From the IMG/VR virus record IMGVR_UViG_3300021368_002114, positions 1 through 64,000 of that record: a stretch of DNA of 64,000 bases; one strand, given 5' to 3'. The notes beneath the pieces are model-generated. The model had not been told where the DNA came from and ran no database searches. It saw only the letters and a list, made by a program, of their open reading frames with translations. Made by a program: the position numbers and the translations under genes. Numbering within the stretch: the first letter of the stretch is position 1; every line of letters begins with the position of its first letter. Below are positions 1-64,000 of this stretch, in pieces. The DNA is from a virus.

Positions 1-324
1 AAGGGAAATATGGCATACAAAACACAAGAATCTGAGTGGCATAGAAAAAACAGAGGTGAGGTTTATACATGGAATGATGAAATCAGTTACATGACTCACA
101 CCGACAGAACTTTTTATCTACTATCACAATATGATTTGAAATACTCAGAAAAAGAATTCTTTGGTATTAAATTAACTGATGGTATCTATGATGAAGATAA
201 TATGAAGTATCTAAAAACTTTTGATATCAAAAAAGCACAAAGAAGTAATATAGGTCATGTACTACATTTTGCTGACCACATGAGTACTCTTATCGAAAGA
301 GATGAGGCAAACAAACCATTTTAA
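1..324 (+). CDS. HD-domain metal-dependent phosphohydrolase, C-terminal part (5' end cut by window)
   Basis: The frame is already open at base 1, before the first visible ATG at 10, so the gene almost certainly begins upstream. The visible ~107 residues resemble the C-terminal half of phage HD-domain hydrolases: a SEWHR segment, DRTFYLLSQY, the IKLTDGIYDEDN stretch, and a final helix HVLHFADHMSTLIERD. Relatives usually have HDG where this protein has TDG, a possible loss of a metal ligand. Such enzymes cleave phosphate from nucleotides. The stop overlaps the next start (TAATG). The family call is from pattern memory. Confidence 0.6.
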   Translation, partial: KGNMAYKTQESEWHRKNRGEVYTWNDEISYMTHTDRTFYLLSQYDLKYSEKEFFGIKLTDGIYDEDNMKYLKTFDIKKAQRSNIGHVLHFADHMSTLIERDEANKPF

Positions 325-527
325 TGAATATAGAAGAACTATGGTTTTTCAGTAATAGGTTGAGAGGAGAATCTCATCCATCTGCTAAACTTACAAACGA
401 ACAAGTAATAAAAATAAGAGAATTACATAAACAAGGATTCTCTACTAACGTTATTGCTCGTAACTTTAAGGTAAGTAAGTGGAATGTAGAACAAATAGTT
501 AAGAATAAAACCTGGACACACATTTGA
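324..527 (+). CDS. Small helix-turn-helix protein of the type attached to phage HNH endonucleases
   Basis: A 67-residue basic protein. Residues ~17-67 read as a HTH of the kind found at the end of phage HNH homing endonucleases: ESHPSAKLTNEQV, then IRELHKQGFSTNVIARNF, then KVSKWNVEQIVKNKTW. No nuclease domain is attached. It may be a stand-alone DNA-binding protein or the remnant of a homing endonuclease whose catalytic half is lost. It overlaps both neighbours by a few bases, so it is translated as part of this operon. Confidence 0.6.
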   Translation: MNIEELWFFSNRLRGESHPSAKLTNEQVIKIRELHKQGFSTNVIARNFKVSKWNVEQIVKNKTWTHI

Positions 528-1285
528 AACAGTTAGAGTTTTTCGATTTCAAATCAGTTGGAGAATCATCCATTAAATTACCTAAACCTATCATCAAAGA
601 ACACGATGGTATAAGAGTAGTACGAGATGATTTATTAGATGGTGGTACTAAAAGAAGAGCATTCAATGTATTTGTTGAATCTTTTCCTCATGTTCAAGAA
701 TGGGTTTATGCCTCACCAAGAGAAGGATATGCACAATTATCATTAGCATATGCTTGTCATGATTTGGGTAAAAAAGCAACTGTAACTGTTCCAAAAGGAA
801 AACACAATTGGTTAACAACAGAGGCAATTCGTTTAGGTTGTAATATCATTGAAGTACCAATGGGATATCTAACTAATATTCAAGCTAAAGCCAGATACTA
901 TGTTGAGGAAAATGAAGGAGCTCAGTTAATTCCATTTGGTGGTGACCATCCGATAATCATAGAGGCAATGAAAAATGCTGCTCTCTCACTTGATATAGAA
1001 CCTCCTAAAGAGGTTTGGACTGTAATGAGTAGTGGAGTATTATCTAGAGGATTACAACTTGCTTGGCCCGATGCAAAAGTATATGGAGTTAGAATTGGCC
1101 ACAATACAACAGAAAGAGAAAGAGGTAGAGCTGAAACATTCTTATCGAAATACAAATTCAATCAAGAATGTAAAGAACCAGAAAGGCCTCCATTCCCATC
1201 TTCACTTACATATGATAGTAAAGCTTGGGAATTTATAAAAGAACATGCTTCGGAAGGAGCATTATTTTGGAATGTAGGAAAATAA
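524..1285 (+). CDS. PLP-dependent fold-type II enzyme-like protein (ACC deaminase/threonine dehydratase-like)
   Basis: 253 residues starting at a TTG that overlaps the previous stop. The segment VRDDLLDGGTKRRAF (around residue 43 for the lysine) matches the region that carries the PLP-binding lysine in tryptophan-synthase-beta-fold enzymes such as 1-aminocyclopropane-1-carboxylate deaminase. Later segments (PREGYAQLSLAYAC, KKATVTVPKGKHNWLT) fit the same fold. Bacterial family members are usually ~330 residues, so this one is short. The substrate cannot be told from sequence. No frameshift was seen; the next gene begins 32 bases later. Confidence 0.55.
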   Translation: MKQLEFFDFKSVGESSIKLPKPIIKEHDGIRVVRDDLLDGGTKRRAFNVFVESFPHVQEWVYASPREGYAQLSLAYACHDLGKKATVTVPKGKHNWLTTEAIRLGCNIIEVPMGYLTNIQAKARYYVEENEGAQLIPFGGDHPIIIEAMKNAALSLDIEPPKEVWTVMSSGVLSRGLQLAWPDAKVYGVRIGHNTTERERGRAETFLSKYKFNQECKEPERPPFPSSLTYDSKAWEFIKEHASEGALFWNVGK

Positions 1286-1317
1286 AATATAAAAGAATAA
1301 ATAATAAAATTAAAATT

Positions 1318-2799
1318 ATGAGTAAAAATAATAAACAACACACCAAGATGGTAACAAATCTTGAATCAATGGTTAGTGAAAAAACAAGACCTCCACATAT
1401 CGTTGATATAGGAGATGTTCTAATGTACAAAAAACCAACAGGTAAAACTTCTTATGTATATGGATACACCGAGGTTAATACTAAAATGAAGTATATAGGG
1501 GTTAAATCTATTGATACTGATAAAAAAGCAATACAAAAATACAACACATCAAGTAAATCAGAAGAATTTCAAAAAGCACTTGCAAATGGACAATGGAAAC
1601 ATGAAATTCTTTATTGGGGAAGTTTCAAAGAATGTCTTTACTTTGAGAATCAAGAATTAGAGAAAGTTAATGCAAAGGATAATCCAATGTATTACAATAA
1701 TTGGAATGGTCAGAAAGGTATAAAACCACAAAATAGAGAACTTAGAAATAAGATTGTATCAGATATTAATATTCTTCGAAATGTTTCATTTTTAGATGTA
1801 GCTGATTGGAAAGCTAATCCTGAAAAATATAATGAAAGATTAGAAATACTAACAGTAGATTGTTTTAGTGAACAAATAACTTGGGAAGAACTATACAATA
1901 ATAAAGGTAGAATTCAAGTAAGAGATGAGCAATTGAATGATGCAAATGTTAAAATCATTAAAGATAGAATAGTTCATAACCAACCAGGTTTACAATGGCC
2001 TGTTTATTTTAGTGATATTGTATGGCAAGACAAACACTCTGATGATATGCAAATAAGTGGTAATCATACTGAATTCTCTCATTGGGATTTAGGTTCTCCT
2101 TATATGTACAGAATGGCATATTTCATACAGATTCCAAAAGAAGTACACGAACAATTAACTCAAACTGATATCTACGAAATAGGAAGTGCATTAAATACTA
2201 AAGTTGCAGTTGGTGAACCTTTTAGTAAAGAGGATGCTTTTAGAATGTGTAAAGAACATTGGACAATTGGTAATACTTGGTATGATGTAGATGTAGAGAT
2301 TGATTGGAGACAAAGAGGGCTAACCACCCCAAACATTCAGAATGTAATTGATAAGATGAATGATTGGATTGATGAACAAACAAAATCTGGTAAGGGTTTA
2401 GTAAAAATTAATTATAATACACCTGAAGGTAAGGCTATACTTAAAGAAGAAAAAGATAAATTAATATCTGCAAATCCAAGAAGATTAGTACTTGATATGG
2501 CGGGTACATCACCAAATAGTGATAAGATACATCAAAAGTTGGCTGAAGAAAATGCAAAAATAGCAGATTTGTTTCCTATTGGAGAGTTTTATACTTCAGT
2601 AGCATTACTACTTCATCACTCAAGTGATAAACTTATGAACGAATCCAAAACTTATATAGATAGAATGAATTTTATAGATGATATGATAGAAGGACATGCT
2701 AAAGATAAAATGAAAGAACTTGTTAAGGGTGTGAAAGTAACTGTACATCATTTACCGAGATATATGCCTGATACTATCTACAAAACATATAGTAATTAA
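1318..2799 (+). CDS. GIY-YIG-like nuclease with possible ParB-like middle domain
   Basis: The open frame extends upstream to 1225, but the ATG at 1318 is preferred because it lies outside the previous gene and begins a typical polar N-terminus; this gives 493 residues. Residues ~40-130 resemble GIY-YIG nucleases: VYGYTEVNTKMKYIGVKSI followed by KYNTSSK. The middle (VRDEQLNDANVKIIKDRI ... ISGNHTEFSHWD) recalls ParB-like domains, in which a GnH motif is catalytic. The C-terminal half is helical and not recognised. It could be a homing endonuclease or a DNA-processing enzyme of the replication region. Confidence 0.5.
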   Translation: MSKNNKQHTKMVTNLESMVSEKTRPPHIVDIGDVLMYKKPTGKTSYVYGYTEVNTKMKYIGVKSIDTDKKAIQKYNTSSKSEEFQKALANGQWKHEILYWGSFKECLYFENQELEKVNAKDNPMYYNNWNGQKGIKPQNRELRNKIVSDINILRNVSFLDVADWKANPEKYNERLEILTVDCFSEQITWEELYNNKGRIQVRDEQLNDANVKIIKDRIVHNQPGLQWPVYFSDIVWQDKHSDDMQISGNHTEFSHWDLGSPYMYRMAYFIQIPKEVHEQLTQTDIYEIGSALNTKVAVGEPFSKEDAFRMCKEHWTIGNTWYDVDVEIDWRQRGLTTPNIQNVIDKMNDWIDEQTKSGKGLVKINYNTPEGKAILKEEKDKLISANPRRLVLDMAGTSPNSDKIHQKLAEENAKIADLFPIGEFYTSVALLLHHSSDKLMNESKTYIDRMNFIDDMIEGHAKDKMKELVKGVKVTVHHLPRYMPDTIYKTYSN

Positions 2800-2851
2800 T
2801 ATGACAAACGGCGAAGATATATTTGATAGTATAAAATAACTTATATTTTAC

Positions 2852-2893
2852 TTGGATTTCTCAGTTATTTTTCGTATATTTACATAGTAAATA
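2852..2893 (+). promoter_or_regulatory. Class 1 promoter P1 with inverted repeat over the -7 box
   Basis: TTG at 2852-2854, exactly 20 bases, then TATATTTA at 2875-2882, preceded by TTTTTCG. This fits the Bacteroidota consensus TTG-N(17-23)-TAnnTTTG. An inverted repeat TATTTAC-ATA-GTAAATA (2877-2893) overlaps the -7 box and the likely transcription start. It drives the nuclease and DNA polymerase genes that follow. Confidence 0.8.
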
Positions 2894-2902
2894 AGAGATG
2901 AT

Positions 2903-3499
2903 ATGACAAATTTAGAACTACAAAATTTAGTTAAAAAGAACTTAAAAGGTTTTAGTTTAGATGACCAATTTGAACAACGTTCAGTTGGTGATAAGATTGA
3001 GAATGATTGTAAGGAAATAGTTAAAAGTAATTTACCAAATAACTATCAAGAACCTCGTTCAAAGAAATCAACAGAAGATTTTACAATATTTGAAAACAAA
3101 CTAAATAAAGTGTATGAAGATTATATTGATGTAAAAACTCACTTTATTCAAGAAGAAGAAGGCTTTTCAATGCCAAACCTAATATCGGTTGATAAACTTA
3201 AACCATTATTAGAAGATGATACTAAAACATTATCTTATCTTTTTGTTGATTATACTCGTAACAATGGTAATCTTAACATAGAAGATGTTAAAGTAAAATA
3301 TATTTGGGAATTAGATTGGAGTATATTAGGTATTGGTGGATTAGGAAGAGGACAATTACAAATTAAAAATGCTAATAAAGATTTAGTGTTTACAGATATG
3401 GGTAAAGAAGCTTGGTTGAAAAGACTAGAAACAGAAGTTCCTATATTTTATGATAAACAAATAGAGAAGTTTAAGAAACTAAAAAATAAATGGATTTAA
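2903..3499 (+). CDS. PD-(D/E)XK-type nuclease-like protein
   Basis: 198 residues, first gene after promoter P1. The segment around residues 50-80 (KKSTEDFTIFENK ... YIDVKTHF) fits a PD-(D/E)XK restriction-endonuclease fold, with D of TEDF and DVK as candidate metal and catalytic residues. The C-terminal half includes LGIGGLGRGQLQIKN, seen in some restriction-like phage enzymes. It lies 4 bases before the DNA polymerase gene and is presumably cotranscribed with it, which suggests a role in replication, recombination or degradation of host DNA. Confidence 0.5.
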   Translation: MTNLELQNLVKKNLKGFSLDDQFEQRSVGDKIENDCKEIVKSNLPNNYQEPRSKKSTEDFTIFENKLNKVYEDYIDVKTHFIQEEEGFSMPNLISVDKLKPLLEDDTKTLSYLFVDYTRNNGNLNIEDVKVKYIWELDWSILGIGGLGRGQLQIKNANKDLVFTDMGKEAWLKRLETEVPIFYDKQIEKFKKLKNKWI

Positions 3500-3503
3500 T
3501 TTA

Positions 3504-6020
3504 ATGTATCAAAACATTTATTATCAAAGAGAAAGAAACCTAATACACCTTTGGGATGACCAAAGGGGGTATTCTTCATTTCCTTATACTCGTTATGCCT
3601 ATGAGAAGGTTGAGAGAGGTGAACATAAATCTATTTATGGTGATACCTTAACCAAGGTGTATAAGTTTAAGAAAGATGACCCTGATTTATTTGAATCAGA
3701 TGTACCAGAAACTACGAGAGCTTTGGTAGATTTATATTCAGAAACAGATGATGTATCCGAAGGTCATGTTGTACTCACATACGATATTGAGTGTGAGATG
3801 ACAAGTGGGTTGCCAAATCCTGAAGAGGCTAAGAATGAACTTACTTCTATTGCACTTCATGATTCAGCTACGAATCAATATTGGGTATTGGTAATGGATA
3901 AGGAAGGATTGATGGTAGAGAAAACTACTGATAAAGCAATCGTAATTCCATTCAAAGATGAAAGAGATATGTTAATGAAGTATCTTGAATTGTACGAAAT
4001 GATTAACCCATCTATTGTTACAGGTTGGAATATTGATTATTTCGATACACCGATGTTATATAACAGAATCAAAAGATTGTTAGGTGAAAGACAAGCAAAT
4101 AGATTATCACCAATCGGACAATGTTTCTGGTCTCCTTATCGTAAGAGATTCTTTATGGCGGGTGTATCTTATTTAGATTACATTTCACTTTACAAGATTT
4201 ACAACTATGGAGAACTTCCAAACTATCGATTAGATACAGTTGCTCAAATAGAATTAGGTAGAGGTAAGATTGAATATCAAGGAAACCTTGACCAATTAAT
4301 GAGAGATGATATTGAAAAGTTCATTGAGTATAACTTAGTGGATGTTGAGTTAGTTGTAGATTTCGATAAGAAACTTCAGTTCATTGATTTATGTAGAGGT
4401 ATTTGTCATGCTGGTCATGTACCATATGAAGATTTCGTTTACTCATCAAAATATCTTGAGGGAGCGATGTTAACTTATCTAAGAAGAAGAAACTTAGTTG
4501 CACCAAATAAACCAGCGGATAGACAAGAAAGAATGCAGGCGATTCGAGATAATAATGAAGAGAAGTTTATCGGTGCATATGTTAAATCACCAATCGTTGG
4601 TAAATATGAATGGATTTATGATTTAGATTTAACTTCACTATATCCGTCAATCATTATGACTTTGAATATCTCACCAGAATCCAAGATTGGTAAGATTCAA
4701 GATTGGGATGCGAACAAGTTTGTTAAAGGTGAAGTTGATACTTATTATATTGGAGATGATTCTATATCCAAAGAAAATCTAAAAAAGTACTTAGAACAAT
4801 CTAAGTTTTCAGTTGCCTCAAATGGTGTTCTTTATAGAACCGATGAGGTTGGTTGTATACCAGGTATTCTCGACTTGTGGTTTCAGAAACGAGTTGAATA
4901 CAAAAACGAAATGAAGAAGTATGGAAAAGCAGGAAACAAAGAAAAATATGCCTTCTTTCACAAACGTCAGTTGGTTCAGAAGATTTTACTTAACTCTTTA
5001 TATGGTGTGCTTGGGCTTCCTGCCTTTAGGTTCTATGATGTTGATAATGCTACCGCTGTTACCACGACAGGACAGACAGTTATTAAATCAACTGCTGATA
5101 TGGCTAACATCAAGTACAACAAGGAACTTGGTAATCCTGATTTGGATTCTAACATATACATTGATACTGATTCTGTATTCTTCTCAGCAGTTCCTTTAAT
5201 GGATAAACGACTTCCTAATTGGAAAGAACAAGACCAAGATACAATTGCTGGATATGTAAATGAGATTGCAGAAGAGATGCAAGATTATCTCAATGATTTC
5301 TATAATATACTTTCAGAAAAGGTTTTTAATGTAGATAAAGATACTCACCGATTAGAAATCAAAAAAGAGTATGTTGCCAAGGCTGGATTGTGGATTGCAA
5401 AGAAAAGATATGCTCAATGGATTATTTCGGATAATGGTGTACCAGTTGATAAATTAGATGTAAAAGGTTTGGATGTTAAACGAAGTTCGTTTCCTAAGGC
5501 ATTTCAAGAAGCTATGGGTACTGTTTTGATTGATATTCTAAAAGGTAAATCAGAAGAAGAGATTTCAGATTATGTTTTAGATTTCAAAAAGAAAATGATA
5601 AATAGACCAATATCTGAAATTGCTAAGAACTCGGCAGTAAAGAATCTTAAGAAATATATGCCGAAAGGTAAGAGAGAAAGATTCTCTATGATGAAAGGAA
5701 CACCTGCTCATGTTAAGGCGGCAATCTTATATAATGATTGTTTGAAGCATTTTAATGCTCCTTACAAATATGAACCAATGAAAAATGGTGATAAAGTAAA
5801 ATGGGTTTACCTTAAAGATAATCCACTTGGAATTGATGGATTGGCTTTTAGTGGATACAATGACCCACCAGAAGTAGAAGAGTTTATAAAAACTTACATT
5901 GACCACAATAAAATATTTGAAAGAGAATTGAAACATAAGTTACAAGATTTCTTTGATGCGATTGGTTGGGGTGATGTTATTAGTGAACAGCGAACAGCTG
6001 AAAAGTTTTTTAATTTTTAA
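3504..6020 (+). CDS. Family B DNA polymerase (T4 gp43-like)
   Basis: 838 residues, replicative polymerase with 3'-5' exonuclease. Exonuclease motifs: TYDIECEM near residue 94, GWNIDYFDTP, and YNLVDVELV. Polymerase motif A (DLDLTSLYPSI) is near residue 373, motif B (KILLNSLYG) near 493, motif C (YIDTDSVF) near 552, followed by KKRYA. All catalytic acids are present. T4 gp43 is 898 residues, so the size fits. It sits in an operon with GroEL and, after a new promoter, the sliding clamp that would tether it to DNA. Confidence 0.95.
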   Translation: MYQNIYYQRERNLIHLWDDQRGYSSFPYTRYAYEKVERGEHKSIYGDTLTKVYKFKKDDPDLFESDVPETTRALVDLYSETDDVSEGHVVLTYDIECEMTSGLPNPEEAKNELTSIALHDSATNQYWVLVMDKEGLMVEKTTDKAIVIPFKDERDMLMKYLELYEMINPSIVTGWNIDYFDTPMLYNRIKRLLGERQANRLSPIGQCFWSPYRKRFFMAGVSYLDYISLYKIYNYGELPNYRLDTVAQIELGRGKIEYQGNLDQLMRDDIEKFIEYNLVDVELVVDFDKKLQFIDLCRGICHAGHVPYEDFVYSSKYLEGAMLTYLRRRNLVAPNKPADRQERMQAIRDNNEEKFIGAYVKSPIVGKYEWIYDLDLTSLYPSIIMTLNISPESKIGKIQDWDANKFVKGEVDTYYIGDDSISKENLKKYLEQSKFSVASNGVLYRTDEVGCIPGILDLWFQKRVEYKNEMKKYGKAGNKEKYAFFHKRQLVQKILLNSLYGVLGLPAFRFYDVDNATAVTTTGQTVIKSTADMANIKYNKELGNPDLDSNIYIDTDSVFFSAVPLMDKRLPNWKEQDQDTIAGYVNEIAEEMQDYLNDFYNILSEKVFNVDKDTHRLEIKKEYVAKAGLWIAKKRYAQWIISDNGVPVDKLDVKGLDVKRSSFPKAFQEAMGTVLIDILKGKSEEEISDYVLDFKKKMINRPISEIAKNSAVKNLKKYMPKGKRERFSMMKGTPAHVKAAILYNDCLKHFNAPYKYEPMKNGDKVKWVYLKDNPLGIDGLAFSGYNDPPEVEEFIKTYIDHNKIFERELKHKLQDFFDAIGWGDVISEQRTAEKFFNF

Positions 6021-6023
6021 TAA

Positions 6024-7649
<1,626 letters not shown>

Positions 7650-7666
7650 AATAAATACGAAAACAT

Positions 7667-7707
7667 TTGGTACTCTCAGATATTTTTCGTATATTTGTAC
7701 AAATATA
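7667..7707 (+). promoter_or_regulatory. Class 1 promoter P2 with inverted repeat over the -7 box
   Basis: TTG at 7667-7669, 20 bases, then TATATTTG at 7690-7697, an exact match to the Bacteroidota -7 consensus, preceded by TTTTTCG. The box is half of a perfect 18-base palindrome, TATATTTGTACAAATATA (7690-7707). It lies in the gap between groEL and the sliding clamp gene. Confidence 0.8.
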
Positions 7708-7730
7708 AATTATAATAGTAAATAAAAACA

Positions 7731-8444
7731 ATGGAAAAACAGTCATTAAATAGGTTTGTATCTAAATACAACCTTGCAGGTTTAGTAGAATCTGTAAAAT
7801 GGGAATCTAAAGATGGTTCTCTAACTACTTCTTTCATTTCTGATGATAAATCAGTTTTAGGAAGTGTAAGTATGAAAGAATTCGATGGAACGAATTCTGA
7901 GTTTGGTGTATATGATACAACTAAACTAACAAAAATGTTATCAGTTCTTGGTAGTGATGTTGATTTCACTATTAATGATATTGATGGTAAACCGGTTTCT
8001 TTGAAATTCAAAGATGGTTCAACAAATGTAAATTATATGTTAGCTGATTTATCAGTTATTCCTAATGTACCAGATTTGAAACAATTACCAAACTTTGATA
8101 GTGAGATTAAATTAGATTCAAACTTTATTTCAAAGTTTATCAAAGCAAAAGGTGCATTAGCAGATGAAAACAATTTTACATTCACTTGTAAAGATAACAA
8201 AGGAGAAATCATCTTAGGATATTCTAATATCAATACAAATAGAATTAACATAGATGTTGATTGTACTTGTGAAAGTGATGTAAAACCTATTTCTTTTTCA
8301 GCAACATACTTAAAAGAGATACTAATTGCCAATAAAGAGGCAACAGATGCTACTTTGAAGATTTCATCTCAAGGTTTGGCACATATTTCATTTGAAGTAG
8401 ATAACTATGAATCAAATTATTATCTTGTAGAAATCCAATCTTAA
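7731..8444 (+). CDS. DNA polymerase sliding clamp (T4 gp45-like)
   Basis: 237 residues, close to the 228 of T4 gp45. The N-terminus (SLNRFVSKYNLAGLVESVKW) matches phage clamps. The protein is acidic and rich in alternating strands, as expected of a trimeric ring around DNA, and the end (YESNYYLVEIQS) fits the last strand. It has its own promoter (P2), 34 bases from the -7 box to the ATG. In T4 the clamp also activates late transcription, which is relevant to the class 2 boxes described here. Confidence 0.85.
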   Translation: MEKQSLNRFVSKYNLAGLVESVKWESKDGSLTTSFISDDKSVLGSVSMKEFDGTNSEFGVYDTTKLTKMLSVLGSDVDFTINDIDGKPVSLKFKDGSTNVNYMLADLSVIPNVPDLKQLPNFDSEIKLDSNFISKFIKAKGALADENNFTFTCKDNKGEIILGYSNINTNRINIDVDCTCESDVKPISFSATYLKEILIANKEATDATLKISSQGLAHISFEVDNYESNYYLVEIQS

Positions 8445-10084
8445 TGAGTAACAAACACTTTTACGAAAGAAGTAAATTTTCTGAGTTCAAATCCAACACT
8501 ACTTATCATAAGTTATTAAAAATGACTGATGATGAGTTCGTTGAATGGGCTCGTCTACTTCGTAAAGAGGTTACTGAACAATGGGATGAGCGAGGTACTC
8601 CACCAGTTATTGGTAGAGATGAAGATGGTATTATAGAAAAGTTTAAGAAACTTAAATCTAACCCTGCTAATTATTGGGAAAAGGATTTAAGTGGTGATGA
8701 TGAATCACTAGGTATTATTAAAAACTTTAATAAGGATGCATCAGTTGTAAATCAGTTTTTCCCTACAATGTTAAAAACCAAGATTTCAATTGGTAAATCT
8801 GCAGATAATGGGTTATCTATTTATGACCATTTCTCAGACCCGAACATGGAAGATAAGTTCGTTCATATTATGAAACGAGCTGTAAAAAGAGATTCTATGT
8901 ATTCTTGGTCTCGTTCAATCGTAGATAAAAAAGATGAGAATCCTTTTTGGAATGGACAAGGTGCTATTGATTTTATCAAAGATGTTCACGATGGTAAAGT
9001 GTTTAATGGTAAGTATTCTGACTTAGCTATTTGGATTTCAAAAGTAAATACAAGAACTCTTGAAAACTATGGTACTTTTAATGAAGAGTATATTGGTACT
9101 AAAAACCTTTATCTAAAAGCTGAACAAGTTCAACAATTAAAAGATGAGGGTTTCTTATCAGATACTCAGTTATCTAATATAGATAGAATTGAATCTTCAT
9201 GGACATCTGAAGCAGGTACAACACAAAACTATGCATATCAAATTAGATGGTATGAAAAAGATTCAGGTATCTTCCCTAAGATACTACAAGTATTTAGATT
9301 GAGTTGTGGACAACCAGCCGTAAACTTTCCTGCATTAACTGCAAAGTGGATTTACGAAAACTACACGAAACACATTGATACAGATGAACCACTTACCATT
9401 TATGATTCATCAAGTGGTTGGGGAGGTAGAATCTTAGGAGCAATGAGTTCTCGTAAGAAGTTTCACTATGTTGGTACAGACCCTAATCCTGATAACTTCT
9501 TAGATGAAGAAGATATTTCTCGTTATGAGTATATGGCTAAGTTTTACAATGATAATTGTGTAGATGATTTCTCAGATAAACTTACATCATTCTTTGATGT
9601 AGAAAAACAAGGTAATACATACGAACTATTTCAAGATGGTTCAGAACTAATCTCAAATAATCCAAAGTTCCAAAAGTATAAAGGTAAATTAGATATTTCA
9701 TTTACTTCACCTCCTTACTTTAATAGAGAACAATACTCACAAGATGAGAACCAATCGTTCAAAGCATATGGTGAGTATGAAGATTGGAGAGATAACTTTT
9801 TAAGACCTACTCTAACCACAATTTATGAGTATCTTAAAAATGATAGATATATTCTATGGAATATAGCCGATATTAAAATCGGTGAATCTACTTACTATCC
9901 ACTTGAACAAGATTCAATTGATATATTGGAAGAGTTGGGATGTGAGTATAAAGGTAAACTCAAAATGTTAATGACCAGAATGGTTGGGTTAGACCCTTCC
10001 AAGAGTGGTATCAAAAACGCAGTAGAGTTTGAAGGTAAACAATATAAATTTGAACCGATTTTCGTGTTCCACAAAAAAAATTAA
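8444..10084 (+). CDS. SAM-dependent DNA methyltransferase (N4/N6 amino-methylating type)
   Basis: 546 residues. The SAM-binding motif I is near residue 320 (YDSSSGWGGRILGA) and the catalytic motif SPPY near residue 422 (DISFTSPPYFNREQYS), of the type used to methylate adenine N6 or cytosine N4. The long N-terminal part (~300 residues) has no recognised domain and may recognise the target or partners. It overlaps the clamp stop and lies between clamp and clamp loader. A role in protecting phage DNA from restriction is likely but inferred. Confidence 0.75.
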   Translation: MSNKHFYERSKFSEFKSNTTYHKLLKMTDDEFVEWARLLRKEVTEQWDERGTPPVIGRDEDGIIEKFKKLKSNPANYWEKDLSGDDESLGIIKNFNKDASVVNQFFPTMLKTKISIGKSADNGLSIYDHFSDPNMEDKFVHIMKRAVKRDSMYSWSRSIVDKKDENPFWNGQGAIDFIKDVHDGKVFNGKYSDLAIWISKVNTRTLENYGTFNEEYIGTKNLYLKAEQVQQLKDEGFLSDTQLSNIDRIESSWTSEAGTTQNYAYQIRWYEKDSGIFPKILQVFRLSCGQPAVNFPALTAKWIYENYTKHIDTDEPLTIYDSSSGWGGRILGAMSSRKKFHYVGTDPNPDNFLDEEDISRYEYMAKFYNDNCVDDFSDKLTSFFDVEKQGNTYELFQDGSELISNNPKFQKYKGKLDISFTSPPYFNREQYSQDENQSFKAYGEYEDWRDNFLRPTLTTIYEYLKNDRYILWNIADIKIGESTYYPLEQDSIDILEELGCEYKGKLKMLMTRMVGLDPSKSGIKNAVEFEGKQYKFEPIFVFHKKN

Positions 10085-10087
10085 ATT

Positions 10088-10300
10088 ATGAATTTACAAG
10101 AAATTGCAAGAAAGTTCAGAATCTCTGATAACTTTCTAAACTCAAAAGAAGATGGATTACTAATCGTAGCATCATCATTACAAGATATTATTTCAGAAAT
10201 GAATAGTGGTAATATCGATAGAAATAAAAAAGAATCTCTAATTGAAAAATTAGAAAGATTAACATCTTTCTGTAAAGAAGTTAAAAACTCATCATTCTAA
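10088..10300 (+). CDS. Small helical hypothetical protein
   Basis: 70 residues, highly charged and predicted mainly helical, with no recognised family. It sits 3 bases after the methyltransferase gene and 1 base before the clamp loader gene, so it belongs to the replication operon. No Cys pair, signal peptide or membrane segment is seen. Confidence 0.6.
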   Translation: MNLQEIARKFRISDNFLNSKEDGLLIVASSLQDIISEMNSGNIDRNKKESLIEKLERLTSFCKEVKNSSF

Positions 10301-10301
10301 T

Positions 10302-11246
10302 ATGGCCTTTTTTGAAGATACAACAAATCAAGAGGTAAACAACTCATTATGGGTTGAGAAATATAGACCTCGTAAACTAACAGAATATGTTGGTAACGAA
10401 CACCTTAAACAAAAGGTAAGTGATTATCTTCAAAGTGGAGATGTACCTCATCTTTTATTTTTTGGTAAGGCAGGTACAGGTAAAACAACCTTAGCAAAGT
10501 TAATTGTTAACTCAATCAATTGTGATTACATCATCATTAATGCATCTGATGAGAACAATGTAGATACAGTTAGAAACAAAGTAAAAGGTTTTGCTTCAAC
10601 TGTTGGTTTTAAGGATATGAAAGTAGTAATCTTAGATGAGTTTGATTACATGACACCTAATGCACAGGCAATACTTAGAAACTTGATGGAAACTTTTTCA
10701 AAACATTGTAGATTTATTCTAACTTGTAATTATGTTGAGAAAGTTATTGACCCGATTCAATCTCGTTGTCAAACATTTCAGATTGTACCACCAACTAAAA
10801 AAGATGTTGCAGTACAAATCTCACAGATTTTGGGTAGAGAGGAGATTAAGTTTCAACCCACAGACCTTGTACCTATCATTGATAGTTCATATCCCGATAT
10901 TAGAAAGATTATTAATACTTGTCAGTTAAATTCTACCAAAGGAGAATTAAAACTCGATACAACCTCTGTAATCGATTCGGATATAAAATCAAAGGTAGTT
11001 GAGATTCTTAAAGGTAGTGATTCAAAACCAAACAAATGGAAGAATATCAGACAGGCTGTTGCTGATGCCAGAATCCAAGATTTCACAGAATTATATACAT
11101 TCTTATATGAAAAAGTTGATGAGTATGGTGGTAATAATACTTCTAATATTATACTGATTTTATCAGAATCACAACACAAAGATGCATTGGTAGTTGATAA
11201 AGAAATTACCTTTATGAGCTGTATCATACAAATAGTTGCATTATAA
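10302..11246 (+). CDS. Clamp loader large subunit (T4 gp44-like AAA+ ATPase)
   Basis: 314 residues against 319 for T4 gp44. Walker A FGKAGTGKTT near residue 55, Walker B VVILDEFD near 112, sensor 1 region FILTCNYVEKV, and an SRC arginine-finger motif (DPIQSRCQTF). It opens and loads the clamp encoded at 7731-8444. The small subunit (gp62-like) is not adjacent, unlike in T4, but lies at 16493-16948. Confidence 0.92.
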   Translation: MAFFEDTTNQEVNNSLWVEKYRPRKLTEYVGNEHLKQKVSDYLQSGDVPHLLFFGKAGTGKTTLAKLIVNSINCDYIIINASDENNVDTVRNKVKGFASTVGFKDMKVVILDEFDYMTPNAQAILRNLMETFSKHCRFILTCNYVEKVIDPIQSRCQTFQIVPPTKKDVAVQISQILGREEIKFQPTDLVPIIDSSYPDIRKIINTCQLNSTKGELKLDTTSVIDSDIKSKVVEILKGSDSKPNKWKNIRQAVADARIQDFTELYTFLYEKVDEYGGNNTSNIILILSESQHKDALVVDKEITFMSCIIQIVAL

Positions 11247-11359
11247 TGATATACTCAGAAATAAAGTGAGAAACAAACTAAGCAATTATAAAGAAAAATT
11301 TAACCCTAAGCTAATAAAATTTAACAAGCTTTTTAGATATATACAATAGTTATTAACAG

Positions 11360-11509
11360 ATGAATCAGGTTTATATGAATAATCTACAAAATATAATTGA
11401 CAACGAAAGTTGTGATACAACTTACACCCCTAATCTGGGGGAATTTACAAGCACAAGTACTTACGAAAATATTAAAATTTACTATGATTTCATTAAGGAG
11501 GATTTGTAG
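11360..11509 (+). CDS. Small hypothetical protein
   Basis: A 49-residue open frame in the 307-base gap between the clamp loader and TonB receptor genes. Start ATG at 11360, acidic C-terminus (FIKEDL), one Cys. Two tempting hairpins (ACAAC-GAAA-GTTGT and a CCCC/GGGG pair) fall within this frame and are more simply explained as coding. The rest of the gap (11247-11359 and 11510-11553) is AT-rich with no further gene supported. Confidence 0.5.
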   Translation: MNQVYMNNLQNIIDNESCDTTYTPNLGEFTSTSTYENIKIYYDFIKEDL

Positions 11510-11553
11510 TATGAATATGTTATGTTTAATTTAATAAAAATGGAAATTTAATT

Positions 11554-14256
11554 ATGAAAAAACTATTATTAGTTGGATTGATGATGTTATCATCATTTAT
11601 TACTTTCTCACAAGTTAGTGGGACAGTATTAGATTCTGATACTAAATCACCATTACCAGGAGCAACTGTACTCATCCAAGGAACGGATGAAGGGGTTGTA
11701 ACTGATTTTGATGGAAAATTTAGTTTAGAATCTGCAGTCGCAGGAAATACTCTTGTTATTTCGTATCTTGGATATGAAACAGCAGAAGTTGATGCTGTTG
11801 ACGAAATCACTGTGGAACTTCTACAAAGCTTGAATACACTTCAAGAAGTAGTTGTTACATCAGGAGTTATTGATGTTGCAAAGGTGAGAGAAACACCGGT
11901 AGCAGTATCAACTATTAAGGCAAGTGAAATTGCACTAAAGACAGGAAACTTAGAATTTCCTGAAATTATGAATAAAACACCAGGTGTGTATGCTACTAAA
12001 CAAGGTGGTGGATATGGTGATTCAAGAATCTCTTTAAGAGGTTTTGACCAAAGAAACACATCATTCCTAATTAATGGACAACCAGTAAACGATATGGAAA
12101 ATGGTTGGGTGTATTGGAGTAACTGGCAAGGTCTTACAGATGTTGCAAGTGGAATCCAAATTCAGAGAGGTTTAGGAGCTTCAAGATTAGCAGTACCATC
12201 AGTAGGTGGAACTGTATCAATCTTTACAAGAGCTGCTGAAAAAACTGAAGGTGGTTCTGTAACTCAGATGGCGGGTAACGATGGTTACTTAAAATCTACT
12301 GTTACTTACAACACAGGTAAAAGTGAGAATGGATGGGCTTCATCTTTCCTATTAACAAGATGGGAAGGTGATGGATATATCTATAATACAAGTGGTGAGG
12401 GTTATACTTACTTCTTTGCATTAGGATATTCACCTGAAGGTTCTAAACACGATGTAAACTTCTCTTTCTTAGGGGCTGGACAATGGCACCACCAAAGAGA
12501 TGTTTGGGTATCAATTAGAGATTACCAAAACTTCGGTACTGAAGGTATTGATAGAAGATGGAACTCAAATGGTGGTACTTACCAAGGTGAAGAATTCTCA
12601 ATGAGAAGAAACTTCTACAACAAACCATTAGCAACATTTAACTGGGATTTTCAAATCTCTGATAATGTAAAACTTGCTACCTCCTTATATGGTTCAGCAG
12701 GTAGAGGTGGTGGAACAGGTCCAAGAGGTAGAAACTACTACAACTCGGAAACTGATATTCTTCCTTTCAGAAAAGATTTAACAGAACACTACTTAGAAAA
12801 TGGTAGAGGTTCAAGAACTGCAGATGGATTTATCGATTACGATGCAGTAGTTGCATTCCAAACTTCTAATACCGATGCTTATAGTGGTGGTATTAGTGGA
12901 TATGAAGGACAACTTATCGCATCTAATGGATTTAGAGATGATGGTGTAAATAGAGCTGGTCTTATTAGAAGAGCATCTATGAACTCTCATGACTGGGTTG
13001 GAGCAATCTCTAACTTAGAAATCAATAGTGGTAAATTTAAGTACTCAATCGGATTCGATTTAAGAAACTATAAAGGATATCATTATAGAACTGTAAACAA
13101 CCTAATGGGCTTTGATGGTTACTACTCAACTGGTAACAAGAACTCAGCAGGACAAATTATCAACACTACAATCGATGCATCTCCATTCCAAGATACTGGA
13201 ATTAGAGGACCAAAGATTGATTATTACAACATTGGATATGTTGGATGGCAAGGTGTTAATGGTTTAGTTGAATACAATGATGATGAGAAACTAACTGCAG
13301 TATTACAAGCAGGTTTATCTAATCAATCATTCCAAAGAGAAGATTTATTTGACCAACCAGCACAACCATTATCTGATAAAGTTAATGTAGGTGGTGGATA
13401 TCTTAAAGGTGGTGCAAACTATAACTTTAATGATAACTCAAATGTATTCTTCAACGCAGGTTTCATTTCAAGACAACCTCAGTTTGGAACTGTATTCCCT
13501 AACTACGCAAACGCAGTTAATGATGATTTACAAAACGAAGAAATTCGTTCAGTAGAATTAGGATATGGATTCACATCTGCTAAATTTAACGCTAACGTAA
13601 ACCTTTACTCTACAACATGGGGTAACAGATTCGTTACAAGAAGTTTATCTAACCAACAAGGTGTAGATGGTTCAGCACAATTTAGAAACATTGATGTAGT
13701 ACACAATGGTATTGAGTTTGAAGGTACATATAGACCAACGAACCAATTAACTCTTAAAGGTATGTTATCAATCGGTGATTGGAGATATACTAAAGATTTC
13801 TCAGCTGAATTATTTGATGACCAACAACAATCAATTGGTACAGGTACTCTTTACACAAAAGATGCTAAAGTTGGTGATGCAGCACAATTCACTTCTTACT
13901 TTGAAGCTGATTATAGACTCGGTAGATTTAATGTAGATTTAGGATATAGATTCGTAGATGGATTATATGCTGATTACTCTATTACTGATTCAGCGTTTAC
14001 TTCACCTGATAACGATGGAGCATTAAAACTTCCTTCGTATGGTTTAGTAGATGGTGGTGTTACTGTTAATATTGGTAAAGGAATATCCTTTAGAGCTAAT
14101 GTTAACAACTTATTTGATACTGTTTATATTGCAGAATCAAACTCTAACATTCATGCAACTTCAACTTCAGAAACATGGAACGGTATTGATACAAGAAACT
14201 CAGTATGGTTCGGATTCGGGAGAACTTGGAATGCATCTCTTAAATACAGATTCTAA
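11554..14256 (+). CDS. TonB-dependent outer-membrane receptor with CarboxypepD_reg-like domain
   Basis: 900 residues, complete. Signal peptide 1-20 ending FSQ; beta-sandwich regulatory domain ~21-90 (VSGTVLDSDTKSPLPGATV ... DGKFSL); TonB-box-like EVVVT at 98-102; plug ~115-235 (NKTPGVYATKQGGGYGD, ISLRGFDQRNTSFLINGQ); the rest is a 22-strand-type barrel ending with a terminal Phe (SLKYRF), as outer-membrane proteins do. This architecture is typical of Bacteroidota nutrient receptors. No SusD, TonB or ExbBD is nearby. It lies between phage genes in the same AT-rich style and ends at a strong terminator, so it is integral to the genome. Possible roles are phage receptor mimicry, superinfection exclusion or nutrient uptake during infection; none is proven. 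Confidence 0.93.
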   Translation: MKKLLLVGLMMLSSFITFSQVSGTVLDSDTKSPLPGATVLIQGTDEGVVTDFDGKFSLESAVAGNTLVISYLGYETAEVDAVDEITVELLQSLNTLQEVVVTSGVIDVAKVRETPVAVSTIKASEIALKTGNLEFPEIMNKTPGVYATKQGGGYGDSRISLRGFDQRNTSFLINGQPVNDMENGWVYWSNWQGLTDVASGIQIQRGLGASRLAVPSVGGTVSIFTRAAEKTEGGSVTQMAGNDGYLKSTVTYNTGKSENGWASSFLLTRWEGDGYIYNTSGEGYTYFFALGYSPEGSKHDVNFSFLGAGQWHHQRDVWVSIRDYQNFGTEGIDRRWNSNGGTYQGEEFSMRRNFYNKPLATFNWDFQISDNVKLATSLYGSAGRGGGTGPRGRNYYNSETDILPFRKDLTEHYLENGRGSRTADGFIDYDAVVAFQTSNTDAYSGGISGYEGQLIASNGFRDDGVNRAGLIRRASMNSHDWVGAISNLEINSGKFKYSIGFDLRNYKGYHYRTVNNLMGFDGYYSTGNKNSAGQIINTTIDASPFQDTGIRGPKIDYYNIGYVGWQGVNGLVEYNDDEKLTAVLQAGLSNQSFQREDLFDQPAQPLSDKVNVGGGYLKGGANYNFNDNSNVFFNAGFISRQPQFGTVFPNYANAVNDDLQNEEIRSVELGYGFTSAKFNANVNLYSTTWGNRFVTRSLSNQQGVDGSAQFRNIDVVHNGIEFEGTYRPTNQLTLKGMLSIGDWRYTKDFSAELFDDQQQSIGTGTLYTKDAKVGDAAQFTSYFEADYRLGRFNVDLGYRFVDGLYADYSITDSAFTSPDNDGALKLPSYGLVDGGVTVNIGKGISFRANVNNLFDTVYIAESNSNIHATSTSETWNGIDTRNSVWFGFGRTWNASLKYRF

Positions 14257-14266
14257 AAACATAAAT

Positions 14267-14293
14267 AAAGGGGGTGGTAACATCCCCTTTTTT
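14267..14293 (+). terminator. Intrinsic terminator after the TonB receptor gene
   Basis: A ten-pair stem (AAAGGGGGTG with CATCCCCTTT, one G-T pair) closed by a GTAA loop and followed by a run of T. It is the clearest intrinsic terminator in the window and lies 10 bases after the receptor stop codon. Confidence 0.85.
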
Positions 14294-14317
14294 ATTCAAA
14301 CTACAAACTCTTTCCTA

Positions 14318-14557
14318 ATGAAAACTAAAAAAGACTTGAAGCCATTATTATACAAATATGGTGTGATTTACTTCGGAACATCTTTAATGATGTTTTCACC
14401 CTTCGTTATTGACTCTTGGGTTGGTAAGGTAGGAATGATTATTGGACTAATCCTTATAACAGTTCAAACTCAAACAACAAAACAATATAACTTATCTTTA
14501 TTAAATTTAGTGGGGATTACAGGTTACTTATATGCATTAATAACATCATTAACATGA
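14318..14557 (+). CDS. Small membrane protein
   Basis: 79 residues from the ATG at 14318; the open frame extends further upstream, but that part overlaps the receptor gene and the terminator. Two or three hydrophobic segments are visible (YGVIYFGTSLMMFSPFVI, VGMIIGLILITV, LVGITGYLYALI). It overlaps the following kinase gene by 4 bases. No family is recognised. Confidence 0.6.
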   Translation: MKTKKDLKPLLYKYGVIYFGTSLMMFSPFVIDSWVGKVGMIIGLILITVQTQTTKQYNLSLLNLVGITGYLYALITSLT

Positions 14558-15090
14558 GTAAACTGATAAACCTCTATGGTGGACCTGGTATTGGTAAATC
14601 ATCAATTGCTGCAGGAGTTACCTACAAACTAAAAAAGAAACATATAAGTTGTAATAACCCATACGAGTTTCCAAAAAGATTAGCTTGGGATAAAAACATA
14701 CCAGCGATATCAGACCAACTCTATGTATTTGCTAATCAACATAGAGGAATTGCTGAGTGTTATGGTAAGGTAGATTATATAGTTATTGATTCACCAATTC
14801 TATTCTCTACTATTTACAAAAGATATTATACAAATGGTTATCCAGCTGAATTTTATGGAAAGCCCTTTCATGATTTTGTAATTGATTTACACAAACAATA
14901 TGATAGTATTGATATTCTTTTAGAAAGAACTACTGACGGTACTCATAATGAAAAGGAAAGATATCAAGATTTAGAAGAATCAATTGCTATCGATAATCTA
15001 TGTAAACAAGTATTAGATGAAGTTGGTAATCCATATCATACGATAAAAGTAGGACCAAAAACAGTTAAGAATATACTAAAGTTGTTATGA
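14554..15090 (+). CDS. P-loop ATPase/kinase (AAA_28 or nucleotide-kinase-like)
   Basis: 178 residues. P-loop GGPGIGKSS at residues ~9-17; YIVIDSPILFSTIY (DSP, Walker B-like); LLERTTDGTHNEKERYQD, a lid-like charged segment. This layout is common in phage proteins resembling NadR-type or deoxynucleoside kinases. The substrate is unknown. It overlaps both neighbours by 4 bases. Confidence 0.6.
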   Translation: MSKLINLYGGPGIGKSSIAAGVTYKLKKKHISCNNPYEFPKRLAWDKNIPAISDQLYVFANQHRGIAECYGKVDYIVIDSPILFSTIYKRYYTNGYPAEFYGKPFHDFVIDLHKQYDSIDILLERTTDGTHNEKERYQDLEESIAIDNLCKQVLDEVGNPYHTIKVGPKTVKNILKLL

Positions 15091-15956
15091 ACAAATTAAT
15101 ATCAGTTGGATGTAGTTTTACAAACTGGCATTTCCCTACTGTTCCTGATTGGTTGGGGTATTGTTTTGATGAATATGAAAACATAGGAAAAGAAGGAGCA
15201 GGGAATCGTTATATATTTAATCAGATATTTAATTACATTCAAGATAATGATATTTCAAATACTTTTTTTTACATACAATGGACTGGTATTCCACGAAGAG
15301 ACTGGATGGGTGTTGGTAACGAACATTGGAATACTCTAGGTACATTTAATGAAGATGATGGTTTAGATGACTTAAGTGAGTTAAACCTATTACAATTTTC
15401 CACAGAATTCAGAAACTACTTATATACTACAAAAAAATATTTTGATTCATTTAATATACCTTATATTATGAATCACATGCTAGACCCTTGGTTTGATGGT
15501 AATTTAGGAGAACCAGGAATAGGAACTGTTCCAAATCATATCTATAAAGAGGGGATGAAACTTATAAATAACTCCACACATTTAGATGATATAAAGGAAA
15601 TATCAAAAGATAACTTTTTAGAACCTTGTTTAGAATTCTTTTCAATAGATAATAAAAACAAAGAATATGGTCACATTGCATTAGGACAGGAAAGTGAACC
15701 TATGCAAGATTACCACATGAATCCTATTTTATGTCTAAAATACGCAAGAGAAGTTGTTTATCCTAGACTTAAAGATATACTTAACTTAGAATCTATATTT
15801 GATAAAAAGTTAGATAAATTATCAGAAGAATGGCTAGAATCACTAAAAAGTGTTGATTTTATGAAACAACATAGGATATTACATGATAGAAGAGAATTCG
15901 AAAACTATAAGCATCCATATCCTTGGGATAAAAAATTTAAGAAAAAGCTTGTATAA
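15087..15956 (+). CDS. SGNH-hydrolase-like protein
   Basis: 289 residues. The N-terminus ISVGCSFTNW fits the nucleophile block of SGNH/GDSL hydrolases (GCSFT in phage members), followed by a GAGNRYI block with Gly and Asn, and QDYHMNP near residue 213 as a candidate Asp/His pair. Such enzymes cleave esters, for example acetyl groups on sugars. A second phage-type SGNH protein is at 47788-48654. Its last bases contain the TTG of promoter P3. Confidence 0.5.
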   Translation: MNKLISVGCSFTNWHFPTVPDWLGYCFDEYENIGKEGAGNRYIFNQIFNYIQDNDISNTFFYIQWTGIPRRDWMGVGNEHWNTLGTFNEDDGLDDLSELNLLQFSTEFRNYLYTTKKYFDSFNIPYIMNHMLDPWFDGNLGEPGIGTVPNHIYKEGMKLINNSTHLDDIKEISKDNFLEPCLEFFSIDNKNKEYGHIALGQESEPMQDYHMNPILCLKYAREVVYPRLKDILNLESIFDKKLDKLSEEWLESLKSVDFMKQHRILHDRREFENYKHPYPWDKKFKKKLV

Positions 15957-15990
15957 TTCATAAAATTTTCGTATATTTACAACGTAAATT
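15949..15990 (+). promoter_or_regulatory. Class 1 promoter P3 with inverted repeat over the -7 box
   Basis: TTG at 15949-15951 (inside the end of the preceding gene), 20 bases, TATATTTA at 15972-15979. The inverted repeat ATTTAC-AAC-GTAAAT spans 15975-15989. It drives the small genes leading to the clamp loader small subunit. Confidence 0.75.
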
Positions 15991-15997
15991 ATAAACT

Positions 15998-16267
15998 ATG
16001 AAATATGACCCAAATAATCCAATATCTGATGAAGAATTGGATAAAATAGCAAAAGAAGATTTCGATAAGTTCTTAGAATATTTAGATTCTAAAACAGCAT
16101 ATCTTAAATCTAAAACTAGACCTCTCAATTCACATGAGATGAAAAAGTTCGCTGCAATGGCGGCGGCTAACGAAGGTAGAACGATTAGTGATGAGGAACT
16201 TGAAAGGGCTAAAAAGATTGGAAAAGAAAACGAACAAAAAGTAAGAGATAAATGGCAAAAATTATAG
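15998..16267 (+). CDS. Charged helical hypothetical protein
   Basis: 89 residues, rich in Lys and Glu, probably helical (DEELDKIAKEDFDKFLEYL, HEMKKFAAMAAANEG). First gene after promoter P3. It overlaps the zinc-ribbon gene by 16 bases. No family is recognised. Confidence 0.65.
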   Translation: MKYDPNNPISDEELDKIAKEDFDKFLEYLDSKTAYLKSKTRPLNSHEMKKFAAMAAANEGRTISDEELERAKKIGKENEQKVRDKWQKL

Positions 16268-16506
16268 GAAGTGGTAATCAACCACAACAACCAAAGATAG
16301 ACTTATCTAAGGCAAAAGAAATCTCATGTCAAGAATGTGGTGGTACGGTATTTATACCAGGTACTAAATTCTTAAAGATTTCTAAAATAGTAACAGGTAC
16401 ACCAAATGATGCAATCGTACCAGTAGAATTATATCTATGTGGTGATTGTGGGGAAATTTGTGAAGAGTTACTACCAAATGAATTAAAAGGCAATGGCAAA
16501 GAGTAA
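16252..16506 (+). CDS. Zinc-ribbon protein of a conserved phage type
   Basis: 84 residues with two Cys pairs, CQEC and CGDC, separated by ~40 residues (FIPGTKFLKISKIVTGTP between them), a zinc-ribbon layout. I recall similar short proteins in T4-like marine phages, with the TGTP and P-V segments conserved, but the function is unknown. The gene overlaps both neighbours and lies just before the clamp loader small subunit. Confidence 0.65.
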   Translation: MAKIIGSGNQPQQPKIDLSKAKEISCQECGGTVFIPGTKFLKISKIVTGTPNDAIVPVELYLCGDCGEICEELLPNELKGNGKE

Positions 16507-16948
16507 AACATTATTTGACCACATAAAGGCAGTTACACAATATCAAGACCCAAAGTATTGGGATAAACTTGATGAAGGTGATAAAAAAACATGGAGTAAT
16601 TATATGATTCATCGTTTTTTATCAATGAATAAAGATTGGATTCAGGTCTTATCTGAAATACAACCTTATACTCAAGTATTAGAACCTAAACAATTATATC
16701 TTGCTCTTATTGGATTACTACCAAAGGGAAGATATTTTTTGAAATATACTAAAGGTAAAGGTGAAGTTAAATATGAAAGTTGGTTAGTAGAATTAGTAGT
16801 AAAGGAGTTTACTTGTTCAAAATCAGAAGCCATGGATTATCTAGAAATATTTTATGCAACAAAAGAAGGTAGAGAAAACGTAAAATATATTTGTGAAAAA
16901 TATGGTATTGATAAAAAAGAAATAACCAAACTTAAACTTAAAGTGTAA
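16493..16948 (+). CDS. Clamp loader small subunit (T4 gp62-like)
   Basis: 151 residues, helical. The core segments YMIHRFLSMN, LIGLLPKGRYFLKYTK and CSKSEAMDYLEIF match positions in T4 gp62 (VPRGKRYGKWAK and the following NDAINY helix). T4 gp62 is 187 residues. It stabilises the gp44 ATPase ring. In T4 it directly follows gp44; here ~5.2 kb including the TonB receptor lies between them, and this gene is under a different promoter (P3). Confidence 0.75.
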   Translation: MAKSKTLFDHIKAVTQYQDPKYWDKLDEGDKKTWSNYMIHRFLSMNKDWIQVLSEIQPYTQVLEPKQLYLALIGLLPKGRYFLKYTKGKGEVKYESWLVELVVKEFTCSKSEAMDYLEIFYATKEGRENVKYICEKYGIDKKEITKLKLKV

Positions 16949-17616
16949 TGAAATCATATTGGGATTGGAATAAAGAAAACTTTGATTGGCACTTCGATTC
17001 TCAAAAGAAAGTAGAAGATGTAAAATATGTTGGTAGATTCGTATCAGATGAATTAGAATCTGAAGTACAAAAAGTTGTAGAATCACTAACAGATAAAGAT
17101 AAGTTCTCTGAAACAAGAATTAAAGGAAGTTATTACAATAAAGAATCCCAAGATTTCATGGAAGGATATCACAACGATTTAGAGAAAGCTGGTTTCTCCG
17201 AATACAATACTGGTGGTAGACAAACAAGAAACCTCCCTCCCATCTTTCACAAAATGGCAGAACTAAGTGGTTTAGATAATCCACAGATAATGTTTTTAGA
17301 ACAACCTAGTGGTAAAATAATTCCATGGCATAGAGATTCATATAACAATTATAGAAGAAACTTTGCAAAGGTATCAGATGATACAGAAGTAATAAGATAC
17401 TTAATTCAGTTAAATGATTGGAATTGGGGACATCATGTTCTTGTAGGTAACTCTTCTATACACCAATGGAAATTAGGTGATATACATTGTTGGGAAGAGG
17501 GGATATATCACTCAACAGCTAATTCAGGTTATTGGGATAGGTATTGTTTAACCATTACAGGTATTGTTACTGAAAATTCTTTACATAAAAAAACTCCTCA
17601 AAAATTTGTTTTTTAA
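16948..17616 (+). CDS. 2OG-Fe(II) or Asp/Asn beta-hydroxylase-like oxygenase
   Basis: 222 residues. Candidate iron ligands are WHRDSY (HxD) near residue 129 and the distal His in EGIYHSTANSG, with Arg in WDRYCLTITG as co-substrate anchor, the order found in aspartyl hydroxylase-like oxygenases. The region between is a beta-rich cupin. Substrate unknown. The gene follows gp62 with a 1-base overlap and ends just before promoter P4. It is one of three oxygenase-like genes here. Confidence 0.7.
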   Translation: MKSYWDWNKENFDWHFDSQKKVEDVKYVGRFVSDELESEVQKVVESLTDKDKFSETRIKGSYYNKESQDFMEGYHNDLEKAGFSEYNTGGRQTRNLPPIFHKMAELSGLDNPQIMFLEQPSGKIIPWHRDSYNNYRRNFAKVSDDTEVIRYLIQLNDWNWGHHVLVGNSSIHQWKLGDIHCWEEGIYHSTANSGYWDRYCLTITGIVTENSLHKKTPQKFVF

Positions 17617-17647
17617 CAAAATTTTTCGTATATTTACATAGTAAATA
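17606..17647 (+). promoter_or_regulatory. Class 1 promoter P4 with inverted repeat over the -7 box
   Basis: TTG at 17606-17608 (inside the end of the preceding gene), 20 bases, TATATTTA at 17629-17636, preceded by TTTTTCG. Inverted repeat TATTTAC-ATA-GTAAATA at 17631-17647. It drives the RecB/Cas4-like nuclease. Confidence 0.8.
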
Positions 17648-17655
17648 AAACATAA

Positions 17656-18513
17656 ATGGCAAAAGTAAGTTACTCACAATATGGAATGTATTCAACTTGT
17701 CAAGAACAATATAAACTAAATTATATTGATAAGTTAGGAACTTCCTCAGCAAATATCCATACAATTTTCGGTAGTGCAATGCACGAAACAATACAACACT
17801 TTTTGGATGTGATGTATAATGTTTCTAAGAAACAAGCACTTACTCTTAATCTAGAAAAGATGTTGTATAATCAATTAGTAGAACACTTTACTAAAGAAAA
17901 GGAAAAGATGGAAGGTAGGTTTCCATGTACTCAAGAAGAAATTGGTGAGTTTTATGATGATGGTAAAAAAATTCTATCATACTTTACAAAGAAATTAGAT
18001 AAATTATATACTAAGAGTGGGTATGAACTTGTTGCTATAGAACAGATATTGAACGCTGAGATTAAACCAGGTGTTCATTTCATTGGTTTTATTGATGTAC
18101 TTCTAAAAGATAAAACTACACAAGATTATATTATCATTGACCTTAAAACATCAACAAGAGGTTGGAGTAAGTATCAAAAGAATGATAAAATAAAAACATC
18201 TCAGATGTTACTTTATAAAAAGTTTTATTCTCAAAAATACGATATACCTTTAGATAAAATAAAAGTAGAATATCAAATACTTAAAAGGAAGATATCAGAA
18301 AACTTTGAATATCCTATACCAAGGATATCTAAATTTGTTCCTGCCAATGGTAAACCCTCTATGAATTTGGCATGGAAAGGATTTACAAATTTTGTAGATT
18401 CTGTATTTGGAGATGGTGGTGAAATAATACAAAAAGTATTTCCTCATACTAAAGGAAATCATTGTAAGTGGTGTGAGTTTAAGGAAAGAGGATTGTGTTC
18501 TGCATGGAATTAG
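17656..18513 (+). CDS. RecB/Cas4-like PD-(D/E)XK exonuclease with Fe-S cluster motif
   Basis: 285 residues. N-terminal Cys in YSTCQEQ, then GSAMHETIQHF (GxxxH motif), then HFIGFIDVLL and YIIIDLKTS (catalytic Asp and D-x-K), then QMLLYKKFY (Q-x3-Y motif). The C-terminal HCKWCEFKERGLC supplies three more Cys, giving the C...C-x2-C-x6-C pattern that holds a 4Fe-4S cluster in Cas4 and AddB. Probably a DNA exonuclease for recombination or host DNA breakdown. Confidence 0.85.
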   Translation: MAKVSYSQYGMYSTCQEQYKLNYIDKLGTSSANIHTIFGSAMHETIQHFLDVMYNVSKKQALTLNLEKMLYNQLVEHFTKEKEKMEGRFPCTQEEIGEFYDDGKKILSYFTKKLDKLYTKSGYELVAIEQILNAEIKPGVHFIGFIDVLLKDKTTQDYIIIDLKTSTRGWSKYQKNDKIKTSQMLLYKKFYSQKYDIPLDKIKVEYQILKRKISENFEYPIPRISKFVPANGKPSMNLAWKGFTNFVDSVFGDGGEIIQKVFPHTKGNHCKWCEFKERGLCSAWN

Positions 18514-18532
18514 ACTGTTTTTTATATTTGTA

Positions 18533-18542
18533 TATATTTATA
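18533..18542 (+). promoter_or_regulatory. Class 2 box TATATTTATA
   Basis: TATATTTATA 24 bases before the start of the RHH gene, embedded in TATATTTGTATATATTTATA, so two overlapping -7-like boxes are possible. No TTG at the 20-base spacing of class 1. Confidence 0.45.
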
Positions 18543-18565
18543 TAAAAACATATAAAAGGATAGTT

Positions 18566-18760
18566 ATGGCAGATACAAAATTAACAACCGTAAAAATAGT
18601 AAAAGATATTTACTCATCTTTCAAGAGAATCTCTTTTGATTCTAACATCACACTTCAAAAACTAGTAAATCGTTCTGTACACAAATACATAAACGAAGAA
18701 GAATTTAGAGGAGATATAAATAACTACACAGAACTACAACATAGTGGTTCACAATTTTAA
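18566..18760 (+). CDS. Ribbon-helix-helix-type small protein
   Basis: 64 residues from the ATG at 18566, chosen because it follows an AAAAGGA ribosome site; the open frame reaches further upstream into the previous gene. The order strand (LTTVKIV), helix (KDIYSSFKRISF), turn (DSNIT), helix (LQKLVNRSVHKYI) fits a ribbon-helix-helix DNA-binding protein. It could regulate the neighbouring genes; no target is shown by sequence alone. Confidence 0.6.
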   Translation: MADTKLTTVKIVKDIYSSFKRISFDSNITLQKLVNRSVHKYINEEEFRGDINNYTELQHSGSQF

Positions 18761-18762
18761 CT

Positions 18763-18900
18763 ATGAACAAACAAGATAACGGTAATTCACAACTTAACCA
18801 AACTCGTAATGAATTTAATGATAGAATTAAAGACAAAAAGTTTTTAGGAAATAGTATTAGAGTTAAGTTAAATAATTACAGAAGATTTAGAACAATTTAA
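18763..18900 (+). CDS. Small basic hypothetical protein
   Basis: 45 residues, 2 bases after the RHH gene and 10 bases before the first glycosyltransferase. The polar N-terminus (MNKQDNGNSQLNQTR) is followed by a basic C-terminus (RVKLNNYRRFRTI). No family recognised; supported mainly by fitting tightly between its neighbours. Confidence 0.55.
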   Translation: MNKQDNGNSQLNQTRNEFNDRIKDKKFLGNSIRVKLNNYRRFRTI

Positions 18901-18910
18901 TCCACATTTA

Positions 18911-20293
18911 ATGGCAAAAAAGAAAAAGATTTTATTACTATCTGATGATTTGAGAATGTCATCGGGTATTGCAACTGTATCCAAAGAATTCGTTTTTGGA
19001 AACTTTGATAAGTTTGATTGGGTTCAATTAGGAGCCGCAGTAAATCATCCTGAAAAAGGGAAAGAAATTGATTTAGGAGATGATGCAAGAAAGATAAGTG
19101 GAATAAAAGATGCTTCACTTAAAATCATTCCTTGGAGTGGATATGGTGATGCAAATATCTTAAGAGAGTTGATAATGAGACATCAACCAGATGCAATCTT
19201 ACACTTTACAGACCCAAGATATTGGAGATGGTTGTATGAAATTGAAGCAGAAATAAGACAAAACATTCCAATTTTATTTTATCATATATGGGATGACCTG
19301 CCAGACCCCCACTATAATAGAAACTATTATGAATCATGTGATTGGTTGGGATGTATCTCAAGACAAACTTATGGTATCGTAAGTAGAGTTGGTAAATTAG
19401 AATCAGAAACAATCAAACCCTTAGAAGATTGGCAAGTAGATTATGTACCTCATGGTATTAATCCAAAAACATACAAACCAGTTGAAGTTCCATCTGAATT
19501 TAAGAAAGAACTTTTAGGTGATAAAGATTATAAGTTTGTTTTATTTTGGATGAACAGAAACATCAAAAGAAAACAACCATCAGATGTTATATGGGCATTT
19601 AAGAAATTTAGAGATAAACTACCAGAATCAGATAAAGATAAGGTATGTTTAATAATGCATACAGCACCAAGAGACCAAAATGGTACTGATTTAATTGAAG
19701 TTAAGAGAAGAATAGCAAATGAATGTGATATTAGATTCTCAACAGAGAGAGTTACACAAGAACAATTAAATTGGATTTATAATTTATCAGATTGTACAAT
19801 CAATATAGCTGGTAATGAAGGGTTCGGATTAACAACTGCAGAATCTATCATGGCAGGAACTCCTGCAATTATAAATGTGACTGGTGGATTACAAGACCAA
19901 TGTGGATTCAAATTAGATGGTAAATATCTAACTGCTGAAGATTACAAAGAAATCGGTTCACTTCATAATTGGAGAGAGTGGGAAGATAAATTAACCCATG
20001 GTGAGTGGGTGAAACCAGTTTGGCCAAGAGTTCAAACTATGGTTGGTTCACTACCTACTCCATATATTATAGATGATAAAGTAGATGTTGAAGAGGTTTC
20101 AGAGGCTATTAAGTATTGGTATGATAAAACACCAAAAGAAAGAAAAGAGGCTGGATTAATAGGTAGACAAGAATTCTTAGGTGATGTTGGATTAAATGCA
20201 GAAAACCAAAACAAAAAAATGGCAGAGGGAATCCTCAAAGGAATCGAAAATTGGAAACCAAAGAAGAAGTTTAATGTATATAAACTTAGGTAA
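18911..20293 (+). CDS. GT4-family glycosyltransferase
   Basis: 460 residues, GT-B fold. N-terminal ILLLSDDLRMSSGIATVS is the acceptor-side Rossmann start; YVPHGINPKTYKP and the donor-binding EGFGLTTAESIMAGTPAI near residue 305 are the standard GT4 signature with its Glu. It is the first gene of a ~12.7 kb run of sugar genes. Donor and acceptor sugars are unknown. Confidence 0.85.
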   Translation: MAKKKKILLLSDDLRMSSGIATVSKEFVFGNFDKFDWVQLGAAVNHPEKGKEIDLGDDARKISGIKDASLKIIPWSGYGDANILRELIMRHQPDAILHFTDPRYWRWLYEIEAEIRQNIPILFYHIWDDLPDPHYNRNYYESCDWLGCISRQTYGIVSRVGKLESETIKPLEDWQVDYVPHGINPKTYKPVEVPSEFKKELLGDKDYKFVLFWMNRNIKRKQPSDVIWAFKKFRDKLPESDKDKVCLIMHTAPRDQNGTDLIEVKRRIANECDIRFSTERVTQEQLNWIYNLSDCTINIAGNEGFGLTTAESIMAGTPAIINVTGGLQDQCGFKLDGKYLTAEDYKEIGSLHNWREWEDKLTHGEWVKPVWPRVQTMVGSLPTPYIIDDKVDVEEVSEAIKYWYDKTPKERKEAGLIGRQEFLGDVGLNAENQNKKMAEGILKGIENWKPKKKFNVYKLR

Positions 20294-20571
20294 TGAGTAA
20301 ACCAATCTTCATTGTTAGATTTCCAGGTTATTGGACTAATAATCAAGTTCAAGAATCTCGTAGGGCGATTCATAGTATGAAAGAACTTAGTGATGATTAT
20401 CATGTTTTAACTTTACAAGATAATGAAATCGAAACTACAAAATTTGAATGTTATAATTCACCACACGAGCCAGAGAAATTAGAAGAAGTAACTCGATTAA
20501 CAACACTTTCTATCGAAAGATGTTTAAGAAACGAAGAAGAAAACAGATTAAGAGAATTAGAAGATGAATAA
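20293..20571 (+). CDS. Hypothetical protein in glycan island
   Basis: 92 residues, starting with a strand-like IFIVRFPGYW and ending in a Glu/Arg-rich helix. It overlaps both glycosyltransferase neighbours by 1 and 8 bases. No family recognised. Confidence 0.65.
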   Translation: MSKPIFIVRFPGYWTNNQVQESRRAIHSMKELSDDYHVLTLQDNEIETTKFECYNSPHEPEKLEEVTRLTTLSIERCLRNEEENRLRELEDE

Positions 20572-21823
20572 ACCATTATTAGTATTTCAGGCACCAATAG
20601 CAACAAGAAGTGGTTATGGTGACCATTCAAGAGATATCTTGAAATCATTATTTGAATTAGATAAGTATGATATAAAAGTTGTACCAACGAGATGGGGAAA
20701 CACCCCACAAGACCAAATCAATCCACAAACTGAATTTGGTAAAAAGATATTAGAATGCTTGGCAACTCAAGTAACTAGACAACCTGATATTTTTATACAA
20801 GTATCTGTTGCAAATGAGTTTAGAAAAGTTGGTAAGTATAACATAGGAATTACAGCTGGAGTTGAAACTACAACTGCTCCACAAGAGTTTTTACAAGGTG
20901 GAAATCAAATGGATTTAATTATAACTCCATCTGAATTTACTAAAGAAACTTTGATTAAAACAAACTATACTCAAGTAGATAAAAGAACTCAACAAAAAAC
21001 AGGTGAACTAAAATTAGAAAAACCAGTTGAAGTTTTATTTGAAGGAGTAGATACAAAGGTATTCAATGGTAAGTGTTCAAAATCTATTTTGGATAATGTT
21101 GATACTGATTTTAACTTTTTATTTGTAGGACATTGGTTAGCAGGAGATTTAGGACAAGATAGGAAAGATGTTGGAATGATGATTCAAACATTTTGTACTG
21201 TTTTCAAAGATTTACCAAAGAATCAACAACCTGGTCTTATACTGAAAACCTCACAAGCAGGATTCTCAGTAATGGAAAGAGAATCAACATCTAATAAAAT
21301 TAAAGAATTAACAAATCAATTTGGTGATAAATGTCCTCCTATTCATTTAGTGTTCGGTGATTTATCTGAATCAGAACTAAACGATTTGTATAATGATAAA
21401 AAAGTTAAGGCATTTTTAATGTTCACTAAAGGTGAAGGTTATGGTAGACCTCTTGCAGAGTTCGCTACAACAGGTAAACCAATACTTGTTTCAAATTGGA
21501 GTGGACATAAAGATTTCTTACCAGAAGAAAATACAGTTTACTTAGAAGGTGAACTTAAAAATGTACACCAAACAGCTGCAAACAAATTCTTACTTAAAGA
21601 ATCAAAATGGTTCAATGTAGATTACTCTAAAGCAGCGGCTTCTATATTTGATGTTTATAAGAACTATAAAAGCCATACTAAGAAAAGTGCTGGATTAAAA
21701 ACTAATATAAACAATAACTTTAATTTAGATAAGATGACAAAAAGATTTGGAGAAATACTTGATAAGTACGTTAAAGTTGCTGTACCAGTTGCACTAAAGT
21801 TACCAGAAATTAAGAAATTATAA
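20564..21823 (+). CDS. GT4-family glycosyltransferase
   Basis: 419 residues. ATRSGYGDHSRDILKSL resembles the N-terminal loop of GT4 enzymes; VLFEGVDTKVF is the linker, and FTKGEGYGRPLAEFATTGKP is the donor-binding Glu motif. Probably a partner of the gene at 18911, since both share the serine/glycine loop after the first strand. Confidence 0.85.
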   Translation: MNKPLLVFQAPIATRSGYGDHSRDILKSLFELDKYDIKVVPTRWGNTPQDQINPQTEFGKKILECLATQVTRQPDIFIQVSVANEFRKVGKYNIGITAGVETTTAPQEFLQGGNQMDLIITPSEFTKETLIKTNYTQVDKRTQQKTGELKLEKPVEVLFEGVDTKVFNGKCSKSILDNVDTDFNFLFVGHWLAGDLGQDRKDVGMMIQTFCTVFKDLPKNQQPGLILKTSQAGFSVMERESTSNKIKELTNQFGDKCPPIHLVFGDLSESELNDLYNDKKVKAFLMFTKGEGYGRPLAEFATTGKPILVSNWSGHKDFLPEENTVYLEGELKNVHQTAANKFLLKESKWFNVDYSKAAASIFDVYKNYKSHTKKSAGLKTNINNNFNLDKMTKRFGEILDKYVKVAVPVALKLPEIKKL

Positions 21824-22347
21824 TGGCATTTACAAGACAATATAAATCATTTCTAAGACCAGAGAAGAGAATACCTCGTTCTCAAATAAGACCTAGAAAC
21901 ATTTATCGTATCACAACTTATCGTGGTGGAGACCCTGCAACAAGAAGTGGGGAAGATGCTAGATATATTTTTGTGATTGGTATTGTTGGTAATAAAGTTC
22001 ATGCAATTAAACTGAATCCAATTCAACCTATTCATTTTACTAACTTTATAGGTAAGTTAAGAGATAGGAGAATACCAATAGGTTCAGACCAAGCACTAGA
22101 ACTTTTACTAAAAAGGTTCTCTAAAGATGGTAGTTCTTTATTTGAATCTCATATTAAGAATAATTCTAAATTATATTCTAGACAATTGGCTAATTACAGA
22201 ACATATATTCTTAACAGTATTGTAAATGTATATGAAATTAGATTTGAAGAAGATGTACTTAGAAGATTATTTGGAGAACCAGGTACAACATCAACTCGTA
22301 GACAGGTAATTCAAGATGAAGTAAACGAAGATAGTGATGACGATTAG
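21823..22347 (+). CDS. Phage hypothetical protein (possible virion-associated)
   Basis: 174 residues. The segment YRITTYRGGDPATRSGEDAR followed by YIFVIGIVG is beta-rich, and I recall similar stretches in hypothetical T4-like phage proteins, without a function. The acidic tail (NEDSDDD) is notable. It lies between glycosyltransferases but does not look like one. Confidence 0.6.
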   Translation: MAFTRQYKSFLRPEKRIPRSQIRPRNIYRITTYRGGDPATRSGEDARYIFVIGIVGNKVHAIKLNPIQPIHFTNFIGKLRDRRIPIGSDQALELLLKRFSKDGSSLFESHIKNNSKLYSRQLANYRTYILNSIVNVYEIRFEEDVLRRLFGEPGTTSTRRQVIQDEVNEDSDDD

Positions 22348-22957
22348 TTACGGAATAACAGTACATAATGAATTAGAAGAGTTAACTAAATTGTTAGATT
22401 TTCTAAATAATAATATAAGAGAAGAAGATGAAATTGTAATTCAGTATGATGAAGGTGGTGTTACACCTGAGGTACTAGAGTTTCTAAAAATCAAAAAACA
22501 AATTCATGGTTATACTGTGATTGGATTCCCTCTTAATAAAGATTTTGCATCTTATAAAAATAATCTTAAGAAACATTGTACTAAAGATTATATATTTCAA
22601 ATAGATGCAGATGAGATTCCACACGAAGTTATGATTAATTATCTGCCACAGGTGTTAGCAGATAATCCAGTTGATATAATATTCGTACCAAGAGTAAATA
22701 CAGTTAATGGATTATCCCAAGAACATATTGAAAAATGGAGATGGAACGTAAATGAAAAAGGTTGGGTTAATTGGCCTGATTACCAAACAAGAATTTACAG
22801 AAATACCGAAGATGTAACTTGGATGAACAAGGTACATGAAAAAATTACAGGCTATGATACTTTCTCAAACTTCCCAGCTGAAGAACATTGGGCACTGTAT
22901 CATCCAAAGGAAATAGATAGACAAGAAAAACAAAATCAATTTTACGAAACAATTTAA
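22337..22957 (+). CDS. GT2-like glycosyltransferase
   Basis: 206 residues from the ATG at 22337 (a GTG directly before is also possible). N-terminal ISYGITVHNELEELTKLLDF is a typical GT2 opening, and IFQIDADEIPHE carries the DxD metal and nucleotide motif. The second half has WMNKVHEKITGY and PAEEHWALYH, as in small GT2 proteins related to LPS core enzymes. It overlaps the preceding gene by 11 bases. Confidence 0.75.
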   Translation: MTISYGITVHNELEELTKLLDFLNNNIREEDEIVIQYDEGGVTPEVLEFLKIKKQIHGYTVIGFPLNKDFASYKNNLKKHCTKDYIFQIDADEIPHEVMINYLPQVLADNPVDIIFVPRVNTVNGLSQEHIEKWRWNVNEKGWVNWPDYQTRIYRNTEDVTWMNKVHEKITGYDTFSNFPAEEHWALYHPKEIDRQEKQNQFYETI

Positions 22958-22958
22958 T

Positions 22959-23261
22959 ATGGAAGGAACATTTATACCACTAGGGGATAGAGTATTAATA
23001 AAACCTAGTAAAAAAGAAGAATCTAAAACAAAAAGCGGAATTATATTAACTGATTCATCTACTCAAGGAAAAAAAGTTTATGGAGAGGTTATAGAAGTTG
23101 GAACAGGTATATTCTCTCAAAGTGGAGAAAGAATTCCCATGACCGTAAAAAGGGGAGATACTGTTATGTATGAAAAAGGCCAAGGAACTAATGAAATAGA
23201 AATTGGTACAGAAAAGTTTTTATTGTTTAACGAACATCAATTAATAGGAATAGTAAAATGA
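22959..23261 (+). CDS. groES: GroES-type co-chaperonin (phage-encoded)
   Basis: 100 residues. FIPLGDRVLIKPSKKEE, KTKSGIILTDSS (the mobile loop that contacts GroEL), GEVIEVGTG, and KRGDTVMYEKGQG are all standard GroES elements. It would cap the GroEL encoded at 6033-7649, but the gene is ~15 kb away inside the glycan island rather than in a groESL operon. It overlaps the epimerase start by 4 bases. Confidence 0.93.
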   Translation: MEGTFIPLGDRVLIKPSKKEESKTKSGIILTDSSTQGKKVYGEVIEVGTGIFSQSGERIPMTVKRGDTVMYEKGQGTNEIEIGTEKFLLFNEHQLIGIVK

Positions 23262-24109
23262 AAATATTAGTAACTGGAGGAGCTGGTTTTATAGGAACTA
23301 ACCTCATAAAAAGATTATTAAAAGAAGGTCATGAAGTAGTATCACTTGATGATTATGAAACAGGTACAGAAGATAACCATGTAGATGGAGCATCTTATGT
23401 TAATGGTGATATAGATTCTCTTACTTATTGGAAAGGTGAATCATTTGATTTAGTATATCACTTAGCTGCACTTAGTAGAATACAACCATCATTCGATGAC
23501 CCTACTGAATGTTTTAGAGTAAATGCACAAGGTTCACAAGTTGTAGCTGATTGGGCAAGATTAAATAATATAAAGGTAGTTTATGCGGGTTCATCTTCTA
23601 GGTGGCATGACCCATTTCAATCACCTTATGCTTGTTTTAAGCATATGGGAGAAGAAGTATTCAAACTTTATAGAAAAGCTTACAACTTAGATGTAGAGAT
23701 TTGTAGATTCTACAATGTATATGGACCAGATGAAATCATCGAAGGTGATTGGGCAGCAGTGATTGGTATATGGAGGAGACAAGTTAGAGATAATCAACCA
23801 ATAACAATAATTGGTGATGGAGAACAAAGAAGAGATTTCACTCATGTAGTTGATATCGTAGATGCATTATACAAAGTAGGTATGGGTGACCAAAAACACG
23901 AAGATGCTTGGGAACTTGGAACTGGTACAAACTATTCAATCAATGAAGTATTTGGAATGTTTTTAGAAAAATATCCACAAATAGAATCAGTTTACTTACC
24001 AGACCAACCAGGTAATTACAGAAAAACTCTAAGAGAAAATGATGATACATTAGAGAGATTAGATTGGAAACCAGAAGATAGATTAAGAGAATATATTCAA
24101 TCACTATGA
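23258..24109 (+). CDS. NAD-dependent sugar-nucleotide epimerase/dehydratase (extended SDR)
   Basis: 283 residues. NAD-binding GGAGFIGTNL near residue 7, DLVYHLAALSR, the catalytic Ser region YAGSSSRW, and YACFK (YxxxK). GDGEQRRDFTHVVDIVDAL is the standard substrate-side motif. Members interconvert sugar nucleotides such as UDP-glucose and UDP-galactose; the exact sugar is not determined. UDP-galactose would suit the mutase at 27301-28383. Confidence 0.88.
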   Translation: MKILVTGGAGFIGTNLIKRLLKEGHEVVSLDDYETGTEDNHVDGASYVNGDIDSLTYWKGESFDLVYHLAALSRIQPSFDDPTECFRVNAQGSQVVADWARLNNIKVVYAGSSSRWHDPFQSPYACFKHMGEEVFKLYRKAYNLDVEICRFYNVYGPDEIIEGDWAAVIGIWRRQVRDNQPITIIGDGEQRRDFTHVVDIVDALYKVGMGDQKHEDAWELGTGTNYSINEVFGMFLEKYPQIESVYLPDQPGNYRKTLRENDDTLERLDWKPEDRLREYIQSL

Positions 24110-24939
24110 TAGGAATAGTAGGGCAGGGATTTGTAGGTAATGCCGTTTATCAGAAGTTTAGTAAATATTATGATGTTTTAACAAATGATTTAGATAAGAA
24201 TAAATCAACAGCAACATTACAAGATTTAATATCTTCTTGTGAAACTATTTTCTTATGTTTACCAACACCAATGAAACCAGATGGTAGTTGTGATTTATCT
24301 ATACTTGAAAACGTATTACAAGAAATAGATTTGATTGTAGATAACTACGAGACAAAAAGAACTATTGTAATAAAATCAACGATAATTCCTGGTACAACTA
24401 AAAAATGGAATGAAACATATGAATCTCTAAATATAGTTTTTAATCCTGAGTTTCTTACAGAAAGAAACGCAGTGAAGGATTATGATAATCAGAAGAGAAT
24501 TATATTAGGAGGCCCAAGGCCTACCACAACAGAATTAAAACAAATATTTTCAAAAGTATTTCCAAAAGCAACAATAATCAAAACCGATTCTACTCATGCT
24601 GAAATGGTAAAGTATTTAACTAATACATTCCTTTCAACTAAAGTATCATTCGCAAATGAGATATATCAGTTGTGTGATAAACTTGATATTGATTATGATA
24701 AGGTTGTTGAATATGCAACTTATGATGAAAGATTAGGAAAATCTCATTGGGGAGTTCCTGGCCATGATGGTGATTTTGGTTTTGGTGGACATTGTTTTCC
24801 AAAAGATTTAGCAGCATTACTTCATCTTACAATTAAAATGGGTACTATAAATAATGTTTTACTTGCCACTTCTAATACAAATGATGAGGTAAGAAAAAAT
24901 AGAGATTGGGAACAAATGAAAGGAAGAGCCGTATCGTGA
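24106..24939 (+). CDS. UDP-glucose/GDP-mannose 6-dehydrogenase-like enzyme (short form)
   Basis: 277 residues. NAD-binding GIVGQGFVGNAV, LCLPTPMKPDGSCD, IKSTIIPGTT, FNPEFLTERNAV, and the catalytic Cys in FGFGGHCFPKD. Full-length enzymes are ~400-450 residues; here the C-terminal UDP-binding domain is missing, so the protein ends shortly after the central helical domain. The two core domains are complete, so it may act in a simplified form or on another sugar. Expected product is a uronic acid nucleotide. Confidence 0.8.
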   Translation: MIGIVGQGFVGNAVYQKFSKYYDVLTNDLDKNKSTATLQDLISSCETIFLCLPTPMKPDGSCDLSILENVLQEIDLIVDNYETKRTIVIKSTIIPGTTKKWNETYESLNIVFNPEFLTERNAVKDYDNQKRIILGGPRPTTTELKQIFSKVFPKATIIKTDSTHAEMVKYLTNTFLSTKVSFANEIYQLCDKLDIDYDKVVEYATYDERLGKSHWGVPGHDGDFGFGGHCFPKDLAALLHLTIKMGTINNVLLATSNTNDEVRKNRDWEQMKGRAVS

Positions 24940-25823
24940 AAATAACATTTATTTATGCTTACGAAAATGAAGAATGGTCAACCCCACTATCCTTGGCAAA
25001 AGAGTTTCAATCTCAAGGTTGGGAAGTAGAGTTTGTATCGATAGGTTCAAATAGATTACAGAATTGGAATGATTCTAAAATAAAAGATTGGATAGATTCA
25101 AAACCAAAAACAGATATTGTTTTGTTTATGGATTGGGGAAGATTTGATTCACCTCTTTTAGATAAAAATTTAGTTGATGCATTTTGGGTACAAGAAAGTG
25201 GAGATGACCCACAGAACTTTGAAAGAAATTATCCTAAATCAGAAAGATTTCATGTAACTCTTTCACCTGATTTTGAATCAACAACAGAATACAGAAAAAG
25301 AAACCAAGATGCTCATTGGTGGACACATTTTGCTGATACAAGAACCCAATATCCGATTGATATAGAGCCTGAGTATGTTGCTGTAACAACACGAGGATTG
25401 GGTAATTCTGAATTTTTAGATATAGTCACACAACATGGGGGAGGAACAATTGGTAATCAAAATGGATTTGGACCAAAAGAACATACTGAATTTCTTAACA
25501 AAGGATTAATGGTTATTCAGAACTCAAGATGGGGTGAGGTAACTCGTAGAATTTTTGAAGGAATGGCTTGTGGTAAAATGATTTTATGTGATAGATTACA
25601 CGAAAACAAAAAACTACATGATTTATTTACAGATGGTGAGGATATAGTTTACTATGATGATATGATTGATTGTATTACTAAAATGAATAAATACAACGAA
25701 GATGATGCTGAAAGAAATCGTATAGCACAGAATGGATATAAAAAGGTTTTAGAAAATCATACTCAAAAACAAAGAGTAGAATTTGTAATAAAAAAATATA
25801 AAGAATGGAAAAATTACCAATAA
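24936..25823 (+). CDS. CgeB-like glycosyltransferase
   Basis: 295 residues from the GTG at 24936, which overlaps the previous stop and follows AAGGAAG; an ATG at 24906 is in frame but would add a segment inside the previous gene. The C-terminal motif NSRWGEVTRRIFEGMACGKM is the donor-site signature of CgeB-type GT-B enzymes. The N-terminal half (VLFMDWGRFDSPLL) is the acceptor domain. Confidence 0.75.
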   Translation: MKITFIYAYENEEWSTPLSLAKEFQSQGWEVEFVSIGSNRLQNWNDSKIKDWIDSKPKTDIVLFMDWGRFDSPLLDKNLVDAFWVQESGDDPQNFERNYPKSERFHVTLSPDFESTTEYRKRNQDAHWWTHFADTRTQYPIDIEPEYVAVTTRGLGNSEFLDIVTQHGGGTIGNQNGFGPKEHTEFLNKGLMVIQNSRWGEVTRRIFEGMACGKMILCDRLHENKKLHDLFTDGEDIVYYDDMIDCITKMNKYNEDDAERNRIAQNGYKKVLENHTQKQRVEFVIKKYKEWKNYQ

Positions 25824-26614
25824 GTATCGGAATATTAGGATGGAATAGTAATAATTCATCCTTACCAAATACATTATTTTCTTATCTAAGAAATGAATTT
25901 TTTGATGTAACTGATGATATTACTATCTTTTTTCAAGAGTTAAAAGAAGAAGATAAAAAGTTAGCCAAATATTTCAACTTAAATTATATTGGTGATTCAG
26001 AAAATGTTGGAATTGCAAAAGCATTCAATGCCTTAGTAAACAATGCTAAGTATGAAAACTTTCTTATACTAGAACATGACTGGTATTTACAAGAAAATGC
26101 AGAAACAGTATTCAAAAGAATCAAATCTTCTATAAAGTTATTAGATGAGGGATATGATTGTATAAAGATGAGAAGTATGACTAGACCAGGTTTTACAGAT
26201 TTTTCAGTAATAAGATATTTAGATAATCCTTTGGAATATTTTGATGAAGAATTACAATTACCATATCCTCATTTGTTAGATGCTTGTCATGTTTATAAAG
26301 ATATACATAAAATGTATCCTGAAATGATACAACAGATACATGATGGTGATTGTATGTATTATACATCATCTAGTAGATATGGAAACTATACAAATAACCC
26401 TTGTATTTACAAAACTAAATTCTTTAAGGAAATACTTGAAAGATTTTTAGGAGATACTGATTCCCTCGAAGGTTTAATTTCAAGATGGTGGGCTCATCAA
26501 AACTATAAAGTTGCTCATTCAGAAGGATTGTTTACTCATTTCGATGTTGTAAAATATGCTCCATATTGGGATACTATAAATTATTATACAAAAGAAAAAG
26601 GAATATTAAAATAA
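25805..26614 (+). CDS. GT-A-type glycosyltransferase-like protein
   Basis: 269 residues. The first 100 resemble a GT2 domain: ISIGILGWNSNNSSLPNTL, ENVGIAKAFNALV, and FLILEHDWYL in the DxD position (EHDW). The later part (DACHVYKDIH, MYYTSSSRYG) is unrecognised. It overlaps the preceding gene by 19 bases. Confidence 0.65.
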   Translation: MEKLPISIGILGWNSNNSSLPNTLFSYLRNEFFDVTDDITIFFQELKEEDKKLAKYFNLNYIGDSENVGIAKAFNALVNNAKYENFLILEHDWYLQENAETVFKRIKSSIKLLDEGYDCIKMRSMTRPGFTDFSVIRYLDNPLEYFDEELQLPYPHLLDACHVYKDIHKMYPEMIQQIHDGDCMYYTSSSRYGNYTNNPCIYKTKFFKEILERFLGDTDSLEGLISRWWAHQNYKVAHSEGLFTHFDVVKYAPYWDTINYYTKEKGILK

Positions 26615-27301
26615 ATGGATATACAAAACAATTTTTCAGTACACTATCAAACTTGGAAGAATAAAGATGCCGTTAAAAAAGTTTTAACTGATTTTAGAAA
26701 CCACTTTCCCACCAATCCTATAAGATTGGTTTCTGATAATGGGGCAGATTATAAAGATTTTGTTGATACTTTTGAAGTAGTATATGAATTCCAAAACTCA
26801 AATGTTTTTCCTGGTGGTAAGTTTGGAGATATATCTCATTGTTATGAGTGGTTGGATAGATTAAATTCAACTTGTCAAATGTTTGATACTGATTGGGTTG
26901 TGATATTTGAAGATGATGTTCTTACAAAAAATAGTAATATCCAATTCCCTAATTCAGATTCAGGTGGAGTGTATGTGCATCCATGGAAACAACCATTAAC
27001 CGATAAGTTAAAAGAAAGAAATACTTCAAATAAAAATTGGGGATATGGAATGTGTGGAGGTTCTATTTTTAGAAGGCAATCTTTTTTAGATTCCTATAAT
27101 AAAATAAACGAATTCCCATTAGAAGAATTATCTAAATTAGATGATAGAATTGTTGGGTGGTCTGATACTCTTATTAATTGTTTCCTACAATACTTTGGAT
27201 ATAGTTATGAAGTTTGGAGTGGTATGGATGATATGTTATATCCAAATTGGAAACCAAAAGAAGATACTATTTTTCTTCATGGTTATAAAGAATTATATTA
27301 A
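26615..27301 (+). CDS. GT-A-type glycosyltransferase-like protein
   Basis: 228 residues. VVIFEDDVLTKNS near residue 96 is a DxD-type motif, preceded by a GT2-like N-terminus (FSVHYQTWKNKDAVKKVL). Segment GYGMCGGSIFRRQ resembles the acceptor region of small GT-A enzymes. Its stop shares a base with the mutase start. Confidence 0.65.
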   Translation: MDIQNNFSVHYQTWKNKDAVKKVLTDFRNHFPTNPIRLVSDNGADYKDFVDTFEVVYEFQNSNVFPGGKFGDISHCYEWLDRLNSTCQMFDTDWVVIFEDDVLTKNSNIQFPNSDSGGVYVHPWKQPLTDKLKERNTSNKNWGYGMCGGSIFRRQSFLDSYNKINEFPLEELSKLDDRIVGWSDTLINCFLQYFGYSYEVWSGMDDMLYPNWKPKEDTIFLHGYKELY

Positions 27302-28383
27302 TGTACGATTATTTAATAGTTGGTAGTGGATTTTTTGGTTCAATATGTGCAAGAGAACTTACCGATAGTGGTAAGAAAGTTTGTGTAATTGAAAACAGAA
27401 ACCACATTGGTGGTAATTGTTATACATCTAAACGAAATGGAATAAACGTACACGATTACGGCCCACATATATTTCATACTTCAAATGAAGAAGTTTGGAA
27501 GTGGATTAACCAATATGTAGATTTCAATGATTTTACATTAAGACCCGTAGCAAACTACCAAGGTGAGATTTATTCTTTACCTTTTAATATGTGGACATTC
27601 TCTAAATTATGGGGAATCACTCACCCATATCAAGCAAAAGAAATTATAGAAGAACAATCTAAACATATAAAAGACCCAAAAAACTTAGAAGAACAAGCAA
27701 TTAAACTTGTTGGTAAAGATGTATATGAAAAGTTAATCAAAGGATATACAGAAAAACAATGGAGGAAAGATGCAAAGGATTTACCAAAAGAAATAATCAA
27801 ACGATTACCTGTACGATTTAATTATGATAATAATTACTTCAACGATAAGTACCAAGGTATTCCAATCGGTGGATATACTCAGATATTTGAAAAACTTTTA
27901 GATGGAATAGAAGTAAAATTAGAAACTGATTTTTTCAAATCAGAATTACCAAAGTATAAGAAAGTAATTTATACAGGACCAATTGATAAATACTTTGATT
28001 ATAAATTTGGTGAGTTAGAATATAAAACAACTAACTTTGAACACAAAAAAATGGATACTGATAATTATCAAGGAGTTGTAATGATGAACTATACAGAAAA
28101 GAATGTTCCTTTTACAAGAACAATAGAACACAAACACTTTGAAAATGTAGAATCAGATTCAACTTGGGTAACTTGGGAGTTTCCAACTGAATATAAAGCA
28201 GATGAAACTGAACCATATTATCCAGTCAATGATAAAGAAAATACTAAAATATACAACAAATATAAAAAACTAGCTGATAAAGAAAAGAATGTTTACTTTG
28301 GTGGTAGATTAGCAGAATACAAATACTATGATATGCACAAAGTAATTGAATCCGCACTAAATTTTGTTAATGATATAAAATGA
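27301..28383 (+). CDS. glf: UDP-galactopyranose mutase
   Basis: 360 residues, the usual length. FAD-binding YLIVGSGFFGSICARELT, ENRNHIGGNCYT, HDYGPHIFHTSNEEVW, YTEKQWRKDAKDLP, and the end LAEYKYYDMHKVIESAL are all family hallmarks. It converts UDP-galactopyranose to UDP-galactofuranose, a sugar of bacterial surface glycans absent from most phages. The surrounding transferases presumably include one using the furanose form. Confidence 0.95.
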   Translation: MYDYLIVGSGFFGSICARELTDSGKKVCVIENRNHIGGNCYTSKRNGINVHDYGPHIFHTSNEEVWKWINQYVDFNDFTLRPVANYQGEIYSLPFNMWTFSKLWGITHPYQAKEIIEEQSKHIKDPKNLEEQAIKLVGKDVYEKLIKGYTEKQWRKDAKDLPKEIIKRLPVRFNYDNNYFNDKYQGIPIGGYTQIFEKLLDGIEVKLETDFFKSELPKYKKVIYTGPIDKYFDYKFGELEYKTTNFEHKKMDTDNYQGVVMMNYTEKNVPFTRTIEHKHFENVESDSTWVTWEFPTEYKADETEPYYPVNDKENTKIYNKYKKLADKEKNVYFGGRLAEYKYYDMHKVIESALNFVNDIK

Positions 28384-29156
28384 AAAAAATAAGGATAAAT
28401 TGTGAATTTGGTTCTGAGCTTGTTTTCAAAGTAGCTGAGGTATATCATGAATGGAAAAAAGATTCTAAAATAGAATTACATACTTTTAAGGGTATGGCTC
28501 CTTTTTATTTTTATATGAATAAAAATGATATTATAGAAAAAGATGTTAAAAGAGGATTGGGTTCACCATTTGGAGTAAAATTACACGCCAAGGAACTGCC
28601 TTCATATTGTAATGAATACCCAAACTTTAAGGAAAAGTATTCAACTTATAAATTACCTTTTGAAACTGATAGAGAAATAATTTTAATCAGTAACAAATAT
28701 AATGTAGAGTGGAATAACCCACCAATAAATTTTTTAGATATACCAACATTAACTGAATTATTCGAAACTCTTAGTAAAAAATATTTAGTTGTTTATAATA
28801 GAATTCAAAGTTCACAAATAGCTGATGATGGTGCTGCAATAAAAGATTTAGGTGATTATGAATTGGTAGAGAAATATGATAATGTTATTGATTTCAACAA
28901 AATAGAATCAGATTATACTCCAAATGAATTACAACTAATATTAGTTTCACAAGCAAAACATAAAATATCTGTACAAGGTGGTACAAGTATTTTATCAAGT
29001 TTAGGTGGAGGAACAAATGATATTTTTGTGGTAAAGGGTGGAGAGTTAGAACATGATACGATGAATCTTTGGTACAAGAATTTATCAAATGGTGATATTA
29101 AAATTACAACACATTCCACATACGAAACGTTAATAGAAAAGTGCAGAACAATATGA
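28380..29156 (+). CDS. Possible GT-B-type glycosyltransferase
   Basis: 258 residues. The most telling segment is HKISVQGGTSILSSLGGGTN near residue 198, which resembles the donor-binding region of some polysaccharide glycosyltransferases. YLVVYNRIQSS and DNVIDFNKI are strand-like. No clear family assignment; the place between glf and another transferase supports a sugar role. Confidence 0.45.
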   Translation: MKKIRINCEFGSELVFKVAEVYHEWKKDSKIELHTFKGMAPFYFYMNKNDIIEKDVKRGLGSPFGVKLHAKELPSYCNEYPNFKEKYSTYKLPFETDREIILISNKYNVEWNNPPINFLDIPTLTELFETLSKKYLVVYNRIQSSQIADDGAAIKDLGDYELVEKYDNVIDFNKIESDYTPNELQLILVSQAKHKISVQGGTSILSSLGGGTNDIFVVKGGELEHDTMNLWYKNLSNGDIKITTHSTYETLIEKCRTI

Positions 29157-29947
29157 GTAGAGGATATCTATTTTACGCAATAGGAGATTATTGGTTAGAT
29201 GAAGCAATAAATCTATCTAAGAGTATCAGAAAGTTTGGTAATGATGGTTATCCAATATCATTAGTAGTTAAAGAAGATGGAATTGAACGAGCTAATAATA
29301 CACAATTATTTGATAAGTTAATTATATTAAATGAAGATAGTGAGTTATTTACAAAAACAAAATTAAATCATGAAAGGTATGGTGTTATCGCATCGTTCTT
29401 TATGTTCGATATTGCACCTTATGATGAAACAATGATTATTGATACAGATGTACTATGTTTATCTGATACAAAAATAGCATGGGAAAAGTTAACATCTAAA
29501 GACCAATGTTTCACACCTGTTGGTAGAAACATTTCACCCGATTGGCACTTTGGTTATAATAAAAAACTTATTCAAGATTTAGGATTTAATATACCAGAAA
29601 CTCACAATGGATGTCAAGTGATAAAACCAAATCACAAAGATGTTCCGAAGTTTGTAGAACATCTTTTATATAGTTGGGATAATTATGATAAATTAGGATT
29701 CCAAAGAAAATTCAGAGGTGGAGCTTGTCAAGAAATTAACTTTGGATATGCAAGTGGTAAAATGAATTATAAGGTAATTGAGTTTAGTAAAGAACCTGTA
29801 ATGACTTTTAATATAGGTTTAGATACAAAAATACCAACAAGAATACAAACACTTGATAATACTGAATTGTATGATAATATACCATTCATTCATATGTTCA
29901 AACCACACAGAAACACTTATTTAGAATTAGTTAAAAGATTATTATGA
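29153..29947 (+). CDS. GT8-like glycosyltransferase
   Basis: 264 residues using the ATG at 29153, which overlaps the previous stop; an in-frame ATG at 29141 is an alternative. YLFYAIGDYWLDEAINLSKS and the metal motif MIIDTDVLCLSD (DxD) near residue 95 fit GT8-type enzymes, as do the C-terminal FIHMFKPHR residues. Confidence 0.65.
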   Translation: MSRGYLFYAIGDYWLDEAINLSKSIRKFGNDGYPISLVVKEDGIERANNTQLFDKLIILNEDSELFTKTKLNHERYGVIASFFMFDIAPYDETMIIDTDVLCLSDTKIAWEKLTSKDQCFTPVGRNISPDWHFGYNKKLIQDLGFNIPETHNGCQVIKPNHKDVPKFVEHLLYSWDNYDKLGFQRKFRGGACQEINFGYASGKMNYKVIEFSKEPVMTFNIGLDTKIPTRIQTLDNTELYDNIPFIHMFKPHRNTYLELVKRLL

Positions 29948-30738
29948 TTATACTTGGATGTATTACAAAATATAAACCAGAGGATATAAGGCCTTATGTA
30001 GAATCCATTGAACAGACTGAGTTCAATGGTAAAAAAATAATGATGGTATATGAAGTACCACAAGAAACAATTGATTATCTTAAATCTAAAAATTGGGAAA
30101 TATATGGTGGTAACTTAAATCAACATATAATTCTTCAAAGATTTATTGATATCTATAAACTATTAGAATCGTTTCCAAATGAAATTATAATTTGGACAGA
30201 TGTTAAGGATGTAATATTTCAGAAAGACCCTACATCTTGGATTGAACAAAATAAGAAAAAACCTATACTTTCATTTTCAGAATGTGTTACATTCAAAGAT
30301 GATGAATGGGCTTGTGTAAATAGTGGAACTTCTTTTCCTATGGAATGGGAGTGGTTACAACATCTACCTTCTTATTGTGCAGGAACTATCGTGGGAGATT
30401 CCGAATATTTAAGAGATTTATTTATAAACATTTATAGATGGAGCTTAACAACATCGAATCAAGAACAACTTTCAGACCAAGCTGCATATAATGTATTAAT
30501 TAATCAAACTCAATATAAAGATATTGTACAGACGGTAGAACAAGAGGAAGGATTTGCAACTCAACTTGGAACTGTTTGGATGAAAAAAGACCACTTTGGG
30601 GATAAATTACTAGAACCAACTCCAAAATTAGAAATTGATGGCAAGTTTGTAAATCAAAAAGGAGATACTTTTGTAATAGTTCATCAGTACGATAGAGAAA
30701 AAAGTATAAAAGAGCTTATAGAAAAAAAATATAAATGA
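29944..30738 (+). CDS. GT-A-type glycosyltransferase-like protein
   Basis: 264 residues. IIIWTDVKDVIFQKDPTSWI near residue 81 is the nucleotide and metal motif of a GT-A group in which the D-x-x-D-V-x-F-Q stretch is conserved. SYCAGTIVGDSEYLRDLF and SDQAAYNVLIN are also typical of that group. It overlaps both neighbours by 4 bases. Confidence 0.65.
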   Translation: MIILGCITKYKPEDIRPYVESIEQTEFNGKKIMMVYEVPQETIDYLKSKNWEIYGGNLNQHIILQRFIDIYKLLESFPNEIIIWTDVKDVIFQKDPTSWIEQNKKKPILSFSECVTFKDDEWACVNSGTSFPMEWEWLQHLPSYCAGTIVGDSEYLRDLFINIYRWSLTTSNQEQLSDQAAYNVLINQTQYKDIVQTVEQEEGFATQLGTVWMKKDHFGDKLLEPTPKLEIDGKFVNQKGDTFVIVHQYDREKSIKELIEKKYK

Positions 30739-31625
30739 AGATAGTAATATCAATATTTTGTTTACCTTACGAAATTGATGAATTAGAGAATACTATAAAT
30801 CAATTAAAAAAGGCATCTTATTACCTTACTAATAAACAAGTAGAATGGTATCTTGATGTTACTATGTGTACTTCAAATGATATGGTAAATTGGGGTAAAT
30901 CATCCTTACCTAAAAAATTCTTTGAAGAAAAATTGATGAAGATATCCACTAGTACAGATTGGTGTGTCAAATATTTTAGAACATCGGATGATATAAAAGG
31001 GTGTGTATCACAGAGAAGAGAATCTATAAAAAATCATAAAGATGCTCATTATTTTATTTGGTTAGATACTGATATTATATTTGATGAAAGAACTCTTTCC
31101 TATGTAGAAAACTCTATAATTGGTATCAAAGATATTCCTTATTCTATAATAACTCCTGAACTTGTGAGAATTTGGGATAATACTTGGGATATTTTGGTAA
31201 ATAAAAATTATATAAAACAAAAAGTTGGATATCAAAAAATAGCAGACCCATACGAATGTAGTGGATTAAAAGGAGATGTATCATTAGAAAGAGTAGAAAA
31301 TACTTCTTCACCACAATCTAGATTCAAATTTGCAGGTGGGTGGTTTACTTGCATTAGTGCATCTCTATTGAATCGAGTAGGAATACCTGAATCATTTGGT
31401 CACTATGGATATGAAGATACATTTATAATGATTGCTTGTGAAAAGTTAGTTAGAATTGGTGAGGATATCCAACAATTCAAATTGAAAAATCTAGTAGTTT
31501 GTGAAAACTACAAGTATAGAAATAATTCCCATTACATAAATAATATTTCAGTATATGATAGAAGAGAAGAATTCAAAAAACTTGGATACGATTCTTTTAA
31601 TGATGAAATTCAAAAAATTATTTAG
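30735..31625 (+). CDS. GT2-like glycosyltransferase (end of glycan island)
   Basis: 296 residues. FIWLDTDIIFDERTL carries the DxD motif near residue 113, and GHYGYEDTFIMIA is the conserved acceptor-side motif of GT2 enzymes. It is the last gene of the glycan island; a 142-base gap with a class 2 box and an RNA hairpin follows. Confidence 0.7.
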   Translation: MKIVISIFCLPYEIDELENTINQLKKASYYLTNKQVEWYLDVTMCTSNDMVNWGKSSLPKKFFEEKLMKISTSTDWCVKYFRTSDDIKGCVSQRRESIKNHKDAHYFIWLDTDIIFDERTLSYVENSIIGIKDIPYSIITPELVRIWDNTWDILVNKNYIKQKVGYQKIADPYECSGLKGDVSLERVENTSSPQSRFKFAGGWFTCISASLLNRVGIPESFGHYGYEDTFIMIACEKLVRIGEDIQQFKLKNLVVCENYKYRNNSHYINNISVYDRREEFKKLGYDSFNDEIQKII

Positions 31626-31655
31626 TATAAAATACTCACTTTTCTTGTAACTGGA

Positions 31656-31665
31656 TATATTTATA
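31656..31665 (+). promoter_or_regulatory. Class 2 box TATATTTATA before the export locus
   Basis: TATATTTATA about 100 bases before the first gene of the secreted-protein locus. If it is a promoter box, the transcript would have a leader of roughly 95 bases containing the hairpin at 31744-31766. The gap 31626-31767 holds nothing else recognised. Confidence 0.5.
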
Positions 31666-31743
31666 GGAAATGTGTTATAGAAACTTGTTACTTCATTAGT
31701 TTCAAAAATTAGTTTTATTTATTGGTTTTACAAATAAGTTATG

Positions 31744-31766
31744 GTAATCTAAGAAAAGGAGATTAC
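31744..31766 (+). promoter_or_regulatory. Hairpin enclosing the ribosome binding site
   Basis: GTAATCT (31744-31750) pairs exactly with AGATTAC (31760-31766), with the purine-rich AAGAAAAGG in the loop, and the TTG start at 31768 directly follows. The Shine-Dalgarno-like bases thus lie in the loop and the stem, so the fold could control translation of the first export gene. Confidence 0.5.
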
Positions 31767-31767
31767 T

Positions 31768-32271
31768 TTGAAAAAATTTGTACACAATCTCTTGTTTGGG
31801 TTAACGTTGATTCTGTTATGTTCTACACTACAATCATCCAATCCCACACAAGATAACACTATCTCAATCGGAGAGGTAACCAACGAAATCAGAGTTGGAC
31901 CTTTTGCGGGCAATCCCTCTATGGCCTATGGAGTTCGAAATATCTTAGAAGAACTCTTAATGGATTTAGACTACGACTTATCAGACAATTCAGAAACGAA
32001 AATCAACGTAAGGTTAGTATTTTTCGATGTAAAAAATATAGGTAAATCAATTGGTATTTACCACAATAAAGTATCACTAACTCAGATTATAGCAATCGGT
32101 GAGTTAGAAAAAAATGGTAAAGTAAAGAAGAGAACTACTCAAAAAGGACAGAGTAAAGAAATCTCTACTTCTACTTTAGTGGTTGCATCTGATGGACAAT
32201 TTAATCAACAAACGGCTTCTAACTCATTAAAAAAAGTATTAGAGGCAATTATTAAGGACTTATTAAAATGA
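31768..32271 (+). CDS. Secreted small protein, first gene of the export locus
   Basis: 167 residues from a TTG start with an AAAAGGAG site upstream. N-terminal signal peptide (FVHNLLFGLTLILLCSTLQ); a Cys at 18 is not in a clear lipobox. The mature part alternates strands and a final helix (ASNSLKKVLEAIIKDLL), reminiscent of small YajG- or LptE-like envelope proteins, but this is only fold resemblance. It overlaps the next gene by 4 bases, so the whole locus begins here. Confidence 0.6.
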   Translation: MKKFVHNLLFGLTLILLCSTLQSSNPTQDNTISIGEVTNEIRVGPFAGNPSMAYGVRNILEELLMDLDYDLSDNSETKINVRLVFFDVKNIGKSIGIYHNKVSLTQIIAIGELEKNGKVKKRTTQKGQSKEISTSTLVVASDGQFNQQTASNSLKKVLEAIIKDLLK

Positions 32272-33956
32272 AAAAACAATTATTAACACTATTATTTCTT
32301 CTTGGTGCATTCGTATCGTTTGGCCAAGAAACAATTAAAATCAACAAAACGAACACAGTTTCGAAGGTTGGTGATACTATTAAACTGAAAGTGGAGTATT
32401 CAGGTACAGCAGGAACTGCAAAACTTACTCAGTTTGATTTTCAGTATAACAACAAGTTACTATCGTTACAATCAAGAAATTGGATTGTATCTTCAAATTC
32501 AGCTCAAAAGGCTTATAACTCATGGAATGGGTATAAGTGGGGTAACAACACTGCAACAAGTGATATTGATGGCCAGTACGCTGATTTTGTAGCAGGTAGT
32601 ACTATCTATGGTTCAAACGCAGATTTTTCGGTAGAGAGAATTACTATCCAAGATGTTACTGCATTTGCCGATGGAGATGGTTGGATGGAGTATAACTTTA
32701 TTATTAAAGATAAAGCAGGTACTAACTATTCAGATTATTCTAATCTACTAAGTATGAACTGGGGTTATCTTAAAAAAGATGATGGAACTGAAATAGCAGT
32801 AGAAGGTAAGGTAGATAATGGAACTGGTTTAAGTTTAACTGGTATCACAGGAGGTGATGCTGGAACTGTAACACTTAAAATATTCAGTAAAGCAATAGAT
32901 AATTCACTAATAGATGGTACAGATTATACTTACTATGTTTATAATAAATCAGATATCGGTGCGGGTAACCAAGTAAATGAGGGAGCAACTCATGTTAAAA
33001 CAGGTAACTATGATGCATCAGGTGAAGCAACTGTAAGTGGTTTAGAAAACGATAAAGAATATTTTGTTTGGAACTTCGTTGATGGTTCTAAAGATTATAT
33101 GGATAACGTAGTAACTGTATCTGATTTAGCATTAGTATTTCAAGAAGCAATCGGTGCAGGTTCTTCACCAAATGGTTCTTCAACAACATTTGATTATCAT
33201 ATTCAAACATTCTTGGCAAACGTAATCCATGATTCACCATTTGATGGAGTGATAAATTTCTCAGATTCATATGAGATACTTGCTTACTTACAAGGTGTAA
33301 CAAGTGGAAACTCTAATTACATTTCTAAGAAAGGTGGAGCAGTACAGAGTGGTGGTACTAAATCAATATTTGGTACAGTAGATGAAAATGGAAGTTATTT
33401 AGCTAACTTAGATGCAACTTTCAAACCAACTGATTCTAATAAATCATTTGAGTTTGCTCATGTTCTAATTGGTGATGTAAACTTCTCACACTCTTATCAA
33501 CCAGCAAATACAAATGATTTCAAAATTAGTTCTATGAATATTAGTAATTCTGCACCTCTTGCATCAAGTGCAAGATACACTCCGATTCAACAAAATGTTG
33601 ATTTGACATCTCAAATTGTAGATGGTGAAGTAATCTTCTCAATCAATTCAGAAGTAACTGGTATGATTGGAACACAATTTAACATTGTATATGATGATAC
33701 AAGATTAGAATTAAAGAACGTAGTATTCGATACTGGTAACGAAATGACTAACTTCGCTAACCACATCGAAGAAGAAGGAAAAGTAAACATAGGTTCATTT
33801 GACCAACAGTTTGAACAAACTGTAAAAACAGGTACTCCATATCAATTAATATTCACACCATTAGTTGAATTGAGTAACACATCAGGTTTAATCTCATTTA
33901 AGGTTAACGAAGGTGTTAAGGCAGATGGTACACAAATTAAATTAAACATGGAGTAA
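32268..33956 (+). CDS. Large secreted protein A with dockerin-like and cohesin-like C-terminal regions
   Basis: 562 residues. Signal peptide ~1-19 ending SFGQ. The middle is beta-rich. Residues ~285-345 (VTVSDLALVFQEA ... INFSDSYEILAYLQG) look dockerin-like. Then comes LIGDVNFSHSYQP, and the last ~110 residues (VIFSINSEVTGMIGTQFNIV ... ADGTQIKL) look like a cohesin-type beta sandwich. The C-terminal ~300 residues are homologous to those of the 908-residue protein at 38290-41016. Each is followed at once by a related lipoprotein. Likely exported to the periplasm or cell surface. Confidence 0.75.
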   Translation: MKKQLLTLLFLLGAFVSFGQETIKINKTNTVSKVGDTIKLKVEYSGTAGTAKLTQFDFQYNNKLLSLQSRNWIVSSNSAQKAYNSWNGYKWGNNTATSDIDGQYADFVAGSTIYGSNADFSVERITIQDVTAFADGDGWMEYNFIIKDKAGTNYSDYSNLLSMNWGYLKKDDGTEIAVEGKVDNGTGLSLTGITGGDAGTVTLKIFSKAIDNSLIDGTDYTYYVYNKSDIGAGNQVNEGATHVKTGNYDASGEATVSGLENDKEYFVWNFVDGSKDYMDNVVTVSDLALVFQEAIGAGSSPNGSSTTFDYHIQTFLANVIHDSPFDGVINFSDSYEILAYLQGVTSGNSNYISKKGGAVQSGGTKSIFGTVDENGSYLANLDATFKPTDSNKSFEFAHVLIGDVNFSHSYQPANTNDFKISSMNISNSAPLASSARYTPIQQNVDLTSQIVDGEVIFSINSEVTGMIGTQFNIVYDDTRLELKNVVFDTGNEMTNFANHIEEEGKVNIGSFDQQFEQTVKTGTPYQLIFTPLVELSNTSGLISFKVNEGVKADGTQIKLNME

Positions 33957-33960
33957 AAAA

Positions 33961-34335
33961 ATGAAAAAATTATTATTATCACTTATCGTATTATTATCAC
34001 TAACATCTTGTATGAAAGATGAATTGATAGAACCTATATTCATCGATAGTATGCCAGAGGCACTTGTTATTGATGAGTTGGTTGGAATAAAATTAGAAAG
34101 TACAATTGTATCTTCAGAAGTAAGAATGAATATCAAACTTCCTGTGGATGGAACGTACAGAGTGAAAATTAGAGATTTAGATAACTCTTTAATTTCACAA
34201 GAAAAACTAACGGCTAAAGAGGGAGATAATCTTCTCTCTGTTTATACAAGTAGTTTGGATAAATCCTCATTTACTCTTGAATTAACTGATGTTAATCACA
34301 AGGTAATTGGTAGGACGGTTTTCGTTAATCAATAA
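33961..34335 (+). CDS. Small lipoprotein paired with secreted protein A
   Basis: 124 residues with a lipobox-type signal (LLSLTSCMKDE; Cys 17). The mature part is a single beta domain (GTYRVKIRDLDNSL, EGDNLLSVYTSSLDKSSF). It resembles the lipoprotein at 41013-41363: both have a G-x-N-x-L/F-x-x-Y-T segment and a V-I-x-x-T ending, and each follows a large secreted protein. The pair may act as anchor and anchored protein. Confidence 0.75.
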   Translation: MKKLLLSLIVLLSLTSCMKDELIEPIFIDSMPEALVIDELVGIKLESTIVSSEVRMNIKLPVDGTYRVKIRDLDNSLISQEKLTAKEGDNLLSVYTSSLDKSSFTLELTDVNHKVIGRTVFVNQ

Positions 34336-34354
34336 TGGAGTTTAGAATTAGTAA

Positions 34355-34855
34355 ATGAAAAAGTTTTTATTAACATTTATTACATTAACCTTTACACTAG
34401 GCATGGTTGCATCTTGTGTAAATCCTTCAATGGAAAGAGGTTTAGAGTCGTTGGAAGCATCTCTTGCAGAGTTAGAGGCTTCACTAATATTAGTTGACAT
34501 CGAACAGATGAAAATTGATTTAGAAACGATGCAATCACAAGTAGAACAAATGGAAGTGGATTTGGAAACTTCTGTGGATGATGCCTTGGCAAAAATGGCT
34601 GATATAAAATTACGTTTAGAATCTATTCTTGAAACTGCAGAAGATTGGGCAACTGATGAACAAGTTCAAAATCTTTTAGCTCAAGTTCAAGAAGTTAGTG
34701 AAGGAATCGATATGTTAGTTTTTATTGCTGATTATGATTACGATGGTGTTATGAATGGATTAGACCAATGTCCTGATACACCTATAACAGAAATTAATAA
34801 CGTAAATGGAGTTGGATGTGCACCAAATGAAACACCAACAACTGATGGAGACTAA
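34355..34855 (+). CDS. Coiled-coil lipoprotein with TSP3-type calcium repeat
   Basis: 166 residues. Lipobox GMVASC, then ~90 residues of regular Glu/Leu/Met heptads (LESLEASLAELEASL, MKIDLETMQSQVEQMEVDLE), predicted coiled coil. The C-terminal DYDYDGVMNGLDQCPDTP is a thrombospondin type 3 repeat, usually calcium-binding, as in OmpA-like proteins. It resembles an outer-membrane spacer protein but lacks an OmpA domain. Confidence 0.75.
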   Translation: MKKFLLTFITLTFTLGMVASCVNPSMERGLESLEASLAELEASLILVDIEQMKIDLETMQSQVEQMEVDLETSVDDALAKMADIKLRLESILETAEDWATDEQVQNLLAQVQEVSEGIDMLVFIADYDYDGVMNGLDQCPDTPITEINNVNGVGCAPNETPTTDGD

Positions 34856-34858
34856 ATT

Positions 34859-35152
34859 ATGAGTGAAAAAAAAGAAGGATTCTTTTCACAATTAAAAAAC
34901 CAAATCATAGCTGGTGTAGGAGTAATCCTCACCGGCCTTGGTGGTTTGTTTATGGATGAGGTAAAATCATTCATAGGGATTGAAGATGAAGAATCAGCAC
35001 CTGTTCAAGTAGAACAGAAACAAGAAGTGAATGTTGAAGGACCTACAATTGTGGTTAACATTCCAGAACAAAAAAAAGATACAGTTGTAAAAAAAGTATA
35101 TGTTAAACCCGTAGAAAAACCAAAAGAGAAAGAAGAAAAAATCGATTGGTAA
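34859..35152 (+). CDS. Small membrane protein with charged C-terminal tail
   Basis: 97 residues. One hydrophobic segment (IIAGVGVILTGLGGLFM) near the N-terminus, then a beta segment (VEGPTIVVNIPEQ) and a Lys/Pro/Glu-rich tail (VKPVEKPKEKEEKIDW). No cleavable signal. The Pro/Lys tail could span the periplasm to reach the lipoprotein encoded just upstream; that is inference. Confidence 0.6.
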   Translation: MSEKKEGFFSQLKNQIIAGVGVILTGLGGLFMDEVKSFIGIEDEESAPVQVEQKQEVNVEGPTIVVNIPEQKKDTVVKKVYVKPVEKPKEKEEKIDW

Positions 35153-35174
35153 ACTACACAAAAAAGGAGAGATT

Positions 35175-35378
35175 ATGAAAAAATTCGTTGTACACAACCC
35201 CATAGCAATGATATGGAAAGAGGCCGAGAGTTTATTGGATTACACAATAGCACTATGGTTAACCGCTTTAGCAATTTTAGCAGTTAGTGGTATCTTAGTA
35301 ATGATTTTTGAATTAATAACTAACCCATCATCGTTTTCAAATGCATCATTTGGTGTATTTGATACATTAGGGAGATAG
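35175..35378 (+). CDS. Small membrane protein with NPS-NA-FG-FDTLG tail (copy 1)
   Basis: 67 residues with one clear membrane segment (ALWLTALAILAVSGILVMIF) and the C-terminal motif NPSSFSNASFGVFDTLG. The next gene encodes a paralogue ending in the same motif. A good AAAGGAG site precedes it. Confidence 0.7.
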   Translation: MKKFVVHNPIAMIWKEAESLLDYTIALWLTALAILAVSGILVMIFELITNPSSFSNASFGVFDTLGR

Positions 35379-35387
35379 GAGAATATT

Positions 35388-35573
35388 ATGATTACACAAA
35401 TTTTTACAGACAAAATGTCAGATTACAAATTTATGGATGTTATTTTGAAAATATGGATAGGTGGTTTAATGATAATGTGGGCAGTTGGAATGGTTGCTAT
35501 CATTAGTCATATAATCATGAATCCATCAGCAGTTGATAACGCAACATTTGGTATATTTGATACTTTAGGATAA
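35388..35573 (+). CDS. Small membrane protein with NPS-NA-FG-FDTLG tail (copy 2)
   Basis: 61 residues, one membrane segment (IWIGGLMIMWAVGMVAIISH) and the tail NPSAVDNATFGIFDTLG, matching copy 1 at 11 of 17 positions. The pair arose by tandem duplication and may form a hetero-oligomer in the inner membrane. Confidence 0.7.
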   Translation: MITQIFTDKMSDYKFMDVILKIWIGGLMIMWAVGMVAIISHIIMNPSAVDNATFGIFDTLG

Positions 35574-35581
35574 AAAGAAAT

Positions 35582-35686
35582 ATGAAAAAAATTATAGAAT
35601 TAATTATCAAAATTGATAAATGGCTCTCGGATAGGATATGGGAAATGTATCCAGAGTTAACTAAACACATGAAGGATAAGAAATGA
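35582..35686 (+). CDS. Very small amphipathic protein
   Basis: 34 residues (starts MKKIIELIIKIDKWL, ends HMKDKK), too short for a 60-residue cutoff. It lies 8 bases after the second membrane protein and overlaps the next start in an ATGA. The N-terminal half is a strongly amphipathic helix. It contains EMYPEL, which also occurs in the CsgG-like protein downstream, perhaps by chance. Confidence 0.5.
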   Translation: MKKIIELIIKIDKWLSDRIWEMYPELTKHMKDKK

Positions 35687-36399
35687 GATTAATCACAACA
35701 ATAGTTTTGATGTTATTCACACTAACATCATTTTCACAAACGATTGGTAAGGTTAAGGCTGAAGAATACACCGCAGAATTTGAAAAGAAAAAATCAATTG
35801 ATGATGTTTCAGATTATTGGGGTGATATGATACCAGTATCTCTACTCAATGTTGGTATATCTGATGAATTATATGAGATGTATCCTGAGTTAAGAGATGG
35901 TAGAGTGGGTTTAGGTCTTACTAATATAGTAATAGAATACTTAGATTGGACAAACAGATTTGAATTCGTAGAAGAGAAGTCTGCAATCAAGGATAGAATG
36001 AAAACACAATGGGTTGCATCAAGAAAAGGTGTTTCGGAAAACCAAGTTTATGGTTTAGGTAAAATTAAGTTAGCAGAATATTTCGTTACAATAGAGATAT
36101 ATGATTTCTCTGTTTCAGAGGATGAGGTTTTATCACTTAAAGATGGTTCTAAACAAACACAAACAACTCGTTTAGGTTTACAAGTTAGGTTTACTAATGC
36201 AGAGAATGGTACATACTTTGTAGGTTCCGGTCTTGGTACGGCAAATACAGTAAAGACTCAAGAGGGTTTGCTGGGGTTAGATTTGGATGAAATAAAGTTC
36301 AGACAATCAGCAATTGGAGTATCTACCAGAAAAGCATTGGAAACCGCTTCAGCGAGAATTGTGGCAAGGATGATTCGTAAGAAGATATTTGAGAACTAG
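35683..36399 (+). CDS. CsgG-like secretion/assembly protein
   Basis: 238 residues with signal peptide ending SFSQ. Pattern features of the CsgG/HfaB group: SLLNVGISDELYEMY, GLGLTNIVIEYLDWTNRF, FVEEKSAIKDRMKTQ (where CsgG has an ER-x3-L segment), KLAEYFVTIEIYDFS, TTRLGLQVRFTNAENGTYF. In curli systems CsgG forms a nine-subunit outer-membrane pore. There is no lipobox Cys here. From memory, CsgG-like genes are annotated in some marine myoviruses. It may export the large secreted proteins on either side. Confidence 0.55.
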   Translation: MRLITTIVLMLFTLTSFSQTIGKVKAEEYTAEFEKKKSIDDVSDYWGDMIPVSLLNVGISDELYEMYPELRDGRVGLGLTNIVIEYLDWTNRFEFVEEKSAIKDRMKTQWVASRKGVSENQVYGLGKIKLAEYFVTIEIYDFSVSEDEVLSLKDGSKQTQTTRLGLQVRFTNAENGTYFVGSGLGTANTVKTQEGLLGLDLDEIKFRQSAIGVSTRKALETASARIVARMIRKKIFEN

Positions 36400-36415
36400 A
36401 AGAGAGGAGAAATGA

Positions 36416-38281
36416 TTGAAAAAGCTCCTTATAACTTTATTCTTATTCTTAAGTAGTTTTACTTATGGACAGGTGTTTACACAAACATTTGTAGATAGAT
36501 GTACTAACGAAGTGAAGGTTGTTACTGCAAACTTTCAAACAGGTAGTGCGGTAGTATCATTCTACGATAGAGTTAAGATATTTACCTACCAACAATTTCT
36601 AAATGGTGAATTACACCAATGGTTGGGAGAAACATATGCATGGTGGAATACTCTATCACCATGTTCTACAACAACAAATCAAGCACAAAACGCACAGAAT
36701 CAAGCCACCCAAGCTCAGAATCAAGCTACTCAGGCATCTAACGCCGCCAGTAATGCCGCAAATAATGCCGCAAATGCAACTACTGGTACAACACAAACAA
36801 CTACAACTGGTACAACTGGTACAACTAATACTGGTTCAACTAATACTGGTTCAACTAATACTGGTTCAAGTGGTAGTACTTCATCTGGCTCAAGTGGTTC
36901 AACTAATAACTCAAGTGGAGGAACAAGTAATGGGAATTCAAGTAGTAATAACAATTCTTCCGGTAGTAGTGGTGGAGAAAGTTCCGGCTCTTCAAACTCT
37001 AGCGGAGGAGATACGTCAAGTGGCACGGACTCGAGCTCTGGCTCGGATTCAAGCTCGAACAACTCAACAGATAACTCGTCAGAAAGCTCATCGGGCTCTT
37101 CTTCGGACAGTTCGGAAGGTAGCGGAGATGTAGATAATAGTGGAGAATCATCTGATAACTCAGGTGAATCATCAGATAATAGTGGTGATGAAGGAGGAGA
37201 TGGTTCGGATAGTGGTTCTGATGAATCAGGTGGTGATGAGGGAAGTGATGATTCTGGTGGAGAAGAATCTGATAGTGGTGAATCTGATGAGGGAAGTGAT
37301 GAATCAAGTGAAGAAAGTTCAGAAGAATCAAGTGAAGAAGAATCATCAGAGGAAAGCTCAGAAGAAGAATCAAGTGAAGAAGAATCTTCAGAGGAATCAG
37401 AAGAAGAAAGTTCAGAAGAAGAATCAGAAGAGAGTGAAGAAGAATCTGAAGAATCTGAAGAAGAAAGTGAAGAGGAAGAATCGGAAGAGGAATCTGAAGA
37501 AGAGGAAGAAGAAAGTGAAGAAGAATCAGAGGAAACCGAAGAGGAAGAAGAATCTGAGGAAGAGGAAGAAAAGAAATTCTTACCAATACAATTAAAAGCA
37601 GATTTTATGCAACAACAATCACCTCTTGGTTTTTATAATAGTGTATTGAATATAGGAGCATCTCGTTCATCTATTTATGGTGATGTTGCATATACGGCAA
37701 ATGTAATGGTATATGATAACTTACAACAAATTACTTTTATGGGAGCACGTTCTAAGGTTAATATGACAGAAACTTTTAAGGTGAAAAATATATCAGCTAC
37801 ATCAATTGGATACTCCAACAACTATGGTTATTCAACTTTAATGTTATCAAAATCTTTGATGAAACCATTTGAGAATGGGTTGACAGTTGGTATTGGTGTA
37901 TCTGCTGGTACAACGTTTATATCATATCCAATGAAAGAAAATTTTATGTTATCTTATAATGTATTAGCAACAAAATCATTTAAGATAGGTACTCGTATAA
38001 CTTACTCCCCAGCGATAATTTGGACACAAACTCCATTTATGAGTGTAGAAGGTGGAGTAGGATTGGAAAAAACTTATTACAAAGAAAATCCTTTTGGAAT
38101 AAAGTTTGAAAATTCTTTAAGAGGACAGAGAATAGATGGTATGGGAATTATAGCTAATTCATTTACAGTACAACTAACGCCAAGATTTGGATTCAATGTA
38201 GGATGGACTGCAATTAAATCAACTAATCCTATTATACCTTTAATAAACTCATTTATGATAGGTTCTAAAATTCCATTATAA
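36416..38281 (+). CDS. Outer-membrane protein with Ser/Gly/Asn- and Ser/Glu-rich extension and C-terminal beta barrel
   Basis: 621 residues from a TTG start preceded by AGAGGAG. Signal peptide ends TYGQ; a short folded part with two Cys (to ~residue 83); QNAQNQATQAQNQ-type repeats; a Thr/Gly/Ser/Asn-rich stretch; a Ser/Glu-rich stretch at ~295-385; then ~235 residues with alternating hydrophobic strands (GFYNSVLNIGASRSSIYGD ... FMIGSKI) fitting a small outer-membrane barrel. The long acidic arm is probably disordered and could reach outward or inward. It follows the CsgG-like gene by 16 bases. Confidence 0.65.
   Translation: MKKLLITLFLFLSSFTYGQVFTQTFVDRCTNEVKVVTANFQTGSAVVSFYDRVKIFTYQQFLNGELHQWLGETYAWWNTLSPCSTTTNQAQNAQNQATQAQNQATQASNAASNAANNAANATTGTTQTTTTGTTGTTNTGSTNTGSTNTGSSGSTSSGSSGSTNNSSGGTSNGNSSSNNNSSGSSGGESSGSSNSSGGDTSSGTDSSSGSDSSSNNSTDNSSESSSGSSSDSSEGSGDVDNSGESSDNSGESSDNSGDEGGDGSDSGSDESGGDEGSDDSGGEESDSGESDEGSDESSEESSEESSEEESSEESSEEESSEEESSEESEEESSEEESEESEEESEESEEESEEEESEEESEEEEEESEEESEETEEEEESEEEEEKKFLPIQLKADFMQQQSPLGFYNSVLNIGASRSSIYGDVAYTANVMVYDNLQQITFMGARSKVNMTETFKVKNISATSIGYSNNYGYSTLMLSKSLMKPFENGLTVGIGVSAGTTFISYPMKENFMLSYNVLATKSFKIGTRITYSPAIIWTQTPFMSVEGGVGLEKTYYKENPFGIKFENSLRGQRIDGMGIIANSFTVQLTPRFGFNVGWTAIKSTNPIIPLINSFMIGSKIPL
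36822..36866 (+). repeat. Three tandem copies of a 15-base unit
   Basis: CAACTAATACTGGTT occurs three times in direct succession, coding for repeated NTGST units within the low-complexity part of the outer-membrane protein. Such repeats can change copy number by slippage without breaking the frame, since the unit is five codons. Confidence 0.85.
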
Positions 38282-38289
38282 TTATTAGT

Positions 38290-41016
38290 ATGAAGAAACT
38301 GTTTACATTAATATTATTTTTATTTTCCTTTATAGGATTCTCACAAAGTGGAGATGGGTATATAAATTATACTTCATGGAGAACACAATGTGGTAATGGA
38401 TGTAATATTCAAACAACGATAAATGGAACAGCCGTTACAGTTGCTGGTCATATGAATAATACATTAGAGTTTGATGCGGCAATGAGGGAATATGTTGGGT
38501 TAAGTGCAACCGAAATATTAAATAGTGGTGAAACCCAAGCATTTAGTGCAGGTGGTTTCGGTACTTCAGTACTTTCATATAATGGTGGTAGACCTATTGG
38601 ACCAGGTAACTCACAAGGAGAATATTATATAGTTGATTACACAGGTTGGTTCTATGCAAGTTCAACAGGTAACTATAAGTTTTGGACTTATTCAGATGAT
38701 TCACACGAATTTTGGTTAGATTTAGATGGTGATGGTGTATTAGAATCTACTGAAATGATAACTAAAAAATATAACGGTTCAGGTAATAATCAATCTACTA
38801 ACATTTCACTTACAAGTGGAACTTGGTATAAATTAAGAGTAAGATTCCATGAATTCACAGGTGGTGATTGGTTAAGAGTTCAATATCAAGACCCAACACA
38901 TAATGGTGGTTCAACTACTTCCTCTTGGAGAATACTTGGTGATACTACATGGGGTGATAAAGTATCAAATGCTGAACCAGCACCTACATTTGTAAATACA
39001 GTTGCAAATGATGGACCAAATGCTATTATTTATAAATCATTCAAAATAAATGATTATGCTAATAACAATAATCAGGGTGAATATAATGACCATCCACAAA
39101 GTTCATCTGATTTTGATGCTATGTTTGATTATGCTAATAAAAATACTACTACTTGGACACATTATGGTAGAGATACAGCAACAAAAGCATTTACTTGGCC
39201 ATACCCTAATCTTCTACCAAAACACGACAACACCAACTTTGGGTGGATAATAGAAGGTTACTTTGTACCCCCAACTTCAGGTACTTATAAATTTCAATTA
39301 AATTCAGATGATAGAAGTGATTTTTGGTTTGATGCAAATGATGATGGAACAATTACTAATACAGGTATAGGATTGGGTAATGGAGCTAGAGAAATTGATA
39401 TAACAAATTTAACAGCAGGTGTATCTTATAAGTTTAGAGTTAGATTTGAACAAGGAGCTGGAGGAGCCAACTTAACATTAAAATGGAAATCACCTGAAGA
39501 TATAGCAGCAGGAGCTGCATTTGCTTTCAATGGTAATACAATATACAGTATAGATGCAGATAATTATGTTGAACCTTTTCACTATGATGTAAACTATAAA
39601 TTTAGAAACATCGATGAAACTGGTTTTTCAATTAATACTTATTACGAAGTATCGGATTCTGAAATTGCTAAAAACTCAAACTCAAATACAATCTCATTAG
39701 ATGGAAATGGAGAAGCAACAATAACTTCTCAAGTAGATGAAGATTTAGTTGGACAAGGTAAGTACAATATCACCGCAACACCAGGTAATGTAGAATGGGT
39801 TGTAACATATATGCCAATGGTAACAAACAAATATACATACAGAATTGGTTTAGATGCTAGAGAGTTTCCAAGTAATGTAGATTTAGATGATGTAAATAAT
39901 ATAGAATTATTAGATTTAGTAGATACAGATGGAACATCAAGTTATTTTGGAACACCAGGATATTCGAACTCTTGGTCAGTTAGAAGTAATGACCCAAATG
40001 GTTGGAATGAATTTAATTATATGACTTGGAGTACTATTCCTTTTTCATCATCAAATTACTCTTCAAGTATAAGAAGTTTAGGTGGTGGTGGATATGCACT
40101 AAAAGTAGACTTAAACTTTAATGAGGTAACCGCATATAAAACTCAATATGTGGTTTTTGATTCACCAAGTACATCTGAATTAGAAGCAATGGTAGATGAT
40201 GTATTCACAGTAGCAGATGTTGTAATGGCATTTAACGAATTAGCAGGTGGTGGAATCAATGGTGGTTTCAAAGGTGATTTTGATTATAATGTTCAATATG
40301 CAAATGCAGATGTAAGTAGAGATGGTGTATTTGATTTCAAAGATACACAAATAATGTTAGATTTTCTAAATGGTGGAACTATGTTCGATGCATCTTATCT
40401 TGCAGCAGTAATGTCATTAACAGAGGTAAGTGCTTATAATTCTATGACATCTACAAATTGGACAAACTATGGTGGGACTCGTACAATGTTCCCACTTGGA
40501 TTGGTAACTGGTACAAAACAATATGATAAGAGTATTGCAGTACATTGGAAGGGTGATGTTAATATGTCTCATTCTCATTTACCATCGAGTGTACAAGTTA
40601 CAAGTATGGCTAGAAATATGACAATAAGTAATTCTTCAAAATCCATACAAAATCAGTTTGAAGTAGATTTAGATATTGAAAAGATTGGTGAAGAAATTGT
40701 GGTAACTCTAAAAGTACCAGAAAATACAAAAAATATAACTGGTTCTGAATTTAGAATAGGATATGATAATAGTAGAGTAACCTTTGATAGAATAGAAAAT
40801 GATTCTAATTTACAATCATTTTCAGCAAGAAGAAGTACTTACATAAAGTTAGGTTCAATATCATCAGATGGTTCTCAGAATCTAAATGGAGGTACTGAAT
40901 ATAAAATATACTTTAAGGAAACTAACAATCTTGATTCTTTCTTAGGTTTAGTTTCAGTATTGAATGTAGAGTTAGTTAAAAAAGATGGAACACAAATAGG
41001 AGTAATTGTAAAATGA
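38290..41016 (+). CDS. Large secreted protein B with two PA14-like domains and dockerin/cohesin-like C-terminus
   Basis: 908 residues. Signal peptide ends GFSQ. Two PA14-like domains: ~100-210 (VDYTGWFYASSTGNYKFWTY) and ~320-405 (GYFVPPTSGTYKFQLNSDD), a fold that often binds carbohydrate. Residues ~640-700 (FTVADVVMAFNELAGG, DGVFDFKDTQIMLDFL) look dockerin-like, then KGDVNMSHSHLP, then a cohesin-like last domain. The C-terminal third matches secreted protein A (32268-33956). The next gene is its paired lipoprotein. Confidence 0.75.
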   Translation: MKKLFTLILFLFSFIGFSQSGDGYINYTSWRTQCGNGCNIQTTINGTAVTVAGHMNNTLEFDAAMREYVGLSATEILNSGETQAFSAGGFGTSVLSYNGGRPIGPGNSQGEYYIVDYTGWFYASSTGNYKFWTYSDDSHEFWLDLDGDGVLESTEMITKKYNGSGNNQSTNISLTSGTWYKLRVRFHEFTGGDWLRVQYQDPTHNGGSTTSSWRILGDTTWGDKVSNAEPAPTFVNTVANDGPNAIIYKSFKINDYANNNNQGEYNDHPQSSSDFDAMFDYANKNTTTWTHYGRDTATKAFTWPYPNLLPKHDNTNFGWIIEGYFVPPTSGTYKFQLNSDDRSDFWFDANDDGTITNTGIGLGNGAREIDITNLTAGVSYKFRVRFEQGAGGANLTLKWKSPEDIAAGAAFAFNGNTIYSIDADNYVEPFHYDVNYKFRNIDETGFSINTYYEVSDSEIAKNSNSNTISLDGNGEATITSQVDEDLVGQGKYNITATPGNVEWVVTYMPMVTNKYTYRIGLDAREFPSNVDLDDVNNIELLDLVDTDGTSSYFGTPGYSNSWSVRSNDPNGWNEFNYMTWSTIPFSSSNYSSSIRSLGGGGYALKVDLNFNEVTAYKTQYVVFDSPSTSELEAMVDDVFTVADVVMAFNELAGGGINGGFKGDFDYNVQYANADVSRDGVFDFKDTQIMLDFLNGGTMFDASYLAAVMSLTEVSAYNSMTSTNWTNYGGTRTMFPLGLVTGTKQYDKSIAVHWKGDVNMSHSHLPSSVQVTSMARNMTISNSSKSIQNQFEVDLDIEKIGEEIVVTLKVPENTKNITGSEFRIGYDNSRVTFDRIENDSNLQSFSARRSTYIKLGSISSDGSQNLNGGTEYKIYFKETNNLDSFLGLVSVLNVELVKKDGTQIGVIVK

Positions 41017-41363
41017 GAAAATATTTAATACTTTTATTGTTTCTTTTATTTTCATGTGAAAAGGATTTCATAGAAGATGATTTATTACCAGAAGTACCAA
41101 GAGAAGATATGGTATTTAAGGTAAAGGAAAGTACAGTAGTAGATAATCAATTGATATGGTTTGAAATAGATACAGAGGTAAAACATACTCTTGTAATTTC
41201 TCATATAGATACTAAATCGGTAATCGTAAAACAATCTTTTTTACCTACTGTTGGTATCAATAACTTTATATTATACACAAAAGCATTACCAAAAGAAAAA
41301 CTACAACTTCAGTTAATATTAAGTGGTGAGGTTATAAAATCAACGTTTATAATCGTAGAGTAA
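41013..41363 (+). CDS. Small lipoprotein paired with secreted protein B
   Basis: 116 residues; lipobox LLFSCEKD (Cys 15). Beta-rich mature part homologous to the lipoprotein at 33961-34335 (GINNFILYTKALPKEKLQL against GDNLLSVYTSSLDKSSFTL). It overlaps the stop of protein B by 4 bases. Last gene of the export locus. Confidence 0.75.
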   Translation: MRKYLILLLFLLFSCEKDFIEDDLLPEVPREDMVFKVKESTVVDNQLIWFEIDTEVKHTLVISHIDTKSVIVKQSFLPTVGINNFILYTKALPKEKLQLQLILSGEVIKSTFIIVE

Positions 41364-41365
41364 TA

Positions 41366-41381
41366 TATATTTGTATAAATA
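41366..41381 (+). promoter_or_regulatory. Class 2 region TATATTTG plus TATAAATA
   Basis: TATATTTG at 41366-41373 runs directly into TATAAATA at 41374-41381, the latter identical to the T4 late promoter box. The next gene starts 24 bases downstream. Either box may be used. Confidence 0.45.
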
Positions 41382-41405
41382 GTTCAACAAAAATATAGAA
41401 TACAT

Positions 41406-41600
41406 ATGCCACCAAAACTAAAACCTAGTACAAAAGAATATATAAAAGTCAATAATAAATTGACAAATAAATTCATGATAAAACATTATACACCCTCTGG
41501 TACATCTACTGAAGAATTGAAAAAAATGTATGAATCCCCTTCTTACAAAAGAAAAAAAGAAATGATTCGGTTAGAACTGGTAAAACGAGGAGTTTTATAA
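41406..41600 (+). CDS. Small basic phage protein (TSTEELKKMY type)
   Basis: 64 residues, basic. The stretch TPSGTSTEELKKMYESPSY and RKKEMIRLELVKRG follows a pattern I recall in many T4-like phages (S/T-T-E-E-L-x-x-x-Y ... K-x-x-x-R-x-E-L-V-x-R-G), function unknown. It begins a run of small genes after the export locus. Confidence 0.65.
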   Translation: MPPKLKPSTKEYIKVNNKLTNKFMIKHYTPSGTSTEELKKMYESPSYKRKKEMIRLELVKRGVL

Positions 41601-41785
41601 TGGGAAAACTTAAAGAAAAAATAATTGAAAAAGGAAGTGGTTTAGTTGCTAAATCAAAAACAAAAAAACAATTAGAAAAGATATTACCAAAACCAATCGC
41701 TAGACAAATCGGTAAAAAAGTTGGTAAGGGTGTAGAATCTATTACATCTAAAGCAATTGATTTGTGGAATAAATTTAAGAAATAA
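41600..41785 (+). CDS. Small highly basic protein
   Basis: 61 residues with ~18 Lys, including VAKSKTKKQLEKILPKPIAR and QIGKKVGKGVESIT. Likely helical and possibly nucleic-acid or membrane binding. It shares a base with the preceding stop. No family recognised. Confidence 0.6.
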   Translation: MGKLKEKIIEKGSGLVAKSKTKKQLEKILPKPIARQIGKKVGKGVESITSKAIDLWNKFKK

Positions 41786-41794
41786 TACTTACTA

Positions 41795-41804
41795 TATATT
41801 TATA
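41795..41804 (+). promoter_or_regulatory. Class 2 box TATATTTATA, 5 bases before an ATG
   Basis: TATATTTATA ends only 5 bases before the phosphatase start. If it is a -10-type element, the transcript would start at or next to the ATG, giving a leaderless message. Confidence 0.5.
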
Positions 41805-41809
41805 GCAGT

Positions 41810-42454
41810 ATGTTTATATTCACAGAAGAAAATATTGGAAAGATAAATAATACCGTCTATTCATCCGATGGTATGAAAGATAAGCATGCAGAAAAAATTG
41901 AGTATGCAAAAACTAAAGGATTATTAAAAGATTTTAATTTTAGTAAATACTTTGATAGAAAACCACCTCAAAATAGTTCACTAACAACATATCAAGAATT
42001 GATGTATCTAAAAGATTTACCAGAAGATGATGATTTTGTGGAAAAACATGATGATGTAGAGGCTGTATTTGAAGAAGTATGTAATGACCATAATATAAAA
42101 TATCCAAAAGAATTAGTTAAAGAACTAATTAAGTCTTGTACTATGTTGGAATTAAAATGGCATTACAATAGACCAAGACCATATCAACTTGCAGGAAATT
42201 ATAATATCAAGTTGGGTGAGCATGTAATGGAAAGCATGAAAACCCCTTCTTACCCATCTGGTCATTCCGCTCAAGGTATTTTAATTGGAAAAGTTTTACA
42301 AACTAAGTTACCTATAACAACAGATTCTTTTTTAGAAGCTGGTAAACGTATTTCTTATTCAAGAAATATAGGTAGAGCACATTATCCATCAGATTCAAAA
42401 TTAGGTGAGATAATTGGTAGTTCAATGTACGAACACTTAAAACACAAAATTTAA
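41810..42454 (+). CDS. PAP2/class A acid phosphatase-like enzyme
   Basis: 214 residues with all three phosphatase motifs: KWHYNRPRP (K-x6-R-P), PSYPSGHSAQ (PSGH), and SRNIGRAHYPSD (SR-x5-H-x3-D). No signal peptide or membrane segment, so it would act in the cytoplasm unless exported otherwise. Such enzymes remove phosphate from lipids, sugars or nucleotides. Possible targets are undecaprenyl or sugar phosphates linked to the glycan genes, by inference only. Confidence 0.85.
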   Translation: MFIFTEENIGKINNTVYSSDGMKDKHAEKIEYAKTKGLLKDFNFSKYFDRKPPQNSSLTTYQELMYLKDLPEDDDFVEKHDDVEAVFEEVCNDHNIKYPKELVKELIKSCTMLELKWHYNRPRPYQLAGNYNIKLGEHVMESMKTPSYPSGHSAQGILIGKVLQTKLPITTDSFLEAGKRISYSRNIGRAHYPSDSKLGEIIGSSMYEHLKHKI

Positions 42455-42478
42455 TATTTATTATAAAGGAGCAATAAA

Positions 42479-42994
42479 ATGGCACAAGGAATTAAAAAAT
42501 CGTCAAAGGTACAAGCTCAAAGTGGAGATTTAATTACACTAGAATCTGCTTTTACTCATGATAACTTATGGGAACTAGGTTCTGGTTCAGTTGGTAATGA
42601 TAAATTAATAGAATTTTATAACCAAACAAACAGAGAATCAATATTCGAGGCAACTCAAGAATCTAATCATTCTATGGAGTGGACTTCTTCTATTGTATAT
42701 AAAATTACACTTGATAGAGCAGTATCTGAAGGTGATACAACTTCTGCAGAATTATATGTTGGTGCTGATGCTGAGATATTAAGAGGTAATTATGAATGGG
42801 TTTCTGCTAAACTATTAGCAAAAGATGATTATGTTTTTGATTCTCAAGCAATATCAGGTAGTTATTCTAGAGGTAACATAAAAGTACTAAACGTAGAAAA
42901 AATAGAAGATAACACAGATGCTCTTTATAGTCCTAAATCTTGGGATTCAGAACTTACTTCATTATTTGTAGAAGGAATTATTGTAAAAACATAA
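42479..42994 (+). CDS. Hypothetical protein, possible virion component
   Basis: 171 residues, beta-rich, acidic, with no Cys and no signal. It has a strong AAAGGAGC ribosome site, which is rare in this window and suggests high expression. ATATTTATTATA upstream is a class 2-like box. No family recognised. The next gene also encodes 171 residues but is not obviously related. Confidence 0.6.
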   Translation: MAQGIKKSSKVQAQSGDLITLESAFTHDNLWELGSGSVGNDKLIEFYNQTNRESIFEATQESNHSMEWTSSIVYKITLDRAVSEGDTTSAELYVGADAEILRGNYEWVSAKLLAKDDYVFDSQAISGSYSRGNIKVLNVEKIEDNTDALYSPKSWDSELTSLFVEGIIVKT

Positions 42995-43006
42995 AAAGAG
43001 TAATAA

Positions 43007-43522
43007 ATGGTTACAGCTTTATCTAAATCTCTAATATCAACATTTCCTGGAGAAGAAGAGGTATCAAAAATATATACAGGTGTTATATGTGAAGCTGTAT
43101 ATTCTGATTATTCAGAAGATAGAGAAAGAATTTATCGAAAAGTTAAAGATGTAAGTCTTTATTATGAACTTAATTATGCTTTCGATAATACTGAGAATAT
43201 ACACATACCCATTTCAACAAAAACTTATAGAATAAATTCAGATTATAGGTATCTACTTGAAGAGGTATATCCAAAGGATATTAGAGTTGGAGATATACTT
43301 GTTAATTCTAGTTTTTGGAAAAAATACAAATCTATATGCATAGATACAGATTCGTATGGTACTGCTGAATATTTAATGTTAAAACAAGATGGAGTTTTAG
43401 TAGATTCTATTAGACTTATTGAAGATGAAGAAGATACAATGAATATTATATTTTACAATGATGAATCTATTAAATCAGTATTCATTGATACATTAATGAT
43501 AAAGAATGTAGTGGATGTGTAA
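43007..43522 (+). CDS. Hypothetical protein
   Basis: 171 residues, acidic and beta-rich, with one notable segment IRVGDILVNSSFWKKY. It follows the preceding gene by 12 bases. No signal peptide, membrane segment or known motif; a structural role is possible from its place among small late-type genes. Confidence 0.55.
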   Translation: MVTALSKSLISTFPGEEEVSKIYTGVICEAVYSDYSEDRERIYRKVKDVSLYYELNYAFDNTENIHIPISTKTYRINSDYRYLLEEVYPKDIRVGDILVNSSFWKKYKSICIDTDSYGTAEYLMLKQDGVLVDSIRLIEDEEDTMNIIFYNDESIKSVFIDTLMIKNVVDV

Positions 43523-43528
43523 TTTATT

Positions 43529-43536
43529 TATAAATA
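43529..43536 (+). promoter_or_regulatory. Class 2 box TATAAATA
   Basis: TATAAATA, the T4 late promoter consensus, 20 bases before the next ATG. It sits directly after the stop of the preceding gene. Confidence 0.45.
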
Positions 43537-43556
43537 TTTTTATACTTATATAGTAA

Positions 43557-44093
43557 ATGGGCTGGAGTAATAAATACAAAAAAAGTATTAATTGTAGTAA
43601 TCCCAAAGGTTTCTCACAAAAAGCTCATTGTGCAGGTAAGAAAAAAAGAAACGAGAATAATATGAAAATATCAGAATTCAAAGAGGCAGTACGAAGTTTT
43701 CTTAGAGAAAGAAGCGTAAACGCTATTTCTAAAGCTCAACAAAAAAATCTTGATGATATTTCTAAAGCATTAGAATTTTACAAAAAGAATAAACATACTG
43801 ATAAGAAAGATGCATTTATCAAAGTTCTAAAAAAACTTGGTAAAGAAAAAGAAAGATTAGCAAAAGAACTTGATGTTAAAGTAAGTGGTATGTACAAAAA
43901 CGCAGAGTACAAAGGTGAATCTGTTGAGGAATCAGTAAATGAAGGTGCTTCTACTGAAGAAAAAAGAATTGCAATGTTGGCTGTTAGAAAACAAGCAAAA
44001 TACAGAAATGTAGATTTAGCAACAGCAATACAAGACCAAATTAGAGCACTCGAAGAATTAAAAAGAGATGCTAAAAGAGGTAAACTAAAGTGA
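43557..44093 (+). CDS. Phage protein with Cys/His N-terminal motif and coiled-coil body
   Basis: 178 residues. The N-terminus YKKSINCSNPKGFSQKAHC followed by GKKKR is a motif I recall at the ends of structural or maturation proteins in T4-like marine phages; its Cys and His could bind metal. The rest is a Lys/Glu-rich helix. An internal ATG (MKISEFKEAV) near residue 36 begins a stretch like the MIKLKNIL starts of neighbours. Possibly a prohead or internal protein. Confidence 0.6.
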   Translation: MGWSNKYKKSINCSNPKGFSQKAHCAGKKKRNENNMKISEFKEAVRSFLRERSVNAISKAQQKNLDDISKALEFYKKNKHTDKKDAFIKVLKKLGKEKERLAKELDVKVSGMYKNAEYKGESVEESVNEGASTEEKRIAMLAVRKQAKYRNVDLATAIQDQIRALEELKRDAKRGKLK

Positions 44094-44425
44094 TTAAACT
44101 TAAAAACATATTACAAGAATCTAAAGTAGAAATTGGAAAGGTTTATCCTAATCCATACCACACTGCATTCAAATCAAAAGAACAAATTAAAGAAGAATCC
44201 TTACTTAATGAGGATGACCACGAAGTAGGGATGGGATTATCATCTCTAAAATCATCAGTTCGTTCCGCTAAAACTATATATGATAATATCAAAAAACGTA
44301 ATATTGAAGAGTTAGAAGGTTGGGTTCAAGAAAAAATGACTTTGGCCGCTGATTATCTTAAAAATGTTGCTGATTACATGGAAGATTTAGACGAATACGA
44401 TAAAGATGGAACAAATACTAACTGA
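44090..44425 (+). CDS. Helical hypothetical phage protein
   Basis: 111 residues from a GTG overlapping the previous stop. It begins MIKLKNILQES and is acidic and helical (EGWVQEKMTLAADYLKNVAD). Its end overlaps the GAF-like gene by 20 bases. No function known. Confidence 0.55.
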   Translation: MIKLKNILQESKVEIGKVYPNPYHTAFKSKEQIKEESLLNEDDHEVGMGLSSLKSSVRSAKTIYDNIKKRNIEELEGWVQEKMTLAADYLKNVADYMEDLDEYDKDGTNTN

Positions 44426-45044
44426 AAATCATAATCATGCTATGGAACTATTAGGAGCTTTCCTTACTGGAGTAGTGGGACCAATCATGTACTTGTTAAT
44501 TAGCAAGTATATGCAGAAAGAAAAGGATAAGAAAAGAGATAAGGTTAAAGAAACAATAGCAAATACCTCTTTAATATCTGATGAATTAGAAGAAATAAGA
44601 GAAGAGTTCAAATCAGATAGAGTTTGGATTTCTCAGTTTCATAATGGTGGTAATTTTTATCCCACAGGTAAATCAATTCAAAAGTTTTCAATATTCTACG
44701 AAGTTACAAAAACAGGAATCTCTTCAGTATCACACACTTTCAACAATATACCTTGTTCACTTTACCCAAAAGCATTTCAGTACATGATGGAAGGTAATGG
44801 AGTATTTGTTCCTGATTTCAATGACCCAAAAGTTGCAACTTATGGATTAAAAGGAGCAGCTGATTCTGTTGGTACGAAATCTTCATTTTTAGTACCACTT
44901 TTCACATTGGATGATAAATACATAGGAACTATTGGTATTGATTATGTTGGTAAAAAGAAAAAACTAACAAAAGATGATTGGGAACATTTCCAAATTAAAG
45001 CTGGTAGAATAGCGGGATACCTATCATCTCATTTAAGTCAATAA
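44406..45044 (+). CDS. Membrane-anchored GAF-like domain protein
   Basis: 212 residues. An N-terminal membrane segment (GAFLTGVVGPIMYLLIS), a charged helix, then a GAF-like domain (~65-212) with SDRVWISQFHNGGNFY, NIPCSLYPKAFQYM and FLVPLFTLDDKYIGTIGIDY. GAF domains sense small molecules. It precedes the radical SAM gene by 1 base, so it may sense or recruit something for that pathway; this is inference. Confidence 0.6.
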   Translation: MEQILTENHNHAMELLGAFLTGVVGPIMYLLISKYMQKEKDKKRDKVKETIANTSLISDELEEIREEFKSDRVWISQFHNGGNFYPTGKSIQKFSIFYEVTKTGISSVSHTFNNIPCSLYPKAFQYMMEGNGVFVPDFNDPKVATYGLKGAADSVGTKSSFLVPLFTLDDKYIGTIGIDYVGKKKKLTKDDWEHFQIKAGRIAGYLSSHLSQ

Positions 45045-45045
45045 A

Positions 45046-46869
45046 ATGATAAAAAAGAATATTTACTTTTCTCAAGTAAACTATTCAACTGGTTCTGGTA
45101 AATTCAAAGGATATTGGTTTCCATACTCAGTTGCCACAATTTGGGCATACGTTCAGCAATTTGAATGGGTAACTGAAAAATTTCAACTACAAGAATTACT
45201 TTTCAAACGAGAAACACCTGAAGAACTATTGGATAGAATAGAAGAACCACATATCTTCTGTTTTTCTAATTATGTTTGGAACTATGAATATAACAAAAAA
45301 GTAGCAGAGGCTATTAAGAAGAGATATCCAAATTGTTTAATATCATTTGGAGGACCACAAGTTACTAAAAAACCAAAAGAACAACAACTATTTGAAAAAA
45401 ATCCTTACATTGATTCTATATCTCTTGGTGAGGGTGAGAGAAACTTTTCATTACTATTGGAAGATTACTTAAAAGGAGAAGTAAAACAGATATATTCATT
45501 CGATAGATTACAAGAATTAGATTTTCCATCTCCATATGGATTGGGATTGTTTGATAGGATGATAAGAGAAAATCCTACATACAATTGGAATGCTGTATTA
45601 GAAACAAACCGAGGATGTCCATTCAAATGTACATTTTGTGATTGGGGTAATCTTACTTATTCTAAGATTAAAAAATTTAATCTAGAAAGAATCTTTGAAG
45701 ATTTGGAATGGATGGGCCAAAACAAAATAGGTTATGGTATCATAGCAGATGCAAACTTTGGTTGTTTCAAAGAAAGAGATATGTACATCACAGAAAAAAT
45801 GGTTGATGTTCAGAAGAAATATGGATATCCTGAAACAGTTGATGCATCGTGGTACAAAAACCTAAGCAAAGAGGTTATAGATATCGTTAAGAAGTTCGTT
45901 GAGAACGGTTTTAACAGAGGATTTTCACTTTCCCTACAAAGTATGAACGAAGAAACTTTGGAATCCATAGAACGTGCCAATATGAAGTTAAATAAATTCA
46001 ATGAAATACTTGATTTATGTAATGAACAACAGATTCCATCATATACTGAATTAATTCTTGGGTTACCACATGAAACCAAAGATACTTGGATTAGGGGTAT
46101 AACTAAATTAGTAGAAGCAGGACAACATAACTCAATTGAATCTTGGTTAACACAAATGCTAGAGAATTCACAATTAAATCAAGAAAGAGATGAACATGAG
46201 TTTGATACTGTATTTTTAGATAACTACTATACTTCACAAGAAGATTTTGTAGAAGAAAAAGCAGAAATAGTTAGAGGTACAAAATATATGCCATTTAAGG
46301 ATTTAATCGATTCTTGGATGTTTTCATGGTTGGTAACAAATTTACATATCTATGGATGGACTCAAATATATTCTATATTTTTAAGAAAAAGTAAAGAAAT
46401 AACTTTTGAAAAATTTTATAGAGATTTATTGGATGATGTAAAATCAGATAAATCGATTGTTGGTAAAGAATATAGAAAAACGAAGAAAAGAGTTACTCAC
46501 TATTTAGAAGGAAAGAAAACAGTAGATTATTCTGGTCATACTTTACTTTGGGATTCACAACAAGAATTTCATAAAAATAGATTAGAGGTATTGGCATTTA
46601 CTAAATCTTTTTATGAAAAATATGATAACACTTCTGATGTTGTTCGTGCACAAGAACACTTTGTTACTGAATATGGTGTAAAAGAAATGAGTATTTCTTT
46701 AGATACAAATATTTATGAATATTGTTATAAGAATAAACCTCTCAAAAGTAAATCTAAAACATACAAACTTAAGATAAAAGAGCCGTATGATACAGAGGAT
46801 GATTACCTAAGAATGTTTTACTTCAAACGTAGACAAGGTTGGGGAAAGTATAAGATAATAAATTTATGA
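45046..46869 (+). CDS. B12-binding-type radical SAM enzyme
   Basis: 607 residues. N-terminal B12-binding-like half (FCFSNYVWNYEYNKKVAEAI, ISFGGPQVTKKP, SISLGEGERNFSLLL), then the radical SAM core with CPFKCTFC at residues 191-198 (CxxxCxxC, all three Cys present) and GLPHETKDTW later. Members catalyse methylation, ring or cyclisation reactions on varied substrates. It begins a tightly overlapping trio with a 306-residue unknown and an SGNH-like protein. Confidence 0.85.
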   Translation: MIKKNIYFSQVNYSTGSGKFKGYWFPYSVATIWAYVQQFEWVTEKFQLQELLFKRETPEELLDRIEEPHIFCFSNYVWNYEYNKKVAEAIKKRYPNCLISFGGPQVTKKPKEQQLFEKNPYIDSISLGEGERNFSLLLEDYLKGEVKQIYSFDRLQELDFPSPYGLGLFDRMIRENPTYNWNAVLETNRGCPFKCTFCDWGNLTYSKIKKFNLERIFEDLEWMGQNKIGYGIIADANFGCFKERDMYITEKMVDVQKKYGYPETVDASWYKNLSKEVIDIVKKFVENGFNRGFSLSLQSMNEETLESIERANMKLNKFNEILDLCNEQQIPSYTELILGLPHETKDTWIRGITKLVEAGQHNSIESWLTQMLENSQLNQERDEHEFDTVFLDNYYTSQEDFVEEKAEIVRGTKYMPFKDLIDSWMFSWLVTNLHIYGWTQIYSIFLRKSKEITFEKFYRDLLDDVKSDKSIVGKEYRKTKKRVTHYLEGKKTVDYSGHTLLWDSQQEFHKNRLEVLAFTKSFYEKYDNTSDVVRAQEHFVTEYGVKEMSISLDTNIYEYCYKNKPLKSKSKTYKLKIKEPYDTEDDYLRMFYFKRRQGWGKYKIINL

Positions 46870-47786
46870 TAGAAATAGGTTATAGAAATGGTGAAAAAAT
46901 CACAATTAAGTTATTTGATAATTCAATATCAAAAAAACTTGTAGATACATATTCTAACTCACCTACTGATTCATATGAACAAATTAGTGCATATAATCTT
47001 TTCAATAATAATTACGATAACCATAAAAAAAATTCTGATACTATATCCAAACATTGGAATGAGATACTTGAAGGTTTGGATGGTATGAAAGAACTTGGAA
47101 ATGAAATAAACATAGAATTTCCAAATGAATTTGACTTTTCACAAGAAACCTTAAATACGTTACACAGAATTTTTACATATGTGGATTTATATCATTTTAA
47201 TGAAATATCTGAATATCCATATTGTGATAACTATTCACATCCTACTAACATATCTTGGGAAGAATATCATAGTATAGTTGATAAAATTAATTGTGGAGTT
47301 CATAGTTTAGAATCATGGGTTAAACCAACAGATAATCATCTTTTTGCACAAGAAAACTTTGATGTACCTCGTATATTATATTGTGTAAAGAACTACAGCA
47401 CATTTAATATGAATTGGTGTGAGTTTGATAGTGAAGAATACAAACAAAATTTTAATTTTCTATCATATGATAAATCTAATCTTGTTATTTTGAGAGAAAC
47501 AATTCTTGGCAAATCACCACTAACTTCTTTTATTAATGATGATAATCCAAATCTACCAGATTGTACAGGAAGATTTGCAACAGATGGTTCTCTTTCTATA
47601 TTATTAAATGATGATTTACAGAAGTTATATAACTCAGATAATTTTAATTCATGGTGCTCTAATTATGGAAAAACTCCAAAAGAATTTCCGCTTGAATTTG
47701 CAATAGGATATGTAGAAGATTCATCAAATAAATTAGAATATTTTTTAGATAAAGAATTAGAGTTAAAATCAATTAAATGGATATAA
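46866..47786 (+). CDS. Unknown protein partnered with radical SAM enzyme
   Basis: 306 residues, overlapping the radical SAM stop by 4 bases and lying 1 base before the SGNH gene. Aromatic- and Asn-rich, with no recognised domain. It includes HIFTYVDLYHFNEISEYP-like and HPTNISWEEYHSIV segments. Tight coupling suggests it is the substrate, a partner or an accessory of the radical SAM enzyme. Confidence 0.6.
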   Translation: MIEIGYRNGEKITIKLFDNSISKKLVDTYSNSPTDSYEQISAYNLFNNNYDNHKKNSDTISKHWNEILEGLDGMKELGNEINIEFPNEFDFSQETLNTLHRIFTYVDLYHFNEISEYPYCDNYSHPTNISWEEYHSIVDKINCGVHSLESWVKPTDNHLFAQENFDVPRILYCVKNYSTFNMNWCEFDSEEYKQNFNFLSYDKSNLVILRETILGKSPLTSFINDDNPNLPDCTGRFATDGSLSILLNDDLQKLYNSDNFNSWCSNYGKTPKEFPLEFAIGYVEDSSNKLEYFLDKELELKSIKWI

Positions 47787-47787
47787 T

Positions 47788-48654
47788 ATGTACGATAATT
47801 TACACCACCATTTTGAATTCTTAAAACCAGATAGAATACCTGAATCTTTCAAATATACTGTATATGATACTTTAATAGAAGAAGATATTCAAGGGTATGG
47901 AAAAAGAACACCTTGGCCTGAAGATTATCATTCACATGAAAAAGATAGATTACTTTCTTTACTAGAAACTGATAGGGATAGATTCCAAAAGTATAATTGG
48001 GTTGATGAGAATAATAACCTTATATTTCCAACATATGATTGTGATTGGTTTGGAATGAGAACTAATTTAGTTCCAAGAGATGGTATAAGTTTAGCTTTAG
48101 GATGTAGTTATACATTTGGTTTGGGTAATCACATTGACCAAATTTGGCCAAGTTATTTATCAAAAGAATTAAATATTGATATAATGAATTTGGGAGTATG
48201 TGGAGGGGGTGTGGATACTTGTTATAGATTATTAAAAGCTTACACAAAAGATTTTTCAGTTAAAAATGTATTTATCCTAATTCCTGGTTGTTATAGATAT
48301 GAAAGATTTTATAGTAAATCAGTAGGTGGTATAAGACATCTAAGATTATTACCTAACTATCCTGAACTTACTAAGGAGGAACAGAAAATATATGATATTA
48401 CTTGGAGTAAAGTTGAATCATTAGATGAAAACGTTTTTATTAACTTCCATAAGAACCTTGAAGCAATCAGATATATTTGTATTAAAAAGAATATAAAATT
48501 ATATGAATACTTAAATCCCACATTTTATCTTCCTCATGAATCTCAACACTTCCAATGGCCAATAACAAAATATACATCTTTTTGTTCTGTTCACCATGGA
48601 CCAGAAATACATGAATTTATTACTGATGAATTCCTTAAATTATACCAAAAATAA
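47788..48654 (+). CDS. SGNH-hydrolase-like protein
   Basis: 288 residues. ISLALGCSYTFGLGN (nucleophile Ser block), LGVCGGGVDTCYR (Gly block), VFILIPGCYRY, and a C-terminal CSVHHGPEIHEFI as the His block. This resembles phage and surface-polysaccharide SGNH enzymes that remove or add acyl groups. It ends just before promoter P5. Confidence 0.6.
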   Translation: MYDNLHHHFEFLKPDRIPESFKYTVYDTLIEEDIQGYGKRTPWPEDYHSHEKDRLLSLLETDRDRFQKYNWVDENNNLIFPTYDCDWFGMRTNLVPRDGISLALGCSYTFGLGNHIDQIWPSYLSKELNIDIMNLGVCGGGVDTCYRLLKAYTKDFSVKNVFILIPGCYRYERFYSKSVGGIRHLRLLPNYPELTKEEQKIYDITWSKVESLDENVFINFHKNLEAIRYICIKKNIKLYEYLNPTFYLPHESQHFQWPITKYTSFCSVHHGPEIHEFITDEFLKLYQK

Positions 48655-48713
48655 TTCACTTTTTGCTTGTTTTTCTCGGCTTTTTTTCGTATATTTACTA
48701 TGTAAATAATTAA
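48647..48713 (+). repeat. 67-base promoter repeat, copy 1
   Basis: Matches 62437-62503 at 62 of 67 positions without gaps. It contains the whole class 1 promoter P5 plus upstream sequence (ATAATTCACTTTTTGCTTG) and downstream sequence up to TAATTAA. Confidence 0.85.
48667..48708 (+). promoter_or_regulatory. Class 1 promoter P5 with inverted repeat over the -7 box
   Basis: TTG at 48667-48669, 20 bases, TATATTTA at 48690-48697, preceded by TTTTTCG. Inverted repeat TATTTAC-TAT-GTAAATA at 48692-48708. It drives the small metallopeptidase gene. Confidence 0.8.
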
Positions 48714-48716
48714 GAT

Positions 48717-49109
48717 ATGAAGTTAAAAAATGTACAAAAAATAGTTGAGGAAGTTTTTCCAAAGATTGAGAAATATTATGGTTATTCAACTCATTTTCCT
48801 GAAGTAACTCCTTACATTGAGTATGAAACTTCTATCTATGGTAGATTAAGTGGTGAAGAAGATGATGGTACAATGGGAGAAGAATCACCAGATGCTGAGT
48901 TTGATAGAATTGATAACTCAATTGTTATTTACTATCCTAAGATGAAATCTAAAAGACATATCGTGGAAACTTTAGTTCACGAATACCAACATTACTTACA
49001 ATCTCCATCTTGGATGACAAGATACTACAAAATGGGATTCAGATATGATAACCACCCATACGAGATTGCAGCAACAAAAGAAGAAAAAAACTATAAATTA
49101 TTCGTATGA
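48717..49109 (+). CDS. Small zinc metallopeptidase-like protein
   Basis: 130 residues. VETLVHEYQHYLQS (HExxH) near residue 84 supplies two zinc ligands and the catalytic Glu; HPYEIAATKEE downstream offers a third ligand. Acidic N-terminal half. It could cleave a host or phage protein early in infection, given its class 1 promoter. It overlaps the next start in an ATGA. Confidence 0.7.
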   Translation: MKLKNVQKIVEEVFPKIEKYYGYSTHFPEVTPYIEYETSIYGRLSGEEDDGTMGEESPDAEFDRIDNSIVIYYPKMKSKRHIVETLVHEYQHYLQSPSWMTRYYKMGFRYDNHPYEIAATKEEKNYKLFV

Positions 49110-49282
49110 TAGATACTTGGACTAAAAAAGAATTTCTACAATGTATGAGTGATTTACATAAAGAGGCTTATGGTATAAGACCTCGTGGTGTAGATTATGA
49201 ATCATGGAGTTTACAAGAACTCAGAGATGAATGGAAACGATTAGAAAAGATTGCCATAGATGAATTTTGGTATCACGAATAA
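49106..49282 (+). CDS. Small phage protein (EAYGIRPRG type)
   Basis: 58 residues. The stretch KEAYGIRPRGVDYESWS, then LQELRDEWKRL, is a pattern seen in short proteins of many tailed phages. Function unknown. Its start overlaps the metallopeptidase stop. Confidence 0.7.
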   Translation: MIDTWTKKEFLQCMSDLHKEAYGIRPRGVDYESWSLQELRDEWKRLEKIAIDEFWYHE

Positions 49283-49286
49283 TAAA

Positions 49287-49295
49287 ATATTTATA
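49287..49295 (+). promoter_or_regulatory. Class 2 box ATATTTATA, 4 bases before an ATG
   Basis: ATATTTATA ends 4 bases before the HAD gene start, the same close spacing seen at 41795 and 49834. Confidence 0.4.
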
Positions 49296-49299
49296 ACAT

Positions 49300-49827
49300 A
49301 TGATAGCAAGAAGTTTATTTACAGAATCAAAAAAACTCAGAGTATTCGATTTTGATGATACTCTCGTTAAGACTACATCATTTATTTATGTTACCAACAA
49401 TGGTAAAAAGAAAAAATTAACACCTGGTGAATATGCAGTGTATAATGAAAAACCAGGTGATGAATTTGATTTCTCTGATTTCTCAAAAGTTCAGAATCCA
49501 AACGAAATCAAAAAAATAACTAAAGTACTTCGTAGAATCGTAGCATCAAGTGGTGGTGATGGAGTTCATATTCTTACTGCAAGAGCAGCATTCAAACCGA
49601 TTAGACAATACCTCAAAGATATCGGTATCAATATGAGTAAGATTTATGTAACTGCATTAGCATCTAACAATCCAAAAGATAAAGCTGATTGGATTGAAGA
49701 TAAGATTGATAATGAAGGTTATGATGATGTTTACTTCGCTGATGATTCTCAAAAAAACGTAGATGCTACTAAAAAAATGTTAAGAACTAAAGACGTACGT
49801 TGGAGGGTTCAACACATAAAACACTAA
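49300..49827 (+). CDS. HAD-superfamily phosphatase
   Basis: 175 residues. Motif I FDFDDTLVKT near residue 15, motif II HILTARAAF, and motif IV VYFADDSQKN, with the nucleophile Asp present. Small phage HAD proteins of this kind are related to polynucleotide kinase phosphatases and to swivelling nucleotidases. Substrate unknown. Confidence 0.8.
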   Translation: MIARSLFTESKKLRVFDFDDTLVKTTSFIYVTNNGKKKKLTPGEYAVYNEKPGDEFDFSDFSKVQNPNEIKKITKVLRRIVASSGGDGVHILTARAAFKPIRQYLKDIGINMSKIYVTALASNNPKDKADWIEDKIDNEGYDDVYFADDSQKNVDATKKMLRTKDVRWRVQHIKH

Positions 49828-49833
49828 AATCTC

Positions 49834-49843
49834 ATATTTATAG
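49834..49843 (+). promoter_or_regulatory. Class 2 box ATATTTATAG, 2 bases before an ATG
   Basis: ATATTTATAG almost abuts the lipoprotein ATG at 49846. A transcript starting downstream of such a box would be leaderless or lack a ribosome site. Confidence 0.4.
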
Positions 49844-49845
49844 AT

Positions 49846-50841
49846 ATGAGATATATATACATTTTATTTATACTTTTTTTAACAGGTTGTTCTTCAACCT
49901 ATCAATTATCAAGTTATTATTCTGATGACCCAATCTATGGTGTAACCCAAAGTGGTGATAGTATCAGAGTAGATATAATTGAAAACGATTTTGAATTTAA
50001 TAGAAAATTAAGATTCGATTCAAAGTTCAGATGGAACTTTGCACAATTTGCACAGAATCAACCATTGAGTTGGTATTACAGAAACTTTAACCAATTAGGA
50101 GGATGGAGAAGTCCATATACTCCTTTTGATTTCTATTGGAACAGATATGATTTTTGGTGGAACTGGTCTGTTAATATGCCATTCCAATTTAATAGTTGGA
50201 ACTCACCTTGGTATTGGAATAGATGGAACAATTGGTATGGATGGCCTCATGATTATTATTGGAACTCACCTTTTGCAAATCGAGGTGGATATGGGTACGT
50301 TTGGAATGATTGGAGATGGCGTAATAGAATAGATAACAACTATTGGGAAGAGAGAAACAGAAGAAATGTTGCTTATGTAAATGGTAGAAGAGGTTCTACT
50401 AATAGTGTAGTAGTAACACCAAATAATAATTCAGTAGTAGTTCCAAGATTGAGAAATAATACAAACGTAAGAATCAATGAAGGTAGAAGAATACCAACAC
50501 CAGATGATGTGGATGTTGTAATAGAAAGACCTGAAAGAGGTATAATTGGTAGATTTGTTGATAAGATGCAAAACAAAGGTATTAAAGTAAGAACATATCA
50601 GAATCCAAACAATGTACCTAATACAAGAATTAGAGATTATAACAGAATAGAAAACAATAATAATATTATTAGAAACAACAACAATAATATTAGAAACTAT
50701 AATAGAACTCCAGCTCCAACAAGAACTGCACCAACAAGAACATATTCACCACCACCATCGAGAAGTAATAATACTGGTAGAAGTGGAGGAGGTGTATCTA
50801 TCAGTAGAGGTTCAAGAGGAAGCGGAAAGATTAATCAATAA
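49846..50841 (+). CDS. Lipoprotein with Trp/Tyr/Asn-rich domain and Arg/Asn-rich tail
   Basis: 331 residues. Lipobox LFLTGCSST (Cys 15). Residues ~60-175 are extraordinarily rich in Trp, Tyr, Asn and Phe (WYYRNFNQLGGW, WNWSVNMPFQFNSWN). The C-terminal third is Asn/Arg/Pro-rich and likely disordered (RNNNNNIRNYNRTPAPTR). Similar aromatic-rich lipoproteins occur in Bacteroidota, so host origin is plausible. No enzymatic motif. Confidence 0.65.
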   Translation: MRYIYILFILFLTGCSSTYQLSSYYSDDPIYGVTQSGDSIRVDIIENDFEFNRKLRFDSKFRWNFAQFAQNQPLSWYYRNFNQLGGWRSPYTPFDFYWNRYDFWWNWSVNMPFQFNSWNSPWYWNRWNNWYGWPHDYYWNSPFANRGGYGYVWNDWRWRNRIDNNYWEERNRRNVAYVNGRRGSTNSVVVTPNNNSVVVPRLRNNTNVRINEGRRIPTPDDVDVVIERPERGIIGRFVDKMQNKGIKVRTYQNPNNVPNTRIRDYNRIENNNNIIRNNNNNIRNYNRTPAPTRTAPTRTYSPPPSRSNNTGRSGGGVSISRGSRGSGKINQ

Positions 50842-50852
50842 ATAAATAAAAA

Positions 50853-51497
50853 ATGATACTCCCTTGGAAAAATTATTTACAAACTAATGAAGTTAGTTTA
50901 TTACTACCTAATGGTATAAAATATATTGCATATCCCAATTCCGATGAGGAAGTAAAGGTTAAAAAAATTGATGTAGATGGTACAGAAACAAGTTTCGGTC
51001 CTGAAGAATGGCATGCTGAAAAGTTAGAGATAAGTAATCAATACTCCGATATCTATGGTGTATTTCAACCTTGTAAATTTGAAGATTTAGAAGAAGATGA
51101 CCATAAACAATGTTTATTTGGTAAAACTTCTGAAGGATTGTACTTAGACCAACTACAAAGGCCAGAGTATGTTATGAATCACGATATGACTTTTTCTGTT
51201 GAAGATATTGATGGGTGGGGTAAGATTCATTCACCTGATGGTGGTAAAACAATGTGGAAAACTGAATGGTGTGATTCTAGGAATGAGTTTTACAACTGTA
51301 TGAGATGTGATATATTTCCTGAAAATCCTGGTTGGAAACAAATATCTAAAGAAGAAGCTAAAAGTAAGATAATGGAAGTGGTTGGTCCAGAAAATCCTGG
51401 AAGAGCAGAAGAAATTTGTAACGATATAGATAATGAAACGCTAACATTACCTCAACATAGGGATAGTAATATCATAGGTAATTGGTTAATTCCTTAA
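50853..51497 (+). CDS. Hypothetical protein
   Basis: 214 residues, acidic and Trp-containing, with scattered Cys (EWCDSRNEFYNCMRCDIF). The Cys cluster could bind metal, but no standard pattern is complete. No signal peptide. Family not recognised. Confidence 0.55.
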   Translation: MILPWKNYLQTNEVSLLLPNGIKYIAYPNSDEEVKVKKIDVDGTETSFGPEEWHAEKLEISNQYSDIYGVFQPCKFEDLEEDDHKQCLFGKTSEGLYLDQLQRPEYVMNHDMTFSVEDIDGWGKIHSPDGGKTMWKTEWCDSRNEFYNCMRCDIFPENPGWKQISKEEAKSKIMEVVGPENPGRAEEICNDIDNETLTLPQHRDSNIIGNWLIP

Positions 51498-51502
51498 ATT
51501 TT

Positions 51503-51512
51503 TATATTTATA
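51503..51512 (+). promoter_or_regulatory. Class 2 box TATATTTATA
   Basis: TATATTTATA 18 bases before the next ATG, directly after the stop of the preceding gene. Confidence 0.5.
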
Positions 51513-51530
51513 TACTAAAGGAAACCCTAT

Positions 51531-52511
51531 ATGTCAAAAATCAAAAAAGAAATCCTAAAGAAACTTAAAGAGTATGCTAACAAAATGGGTAGAGACCATT
51601 TGGGTGGTGATGATTATACATCTTCTAAAAAAGGTGGATTGAGAGATTTTGATGGATATGATAATGTAGATTATAACAAGGATATGCCGATGGATGAAGG
51701 GATGTTTTCTACAATAGACCAAATTAGACAAGATTCAAAAGATGTTAGAGATTTCGTAAAGAAAGTATTTGCTGATAGAGATTTCAGAGATATGAAAAAC
51801 GATAAAGATTTTATAAAGTATCTTAAATCTATTTACGAAGGTACTAATGAATCCAAAGGAGTACCTGCAAATTATATGCAAGGAAGAACTTCAGATTATC
51901 ATACAGCATTAAGAGGAAAAAATAGAGATTATAGTGGTGGTACTAACTTTAAGAAAAAACATCACGGTCAACCTGATATAGAGAATGAAGATGAGGACCA
52001 AGAAACAAATCATTTGAAATCTGAAAGTGGTAAAGAAAAATCAGAAAAGAATTATAAGGATTGGAAAAGTACTAATGAGGGATTTGATAAGGTAGAACAT
52101 TTATCACTACTAAACCAAGCCTTGAGAGCAATGCCTGGTTCCCAAAAACAAAAAGATATAATTAGAAAACTTAACAAGGTTAGAAAAGCTGGTGGTATGA
52201 GACCACTTAAAGAACAAAGTATTGTTGAGTATGGACAAAGATTAGATTTATCTTTTATTGCAGATGAAGAGGCTAAATTAAAAGGTACTCCAAAATCAAA
52301 AGATGCAATTGATAGAGATATAGATGAATCAACAATAAACGAAATTGGTTTATTTCCAATACAAAATTATGTAAAGGGTATTATACCTGGTGATTTTATC
52401 AATACAACAACACCAAAGAAAAAAGAAAGATTAAGGTCTACCTTAAGAGATTTGAAAAACACTTTGAATCACTTTTGGAAGCAACATAAAATACCATATA
52501 GAATTAAATAA
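51531..52511 (+). CDS. Possible prohead core or scaffold-type protein
   Basis: 326 residues, very charged, Lys/Asp/Glu-rich and mostly disordered or helical. It repeats short NE/DEG segments (MDEGMFSTIDQI, YEGTNESKG, KSTNEGFDKV, STINEIGL) that recall phage proteins built on repeated ES-x-NE units, some of them processed prohead proteins. No signal or membrane segment. It precedes the endolysin by 2 bases. Tentative. Confidence 0.4.
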   Translation: MSKIKKEILKKLKEYANKMGRDHLGGDDYTSSKKGGLRDFDGYDNVDYNKDMPMDEGMFSTIDQIRQDSKDVRDFVKKVFADRDFRDMKNDKDFIKYLKSIYEGTNESKGVPANYMQGRTSDYHTALRGKNRDYSGGTNFKKKHHGQPDIENEDEDQETNHLKSESGKEKSEKNYKDWKSTNEGFDKVEHLSLLNQALRAMPGSQKQKDIIRKLNKVRKAGGMRPLKEQSIVEYGQRLDLSFIADEEAKLKGTPKSKDAIDRDIDESTINEIGLFPIQNYVKGIIPGDFINTTTPKKKERLRSTLRDLKNTLNHFWKQHKIPYRIK

Positions 52512-52513
52512 TT

Positions 52514-53002
52514 ATGCCAATCAAACCAAAAGGAATTATCGTACACTCAATGGCAGAATACTTGAAGATGCCAGAAGGACCAATGAAAGCTCATGATTTT
52601 TTGAAATCAGTAAAATTATCAGTTCATGGATTTATACATCCTGATGGAACTTATGAAAAAATGGTAGAATCACCAGGTAAAGCATTTCATGCTGGTAAAT
52701 CAGAATGGGGTGGGTTACAACATCTTAACTCACACTTTTTAGGATTTGAACTTCTTGTACCAGGAGAACATGATTTCGGTACGTTTAGTAAGGCAATAGA
52801 AACTGAGGGAACTTATACTGAAGAACAATTCAAAACATCAGTAGAAACTGTTAAGTGGTGGATGAGTGAGTATAATATTCCAGCAGAAAATGTAGTAAGA
52901 CATTCTGATTGTAGTGGTGATGATGTAAGAGGTAAAGGAAAGGGTAAAACTGACCCCGGTTCGGCATTTGATTGGAATAGATTTAAGGAAGAGATTTCTT
53001 AA
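52514..53002 (+). CDS. Endolysin, N-acetylmuramoyl-L-alanine amidase (amidase_2)
   Basis: 162 residues. GIIVHSMAEY (first zinc His), LSVHGFIHPDGTYEKMV, AFHAGKSEW, LGFELLVPG, VVRHSDCS (second zinc His) and KTDPGSAFDW (third ligand) follow the PGRP/T7-lysozyme-type fold in order. It cuts the amide bond between muramic acid and the peptide stem. No signal peptide, so a holin is needed; the next gene is a candidate. Confidence 0.9.
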   Translation: MPIKPKGIIVHSMAEYLKMPEGPMKAHDFLKSVKLSVHGFIHPDGTYEKMVESPGKAFHAGKSEWGGLQHLNSHFLGFELLVPGEHDFGTFSKAIETEGTYTEEQFKTSVETVKWWMSEYNIPAENVVRHSDCSGDDVRGKGKGKTDPGSAFDWNRFKEEIS

Positions 53003-53059
53003 ATTTTAATATATATAATAAATAAAGGTTACATCTCAAAATTAAAGAGGAGTAATAAA

Positions 53060-53395
53060 ATGATAGAAGGTACACCAGAAGAAGTAAAAAAACATACTCA
53101 TCCTGCAGATACAAATGGGGATGGTAAGGTGTCAAAAGAAGAGCACGATATGTATCTTGAGTTCAAGAGAAAAGAACTTGATGACCAAGATGCAATGAGA
53201 GATGCACAAAGAAAAATGGCGTGGTTTGCGTTATTTGGTATGTTGTTATATCCATTCGCAGTTGTTTTGGCCAATCTAATAAAACTAGATTCAGCGGCAA
53301 CAATACTTGGTGATATGGCAGCAACTTACTTTGTATCAGTTGCAGCAATCGTAGCGGCTTTCTTTGGGACTCAAGCTTATAGTAAAGGTAAATAA
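53060..53395 (+). CDS. EF-hand membrane protein, holin candidate
   Basis: 111 residues. Residues 17-28 form a canonical EF-hand calcium loop (DTNGDGKVSKEE), then a charged linker and two membrane segments (WFALFGMLLYPFAVVLANLI, TYFVSVAAIVAAFFGT). A good AAAGAGGAG site precedes it. Its place just after the endolysin suggests a holin, with the calcium loop in the cytoplasm or periplasm as a possible trigger. Confidence 0.65.
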   Translation: MIEGTPEEVKKHTHPADTNGDGKVSKEEHDMYLEFKRKELDDQDAMRDAQRKMAWFALFGMLLYPFAVVLANLIKLDSAATILGDMAATYFVSVAAIVAAFFGTQAYSKGK

Positions 53396-53411
53396 AATTA
53401 AATAAAAAGTT

Positions 53412-53885
53412 ATGATATATTGGTTTACAGGTCAGCCAGGTGCTGGTAAAACTGTATTAGGAAAAAAACTTCACTCATTCCTTAAAACTGAAAAAAGAAA
53501 TTGGAGAAAATCTGCATTTCATCTTGATGGAGATGAACTAAGAGAACTTACAATTAATAAGGATTATTCACCTGAGGGTAGAGAAAATAATATTAGAAAT
53601 GCACATATGATTGTTGAGTATCTAAATAACAATGGATGTGATGTTGTGGTATCTCTCGTTGCACCATATAGATGGTTGAGAGAAGAGTTAAAAGAAAGAA
53701 TTGGATTTGAAAACTTCTGTGAATTTTATGTACATTGTTCAGAACCTCGTGAAAGAGACCACTTTCATGTGAAAGATTATGAGGCACCAGAAGTTGAATT
53801 TATTGATGTAGATACTACAAAGGACTCACCTGAAGTATCTTTTTCAAAAATTATAAATCATTTAACTAAGTTAGATAAATTATAG
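53412..53885 (+). CDS. cysC: Adenylylsulfate (APS) kinase-like enzyme
   Basis: 157 residues. P-loop FTGQPGAGKTVLGKKL, HLDGDELREL, YSPEGRENNIRNAHMIVEYL and VVVSLVAPYRWLREELK follow the CysC order. The enzyme phosphorylates APS to PAPS, the sulfate donor for sulfotransferases. A sulfotransferase-like gene lies at 54289-54897 and a DUF2061 gene at 56451-56672, a domain known to associate with CysC. No ATP sulfurylase was identified in the window. Confidence 0.85.
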   Translation: MIYWFTGQPGAGKTVLGKKLHSFLKTEKRNWRKSAFHLDGDELRELTINKDYSPEGRENNIRNAHMIVEYLNNNGCDVVVSLVAPYRWLREELKERIGFENFCEFYVHCSEPRERDHFHVKDYEAPEVEFIDVDTTKDSPEVSFSKIINHLTKLDKL

Positions 53886-54289
53886 TGAAAGATTATGTAC
53901 TAGATTACATCAATTCATTATACTTTGAACTCAGACCAAGTAAAATTCATGGAGTGGGATTATTCTCAATTTGTGATATATCAGTTGGTTCAAATATATT
54001 TCCTTTATGGAATGGAGATACATCGGAATATAACATAAGTATTAAAAAAATAAAACCTCATGTACTTGAGGTAATTCAAAAATATTTTCCAATAGTAGAT
54101 GGTAAAATAAAACTGTTGTTAATTCATAACTTTTGTTTTTGGTTTCCTTGGAGAATATACACAAACACACATTCAAAGTTTAATATAACTTATGATGGAA
54201 CTGCTTTATATGATATTAAAAAAAATGATGAAATTTTACTTAAAACATATTTTGATTCTTATTCAGAAAAACCAAATAAAATTTTCTAA
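53885..54289 (+). CDS. SET-domain-like protein
   Basis: 134 residues from a GTG overlapping the cysC stop. SKIHGVGLFSICDISVGSNI is the usual opening of SET domains, and KFNITYDGTALYDIKKNDEI with ILLKTYFDSY matches the final block where A-x-x-D-I and a Tyr bind SAM and substrate. SET proteins methylate lysine. Short phage examples exist; the target is unknown. Confidence 0.6.
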   Translation: MKDYVLDYINSLYFELRPSKIHGVGLFSICDISVGSNIFPLWNGDTSEYNISIKKIKPHVLEVIQKYFPIVDGKIKLLLIHNFCFWFPWRIYTNTHSKFNITYDGTALYDIKKNDEILLKTYFDSYSEKPNKIF

Positions 54290-54897
54290 TGAAAGTATTA
54301 ATTATATCGGCACCTAGATGTGGTTCAACTTCTTTATCGAGAGCTATAGCCTCATCATATGGATTAAGGAAACATGAAGAGCCATATAACTTTTATTGGG
54401 GTGAATTATATGAATCTGAAACTATTCCATCATATGATTGTGTAATTAAATGTATGTCTTATGAAAAACTACCAAAATGGAATACAGCTGTAGAATTTCT
54501 AACTGATTTATCTAAAGAGTTCACTCATGTTATTTGTTTAGATAGAAGAAACTTTCAAGAGCAAAATGAAAGTTTTTCATATATGAGACAAAAAAGATAC
54601 GATGGCCCATGGCAAGAACCATATATTTTTGATGATAAAGCTAAAAAAGATGTAGATTTTATAAGAGATGAACAGTACTTAAAAGTTCTAAAAGATAATG
54701 TTCATCTAGTTGCAAAAAATATAGGTACAAAAGTTACATTTTATGAGGATATATTTTGTGGTGATGAACCCTTATTTTTATATGAAATGTGGAAGCTCGG
54801 ATTAGATATAGACTACAGTAAGGCCGAAAAATTTGTAAATCCTGGTAATAAGTTAAGAATAGATAGAAATTCAAGTATAAAATATAATGTAATATGA
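54289..54897 (+). CDS. Sulfotransferase-like protein
   Basis: 202 residues. The N-terminal IISAPRCGSTSLSRAIASS is the PAPS 5'-phosphosulfate loop (P-R-x-G-S-T-S/T-L), and HVICLDRRNFQEQNESF resembles the 3'-phosphate site (R...S-x-S pattern). KAEKFVNPGNKLRIDRN follows. With CysC it would form a donor-and-transfer module that sulfates a glycan or protein, perhaps the product of the glycan island. Confidence 0.75.
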   Translation: MKVLIISAPRCGSTSLSRAIASSYGLRKHEEPYNFYWGELYESETIPSYDCVIKCMSYEKLPKWNTAVEFLTDLSKEFTHVICLDRRNFQEQNESFSYMRQKRYDGPWQEPYIFDDKAKKDVDFIRDEQYLKVLKDNVHLVAKNIGTKVTFYEDIFCGDEPLFLYEMWKLGLDIDYSKAEKFVNPGNKLRIDRNSSIKYNVI

Positions 54898-55598
54898 AAA
54901 TAGCCTTTTGTTTCTTGGCTTATGGTGATGAATATGTTAGAGAGTTTCTTCAAATAGCTCCAAACTTTCCTAAAGAAGATATTATAGTTACTTCAGATAG
55001 ACAAATAGAAGATTACAATACTATAATTGTTAATGAAGATTTTAACTTTCATTTACGAGTAAAAGCAATTGAAAAAGCATTAGAAACTTATGATAATATT
55101 TTATCATTAGATACAGACCATTATATAAGAGGATTGGATTTGAATTATTTTAGTAAATTTCACAATAAAGGAATTGTTATGAAATGGTTTGGTGATTCGG
55201 TGGAATATTTAGGTGAACATATAACAAGTGATGATTTATCAAATGGATTAACATCTAGACAGGATGTAAATGAGTTTGGTAGAATGTTATATTTCTTAAA
55301 CAATTCAGAAGAAGTAAAATTTTTAGATGAATCAGTATTATTTATATCAATTACTGATAGTGAATTAAAATCTAAGTTTGTGGATATTTATAAAAAGTTA
55401 ATAAATCATACAAAAAATAAACAACCATATAGAGAAACTGATAAAACATATGGAGCATTGGAAGGGTGTTTAATGTATGTATGTTTTAGATTATCTAATG
55501 TAGAATTACATACAGAAAGTAAGTTTCTAAATAAAACATTTATTCACTATGGTCCAGTTGAAGGACATAATGTTAAAATAAAAAGTAAAATATTATGA
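54894..55598 (+). CDS. GT-A-type glycosyltransferase-like protein
   Basis: 234 residues. IAFCFLAYGDEYVREFLQIA and NILSLDTDHYIRGL (DxD) near residue 73 resemble GT8-like enzymes. It lies between the sulfotransferase and nucleotidyltransferase genes with overlapping ends, so it may prepare the sugar that is sulfated. Confidence 0.6.
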   Translation: MKIAFCFLAYGDEYVREFLQIAPNFPKEDIIVTSDRQIEDYNTIIVNEDFNFHLRVKAIEKALETYDNILSLDTDHYIRGLDLNYFSKFHNKGIVMKWFGDSVEYLGEHITSDDLSNGLTSRQDVNEFGRMLYFLNNSEEVKFLDESVLFISITDSELKSKFVDIYKKLINHTKNKQPYRETDKTYGALEGCLMYVCFRLSNVELHTESKFLNKTFIHYGPVEGHNVKIKSKIL

Positions 55599-55954
55599 GT
55601 AAAAAATATTCAATGTTTATTGGTAGATGGCAACCTTTACACAAAGGGCATCTATGGTTAATTCATCAAAGATTAAAAGAAGGTAAGAATGTTTGTTTAG
55701 CAATTAGAGATGTTGAACCAAACGAAAACCAACCTTGGACTGCAAAACAGATTGAGGAGATGGTACATGAAGGAGAACTAAAACAATTAATACAAGATGG
55801 TAGAATTATTACGACTATTATTCCTGACATTGAATCTATCAATTACGGTAGAGGAGTCGGATATGATGTTATAGAACACTTTCCTCCTGAGGAAATTAAA
55901 GAAATATCTGCAACTAAGATTAGAGAACAGATGAGAGCTGATGGTAAGTTATGA
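55595..55954 (+). CDS. Cytidylyltransferase/nucleotidyltransferase-like protein
   Basis: 119 residues. FIGRWQPLHKGHLWLIHQR (H-x-G-H nucleotide motif) near residue 8 and EISATKIREQM (I-S-x-T-x-x-R) at the end are the two hallmarks of the superfamily that includes NMN adenylyltransferase, CTP-dependent cytidylyltransferases and ATP sulfurylase. It is among the shortest. The substrate is not determinable, but position suggests a link to the sulfation or glycan pathway. Confidence 0.75.
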   Translation: MSKKYSMFIGRWQPLHKGHLWLIHQRLKEGKNVCLAIRDVEPNENQPWTAKQIEEMVHEGELKQLIQDGRIITTIIPDIESINYGRGVGYDVIEHFPPEEIKEISATKIREQMRADGKL

Positions 55955-56451
55955 TAGAAATATTAGATGATTTTTTATCAAAACAACAATGTAAATTTTT
56001 AATAAACCAATACTTGCAAAACGAAGATAAGTTATTTGAAGTAGATGATATGACTTATAGTTTTGAGGGGTTAAATATTATTAAATCTAATATAGAATTT
56101 GAATCTGTAATTCCAAAACTAAAATCTATGTATTATCAAAATAGATTAAGAATACAAAAAGTTAACGAAAATACTAACTTAAATAAAAATTATCATAGTC
56201 ATAAAAATGATTACGAATCTGTGAATAATAATTTTGTTATTTTCTTAAATGATAATTATAATGGAGGGGAGTTAGAATTTGATGGTATAGAATTAACTAA
56301 AATAAAACCTAAAACAGGAAGAATAGTTAAGTTTACAGCAGAAGAACCACATAGAGTTTTGAAGGTTGTAGGTGATAGGTTTACTTTAGTTGGATTTTTA
56401 GATAATAATATTACACATGGTGATTTGACAATAAAAAATCATTTAATATAA
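55951..56451 (+). CDS. 2OG-Fe(II) oxygenase-like (prolyl 4-hydroxylase type)
   Basis: 166 residues. NYHSHKNDYESV contributes the first His block, NFVIFLNDNYNGGELEFDG is the classic strand and turn, and GRIVKFTAEEPHRVLKVVGD with RFTLVGFL gives the distal His and the Arg for 2-oxoglutarate. Small phage members hydroxylate unknown targets. It overlaps the neighbouring genes by 4 and 1 bases. Confidence 0.75.
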   Translation: MIEILDDFLSKQQCKFLINQYLQNEDKLFEVDDMTYSFEGLNIIKSNIEFESVIPKLKSMYYQNRLRIQKVNENTNLNKNYHSHKNDYESVNNNFVIFLNDNYNGGELEFDGIELTKIKPKTGRIVKFTAEEPHRVLKVVGDRFTLVGFLDNNITHGDLTIKNHLI

Positions 56452-56672
56452 TGGTAAGTAGAAAAAGACACATACTAAAAACAATAAGTTGGAGAATTAT
56501 AGGTACATTAGATACTATGATTCTTTCATGGATTATTACAGGCAATTGGAAAGTTGGAGTTGCAATCGGTGGTGTAGAGTTATTAACAAAAATGGTTCTT
56601 TATTATTTTCATGAAAGAGCCTGGTATAAATTTAGTAGTTATGGAATTGATAAGACCAAACGTAAAAAATGA
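56451..56672 (+). CDS. DUF2061 membrane protein
   Basis: 73 residues. RKRHILKTISWRIIGTLDTM, WIITGNWKVGVAIGG and VLYYFHERAWYKF are the DUF2061 signature, with two membrane segments. The family is known to occur beside or fused to adenylylsulfate kinases, which supports a membrane-linked role in the local sulfation module. Confidence 0.85.
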   Translation: MVSRKRHILKTISWRIIGTLDTMILSWIITGNWKVGVAIGGVELLTKMVLYYFHERAWYKFSSYGIDKTKRKK

Positions 56673-57672
56673 ATGGGGTAATCTCAAAGAGATTATCGTA
56701 GGTAGTGCAATCAATGCACAAGTACCAACAGTAGGAGATAAGTGTTTACATAATATTGATTATGCACATCTTTCTGATGAAGAGTTTCAAAATAGACCGA
56801 GTGGATTATATCCACAACAGATTATAGAAGAAACTGAAGAAGATTTAGATAGGATTGCTGAACAACTTACTGAAATAGGAGTAAAGGTTCACAGACCTTT
56901 AGAAAGAGATTTTTCACAACCAATTAAAACAGAAAATTGGGAAGTAGATGGGTACTACAACTATTGTCCTCGTGATTCTATGTTTGTTATTAACGATAAG
57001 GTTATTGCAACTCCAATGACTTTGAGACATCGTTCTAATGAAGCTGAAACTTGTAAACCACTATTCGAACCAAGTTCGTGGGTAGAAGCACCAAAACCAA
57101 AATTATTAGATTCAATTTATCAGAGGGAAGATTTATCAATTCCTACCCTACTCGATGGTGAGCCTGTATTTGATGCAGCAAACGTAATCAAACACAATAA
57201 TGATATTCTTTATCTTGTATCTAACACAGGTAATAAAGATGGAGCAAAGTGGTTAGAAGGATATTGTAAAGAAAACTTTGGTAATGAGTACAAAGTACAC
57301 ACCGCAGAAGGGATTTATGCGTACATTCACATTGATACTACGTTTGTATTCGTTGGTGAGGGTAAAGTACTCTTAAATCCAACGAGAGTGAACGAGAACA
57401 ACATACCAGAGTTCTTAAAACCATTCGATAAGATTTGGTCACCTGATATGATTGTAACAAATGTATTAGAAGATTGGTGTTCTGCCTCACCTTGGTTGGG
57501 AATGAACATCTTACCAATAAACGATAAACTTTGTATGGTTGAAGAAAGACAAACCAATCTAATACATGAACTTAAGAAGTGGGGTATTGAAACTCTTCCA
57601 GTCCGAATGAGACATGCTAGAACTTTTAGTGGAGGACCTCATTGTGTAACTTTGGATGTAGTAAGAGAATAA
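56641..57672 (+). CDS. Glycine/inosamine amidinotransferase-like enzyme
   Basis: 343 residues from the ATG at 56641, chosen so that the protein starts with the conserved segment leading to NEWGNLKEIIVG; an ATG at 56611 is also in frame, and either overlaps the DUF2061 gene. CPRDSMFVI, FDAANVIKH, YIHIDTTFVFVGEGKVLLNP and the catalytic Cys in FSGGPHCVTLDVV are standard. It transfers an amidino group from arginine to an amine. Similar genes are known in T4-like cyanophages. Confidence 0.88.
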   Translation: MELIRPNVKNEWGNLKEIIVGSAINAQVPTVGDKCLHNIDYAHLSDEEFQNRPSGLYPQQIIEETEEDLDRIAEQLTEIGVKVHRPLERDFSQPIKTENWEVDGYYNYCPRDSMFVINDKVIATPMTLRHRSNEAETCKPLFEPSSWVEAPKPKLLDSIYQREDLSIPTLLDGEPVFDAANVIKHNNDILYLVSNTGNKDGAKWLEGYCKENFGNEYKVHTAEGIYAYIHIDTTFVFVGEGKVLLNPTRVNENNIPEFLKPFDKIWSPDMIVTNVLEDWCSASPWLGMNILPINDKLCMVEERQTNLIHELKKWGIETLPVRMRHARTFSGGPHCVTLDVVRE

Positions 57673-57731
57673 TTTAAGGAAAGTGTATCAAAAAATTATT
57701 ATATACTATACTTATATAAAAGAAGATTAGT

Positions 57732-58295
57732 ATGGAAAATAAAAATGAGAAGATATTTCCTAACTTTGACCCAACACAAGACCTTTCTTTGGCGGGTAAA
57801 AATAGGAGAATGAAACGAGGATTGGGTTCTAAACCCCTATTAGAATCAGAAATAAAAGAAGTTCAACAAAAGGCTCGTTCTGCAATGGAAGCCGCTCGTT
57901 TACTTGGAGTATCTTACAACACTTATAAAAAATACGCAAGAAAATATGGTATCTTTGAGGATTTGAAAAATCCCGATGGTACAGGTATTCGTAAAGGTTA
58001 CAATCTCAAGAGAGGAAAATATTCTTTAGATGATATTCTAAAAGGAAAATATCCTGATTATCCTGTATGGAAATTAAAACAGAGATTATTACATAATGGA
58101 TATATGTTAGAAAAATGTAATAAATGTGGATTTGAAGAAAAAAGAATTACAGATAACAAAGTTCCTTTAGTTTTAGATTTTATAGATGGAGATAGAAAAA
58201 ATCACTTATATGAAAACCTTAGAATGTTATGTTTCAATTGTTCATTTTTGATAAATGGAAACTTAACAGGACCTAGAAAAGAATACGAATATTAA
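57732..58295 (+). CDS. HNH-like endonuclease with HTH, altered catalytic His
   Basis: 187 residues. A HTH region ([20 protein letters not shown]) precedes a zinc-finger-type HNH core: CNKCGFEE ... [15 protein letters not shown] ... [15 protein letters not shown] proteins normally have His before the D-G-x-x-x-N-H region and H in the last C-x-x-C-H; here they read LDF and CFNCS, so catalysis may be lost. It could be a degenerate homing endonuclease retained as a DNA-binding protein. Confidence 0.7.
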
Positions 58296-58621
58296 TGAGC
58301 TACATAATAGGAAGTCCATGTGAAGGAGTATGTGATACAGCATGTGTTCATGTATGTCCAGTAGATTGTATTCACGGTCCAATAGATATTGAGGGTGGTG
58401 GAAAAGAAGTAGATGGAATGTCAAAAGAAGAACTGGCTGGAAAAATGTTGTACATAGACCCTGATGAGTGTATAGATTGTGGAGCTTGTTTACCTGAATG
58501 TCCTGTTCATGCAATATTCGAAGATGAAGAAACTGCTATTGAAAAAGATGGAACAGATGATTTTGTGAAAAGAAATTATGAATTTTTTGGAAGAGAATGG
58601 AAGGGTGTTGAAAATTTATAA
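58295..58621 (+). CDS. 7Fe/8Fe-type ferredoxin (FdxA-like)
   Basis: 108 residues. First cluster region has C9, C13, C17, C21 followed by Pro, and C25 (VHVCPVDC); second cluster [12 protein letters not shown] is complete. The FdxA-type C-terminal region ([15 protein letters not shown]) is present. It would donate electrons to a redox enzyme; the radical SAM enzyme at 45046-46869 or one of the oxygenases is a candidate partner. Phage ferredoxins are known mainly from cyanophages. Confidence 0.9.
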
Positions 58622-58629
58622 AAAAATAT

Positions 58630-58669
58630 TTGGCGGTATCAAATATTTTTCGTATATTTGTATCAAATA
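58630..58669 (+). promoter_or_regulatory. Class 1 promoter P6 with inverted repeat over the -7 box
   Basis: TTG at 58630-58632, 20 bases, TATATTTG at 58653-58660, preceded by TTTTTCG. Inverted repeat TATTTG-TAT-CAAATA at 58655-58669: here the arms carry G/C where most other sites carry AC/GT. Confidence 0.8.
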
Positions 58670-58683
58670 AATAAATAATAATT

Positions 58684-58893
58684 ATGAAATATTTCGAAGT
58701 TACAGTAGAAGTGGAAGTTGCCACACTTAAAAATGGTAATCCAAAGTTAAAAAAAGAAATCTACTTAGTAGATGCACAATCAGTAACAGAAGCTGAGGCT
58801 AGAACTGTTAAGGATTTTGAAGATTCAAATGTTCAAATCTCTTACAAAGTAAGTGGTGCAAAAGAAAGTAGAGTATTAAGAGTAATTGAGTAA
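58684..58893 (+). CDS. DUF4494-like protein
   Basis: 69 residues. YFEVTVEVEV followed by KKEIYLVDAQSVTEAEAR matches the first half of Bacteroidota DUF4494 proteins (KKVTE-x-YLVDA-x-SFTEAEAR). The family also occurs in Bacteroidota phages; function unknown. The first gene after promoter P6. It supports the host assignment. Confidence 0.7.
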   Translation: MKYFEVTVEVEVATLKNGNPKLKKEIYLVDAQSVTEAEARTVKDFEDSNVQISYKVSGAKESRVLRVIE

Positions 58894-59159
58894 TGAGTAC
58901 AGAACCAAAAATAGAAGAGAACGAAATAAAAACTAAAGTTGCTCAGAGAGTTCCACCTGGTGATAGGTGGGCTCCTCTTTCCAACACTACGGTTACATTA
59001 GATTCTTTAACTGATGTTCTTGAGTTTGTTTACCAAGATACAGGTAAGACACAATTTTATATGGATGCTCGTGAAGGGTTTGTATATGTTGTAGATACTG
59101 AAGAAGTGGTAATAGAACCAGAACCAGAAAAGAGGTGGAGTTTATACGGAGAAGAGTAA
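58893..59159 (+). CDS. Small acidic hypothetical protein
   Basis: 88 residues, acidic, with one beta segment (GKTQFYMDAREGFVYVVD) and an acidic C-terminus (VVIEPEPEKRW). It starts at a TAATG overlap. No family recognised. Following it, 59160-59277 is non-coding and AT-rich apart from the class 2 box. Confidence 0.55.
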   Translation: MSTEPKIEENEIKTKVAQRVPPGDRWAPLSNTTVTLDSLTDVLEFVYQDTGKTQFYMDAREGFVYVVDTEEVVIEPEPEKRWSLYGEE

Positions 59160-59254
59160 AAATAAAAATATTTTTAGAAATTAACAATAAATTAATGTAA
59201 TATTATATTTCTTTTTATATTAATATATAATTATATAAAAGTACATTAATCATC

Positions 59255-59262
59255 TATAAATA
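59255..59262 (+). promoter_or_regulatory. Class 2 box TATAAATA
   Basis: TATAAATA 15 bases before the ATG of a 45-residue gene, within a 118-base AT-rich gap. Confidence 0.4.
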
Positions 59263-59277
59263 CACAGTTATTAACAA

Positions 59278-59415
59278 ATGAAATTAAAATTCAAAAAATT
59301 AATTCTAAAAATCGTTCTTATCTATGCAACACTATTCCCAAACTCTGGTTTAATTGAAACTCAAAAATCATTATCTGAACTAGAAGATGAGGGTGAGGTT
59401 CATATAGGTATATAA
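59278..59415 (+). CDS. Small protein with signal-like N-terminus
   Basis: 45 residues: basic, hydrophobic start (MKLKFKKLILKIVLIYATLF), then an acidic C-terminus (LSELEDEGEVHIGI). It ends 1 base before the oxygenase gene. Possibly a membrane-anchored small protein or a leader. Confidence 0.5.
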   Translation: MKLKFKKLILKIVLIYATLFPNSGLIETQKSLSELEDEGEVHIGI

Positions 59416-59416
59416 T

Positions 59417-59980
59417 ATGATAAGTAAACATAAGTTAGGTTACGATAAAAACTACCTAAGCAAACTTGCACAAGAAATTGATTATAATATCACTTTAGAT
59501 TTACGTGCAAACTTAGAAGGTGGACCTGAAAGACCTCGTATTCAATCTAATGTTGTAATTCATAACGGTCTTATAAAAGAAGTATCAAATAAAATACTTG
59601 ATATCATAATAAAAGAATGTTACGATGGTGAAGATTTTCCATATACTTTAAGAAATTGGGTTTTTATCATTGATGAAAAATCACCAGAAGGCGAAGATTT
59701 TCATAATCACACAAGAATGCAAGATTTAGCAACAAAAGGTGAGTGGACATTTACTTATTATGTAACTATGCCAAATAACTTAAAAAGGGATGATGGTTAC
59801 ATCTACTTCAAAGATAAAGATTACAACAAAGCAATACTTCCTAAAGAAGATGAATTACTAATATTTCCAGCAAATTTAATGCACTTACCAAAAATAAGTC
59901 CTAATTCTAGAATTAGTAGAAGAGTTATTGCTGGAACAATCTCAAAGGTAAAATATAAATCAAATAAAACATTAGTGTAA
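59417..59980 (+). CDS. 2OG-Fe(II) oxygenase-like protein
   Basis: 187 residues. Candidate His/Asp ligands lie in EDFHNHTRMQD; the strand EWTFTYYVTMPNNL, the turn GYIYFKDKDY, and ELLIFPANLMHLPKISPNSR with RRVIAGTIS (distal His and Arg) match the phage-type 2-oxoglutarate oxygenases. Third oxygenase-like gene in the window. Substrate unknown. Confidence 0.75.
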   Translation: MISKHKLGYDKNYLSKLAQEIDYNITLDLRANLEGGPERPRIQSNVVIHNGLIKEVSNKILDIIIKECYDGEDFPYTLRNWVFIIDEKSPEGEDFHNHTRMQDLATKGEWTFTYYVTMPNNLKRDDGYIYFKDKDYNKAILPKEDELLIFPANLMHLPKISPNSRISRRVIAGTISKVKYKSNKTLV

Positions 59981-60012
59981 TAAAAGAGAAAATTAAGTTT
60001 TTCAATAAACTA

Positions 60013-60022
60013 TATATTTATA
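60013..60022 (+). promoter_or_regulatory. Class 2 box TATATTTATA
   Basis: TATATTTATA 33 bases before the next ATG, in the gap between oxygenase and membrane-anchored protein. Confidence 0.5.
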
Positions 60023-60055
60023 GTAGTATTAATAAAATTAAATAAAGGTAAAATT

Positions 60056-60451
60056 ATGCAAACAATTCTAATCATTATTGGACTTTTAGCAATCGCTGCA
60101 GGAGTTGGATATGTATTAATTAAAAAGGGAAAAATCAAAGATTCTGATGGTGATTTTATTCCAGATGTAGTTGAAGATAAAGTAGACGATATCAAAGAAG
60201 GAGTTCAGAAAAAAGTTAAAGCCGTAAAAACAAGAGTTAAAAAGGTAAAAGACGAAATCGAAGATGTAGTAGAGGAACTTGGGGATGTTGTTTCAGCAAT
60301 CAAAGGTAAACCTACCAAAACTAAATTAAACGGACTTACCAAAAAACAATTAGTTGATTCGGCAAAAGCTGACCACGGTGTTGAATTAGACCCAAAAGTT
60401 AAAAAATCAACACTTGTAAATAAAGTTTACTCGATTTATAATAAAAAATAA
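60056..60451 (+). CDS. Membrane-anchored protein with charged helix and SAP/LEM-like C-terminus
   Basis: 131 residues. N-terminal membrane segment (ILIIIGLLAIAAGVGYVLI), a DSDGDFIPD stretch like a TSP3 calcium repeat, ~60 residues of Lys/Glu-rich helix (VQKKVKAVKTRVKKVKDEIE), then NGLTKKQLVDSAK, similar to SAP/Rho-N helix pairs. Possibly links DNA or virions to the membrane. Confidence 0.55.
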   Translation: MQTILIIIGLLAIAAGVGYVLIKKGKIKDSDGDFIPDVVEDKVDDIKEGVQKKVKAVKTRVKKVKDEIEDVVEELGDVVSAIKGKPTKTKLNGLTKKQLVDSAKADHGVELDPKVKKSTLVNKVYSIYNKK

Positions 60452-60461
60452 GGAGTAACAA

Positions 60462-61283
60462 TTGAGTTTAAGAAATTTACTTACCGAAGCAGTAGTTGTC
60501 GATTCAATGTATGATATCGAAGAACAACTATTGAACATTAAAGAAACTATTTTAGAACAAATGATTATCGAGGGTGTTGATGACCCTGGTATACTCAAAT
60601 GTGTTTTCATGGCAGGTGGACCTGGTTCAGGTAAATCATTTACTGCCATGGAAATTTTCGGTATTGATAAAAAACTCAAAACATCATTCTCATCAACTGG
60701 TCTAAAATCAGTAAATTCAGATTCTGCATTTGAGGCTGGGTTGAGGAAGAATGGTATTAACCCAAAAGATTTGTCAAGAATCGAAAAAGAAGAGCCAGAA
60801 CTATGGGATAAAATTACTGCAACACCAGGTGGTATCAGAGATAAAGCAAAACAACTAACTGCTAAACAAAAGAAGTTTTATGAAGCAGGTAGATTAGGAA
60901 TGATTATCGATGGTACTGGTCATGTGTACAGTAAGATTCAGAAGAATAAGAAATACGCTGAATCACTAGGTTATGATACTTACATGGTATTCGTTAATAC
61001 TTCACTCGAAGTAGCTCAAGAAAGAAACAAACAGAGAGATAGAGTTTTACCAGATGATTTATTAGAAAAATCTTGGAAAGATGTTCAAAACAATTTAGGT
61101 AAATTTCAAAACTTATTCGGAGGAAACTTTAGGATTGTAGATAATACAGTTTACAAACCTATTGCAAAGGAAGTTCAAAAAGCAGTAAATAAATTCGTAA
61201 GAAAACCAATATACAATCCAATCGGTAAAAAATGGATTCAAACTGCAAGAGCATTGAAAAAAAATAAACTTATAAATAAATAA
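60462..61283 (+). CDS. Zeta-toxin-like P-loop kinase
   Basis: 273 residues from a TTG with an AAGGAG site 6 bases upstream. FMAGGPGSGKSFTA (P-loop) near residue 52, MIIDGTGHVYSKI, and VFVNTSLEVAQERNKQRDR follow the zeta-toxin/kinase layout seen in phages. Zeta toxins phosphorylate UDP-sugars of wall synthesis; phage members may phosphorylate other small molecules. Confidence 0.75.
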   Translation: MSLRNLLTEAVVVDSMYDIEEQLLNIKETILEQMIIEGVDDPGILKCVFMAGGPGSGKSFTAMEIFGIDKKLKTSFSSTGLKSVNSDSAFEAGLRKNGINPKDLSRIEKEEPELWDKITATPGGIRDKAKQLTAKQKKFYEAGRLGMIIDGTGHVYSKIQKNKKYAESLGYDTYMVFVNTSLEVAQERNKQRDRVLPDDLLEKSWKDVQNNLGKFQNLFGGNFRIVDNTVYKPIAKEVQKAVNKFVRKPIYNPIGKKWIQTARALKKNKLINK

Positions 61284-61417
61284 TGGGATTACACTTAGGT
61301 GGACATTTTAAGGAAGTTAAGAAAAAACGTCCTGGTGTTCATGCAAAAACCAAAACATCACGAAGTAAAAACGCTAAACACTATAAAAAAGTGTATCGTG
61401 GTCAAGGAAGAAGATAA
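61283..61417 (+). CDS. Tiny basic phage protein (RPGVHAKTKTS type)
   Basis: 44 residues, with ~19 Lys/Arg/His. KKKRPGVHAKTKTSRSKNAK and YKKVYRGQGR match a short motif I recall in many tailed phages (RPG-x-H-x-K-x-K-x-S ... YRGQGR). Starts in a TAATG overlap with the kinase. Probably nucleic-acid or ribosome related; unproven. Confidence 0.7.
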   Translation: MGLHLGGHFKEVKKKRPGVHAKTKTSRSKNAKHYKKVYRGQGRR

Positions 61418-61427
61418 TTACTATTAA

Positions 61428-62072
61428 ATGATTTATTCTACAATGTGTGTAGGTACAGAATGGTGTACTAAATACGCAGAAAATATAAATGGATTTGCAA
61501 AACATAATAAAGTTTATGTATTAACTGATAATCCATCTTATTTTAATAACTGTAATTATATACAATATAAACGAGATGTATTTAGTTATTATGAAAAAAT
61601 AAATCTGATAACAAATCTTCTACAAACTTATAAGGAAAGAATTACCTATGTAGATGTAGATTTGTTATCGAGTATTAACACCGAGTTTGTTTACGATTCT
61701 GATAACTTATATACCTACGATGTATATGATTCAAATGATGGGAGGATAACAAAGTATTTTGGTGAATACGAAAAAAGTAAAATACTTGAAGTTTTTTCAA
61801 ATATAAATCTTAGTAATCTTCCAAATTTTTACATCGATGAAAAAATTATTTCTCTTCCTTACTTAGATAAGTTAAGTGATATCATAGAGGATATAAACAC
61901 TTTACAGCCATTATTAGAAGATTTACTTGGTTCAGTACCAATGAATGAAAATTTAGGTAGATATAGTAAAGTAGGTATCGGATATGGTGAGGGCTGGGTA
62001 TTAAATGCTATATGTTCAAAATATAATATTCATGCAAAATCATTTGATTGGATAAAAAAAACTATCATTTAG
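61428..62072 (+). CDS. GT-A-like glycosyltransferase candidate
   Basis: 214 residues. ITYVDVDLLSSI near residue 75 is a DxD-type motif preceded by KVYVLTDN and KINLITNLL, as in GT8-like enzymes. The C-terminal GIGYGEGWVLNAICSKYNI resembles a conserved acceptor loop. Far from the glycan island. Confidence 0.55.
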   Translation: MIYSTMCVGTEWCTKYAENINGFAKHNKVYVLTDNPSYFNNCNYIQYKRDVFSYYEKINLITNLLQTYKERITYVDVDLLSSINTEFVYDSDNLYTYDVYDSNDGRITKYFGEYEKSKILEVFSNINLSNLPNFYIDEKIISLPYLDKLSDIIEDINTLQPLLEDLLGSVPMNENLGRYSKVGIGYGEGWVLNAICSKYNIHAKSFDWIKKTII

Positions 62073-62124
62073 GTTTGTTTTTTCTTATTTTATTATATTT
62101 AATTCCATATAACATTTATTTGAT

Positions 62125-62286
62125 ATGGGAAAATTAGTAGAAGAAATAGGAAGAATTTGTAATATTCTTGAAGATTCAATAGAGGAACAAGACTGGAGTT
62201 TAGTTCGTAAATGTACAGAAGATTTAGATAACCTCTACAATGAATTAGATAAACAAGAAAGTGGATTTGGATACACATACGATTAA
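62125..62286 (+). CDS. Small acidic helical protein
   Basis: 53 residues, starting with ATG 52 bases after the previous stop. Predicted helical pair (EEIGRICNILEDSIEEQDW, CTEDLDNLYNELDKQE). No family recognised; could be a small regulatory protein. Confidence 0.5.
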   Translation: MGKLVEEIGRICNILEDSIEEQDWSLVRKCTEDLDNLYNELDKQESGFGYTYD

Positions 62287-62297
62287 TAATCATTTCA

Positions 62298-62438
62298 ATG
62301 CATAAAACACAAAGAACACTTGTAAAAGAGTTTAACGAAAAGTACAATTCTGCAGCTATGAGATTAAATATGGAGGAGCAGGGTTGGAAGTACATCGGAA
62401 AAAAGGGAAAAAACCCTATTTTTAGTATTATTTATTAA
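62298..62438 (+). CDS. Small basic hypothetical protein
   Basis: 46 residues (MHKTQRTLVKEFNEKYNS ... FSIIY). Its last codons lie inside the upstream flank of promoter copy 2. No family recognised; supported by position and an intact frame only. Confidence 0.45.
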   Translation: MHKTQRTLVKEFNEKYNSAAMRLNMEEQGWKYIGKKGKNPIFSIIY

Positions 62439-62503
62439 AAATAATTCACTTTTTGCTTGGCATTCTCGGCTTTTATCCGTATATTTACTATGTAAATAAT
62501 TAA
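62437..62503 (+). repeat. 67-base promoter repeat, copy 2
   Basis: The copy of 48647-48713 (62 of 67 identical, no gaps). The five differences are in the spacer region (bases 62460-62462, 62475 and 62477); the -7 box and its inverted repeat are unchanged. Confidence 0.85.
62457..62498 (+). promoter_or_regulatory. Class 1 promoter P7 with inverted repeat over the -7 box
   Basis: TTG at 62457-62459, 20 bases, TATATTTA at 62480-62487. The preceding bases are TATCCG instead of TTTTCG. Inverted repeat TATTTAC-TAT-GTAAATA at 62482-62498. Confidence 0.75.
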
Positions 62504-62515
62504 AACGTTAAAACA

Positions 62516-64000
62516 TGAGTAAATTCACTTCTTCATTTTGGTACGATGACTTCGAAACAGATGATATCATCGTTGACCAACTATCCGATACAGAAAAGAA
62601 ATCCTTAGATTTATACAAGTTGGCATCATCCAAGAGGGCGATATCTAACTTCGTTAACATCGTAACTAACGAATCAATACCTGTTAAGTTCAAAGAGAGG
62701 GGTGATTCTTATACTGATGGTAAATCAGTTGTTATTGGTAGTAGGATTACAGAACCAAAAGATTTCGATGTGGCTGTAGGTTTGGCTCTTCACGAAGGTT
62801 CTCACATCAAACTCTCAGATTTCAAATTACTTCATGATATTTACAGTTTAATACCTGAATATGTAAAGGATGGTTCTATTAAAAAAGGTATAAACAGTCC
62901 AGTTGGTATTGTAAAAGACCTTTGGAACTATGTAGAGGATAGAAGAATTGATAACTTCGTATTCAAATCAGCTCCTGGTTATAGAGATTATTACAGAAAG
63001 ATGTACGATAAGTACTTCAATGATAGAGTGATTGATAAGGCGTTATTATCTGATGAACATACTGATGAAACTATCGAATCTTATATGTTCAGAATTATCA
63101 ACTTACACAATAAAAATACTCAACTTTCGGCTCTGAAAGGTTTGAGAGAAATTTACAAAATAATTAATCTTAAAAATATTTCTAGACTTAAAGACTCAAA
63201 AGATTCTTTCGATGTGGCTCTTGAAATATTCCAAGTAATACTAAAAAACCTTTCAGTTTCACAAACTGATGATACACAAGAACAACAGAATGGTGGTAAT
63301 GGTGAAGGTTCTCCTTCCAATGAACAAGGTTCTGATGATGGACAGGGTGGTTCTGATGATGGTACAATGAGTGATGAAGAGTTTGAAGAATTTTCAAACA
63401 ACATTCTAAATGGTACTTCACCAATGGGTGGTTCTGATGAAACTCCTACTGGTGGTAGTGGTATGAATGTTGAGAATTTACCTGATAACATGGAAGGCGG
63501 TAAACCAACAGAAGATAACTCACCATCAAAATCTTCAGTTCAACTTTCAGATAGACAAAAAGATTTACTTAAAAAGAAGATTGAAAAACAAAAGAAATTC
63601 TTGGATGGTGATATCCAAAAAACTTCTATTACTAAAACAGATTCAAAAAATCTAAATGCGATTGAGGAATCTGGTTCCGAACTTAAAGAAGTTGGTAAAA
63701 ATTATGATAGTGGTTACTATGGAAACCAATCTGTTCAATGTATTGTTGTTAAGAAACTAACAAGAGGTTTATGGGAATCGGAATTATTTCCAATGACTTC
63801 TAATAACTATTGGAATCCTAAAACTGAAGGACCTGTTAGAATGCACTACCAAGATTCAGTTGATGATGGTATCAAACTTGGTTCAATGTTAGGTAAGAAA
63901 CTTCAAGTAAGAGGTGAAGATAGAACAACAGTTTTCAACAGACAGAAAGTTGGTAGAATCGATAAGAGAATGATTTCATCTCTTGGATTTGGTAACGAGA
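62516..64000 (+). CDS. CobT-like/metallopeptidase-type protein with acidic linker (3' end cut by window)
   Basis: 495 residues visible, open to the end of the window without a stop. LALHEGSHIKLSDF near residue 93 (HExxH-like HEGSH) and LWNYVEDRRIDNFVF after it form a pattern of phage CobT-like proteins. Residues ~260-300 are a Gly/Ser/Asp-rich acidic linker (DDGQGGSDDGTMSDEEFEEF), as in CobT, which carries a VWA domain behind it and works with a CobS/MoxR AAA ATPase. The VWA part would begin near the cut. First gene after promoter P7. Confidence 0.65.

Follow-up and report, generated by a model that had tools for sequence, protein, structure and literature searches.

A viral sequence from IMG/VR, of which we analysed 64.0 of 65.3 kb (this whole stretch is referred to here as the window), encodes a full-length TonB-dependent receptor of Bacteroidota type, and its presence in a phage genome is confirmed. 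We consider it an evenly balanced proposition that the receptor is a working, host-derived transporter made in the infected cell, with a substrate most likely derived from nucleic acids. Phages usually encounter TonB-dependent receptors as doors of entry. Phage genes for nutrient acquisition include pstS of cyanophages, and PnuC with the NadR-like NatV of the T4-like phage KVP40, which likewise supply an envelope transporter or a salvage enzyme to the infected cell; these act in the periplasm or inner membrane, whereas the window's receptor is predicted to act in the outer membrane. To our knowledge, the known nutrient genes of phages stop short of outer-membrane uptake.

The receptor ORF is a complete TonB-dependent receptor, as judged by its plug and barrel, TonB box, signal peptide and terminal aromatic residue (Table 1). 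The first-pass annotation had read these parts and a regulatory domain from the sequence. Pfam matches are to CarboxypepD_reg_2 (PF13715, 7.8e-20), Plug (PF07715, 4.1e-12) and TonB_dep_Rec_b-barrel (PF00593, 6.8e-14), and the last residue is Phe. The AlphaFold model, built with 114 sequences, has a mean pLDDT of 84.7 and contains a plug and 22 strands by our own strand count; fold matches in the PDB include Fiu (Z 38.9; 3.0 Å over 581 aligned residues), BtuB (Z 37.2) and FhuA. Because many solved structures resemble this fold – BtuB, Fiu, FhuA, PqqU and OprC all rank high – the substrate is not read from it. Membership of the SusC/RagA group was rejected, with TIGR04056 scoring 92.5 bits against an NCBIfam cut-off of 368 and SusD absent from nine virus records. 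That SusD and TonB genes do not accompany the receptor, also remarked on earlier, extends beyond its neighborhood: searches of the 65-kb record and of eight other virus records, which are possibly fragments, yielded neither TonB_C nor SusD genes. A link to known anti-phage defence was likewise rejected, as none of five proteins matched PADLOC models at E<=0.01.

Table 1. Features of the receptor locus. Positions are those of the window; residues are those of the receptor.
Feature	Position	Strand	Basis or remarks
Clamp loader ATPase of phage DNA polymerase	10302-11246	+	phrog_168 3.4e-83; upstream flank
48-aa ORF, unknown function	11361-11510	+	Directly upstream of receptor; conserved in near relatives
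TonB-dependent receptor, 900 aa	11554-14256	+	ATG start; Pfam, AlphaFold and PDB fold matches
Receptor signal peptide	residues 1-19		
Receptor CarboxypepD_reg domain	residues 21-101		
Receptor TonB box EVVVT	residues 98-102; nt 11845-11859		
Receptor plug	residues 111-219		
Receptor 22-strand barrel	residues 233-899		
Intrinsic terminator	14267-14290	+	Directly behind receptor gene
Small membrane protein, 79 aa, unknown family	14318-14557	+	Three hydrophobic stretches
P-loop kinase, NadR-ribosylnicotinamide-kinase/thymidylate-kinase fold (AAA_28)	14554-15090	+	PF13521 2.1e-10; phrog_2107 'thymidylate kinase' 3.2e-13

Relatives of the receptor occur in 430 stretches of viral contigs, of which the best 80 were fetched (68-96% identity). 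In most of these best 80 of 430 the TonB box region is identical or similar to that of the window (LQEVVVTSG); it is strongly deviant in ten of the 80 (LDEASVIVN, LGEVSIIAN, LAAASVVAN), and some bacterial rows deviate likewise. By heuristic inspection, a hydrophobic N-terminus is present in 76 of 81 viral rows – four of the other five are cut at the contig start and one has an upstream start from the ORF finder – and a terminal Phe in 77 of 81.

The surrounding genes are those of a T4-like phage, an assignment resting on a T4-type DNA polymerase (phrog_262, 6.9e-184) and the clamp loader in the window, and on a portal in relatives. T4-like cyanophages and coliphages have similar polymerases. 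A GroEL gene (phrog_5725) and a clamp-like ORF also lie upstream; no search gave an identification for a 70-aa ORF at 10088. Each of the 79 viral loci retrieved with the clamp loader encodes it at 74% identity or more. Although the receptor had been described as lying between clamp loader genes, the clamp loader is present upstream only, and the 79-aa ORF and the kinase follow downstream. The 48-aa ORF is possibly on the same transcript as the receptor, and is found upstream of it at 72-84% identity in loci L002, L003, L005, L006 and L007, and also in L014. The start at position 11360 given in the first-pass annotation coincides with this conserved ORF.

Misassembly and host contamination were both raised as explanations, and host DNA is possible in IMG/VR contigs; moreover, none of 15 window core genes lies near the receptor in 21 of the best 80 of 430 viral loci. 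However, the window's junctions recur in independent contigs of near relatives (L003, L005 and L014), and close homologues are present in many phage contigs, with the nearest bacterial gene found being about 75% identical. At least one core gene (E<=1e-10) is present in 59 of the best 80 of 430 viral loci, and at least three in 46, compared with 0 of 80 bacterial receptor loci. A T4-type portal (PF07230, E 1e-70 or better) shares a contig with the receptor in G004, G005 and G008 (276, 253 and 191 kb), and was not matched in six of nine virus records, including that of the window. An artefact is thus scarcely credible in general, and is refuted for the window's clade by the shared junctions and the portal-bearing contigs. 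Among 50,697 GenBank phage records there are 39 matches to the receptor, all of them metagenomic; two of these, with 33.7% identity, cover at least 80% of its length.

We placed 158 receptors in a tree (78 are bacterial and 80 viral, the window's among them; rows shorter than 780 aa – L059, L121 and L126 – were left out). It requires 11 changes of the 'virus' label, at least nine of them forced by well-supported branches, against a mean of 52.5 for shuffled labels. By this tree, the gene has been exchanged with Bacteroidota hosts several times. The window falls in a group (SH-aLRT 91) whose 42 rows are all viral and whose neighbours are Flavobacteria MS024-3C, Polaribacter, an uncultured Flavobacteriaceae and three viral rows, and from these neighbours the phages carrying the receptor appear to infect marine Bacteroidota. 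Host genomes G001-G003 each contain one close receptor orthologue, and among 199 Flavobacteriaceae genomes the receptor is matched at E<=1e-150 in 44, and at 59% identity or more in six.

Codon comparisons indicate that the receptor is under purifying selection in phages. Nine close viral pairs give dN/dS values of 0.12-0.24 (Nei-Gojobori script) and five bacterial pairs 0.06-0.09, several of the latter being near saturation at silent sites; an ORF of at least 780 aa is present in 79 of the best 80 of 430 viral rows, and the exception is cut by a contig end. Its several positions in phage genomes point to recurrent gain. The flanking window genes are w8444 and the kinase in 15 of the best 80 of 430 viral loci, the clamp loader and the kinase in seven, and neither flank is a window gene in 20, with other pairs fewer. 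Of 79 loci anchored on the clamp loader, 35 contain the receptor, as do 19 of the 31 that are at least 12 kb long. In 17 of the best 80 of 430 viral loci guaB is found 41-67 bp before the receptor, and in four of these 80 nadE lies downstream of the receptor. Among 31 loci anchored on viral guaB and long enough to include the receptor, 15 have it immediately after guaB. Presence and absence, host exchange, the terminator and dN/dS together mark it as a putative auxiliary metabolic gene or moron.

The terminator behind the receptor is widely conserved. Of 78 viral loci – those of the 80 with fewer than 80 bases behind the receptor were dropped – 71 have a hairpin with a T-run behind the gene, compared with 35 of 400 other gene ends in the same loci, drawn at random from 750 (Fisher p 2e-49, without correction for kinship). 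When bacterial copies are included, 147 of all 158 have one. The terminator had been called the only strong one found; although none at another gene end of the window is stronger, four of 76 tested ends reach -9 kcal/mol, by this one criterion. Because a pattern-only scan found three terminators with 3.8 expected, the weight rests only on the comparison of many gene ends. Similarly, sigma-70-like sites number 56 where 65.8 would be expected, and we therefore propose no promoter. The receptor is not always a transcription unit of its own, since guaB abuts it in the 17 loci noted above.

In many relatives a secreted S1/P1 nuclease is encoded between the receptor and the kinase (PF02265, 4.5e-58; solved S1/P1 nucleases, 2.8e-40). 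Nine positions, which we take to be the zinc ligands of P1 nuclease, are invariant in seven nuclease sequences, so that the viral members keep all of them; they include the Trp that would become the first residue after removal of the signal peptide. The nuclease is present in 16 of the best 80 of 430 receptor-anchored viral loci versus two of 80 bacterial loci. A search anchored on the nuclease returned 37 viral loci, 35 of them with at least 400 bp upstream (L237 and L283 were dropped). In 27 of the 35 the receptor is no more than 500 bp upstream, and in 29 it is somewhere in the locus; of the six without it, three have remote nucleases (28-32%). Related phages are not independent samples. 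When 33 loci were clustered (the partial L243 and L019 being dropped too), a 90% identity threshold gave 22 clusters, 17 of them with the pairing, and a 70% threshold gave eight, five of them with it. The nuclease was not found in nine virus records including the window's, which retains the small membrane protein and the kinase.

The 79-aa protein is, from its hydrophobic stretches, probably a three-helix membrane protein. Its family has 19 members with a mean column identity of 67%, and it accompanies the receptor or the nuclease in relatives, being present in 19 of the best 80 of 430 viral loci; searches of Pfam and the PDB gave no match. A YgjV-like protein (PF10688) with a weak MtN3_slv match (E 0.57) takes its place in three loci. 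Any resemblance to SWEET or PnuC-type proteins is an impression only.

By fold, the kinase model (pLDDT 80.5) most resembles NadR with nicotinamide riboside, in its ribosylnicotinamide-kinase part (Z 15.9), followed by thymidylate kinases (Z 14.7) and then deoxynucleoside kinases; a profile search against PDB sequences gave nothing convincing. In the clamp-loader set, 28 loci have the kinase with 4 kb or more of sequence before it, and 26 of these contain the receptor; of the 12 loci that lack the kinase and are 12 kb or longer, three do (p 4e-5, not corrected for kinship). The kinase also occurs without the receptor, in L203 and L222 of the clamp-loader set and in L270, L271 and L273 of the guaB set, where it begins about 11-13 bp after guaB and the receptor is absent from the locus. 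It may be a core gene of its phage region.

The host orthologues share the receptor's domains and differ in their surroundings. Those of MS024-3C (L082) and Polaribacter sp. Ww478 (L083), which lie next to pgi, are about 75% identical over the full length; the plug of host orthologues is 88-93% identical to that of the window, and a terminator follows most host copies. At 36 of 80 host loci pgi precedes the orthologue. By contrast, phage copies are found in replication or variable regions and linked to the S1/P1 nuclease, the small membrane protein and the kinase. Nuclease genes are mostly beside the receptor in phages and mostly unlinked to it in hosts: a PF02265 gene is present in 33 of 46 host genomes with the receptor, and by coordinates adjoins it only in G003.

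Evolutionary rates were compared as parsimony changes per site, by model topology, between 39 phage-clade sequences around the window and 45 host sequences of more than 60% identity. Relative to strands, the rate is 1.01 (0.79-1.28) in phages and 1.09 (0.93-1.27) in hosts for loops, 0.33 and 0.32 for the plug, and 3.5 and 1.5 for the N-terminal domain. Phage copies thus retain plug and loops as hosts do, while the periplasmic N-terminal domain loosens. Loops that evolve no faster than strands, together with a highly conserved plug, speak more for a functioning transporter than for a receptor changed to exclude other phages.

We infer expression, localisation, TonB dependence and substrate of the phage receptor as follows. 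The receptor would be exported by means of its signal peptide and inserted in the outer membrane by host machinery, where the host TonB-ExbBD would drive it and so enlarge import of the substrate of the host orthologue. In most related phages examined, the receptor and the presumably cytosolic NadR/thymidylate-kinase-like kinase would form an accessory cassette for import and salvage, to which subsets of phages add the secreted nuclease, the small membrane protein or both. That a secreted nuclease and a kinase of nucleoside type are linked to the receptor suggests a nucleic-acid-derived substrate. Candidates are oligonucleotides, nucleotides, nucleosides or NAD precursors, and their import would supply the synthesis of phage DNA or NAD. 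A more elaborate version, a complete scavenging line from the outside to the cytosol in large T4-like phages of marine Bacteroidota, is proposed only tentatively and is more doubtful than not: the receptor would import nucleic-acid fragments, the nuclease would cut them, the tiny membrane protein would carry the products inward, and the NadR/thymidylate-type kinase would trap them. Several observations run counter to the nucleic-acid reading. The host orthologue is near a nuclease in just two of 80 loci and one of 33 nuclease-bearing genomes, the window itself has no nuclease, the kinase also occurs without the receptor, and loop identity is somewhat lower between the window and its three nearest hosts than among those hosts, which fits a change of receptor.

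The foremost competing account, somewhat less probable still than the complete scavenging line, is that the receptor imports a glucan, another oligosaccharide or a metal chelate, with unrelated neighbours, the phage gaining carbon and energy. A sugar substrate stays in contention through pgi before so many host copies and GH16 adjoining three of 80 (L108, L109 and L111), with GH17 nearby in L100 and L109 and SusD in L109 and L112; yet the pgi synteny holds in distant members too and need not be functional. A specific beta-glucan role was set aside and kept as a rival only, as these GH16, GH17 and SusD neighbours concern five of 80 host loci. Carbohydrate uptake was also proposed for the phage receptor by the Mar_Mega_1 authors, in the available part of their paper (PMC9723777). 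Against this account, none of the best 80 of 430 viral loci had a carbohydrate-active gene beside the receptor with the queries used, and linkage to the nuclease would go unexplained.

It is rather unlikely that the phage copy serves superinfection exclusion or receptor exchange, displacing or masking the host receptor of competing phages; in a variant, receptor and secreted nuclease may form a periplasmic trap destroying incoming DNA. Phages commonly enter by TonB-dependent receptors, and exclusion proteins are known to target these, as Cor does FhuA (PMC11436027, as far as its accessible text goes), and the FhuA-Llp structure is among the listed PDB fold matches. Loop identity between the window and its three nearest hosts is 0.72-0.77, slightly under the 0.81-0.85 among those hosts, and between phages the flanking replication genes are often better conserved than the receptor (96-99% versus 86% in L005). 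On the other side, phage-clade loops change no faster than strands or than host loops, plug and TonB box are retained, and a near-copy would supply other phages with more receptors, not fewer. That the gene is a mere passenger, recently acquired host DNA of no benefit, is very improbable: it is accessory, being present in 19 of the 31 longer clamp-loader loci, and was exchanged with hosts several times, but purifying selection, intact frames in diverged phages, the conserved terminator and recurrent gain at several sites all argue against neutrality. Of the three functions suggested at first, altered nutrient uptake gains from purifying selection, the conserved plug and loops, and linkage to nuclease, membrane protein and kinase, while replacement of a receptor and use as a decoy are less favoured. 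We accordingly retain the working transporter as the preferred reading.

Phage TonB-dependent receptors have been described before. Marine megaphage Mar_Mega_1 is credited with a putative TonB-dependent receptor (SusC) as an auxiliary metabolic gene, and LR745206 is also listed (PMC9723777); the former is a phage-encoded receptor like the window's, set apart in that the passages available describe it without linkage to a nuclease or kinase, and the latter aligns with residues 94-292 alone of the window's receptor, at 31.7%. In the accessible portions of two further papers, a 'TonB-dependent receptor protein' is named among tail genes of a pelagiphage (PMC10504331), and TonB-dependent receptors are among the genes of phages reconstructed from hot springs (PMC6302217). 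A literature search, with preprints and most subscription journals outside its scope and papers available in part, found no description of this receptor family, its conserved terminator or the receptor-nuclease pairing. Relative to what those sources contain, the new element here is the linkage to an S1/P1 nuclease, a small membrane protein and a kinase.

If the preferred reading is true, the virus would rewire outer-membrane uptake of infected marine Bacteroidota. The phage gene cluster would also be a clue to the substrate of a conserved receptor that lies by pgi in many Flavobacteriaceae. If the more elaborate scavenging line is real, this would be the first TonB-dependent receptor family assigned to nucleic-acid-derived nutrients. 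Phages would then reveal that substrate by uniting host genes that are mostly apart in the host genome.

The window encodes a phage GroEL, whose product matches phrog_5725 at 1.9e-176 and scores above the NCBIfam GroEL cut-off, and of the 80 viral loci compared (the best 80 of 430 viral stretches encoding relatives of the TonB-dependent receptor), 17 contain ORFs resembling GroES. Adjoining the clamp genes is a 546-aa protein that many relatives of the window keep; a Pfam search gave no match to it, and its PHROG matches are local and weak, one being to a DNA methyltransferase family.

The stretch between the receptor and the P-loop kinase genes varies among relatives, and in the L002 locus it carries an insert of three tandem paralogues with the N-terminal start MKPIIFTGDSFTFGEGLE. 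Similar 'GDSFT/GCSFT' genes are found in other relatives and in the window, and nadE (NAD synthase) occupies the same variable stretch in two related phages, L034 (9.6e-50 to PF02540) and L042.

Coordinates of features in the window and in related loci
Locus	Positions	Feature
Window	6033-7649	GroEL
Window	8444-10084	546-aa protein
Window	15087-15956	GDSFT/GCSFT gene
Window	18911-20293 + 20564-21823	Glycosyltransferase-like gene pair (phrog_2170)
Window	38290-41016	PA14 + GLEYA protein
L002	7933-11421	Insert with three tandem paralogues
L034	11455-12204	nadE
L042	10764-11507	nadE

Two glycosyltransferase-like genes lie near each other in the window. A 908-aa protein combining PA14 and GLEYA domains may belong to the phage tail or a fibre and bind sugar.

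Three of the related receptors (L040, L041 and L043; 904 aa) have the predicted C-terminus SLKIQL and no terminal Phe, through either a true sequence change or an effect of the reading frame. The receptor of L105, a Crocinitomicaceae MAG contig, is nearly identical to that of the viral contig L081, and the MAG contig may therefore itself be viral.

Follow-up and report, generated by a model that had tools for sequence, protein, structure and literature searches.

A Conserved Module of Exported Proteins in Large Bacteroidota Viruses, a Candidate for Envelope Export and Adhesin Display

What might a phage build in or on the envelope of its host? The question is raised by a run of genes in the stretch of viral DNA analyzed here (the window), which comprises 64,000 of the 65,257 bases of one virus record. 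The original prediction, made from the letters of this DNA, was of a phage-encoded export and surface locus in which nearly every product is exported or membrane-bound. We have examined this locus using sequence families built from its relatives, structure models, and searches of viral and bacterial genomes.

Results

The ORF list of the window places 11 genes head to tail on the plus strand (Table 1). The locus does not start at position 31744, as first supposed, but with a TTG codon behind an AGGAG sequence at 31768. By a crude hydrophobicity rule an N-terminal signal or anchor is present in 9 of the 11 locus ORFs compared with 7 of 76 elsewhere (Fisher p = 1e-6), and the two ORFs missed by the rule, F1 and F2, each have a membrane segment, which bears out the predicted run of exported and membrane proteins. 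The two pairs of a secreted protein followed by a lipoprotein (32268-34335 and 38290-41363) are duplicates, as had been proposed: the last ~280 residues of B and I are 26% identical, and C and J align at 24% identity with a Cys common to both. The low-complexity linker of H accounts for the long ORFs seen on the reverse strand and in shifted frames over 36.6-37.6 kb. Promoter matches at the locus are at chance level, and terminator matches are at most slightly over chance. Searched alone against Pfam and PHROG, the window proteins gave almost no match besides PA14/GLEYA, and families were therefore built from relatives.

Table 1. Genes and domains of the locus, in window coordinates
Feature	Coordinates	Strand	Description
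A	31768..32271	+	167 aa, signal peptide, small periplasmic protein; probable CsgG/LptE-type fold
B	32268..33956	+	562 aa, signal peptide; cohesin-like/dockerin-like secreted scaffold protein (putative)
B, C-terminal cohesin domain	33642..33872	+	Pfam Cohesin 20.0 bits, E 8e-4
C	33961..34335	+	124 aa lipoprotein; Ig-like domain resembling T9SS sorting tails / DUF3244
D	34355..34855	+	166 aa lipoprotein; coiled coil and one TSP3-type calcium motif
E	34859..35152	+	97 aa, one membrane segment near N terminus; core member
F1	35175..35378	+	small membrane protein, slot between E and G
F2	35388..35573	+	small membrane protein, paralogue of F1 (about 40% identity)
G	35683..36399	+	238 aa, signal peptide; predicted CsgG-fold protein without lipobox
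H	36416..38281	+	621 aa, signal peptide; N-domain, helical stretch, Ser/Glu-rich linker, C-terminal barrel
H, predicted 12-strand barrel	37571..38278	+	strand count from L068 homologue
I	38290..41016	+	908 aa, signal peptide; two PA14/GLEYA-type domains, B-like dockerin/cohesin C terminus
J	41013..41363	+	116 aa lipoprotein, paralogue of C

G was used as the bait for the module search. The single sequence retrieved 26 IMG/VR contigs, and a search with the G alignment raised the number of confirmed relatives in IMG/VR to at least 570. The same alignment matched three MAG contigs in 84,980 bacterial and archaeal genomes. These contigs (L106, L107, and L108) were binned in Flavobacterium, Bacteroidetes, and Sphingomonadaceae MAGs and are likely to be misbinned phage. 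The module is thus near-exclusive to viral records, and the near-absence of G from bacterial genomes argues for a phage lineage of these genes and not a recent loan from a host.

Gene counts over 85 non-redundant loci were 85 for G, 84 for H, 81 for B, and 73 for E; kinship among contigs inflates these and all other module counts, and many of the records are fragments. The order A-B-C-E-F-G-H-I-J recurs around G in relatives. More distant contigs have either B-E-small membrane protein-G-H-lectin-A or A-B-lipoprotein-E-small membrane protein-G-H. Gene order is preserved across this set of 85 contigs even where identity falls to 20-50%; the original prediction had been staked beforehand on such conservation. 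D is an accessory gene, present in few relatives, and G is the most conserved gene of the module. The module is under purifying selection, its CsgG-fold core evolving slowest (G dN/dS 0.03-0.13), and I is the fastest evolving large gene (dN/dS 0.25-0.62). The locus represents a genuine module, some eight to eleven genes in size, that is conserved in large Bacteroidota viruses.

The T4-type major capsid protein gp23 was found in 7 of 28 records in a first set of module carriers and in 12 of 20 records in a second, overlapping set. The gp23-positive records include sizes of 150-340 kb, indicating that the carriers are T4-like phages, some of them jumbo. The only cultured carriers found were the Flavobacterium phages immuto, gp23-positive in the second set, which account for four records, including two versions of one phage. 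The products gp13-gp19 of immuto are, in order, a lectin, B, a cohesin protein with a type IX secretion system (T9SS) tail, E, G, H, and A. Proteins with a cohesin and a lectin domain are already annotated as such in the immuto record.

G had been described as CsgG-like, a claim that stands for the fold and fails for the sequence. The top Foldseek matches of the AlphaFold model of G are all CsgG (E 8e-7, TM about 0.5). The confidence of this model is medium (pLDDT 71), and the two structure models, this one and that of an H homologue (below), rest on 26 and 30 sequences. At the sequence level G matched nothing in Pfam or PHROG and had no significant hit among solved structures. The Pfam CsgG family PF03783 was found in 0 of 20 module records, with positive controls, and hhalign comparison of G with true CsgG gave a probability of 53% (E 1e-4); assignment of G to CsgG by sequence was rejected on these grounds. 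Across the G family alignment there is no Cys at the cleavage site expected for CsgG lipidation. The first hairpin of G is more charged than that of CsgG (31% versus 17%), so that G may form no pore; given this hairpin and the missing lipobox, a ring without a membrane pore appears as likely as a channel. Foldseek indicates that outer-membrane lipoproteins of the PelC, LptE, and HpaA types share their general fold with G; in contrast to these, G lacks a lipobox, and it scores better to CsgG. Profile comparison of A with G (probability 94%, E 1e-7) suggests that A is a distant relative of G with a CsgG/LptE-type fold.

The suggestion that H is an outer-membrane barrel with a Ser/Glu-rich arm was confirmed by the model of its L068 homologue, which comprises an N-domain, a coiled coil, a disordered linker, and a 12-strand barrel, the barrel having a pLDDT of about 90. 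The N-domain of H has two invariant Cys residues. Sequence searches returned low-complexity matches of the Ser/Glu linker, and the placing of H in a known family by sequence was rejected. The fold neighbors of H are the barrels of autotransporters, OmpG, and FapF, with many FapF chains among the top matches. FapF has an N-terminal coiled coil, a disordered linker, and a C-terminal 12-strand barrel (PMC5557850). This layout in the Pseudomonas functional amyloid (Fap) system is shared by the H model. The likeness is at fold level and is not specific, as porins and autotransporters score alike; unlike FapF, H has the extra two-Cys N-domain, and it has no sequence match to FapF.

The cohesin-like and dockerin-like C termini first proposed for B and I fared unequally. 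The cohesin score of the window B protein, 20.0 bits, lies below the Pfam cut-off of 24.1, but the assignment is upheld by homologues: Pfam Cohesin was detected in 20 of 21 homologous C-terminal domains from the window's clade (best E 1e-6) and in 20 of 29 B homologues, and the top solved-structure matches of the family's C-terminal domain are cohesins. In the window, dockerin is seen as no more than a motif in I (DVSRDGVFDFKD). Type I dockerin reaches Pfam significance in homologues, three of 29 for B and three of 21 for the adhesin slot.

The T9SS type A sorting domain TIGR04183 occurs in 13 of 29 B homologues. It scores 44.8 bits in immuto gp15 (cut-off 23) and exceeds the cut-off in nine of 20 genomes searched, in each of which the tail occurs once, always within the module. 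No such tail was recognized in the window's own phage, and window B lacks it. In a literature search we found no paper on cohesin, dockerin, or T9SS sorting domains in phages. To our knowledge, the T9SS-tailed protein of the module would be the first phage-encoded type IX cargo.

PA14, for which a profile search had been proposed earlier, is clear in window I (Pfam, E 5e-18), as is GLEYA (E 2e-17). Among 21 homologues at this position, Lectin_C was found in 10, PA14 in six, GLEYA in four, and LamG in three; pentaxin-type domains and dockerin-like C termini also occur there. The domain matches suggest that I occupies a variable adhesin slot.

The lipobox Cys of the C/J family (Cys-17 in C) is invariant in 20 homologues. 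Weak matches to Por_Secre_tail and DUF3244 were obtained for six and 10 of these, respectively, and an hhalign comparison gave a probability of 46%. C and J were consequently not accepted as clear T9SS tails. The TSP3 repeat claimed for D is present as a motif but scores 19.7 in Pfam, below the 25-bit cut-off. E has a Pro/Lys-rich tail that ends in an invariant Trp. Small proteins with one or two membrane segments fill a variable slot between E and G. A holin identity was considered for these, but none of the small membrane proteins of the module matches a holin family.

Directly upstream of the module (18911-31625) is a run of glycosyltransferase-like and sugar-nucleotide genes, the latter, identified by eye, being epimerase, UDP-sugar dehydrogenase, and UDP-galactopyranose mutase-like; the last two or three glycosyltransferase genes still adjoin the module in close relatives. 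A PAP2-type phosphatase-like gene (41810-42454, by eye) adjoins it in the window's clade. A TonB-dependent receptor with a signal peptide and a carboxypeptidase-regulatory-like N-domain is encoded at 11554-14256 (PF00593, E 7e-15) and also in three other phages of that clade. GroEL and GroES homologues were recognized by eye at 6033-7649 and 22959-23261, and a lipoprotein with a very high content of Asn, Trp, Tyr, and Arg is encoded outside the module at 49846-50841. Beside the module in 15 loci, immuto included, is a gene for a secreted DNA/RNA non-specific endonuclease (L105, 9935-10513; the Endonuclease_NS match was shown for L021), which might act outside the cytoplasm to cleave DNA, either superinfecting or of the host. 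At the module end in 20 loci is a conserved secreted metallopeptidase-like protein (L074, 13705-14169) with an HExxH motif seen by eye and no Pfam match.

Discussion

We consider it somewhat more probable than the contrary that the function of this phage module is envelope export and adhesin display, a reading that draws on domain content and structure models. The original view of an export and surface locus is supported as regards phage origin, conserved order, secreted binding proteins, a CsgG-fold protein, and a barrel. In the proposed mechanism a large T4-like phage would make the module products while infecting a Bacteroidota cell. B, C, D, I, and J, which have signal peptides or lipoboxes, would cross the inner membrane by Sec, and at the outer membrane a scaffold may be kept intact through binding between cohesin- and dockerin-type domains. 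The scaffold would display an exchangeable sugar-binding adhesin, PA14/GLEYA here and C-type lectin or LamG elsewhere. Because of the type A sorting domain at its end, the scaffold protein of immuto-type relatives is expected to exit via the host T9SS. In the window's clade B has no sorting tail and is followed by a lipoprotein whose Ig-like domain resembles one. G and A, the FapF-like H, E, and the small membrane protein could, to judge by fold and co-occurrence, form an envelope-spanning conduit or anchor. The likeliest benefit would be adhesion, in that infected cells, debris, and neighbors or particles are held together and the progeny meet new hosts.

The nearest known analogue is the curli module of other phages, with which no sequence family is shared in the tests made, so that any likeness would be one of function. 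Pelagiphages and methylophages such as HTVC008M and Melnitz carry a true curli (type VIII) module, for which roles in "sibling capture," superinfection defense, and lysis timing have been proposed (PMC7029224, PMC9599517, PMC9004378). Both modules are encoded by T4-like phages of aquatic bacteria and place a CsgG-fold protein in an envelope-export cluster. The curli module has PF03783 CsgG, CsgF, and curlin repeats, whereas CsgF and the curlin repeats of CsgA/B were each found in 0 of 18 records of the present module, which has cohesins, lectins, a barrel, and T9SS tails. Since CsgF, curlin repeats, and a Pfam CsgG match are all missing from the records searched, the module is not curli, and a curli system with missing parts was rejected. 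A further phage csgG entry, the 1.5-kb "Salmonella phage" record OR851715.1 in GenBank, is 96% identical to host csgG and is probably host DNA. The earlier statement that no such complete set is known from a phage therefore needs to be qualified by the existence of phage curli, unrelated in the families tested; the gene set found here has not been described before, though it is carried by one cultured phage.

Two systems of bacteria are also comparable. Part of the B family shares the type A sorting domain with T9SS cargo of Bacteroidota but, unlike the usual cargo, is phage-encoded, and the domain is not detected in the window's clade. Cellulosome scaffolds likewise combine cohesin and type I dockerin in the proteins of one cluster, the dockerin being significant here in a few homologues; the present proteins differ in that no catalytic domains were found, cohesin and the putative dockerin lie in one chain, the cargo is of lectin type, and the genes are those of a phage.

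An egress machine is an unlikely alternative. In it the envelope would be opened at a late stage by E, the small membrane protein, G, and H working alongside holin, spanin, and endolysin, and its disruption or dispersal would be aided by the secreted proteins. The variable slot for proteins with one or two membrane segments fits this scheme, as does the proposal that the CsgG of Melnitz is a gated pore for lysis timing (PMC9004378). A phrog_181-type endolysin is near G in 32 loci, and of the 12 large genomes that have it, five carry it at most 5 kb from G (expected 0.6, p 2e-4 with kinship disregarded), so that a release role is allowed by its adjacency in several lineages. However, it lies elsewhere in the other seven, immuto included, and the only amidase-like ORF seen in the window is 11 kb from the module. 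Lysis by itself would hardly call for lectins, cohesins, and T9SS tails, and the missing holin match also counts against egress. The association with lysis, though real, does not hold generally; it fits an adhesin module expressed late or, in part, a role in egress.

Superinfection exclusion is a rather improbable account. Here the displayed proteins would mask receptors or saturate the host T9SS, which Flavobacterium phages need: phage resistance is seen in gld/spr (T9SS) mutants of F. columnare (PMC9233685). The T9SS tail in the module and the glycosyltransferase array adjoining it in the window are consistent with such a role, but a blocker needs no variable sugar-binding domains together with a dedicated barrel and a CsgG-fold protein. 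That these are auxiliary uptake or attachment genes serving the nutrition of the infected cell, and not adhesion, is very doubtful: the same phage encodes a TonB-dependent receptor, but G is practically absent from bacterial genomes and no transport family was found. Least credible are virion-associated tail or decoration proteins with hydrophobic N termini, since, for all that lectin and Ig domains also occur in tail fibers and a tail-fiber-like gene lies upstream of the module in six loci, the signal peptides, invariant lipobox Cys, T9SS tail, and barrel target the products away from the cytoplasm, the site of virion formation.

A stronger form of the adhesin-display reading, which we advance tentatively, is that a self-standing viral secretion system, made up of a phage-specific CsgG-fold ring, a FapF-like barrel, and inner-membrane partners and acting together with the host T9SS, builds a cohesin-dockerin lectin scaffold by which lysing cells stay stuck to new hosts. 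If this were true, the module would be a phage-built surface organelle of an undescribed kind.

Bacteroidota are major polysaccharide degraders of fresh and sea water. Hundreds of their large phages have in common a module with which they apparently remodel the surface of infected cells, and the presence of the module in the cultured phage immuto (host Flavobacterium LMO8) means that the question can be tested now. Next to the pelagiphage curli genes, whose role is still debated, the module is another, unrelated innovation of phages. If it makes cells stick, these phages would influence aggregation and perhaps particle formation.

Follow-up and report, generated by a model that had tools for sequence, protein, structure and literature searches.

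A candidate phage sulfate-activation and sulfate-transfer module with a predicted minimal ATP sulfurylase

The stretch of marine viral DNA analysed here (the window; 64,000 nucleotides of the IMG/VR record IMGVR_UViG_3300021368_002114) carries seven open reading frames in the same direction between positions 53412 and 56672, with neighbours overlapping by 1–4 bases (Table 1). Re-deriving the coordinates from the sequence returned the ORFs at the positions given by the original prediction, which viewed the region as a sulfation module comprising an APS kinase, a PAPS-type sulfotransferase, a DUF2061 membrane protein, a small nucleotidyltransferase (NT) and a glycosyltransferase-like gene. The first four of these assignments are retained, whereas the last is not. 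Since the order kinase, NT, DUF2061 is found again in dozens of viral contigs, the arrangement is not a product of chance.

Table 1. Open reading frames of the module in the window
Feature	Position	Strand	Basis
APS kinase (CysC-like), short-lid form	53412..53885	+	PF01583, AF2 model, VIA
Variable cargo ORF, SET-domain-like by eye only	53885..54289	+	no family match
Predicted PAPS sulfotransferase (Stf0/NodH-like), variable cargo	54289..54897	+	AF2 model, Foldseek, VIA, motifs
Variable cargo ORF, without informative family match	54894..55598	+	Pfam/PHROG/NCBIfam
Small HIGH-type nucleotidyltransferase (NT), predicted minimal ATP sulfurylase	55595..55954	+	CTP_transf_like, gene context
2OG-Fe(II) oxygenase, recurrent accessory	55951..56451	+	PF13640
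DUF2061 small membrane protein, core	56451..56672	+	PF09834

The kinase matches the Pfam profile PF01583 well (E = 2.1e-17; 64 bits against a cut-off of 21.1) and its AF2 model (pLDDT 92) aligns with the Archaeoglobus APS kinase 7yq1 over 151 aa (VIA Z 21.5, rmsd 1.8), whereas the best match outside the APS kinases, a gluconate kinase, reaches only Z 15.8. The CysC-like protein is thus closer to APS kinases than to any other kinase family, as had been proposed. Each of its residues D41, R44, Y52, R57 and N60 is shared by at least 97% of 65 viral members, and together they occupy what we take, from the P. chrysogenum enzyme, to be the APS-binding positions (Asp, Arg, aromatic, Arg, Asn). The fold and the APS-site residues D41, R44, R57 and N60 are common to CysC, although the aromatic position is Phe in CysC and Tyr in the window kinase. 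The canonical full-length lid, D-x-KG-LY...GFTGID, is absent; the lid comprises 10 residues compared with 24 in canonical CysC, 14 fewer, and roughly half of the viral members have Ala in place of the SPY-motif serine. Due to this shortened lid, we place the protein among APS-kinase-like enzymes, as a short-lid form. A full-length lid is not known to be essential for APS kinases. Fold and residues together strongly support the prediction that this kinase phosphorylates APS to PAPS, while the missing 14 lid residues imply that its substrate specificity could have shifted.

The altered lid is also what one might expect if the module produced some other nucleotide-activated donor, with NT loading a non-sulfate acid and the CysC-like kinase adding a 3' phosphate. 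CysC homologues with other substrates exist and would lend some credence to such a scheme, and the Campylobacter phosphoramidate pathway is a donor route of this kind. Nevertheless, we consider it quite unlikely, because canonical CysC partners NT at three cellular loci (L113, L153 and L163) and because NT occurs in a pattern of Sat/CysD replacement, as described below. A HAD phosphatase lies between the kinase and NT in about one third of the viral loci; the nucleotide-sugar pathway that it might suggest is less likely given the same canonical CysC partners.

For the proposed sulfotransferase, it is structure rather than sequence similarity that carries the assignment. The window protein alone has zero family matches in Pfam, PHROG or NCBIfam, and BLAST against isolate phages gave no sulfotransferase match. 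Among 27 relatives, 12 match Sulfotransfer_3 weakly (best E = 0.066, none over the cut-off), and the family profile finds nothing significant among PDB sequences (NodH, E = 0.54). The AF2 model (pLDDT 87.5), however, has Stf0 (1tex) as its top Foldseek match (E = 1e-4) and Stf0 as its best VIA match (Z 10.7), with PAPS sulfotransferases filling most of the top rows. Its closest structures are therefore of the type originally predicted. The alignment of the 27 relatives displays the motifs PRxGSTSL, R86/S95 and YEDxF. Judged by motif rather than by docking, the first probably represents the 5' PSB loop and the second the 3' PB Arg/Ser of a PAPS site. This 5' loop and the R..S 3'-phosphate motif are common to the Stf0/NodH-type bacterial enzymes, although the window family is short (~160–200 aa) and without significant sequence match to them. 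As a single query, the window protein found no viral relatives, whereas an alignment built from module neighbours retrieved 30 loci. Of the viral loci, only 5 of the 80 anchored on the kinase and 9 of the 80 anchored on NT have a sulfotransferase; it is variable cargo and does not belong to the core of the module.

The conserved core consists of the kinase, NT and DUF2061. NT is present in 71 of the 80 kinase-anchored viral loci, while the kinase accompanies NT in 77 of the 80 NT-anchored loci, two of the three exceptions being at a contig edge. DUF2061 is found in 64/80 and at least 63/80 of these loci, respectively. Co-occurrence in other phages, which the original prediction had put forward as a check, is thus evident for these three genes and seldom for the sulfotransferase. 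The window DUF2061 protein is readily recognized (PF09834, E = 2e-24), and the claimed association of this family with CysC finds support both in the viral co-occurrence and in fusions of DUF2061 to the kinase at two Bacteroidota loci (L166 and L170); among the papers searched, none ties the two together.

With only 119 aa, NT matches CTP_transf_like in Pfam (E = 1.4e-6), and its best PDB profile matches are NMN adenylyltransferases (E = 3e-9). It shares the motifs GRxQPxHxGH and ISxTxxR with the archaeal-type NadM of the HIGH superfamily, but its score against the curated NCBIfam NadM model (38.2 bits) lies below the cut-off of 127, the stretch linking its PDI strand to the ISxT motif is shorter, its invariant R38 and GRxVGY are not seen in the aligned NMNATs, and its partner and genome context are sulfur-related instead. 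With respect to the recognized ATP sulfurylases, NT has no PF01747 match to Sat (hhalign probability 7.5%, no meaningful alignment) and, being HIGH-type, no CysD profile match in Pfam or NCBIfam. The NMNAT profile match raises the possibility of a NadR-like salvage system, in which NT would act as an NMN adenylyltransferase and the kinase on nicotinamide riboside, the pair rebuilding NAD, perhaps to counter a NAD-depleting defence. In cultured Casjensviridae the two domains form a fused kinase–NT protein beside a NADAR gene, as in phage Bhz60, which could signify a NAD-related role in that family. This fusion, annotated as a 'kinase' in phrog_10255 (e.g. Xanthomonas phage AhaSv), is the PHROG match of NT and retains its R38 and GRxVGY; it differs from the window genes in being a single protein, in its more diverged kinase and in having neither DUF2061 nor a sulfotransferase annotated nearby. 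We regard NAD salvage as very unlikely for the module, since the kinase has the fold and residues of an APS kinase and is exchanged for canonical CysC within one NT clade, NT is shorter than NMNATs with invariant residues of its own, and the neighbouring genes are sulfotransferases and sulfur genes.

Evidence for the function of NT also comes from cellular genomes. Among 77 cellular NT loci, 28 encode NT–kinase fusions in both orders (16 NT–kinase and 12 kinase–NT) and another 28 have NT adjacent to the kinase. In two Marinimicrobia loci (L112 and L113), an NT 77–80% identical to that of the window, and within the same 97%-supported clade, lies beside canonical CysC; across the NT tree, at least 7 changes of lid type and at least 5 of fusion state are seen. 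An APS kinase is encoded by 48 of 50 NT genomes, and 38 of the 50 have neither Sat nor CysD, the other 12 also carrying one of them. Among genomes with canonical CysC, both Sat and CysD are missing from 21 of 32 that bear NT compared with 2 of 96 NT-free Bacteroidia (Fisher p = 4e-14), and within the Bacteroidota alone from 11 of 12 compared with 2 of 96 (p = 3e-12). These figures are scored on Sat and, for the CysDN type, on CysD. They include draft and single-cell genomes, so that a gene missing from any one of them is weak evidence, and closely related genomes do not count as independent. NT is too infrequent in the class Bacteroidia as a whole and in the family of G038 for a within-group test, and a single Marinimicrobia family and the class control served as comparison groups instead. 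In this Marinimicrobia family, 13 of 24 genomes carry NT; these 13 also have an APS kinase, whose only further occurrence is a fragment at a contig edge.

The original prediction, seeing no ATP sulfurylase, had derived APS from the host. Whereas its kinase, sulfotransferase, DUF2061 link and use of PAPS for transfer are all supported, host supply of APS is probably wrong, given that the kinase has no more conserved partner than NT, which takes the place of Sat/CysD in cellular genomes. A version in which the kinase and sulfotransferase are genuine, a host ATP sulfurylase provides APS, and NT has some other role is compatible with both folds and with the NMNAT-like sequence of NT. We nonetheless judge it unlikely, as it leaves unexplained both the tight partnership of NT with the kinase, including fusion in both orders, and the NT genomes that have APS kinase without Sat and CysD. 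To our knowledge, only two kinds of ATP sulfurylase, Sat and CysDN, are generally recognized, and a literature search for new, alternative or atypical ATP sulfurylases found none. From gene context and genome distribution, it seems likely that NT constitutes a third class, replacing Sat/CysDN in Marinimicrobia, marine Bacteroidota, Omnitrophota, Patescibacteria and some archaea, and that hundreds of phages spread a PAPS cassette of NT, APS kinase and DUF2061 with exchangeable sulfotransferases. If true, this would explain PAPS synthesis in lineages that have APS kinase and no known sulfurylase, and NT would provide a very small enzyme with which to produce PAPS.

We therefore favor, with reasonable confidence, a reading of the locus as a phage module for sulfate activation and transfer, with NT as a minimal ATP sulfurylase forming a PAPS synthase with the kinase. 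NT, lacking family kinship to Sat/CysDN, would join ATP and sulfate to yield APS, the kinase would convert APS to PAPS, and close coupling of these enzymes, or their fusion, would pull the unfavorable first step forward. To judge from its fold, the Stf0-like protein would then move sulfate from PAPS to an acceptor, while DUF2061 probably anchors the PAPS-making pair at the membrane, as the kinase fusions at two cellular loci suggest. The arrangement is reminiscent of PAPS synthase (PAPSS; bifunctional ATP sulfurylase–APS kinase, e.g. Aquifex 2gks), in which both activities are likewise coupled or fused and the kinase half is homologous; however, its sulfurylase half is a Sat domain, whereas the corresponding part here is a ~115-aa NMNAT-like NT without significant Sat profile match.

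Virome studies file phage cysC under assimilatory sulfate reduction, as for 62 phage cysC genes reported as assimilatory auxiliary metabolic genes (PMC10914622), and by this account the kinase would boost the reduction of sulfate to cysteine. MetK, which adjoins some cellular NT loci, is in keeping with assimilation. Yet among 50 kinase-bearing viral records, which may be incomplete, none has a CysH (PAPS reductase) over the cut-off, which suggests that the PAPS is probably not destined for cysteine synthesis, and sulfotransferases recur inside the viral module; assimilation is accordingly the most improbable of the readings considered here. The phage cysC genes analysed here form predicted PAPS cassettes that lack CysH and in some cases include a sulfotransferase, which agrees with the originally proposed use of PAPS for sulfate transfer. 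Should this hold, many "cysC assimilation" annotations in viromes would need revision. Besides MetK, the cellular neighbours of NT include sulfotransferases, arylsulfotransferases and inositol-phosphatase/CysQ-like proteins. Because the cellular copies often lie in polysaccharide or sulfotransferase loci, the predicted acceptor is most likely a surface glycan, either on the host or on the virion, and the cassettes suggest that viruses control sulfate decoration, probably that of such glycans.

The 54894 ORF, called glycosyltransferase-like, has zero sugar-transfer matches in Pfam, PHROG or NCBIfam, so that the label is unproven, and its single distant relative lies inside another module locus. 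Two further genes, the SET-like ORF and the oxygenase, were not named in the original prediction. The former has no SET-family match in Pfam, PHROG or NCBIfam and is missing from other module loci, with distant relatives only in one sulfotransferase locus. The latter is a 2OG-Fe(II) oxygenase (E = 2.9e-9) with relatives in or near the module at six other loci.

The gene positions of the original prediction, which envisaged a phage sulfation module, are borne out: the open reading frames run in a single direction with overlaps of 1–4 bases. The observation is real, and its reading as sulfation stands. The IMG/VR viral record containing the window comprises 65,257 bases, and the window encodes a phage DNA polymerase as well as a GroEL. 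Family searches of the window proteins, Pfam among them, yielded no informative match for the ORFs starting at 53885, 54289, and 54894. Judging from the frequencies in viral loci anchored upon either the APS kinase family protein (kinase) or the small nucleotidyltransferase (NT), the module consists of the kinase, the NT, and DUF2061, with the sulfotransferase, a SET-like ORF, the 54894 ORF, and the oxygenase being exchangeable cargo. The NT is found in 71 of 80 kinase-anchored loci and DUF2061 in 64, and 5 of these loci carry a sulfotransferase related to that of the window. Of 80 NT-anchored loci, 77 have a kinase within 3 kb (of the three without, two lie where a contig ends), about four fifths have DUF2061, and 9 have a sulfotransferase; both sets are closest relatives and the core fractions apply to that portion of the family. 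At least 586 viral relatives of the NT exist. PHROG 10255 already unites kinase and NT within one protein, as in the isolate phages AhaSv, DLP_6, and Bhz60. A NADAR-domain gene precedes the fusion in Bhz60 and a cysteine dioxygenase lies a few genes upstream of it in AhaSv.

Features of the window and of related loci (L numbers, viral or cellular loci with module relatives)
Feature	Position	Family match
GroEL chaperonin, phage-encoded	window 6033-7649	phrog_5725, E 2e-176
Glycosyltransferase	window 18911-20293	phrog_2170
Glycosyltransferase	window 20564-21823	phrog_2170
Distant relative of SGNH-hydrolase-like cargo ORFs	window 47788-48654	
APS kinase family protein	window 53412-53885	Pfam, E 2e-17
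NT, cytidylyltransferase-like protein	window 55595-55954	Pfam
2OG-Fe(II) oxygenase	window 55951-56451	Pfam
DUF2061	window 56451-56672	Pfam, E 2e-24
Amidinotransferase/arginine-deiminase-like	window 56611-57672	phrog_25854, E 1e-25
SGNH-hydrolase-like cargo ORF	L004:5213-6037; L006:8471-9259; L012:8482-9273	
HAD phosphatase	L023:8426-8770	
ORF resembling extra DUF2061 domain	L031:9191-9424	
Fused kinase-NT, isolate Casjensviridae phages	L276:3142-4324; L278:1648-2824	
S-adenosylmethionine synthetase beside kinase-NT pair	L131:6431-8339; L149:6428-8330	

In 28 of the 80 kinase-anchored loci (L023 and 27 others), a HAD phosphatase of ~114 aa lies between kinase and NT, a position where the window lacks it. 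Its profile is nearest to the Pnkp 3'-phosphatase and it could hydrolyze PAP, the by-product of sulfate transfer. In related phages, the same slot can hold an SGNH-hydrolase-like ORF starting with GxSFTEGGG. DUF2061 presumably has a membrane role; at six loci (L017, L018, L019, L051, L058, and L059) its N terminus is extended by a domain of ~80 residues in which no membrane segment is obvious, and L031 encodes a similar small ORF on its own. The amidinotransferase-like gene directly after DUF2061 is kept in six related phages (L003–L008).

The new element of this analysis is the NT, which is probably an ATP sulfurylase. The genes, their linkage and fusions, the folds, and the pattern across genomes are observed; the activity of the NT, like the membrane role of DUF2061 and the sulfate acceptor, is inferred. 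Like Sat, it belongs to the HIGH superfamily. Its nearest relatives by sequence are the NMN adenylyltransferases, and it scores far under their curated cut-off, and its stretch from the PDI strand to ISxT is shorter than that of NadM. Among 134 viral and cellular members, GRxQxxHxGH, R38, P47, G85-R86, G89, and ISxTxxR are invariant or nearly so; R38 and R86 are additional arginines that may hold a small anion, for instance sulfate.

Were the NT to make APS, a genome encoding it should be able to dispense with the known ATP sulfurylases Sat and CysDN. Among 50 NT genomes, 48 encode APS kinase, 5 Sat, and 8 a clear CysD, with 38 having neither of the latter two. As a control, 198 Bacteroidia genomes included 96 with a canonical APS kinase and no NT, and CysD or Sat was present in 94 of these. 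In these draft and single-cell genomes of unknown completeness, whose relatives are non-independent, Sat and CysD were both missing from 21 of 32 NT genomes having a canonical APS kinase (Fisher p = 4e-14 versus control) and from 11 of 12 within the Bacteroidota (p = 3e-12). Genome incompleteness is unlikely to be the sole cause, because CysC is almost always accompanied in the control and the contrast is large. Of 24 genomes from one Marinimicrobia family, 13 encode the NT. Those 13 also encode APS kinase, of which there was otherwise a single fragment at a contig edge.

The kinase model (AF2, pLDDT 92, built from 65 sequences) has only APS kinases or fusions thereof among its top 30 structural matches, the best having Z 21.5 and rmsd 1.8 over 151 residues, with gluconate kinase clearly lower (15.8); APS kinases also come first among PDB sequences ranked by its profile. 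What we take to be the APS site of the Penicillium enzyme (Asp63, Arg66, Phe75, Arg80, Asn83) corresponds to D41, R44, Y52, R57, and N60, which almost every one of the 65 viral members retains. The kinase lid is 10 residues long, against 24 in canonical CysC. Scanning genome contigs with the NT alignment revealed 77 cellular loci among Marinimicrobia, Bacteroidota, Omnitrophota, Nitrospira, Acidobacteria, Patescibacteria, and group III archaea. NT and kinase are fused in 28 (16 NT-kinase, 12 kinase-NT), and unfused NTs have an adjacent kinase in 28 loci and a nearby one in 8; two loci fuse kinase and DUF2061. Many cellular NTs are partnered with a canonical, full-lid CysC, including those of the Marinimicrobia loci L112 and L113, the closest non-viral NTs to the window (77–80% identity), which join it in one clade with 97% support. 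Lid type changes at least seven times on this NT tree, which derives from few columns and has many open forks. A single NT thus functions with both kinase forms, an argument for the two forms sharing one job.

As for the sulfotransferase, the window protein yielded no matches as sole query in an isolate-phage BLAST or a direct viral search; relatives were gathered first via the shared module and then by alignment search. The 27 members share PRxGSTSL, R86/S95, and YEDxF. Sequence-profile searches remained below threshold, but Stf0 is the top match of the AF2 model (pLDDT 87.5; Foldseek E 1e-4, VIA Z 10.7), and PAPS sulfotransferases form the majority of its top structural rows, with small P-loop kinases following within ~1 Z unit. 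By fold and motif, we take it to be a PAPS sulfotransferase.

Virome papers assume assimilation for viral kinase genes (PMC10914622). This role is unlikely, as CysH, the PAPS reductase, was above cut-off in none of 50 kinase-carrying viral records. Rather, sulfotransferases within the viral module and beside cellular copies point to sulfate transfer. Pfam-confirmed examples lie near the NTs of L113 (E 2e-47), L121, L147, L153, L166, and L170, and L153 also has an inositol-phosphatase/CysQ-like gene in its neighbourhood. The 126 immediate neighbours of cellular copies include MetK (9), UDP-glucose dehydrogenase (6), arylsulfotransferases (3), and sulfotransferases (4 for each of two models); polysaccharide-export families were likewise tallied. 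Because a flippase and glycosyltransferases, read by eye, adjoin the L113 cassette, its surroundings suggest glycans as the sulfate acceptor, possibly in the phage as well. The two glycosyltransferases elsewhere in the window are possible makers of such an acceptor. S-adenosylmethionine synthetase adjoins the kinase-NT pair at L131, L149, L139, L157, L161, L164, and L168, a pairing that apparently arose separately in marine Bacteroidota and group III archaea.
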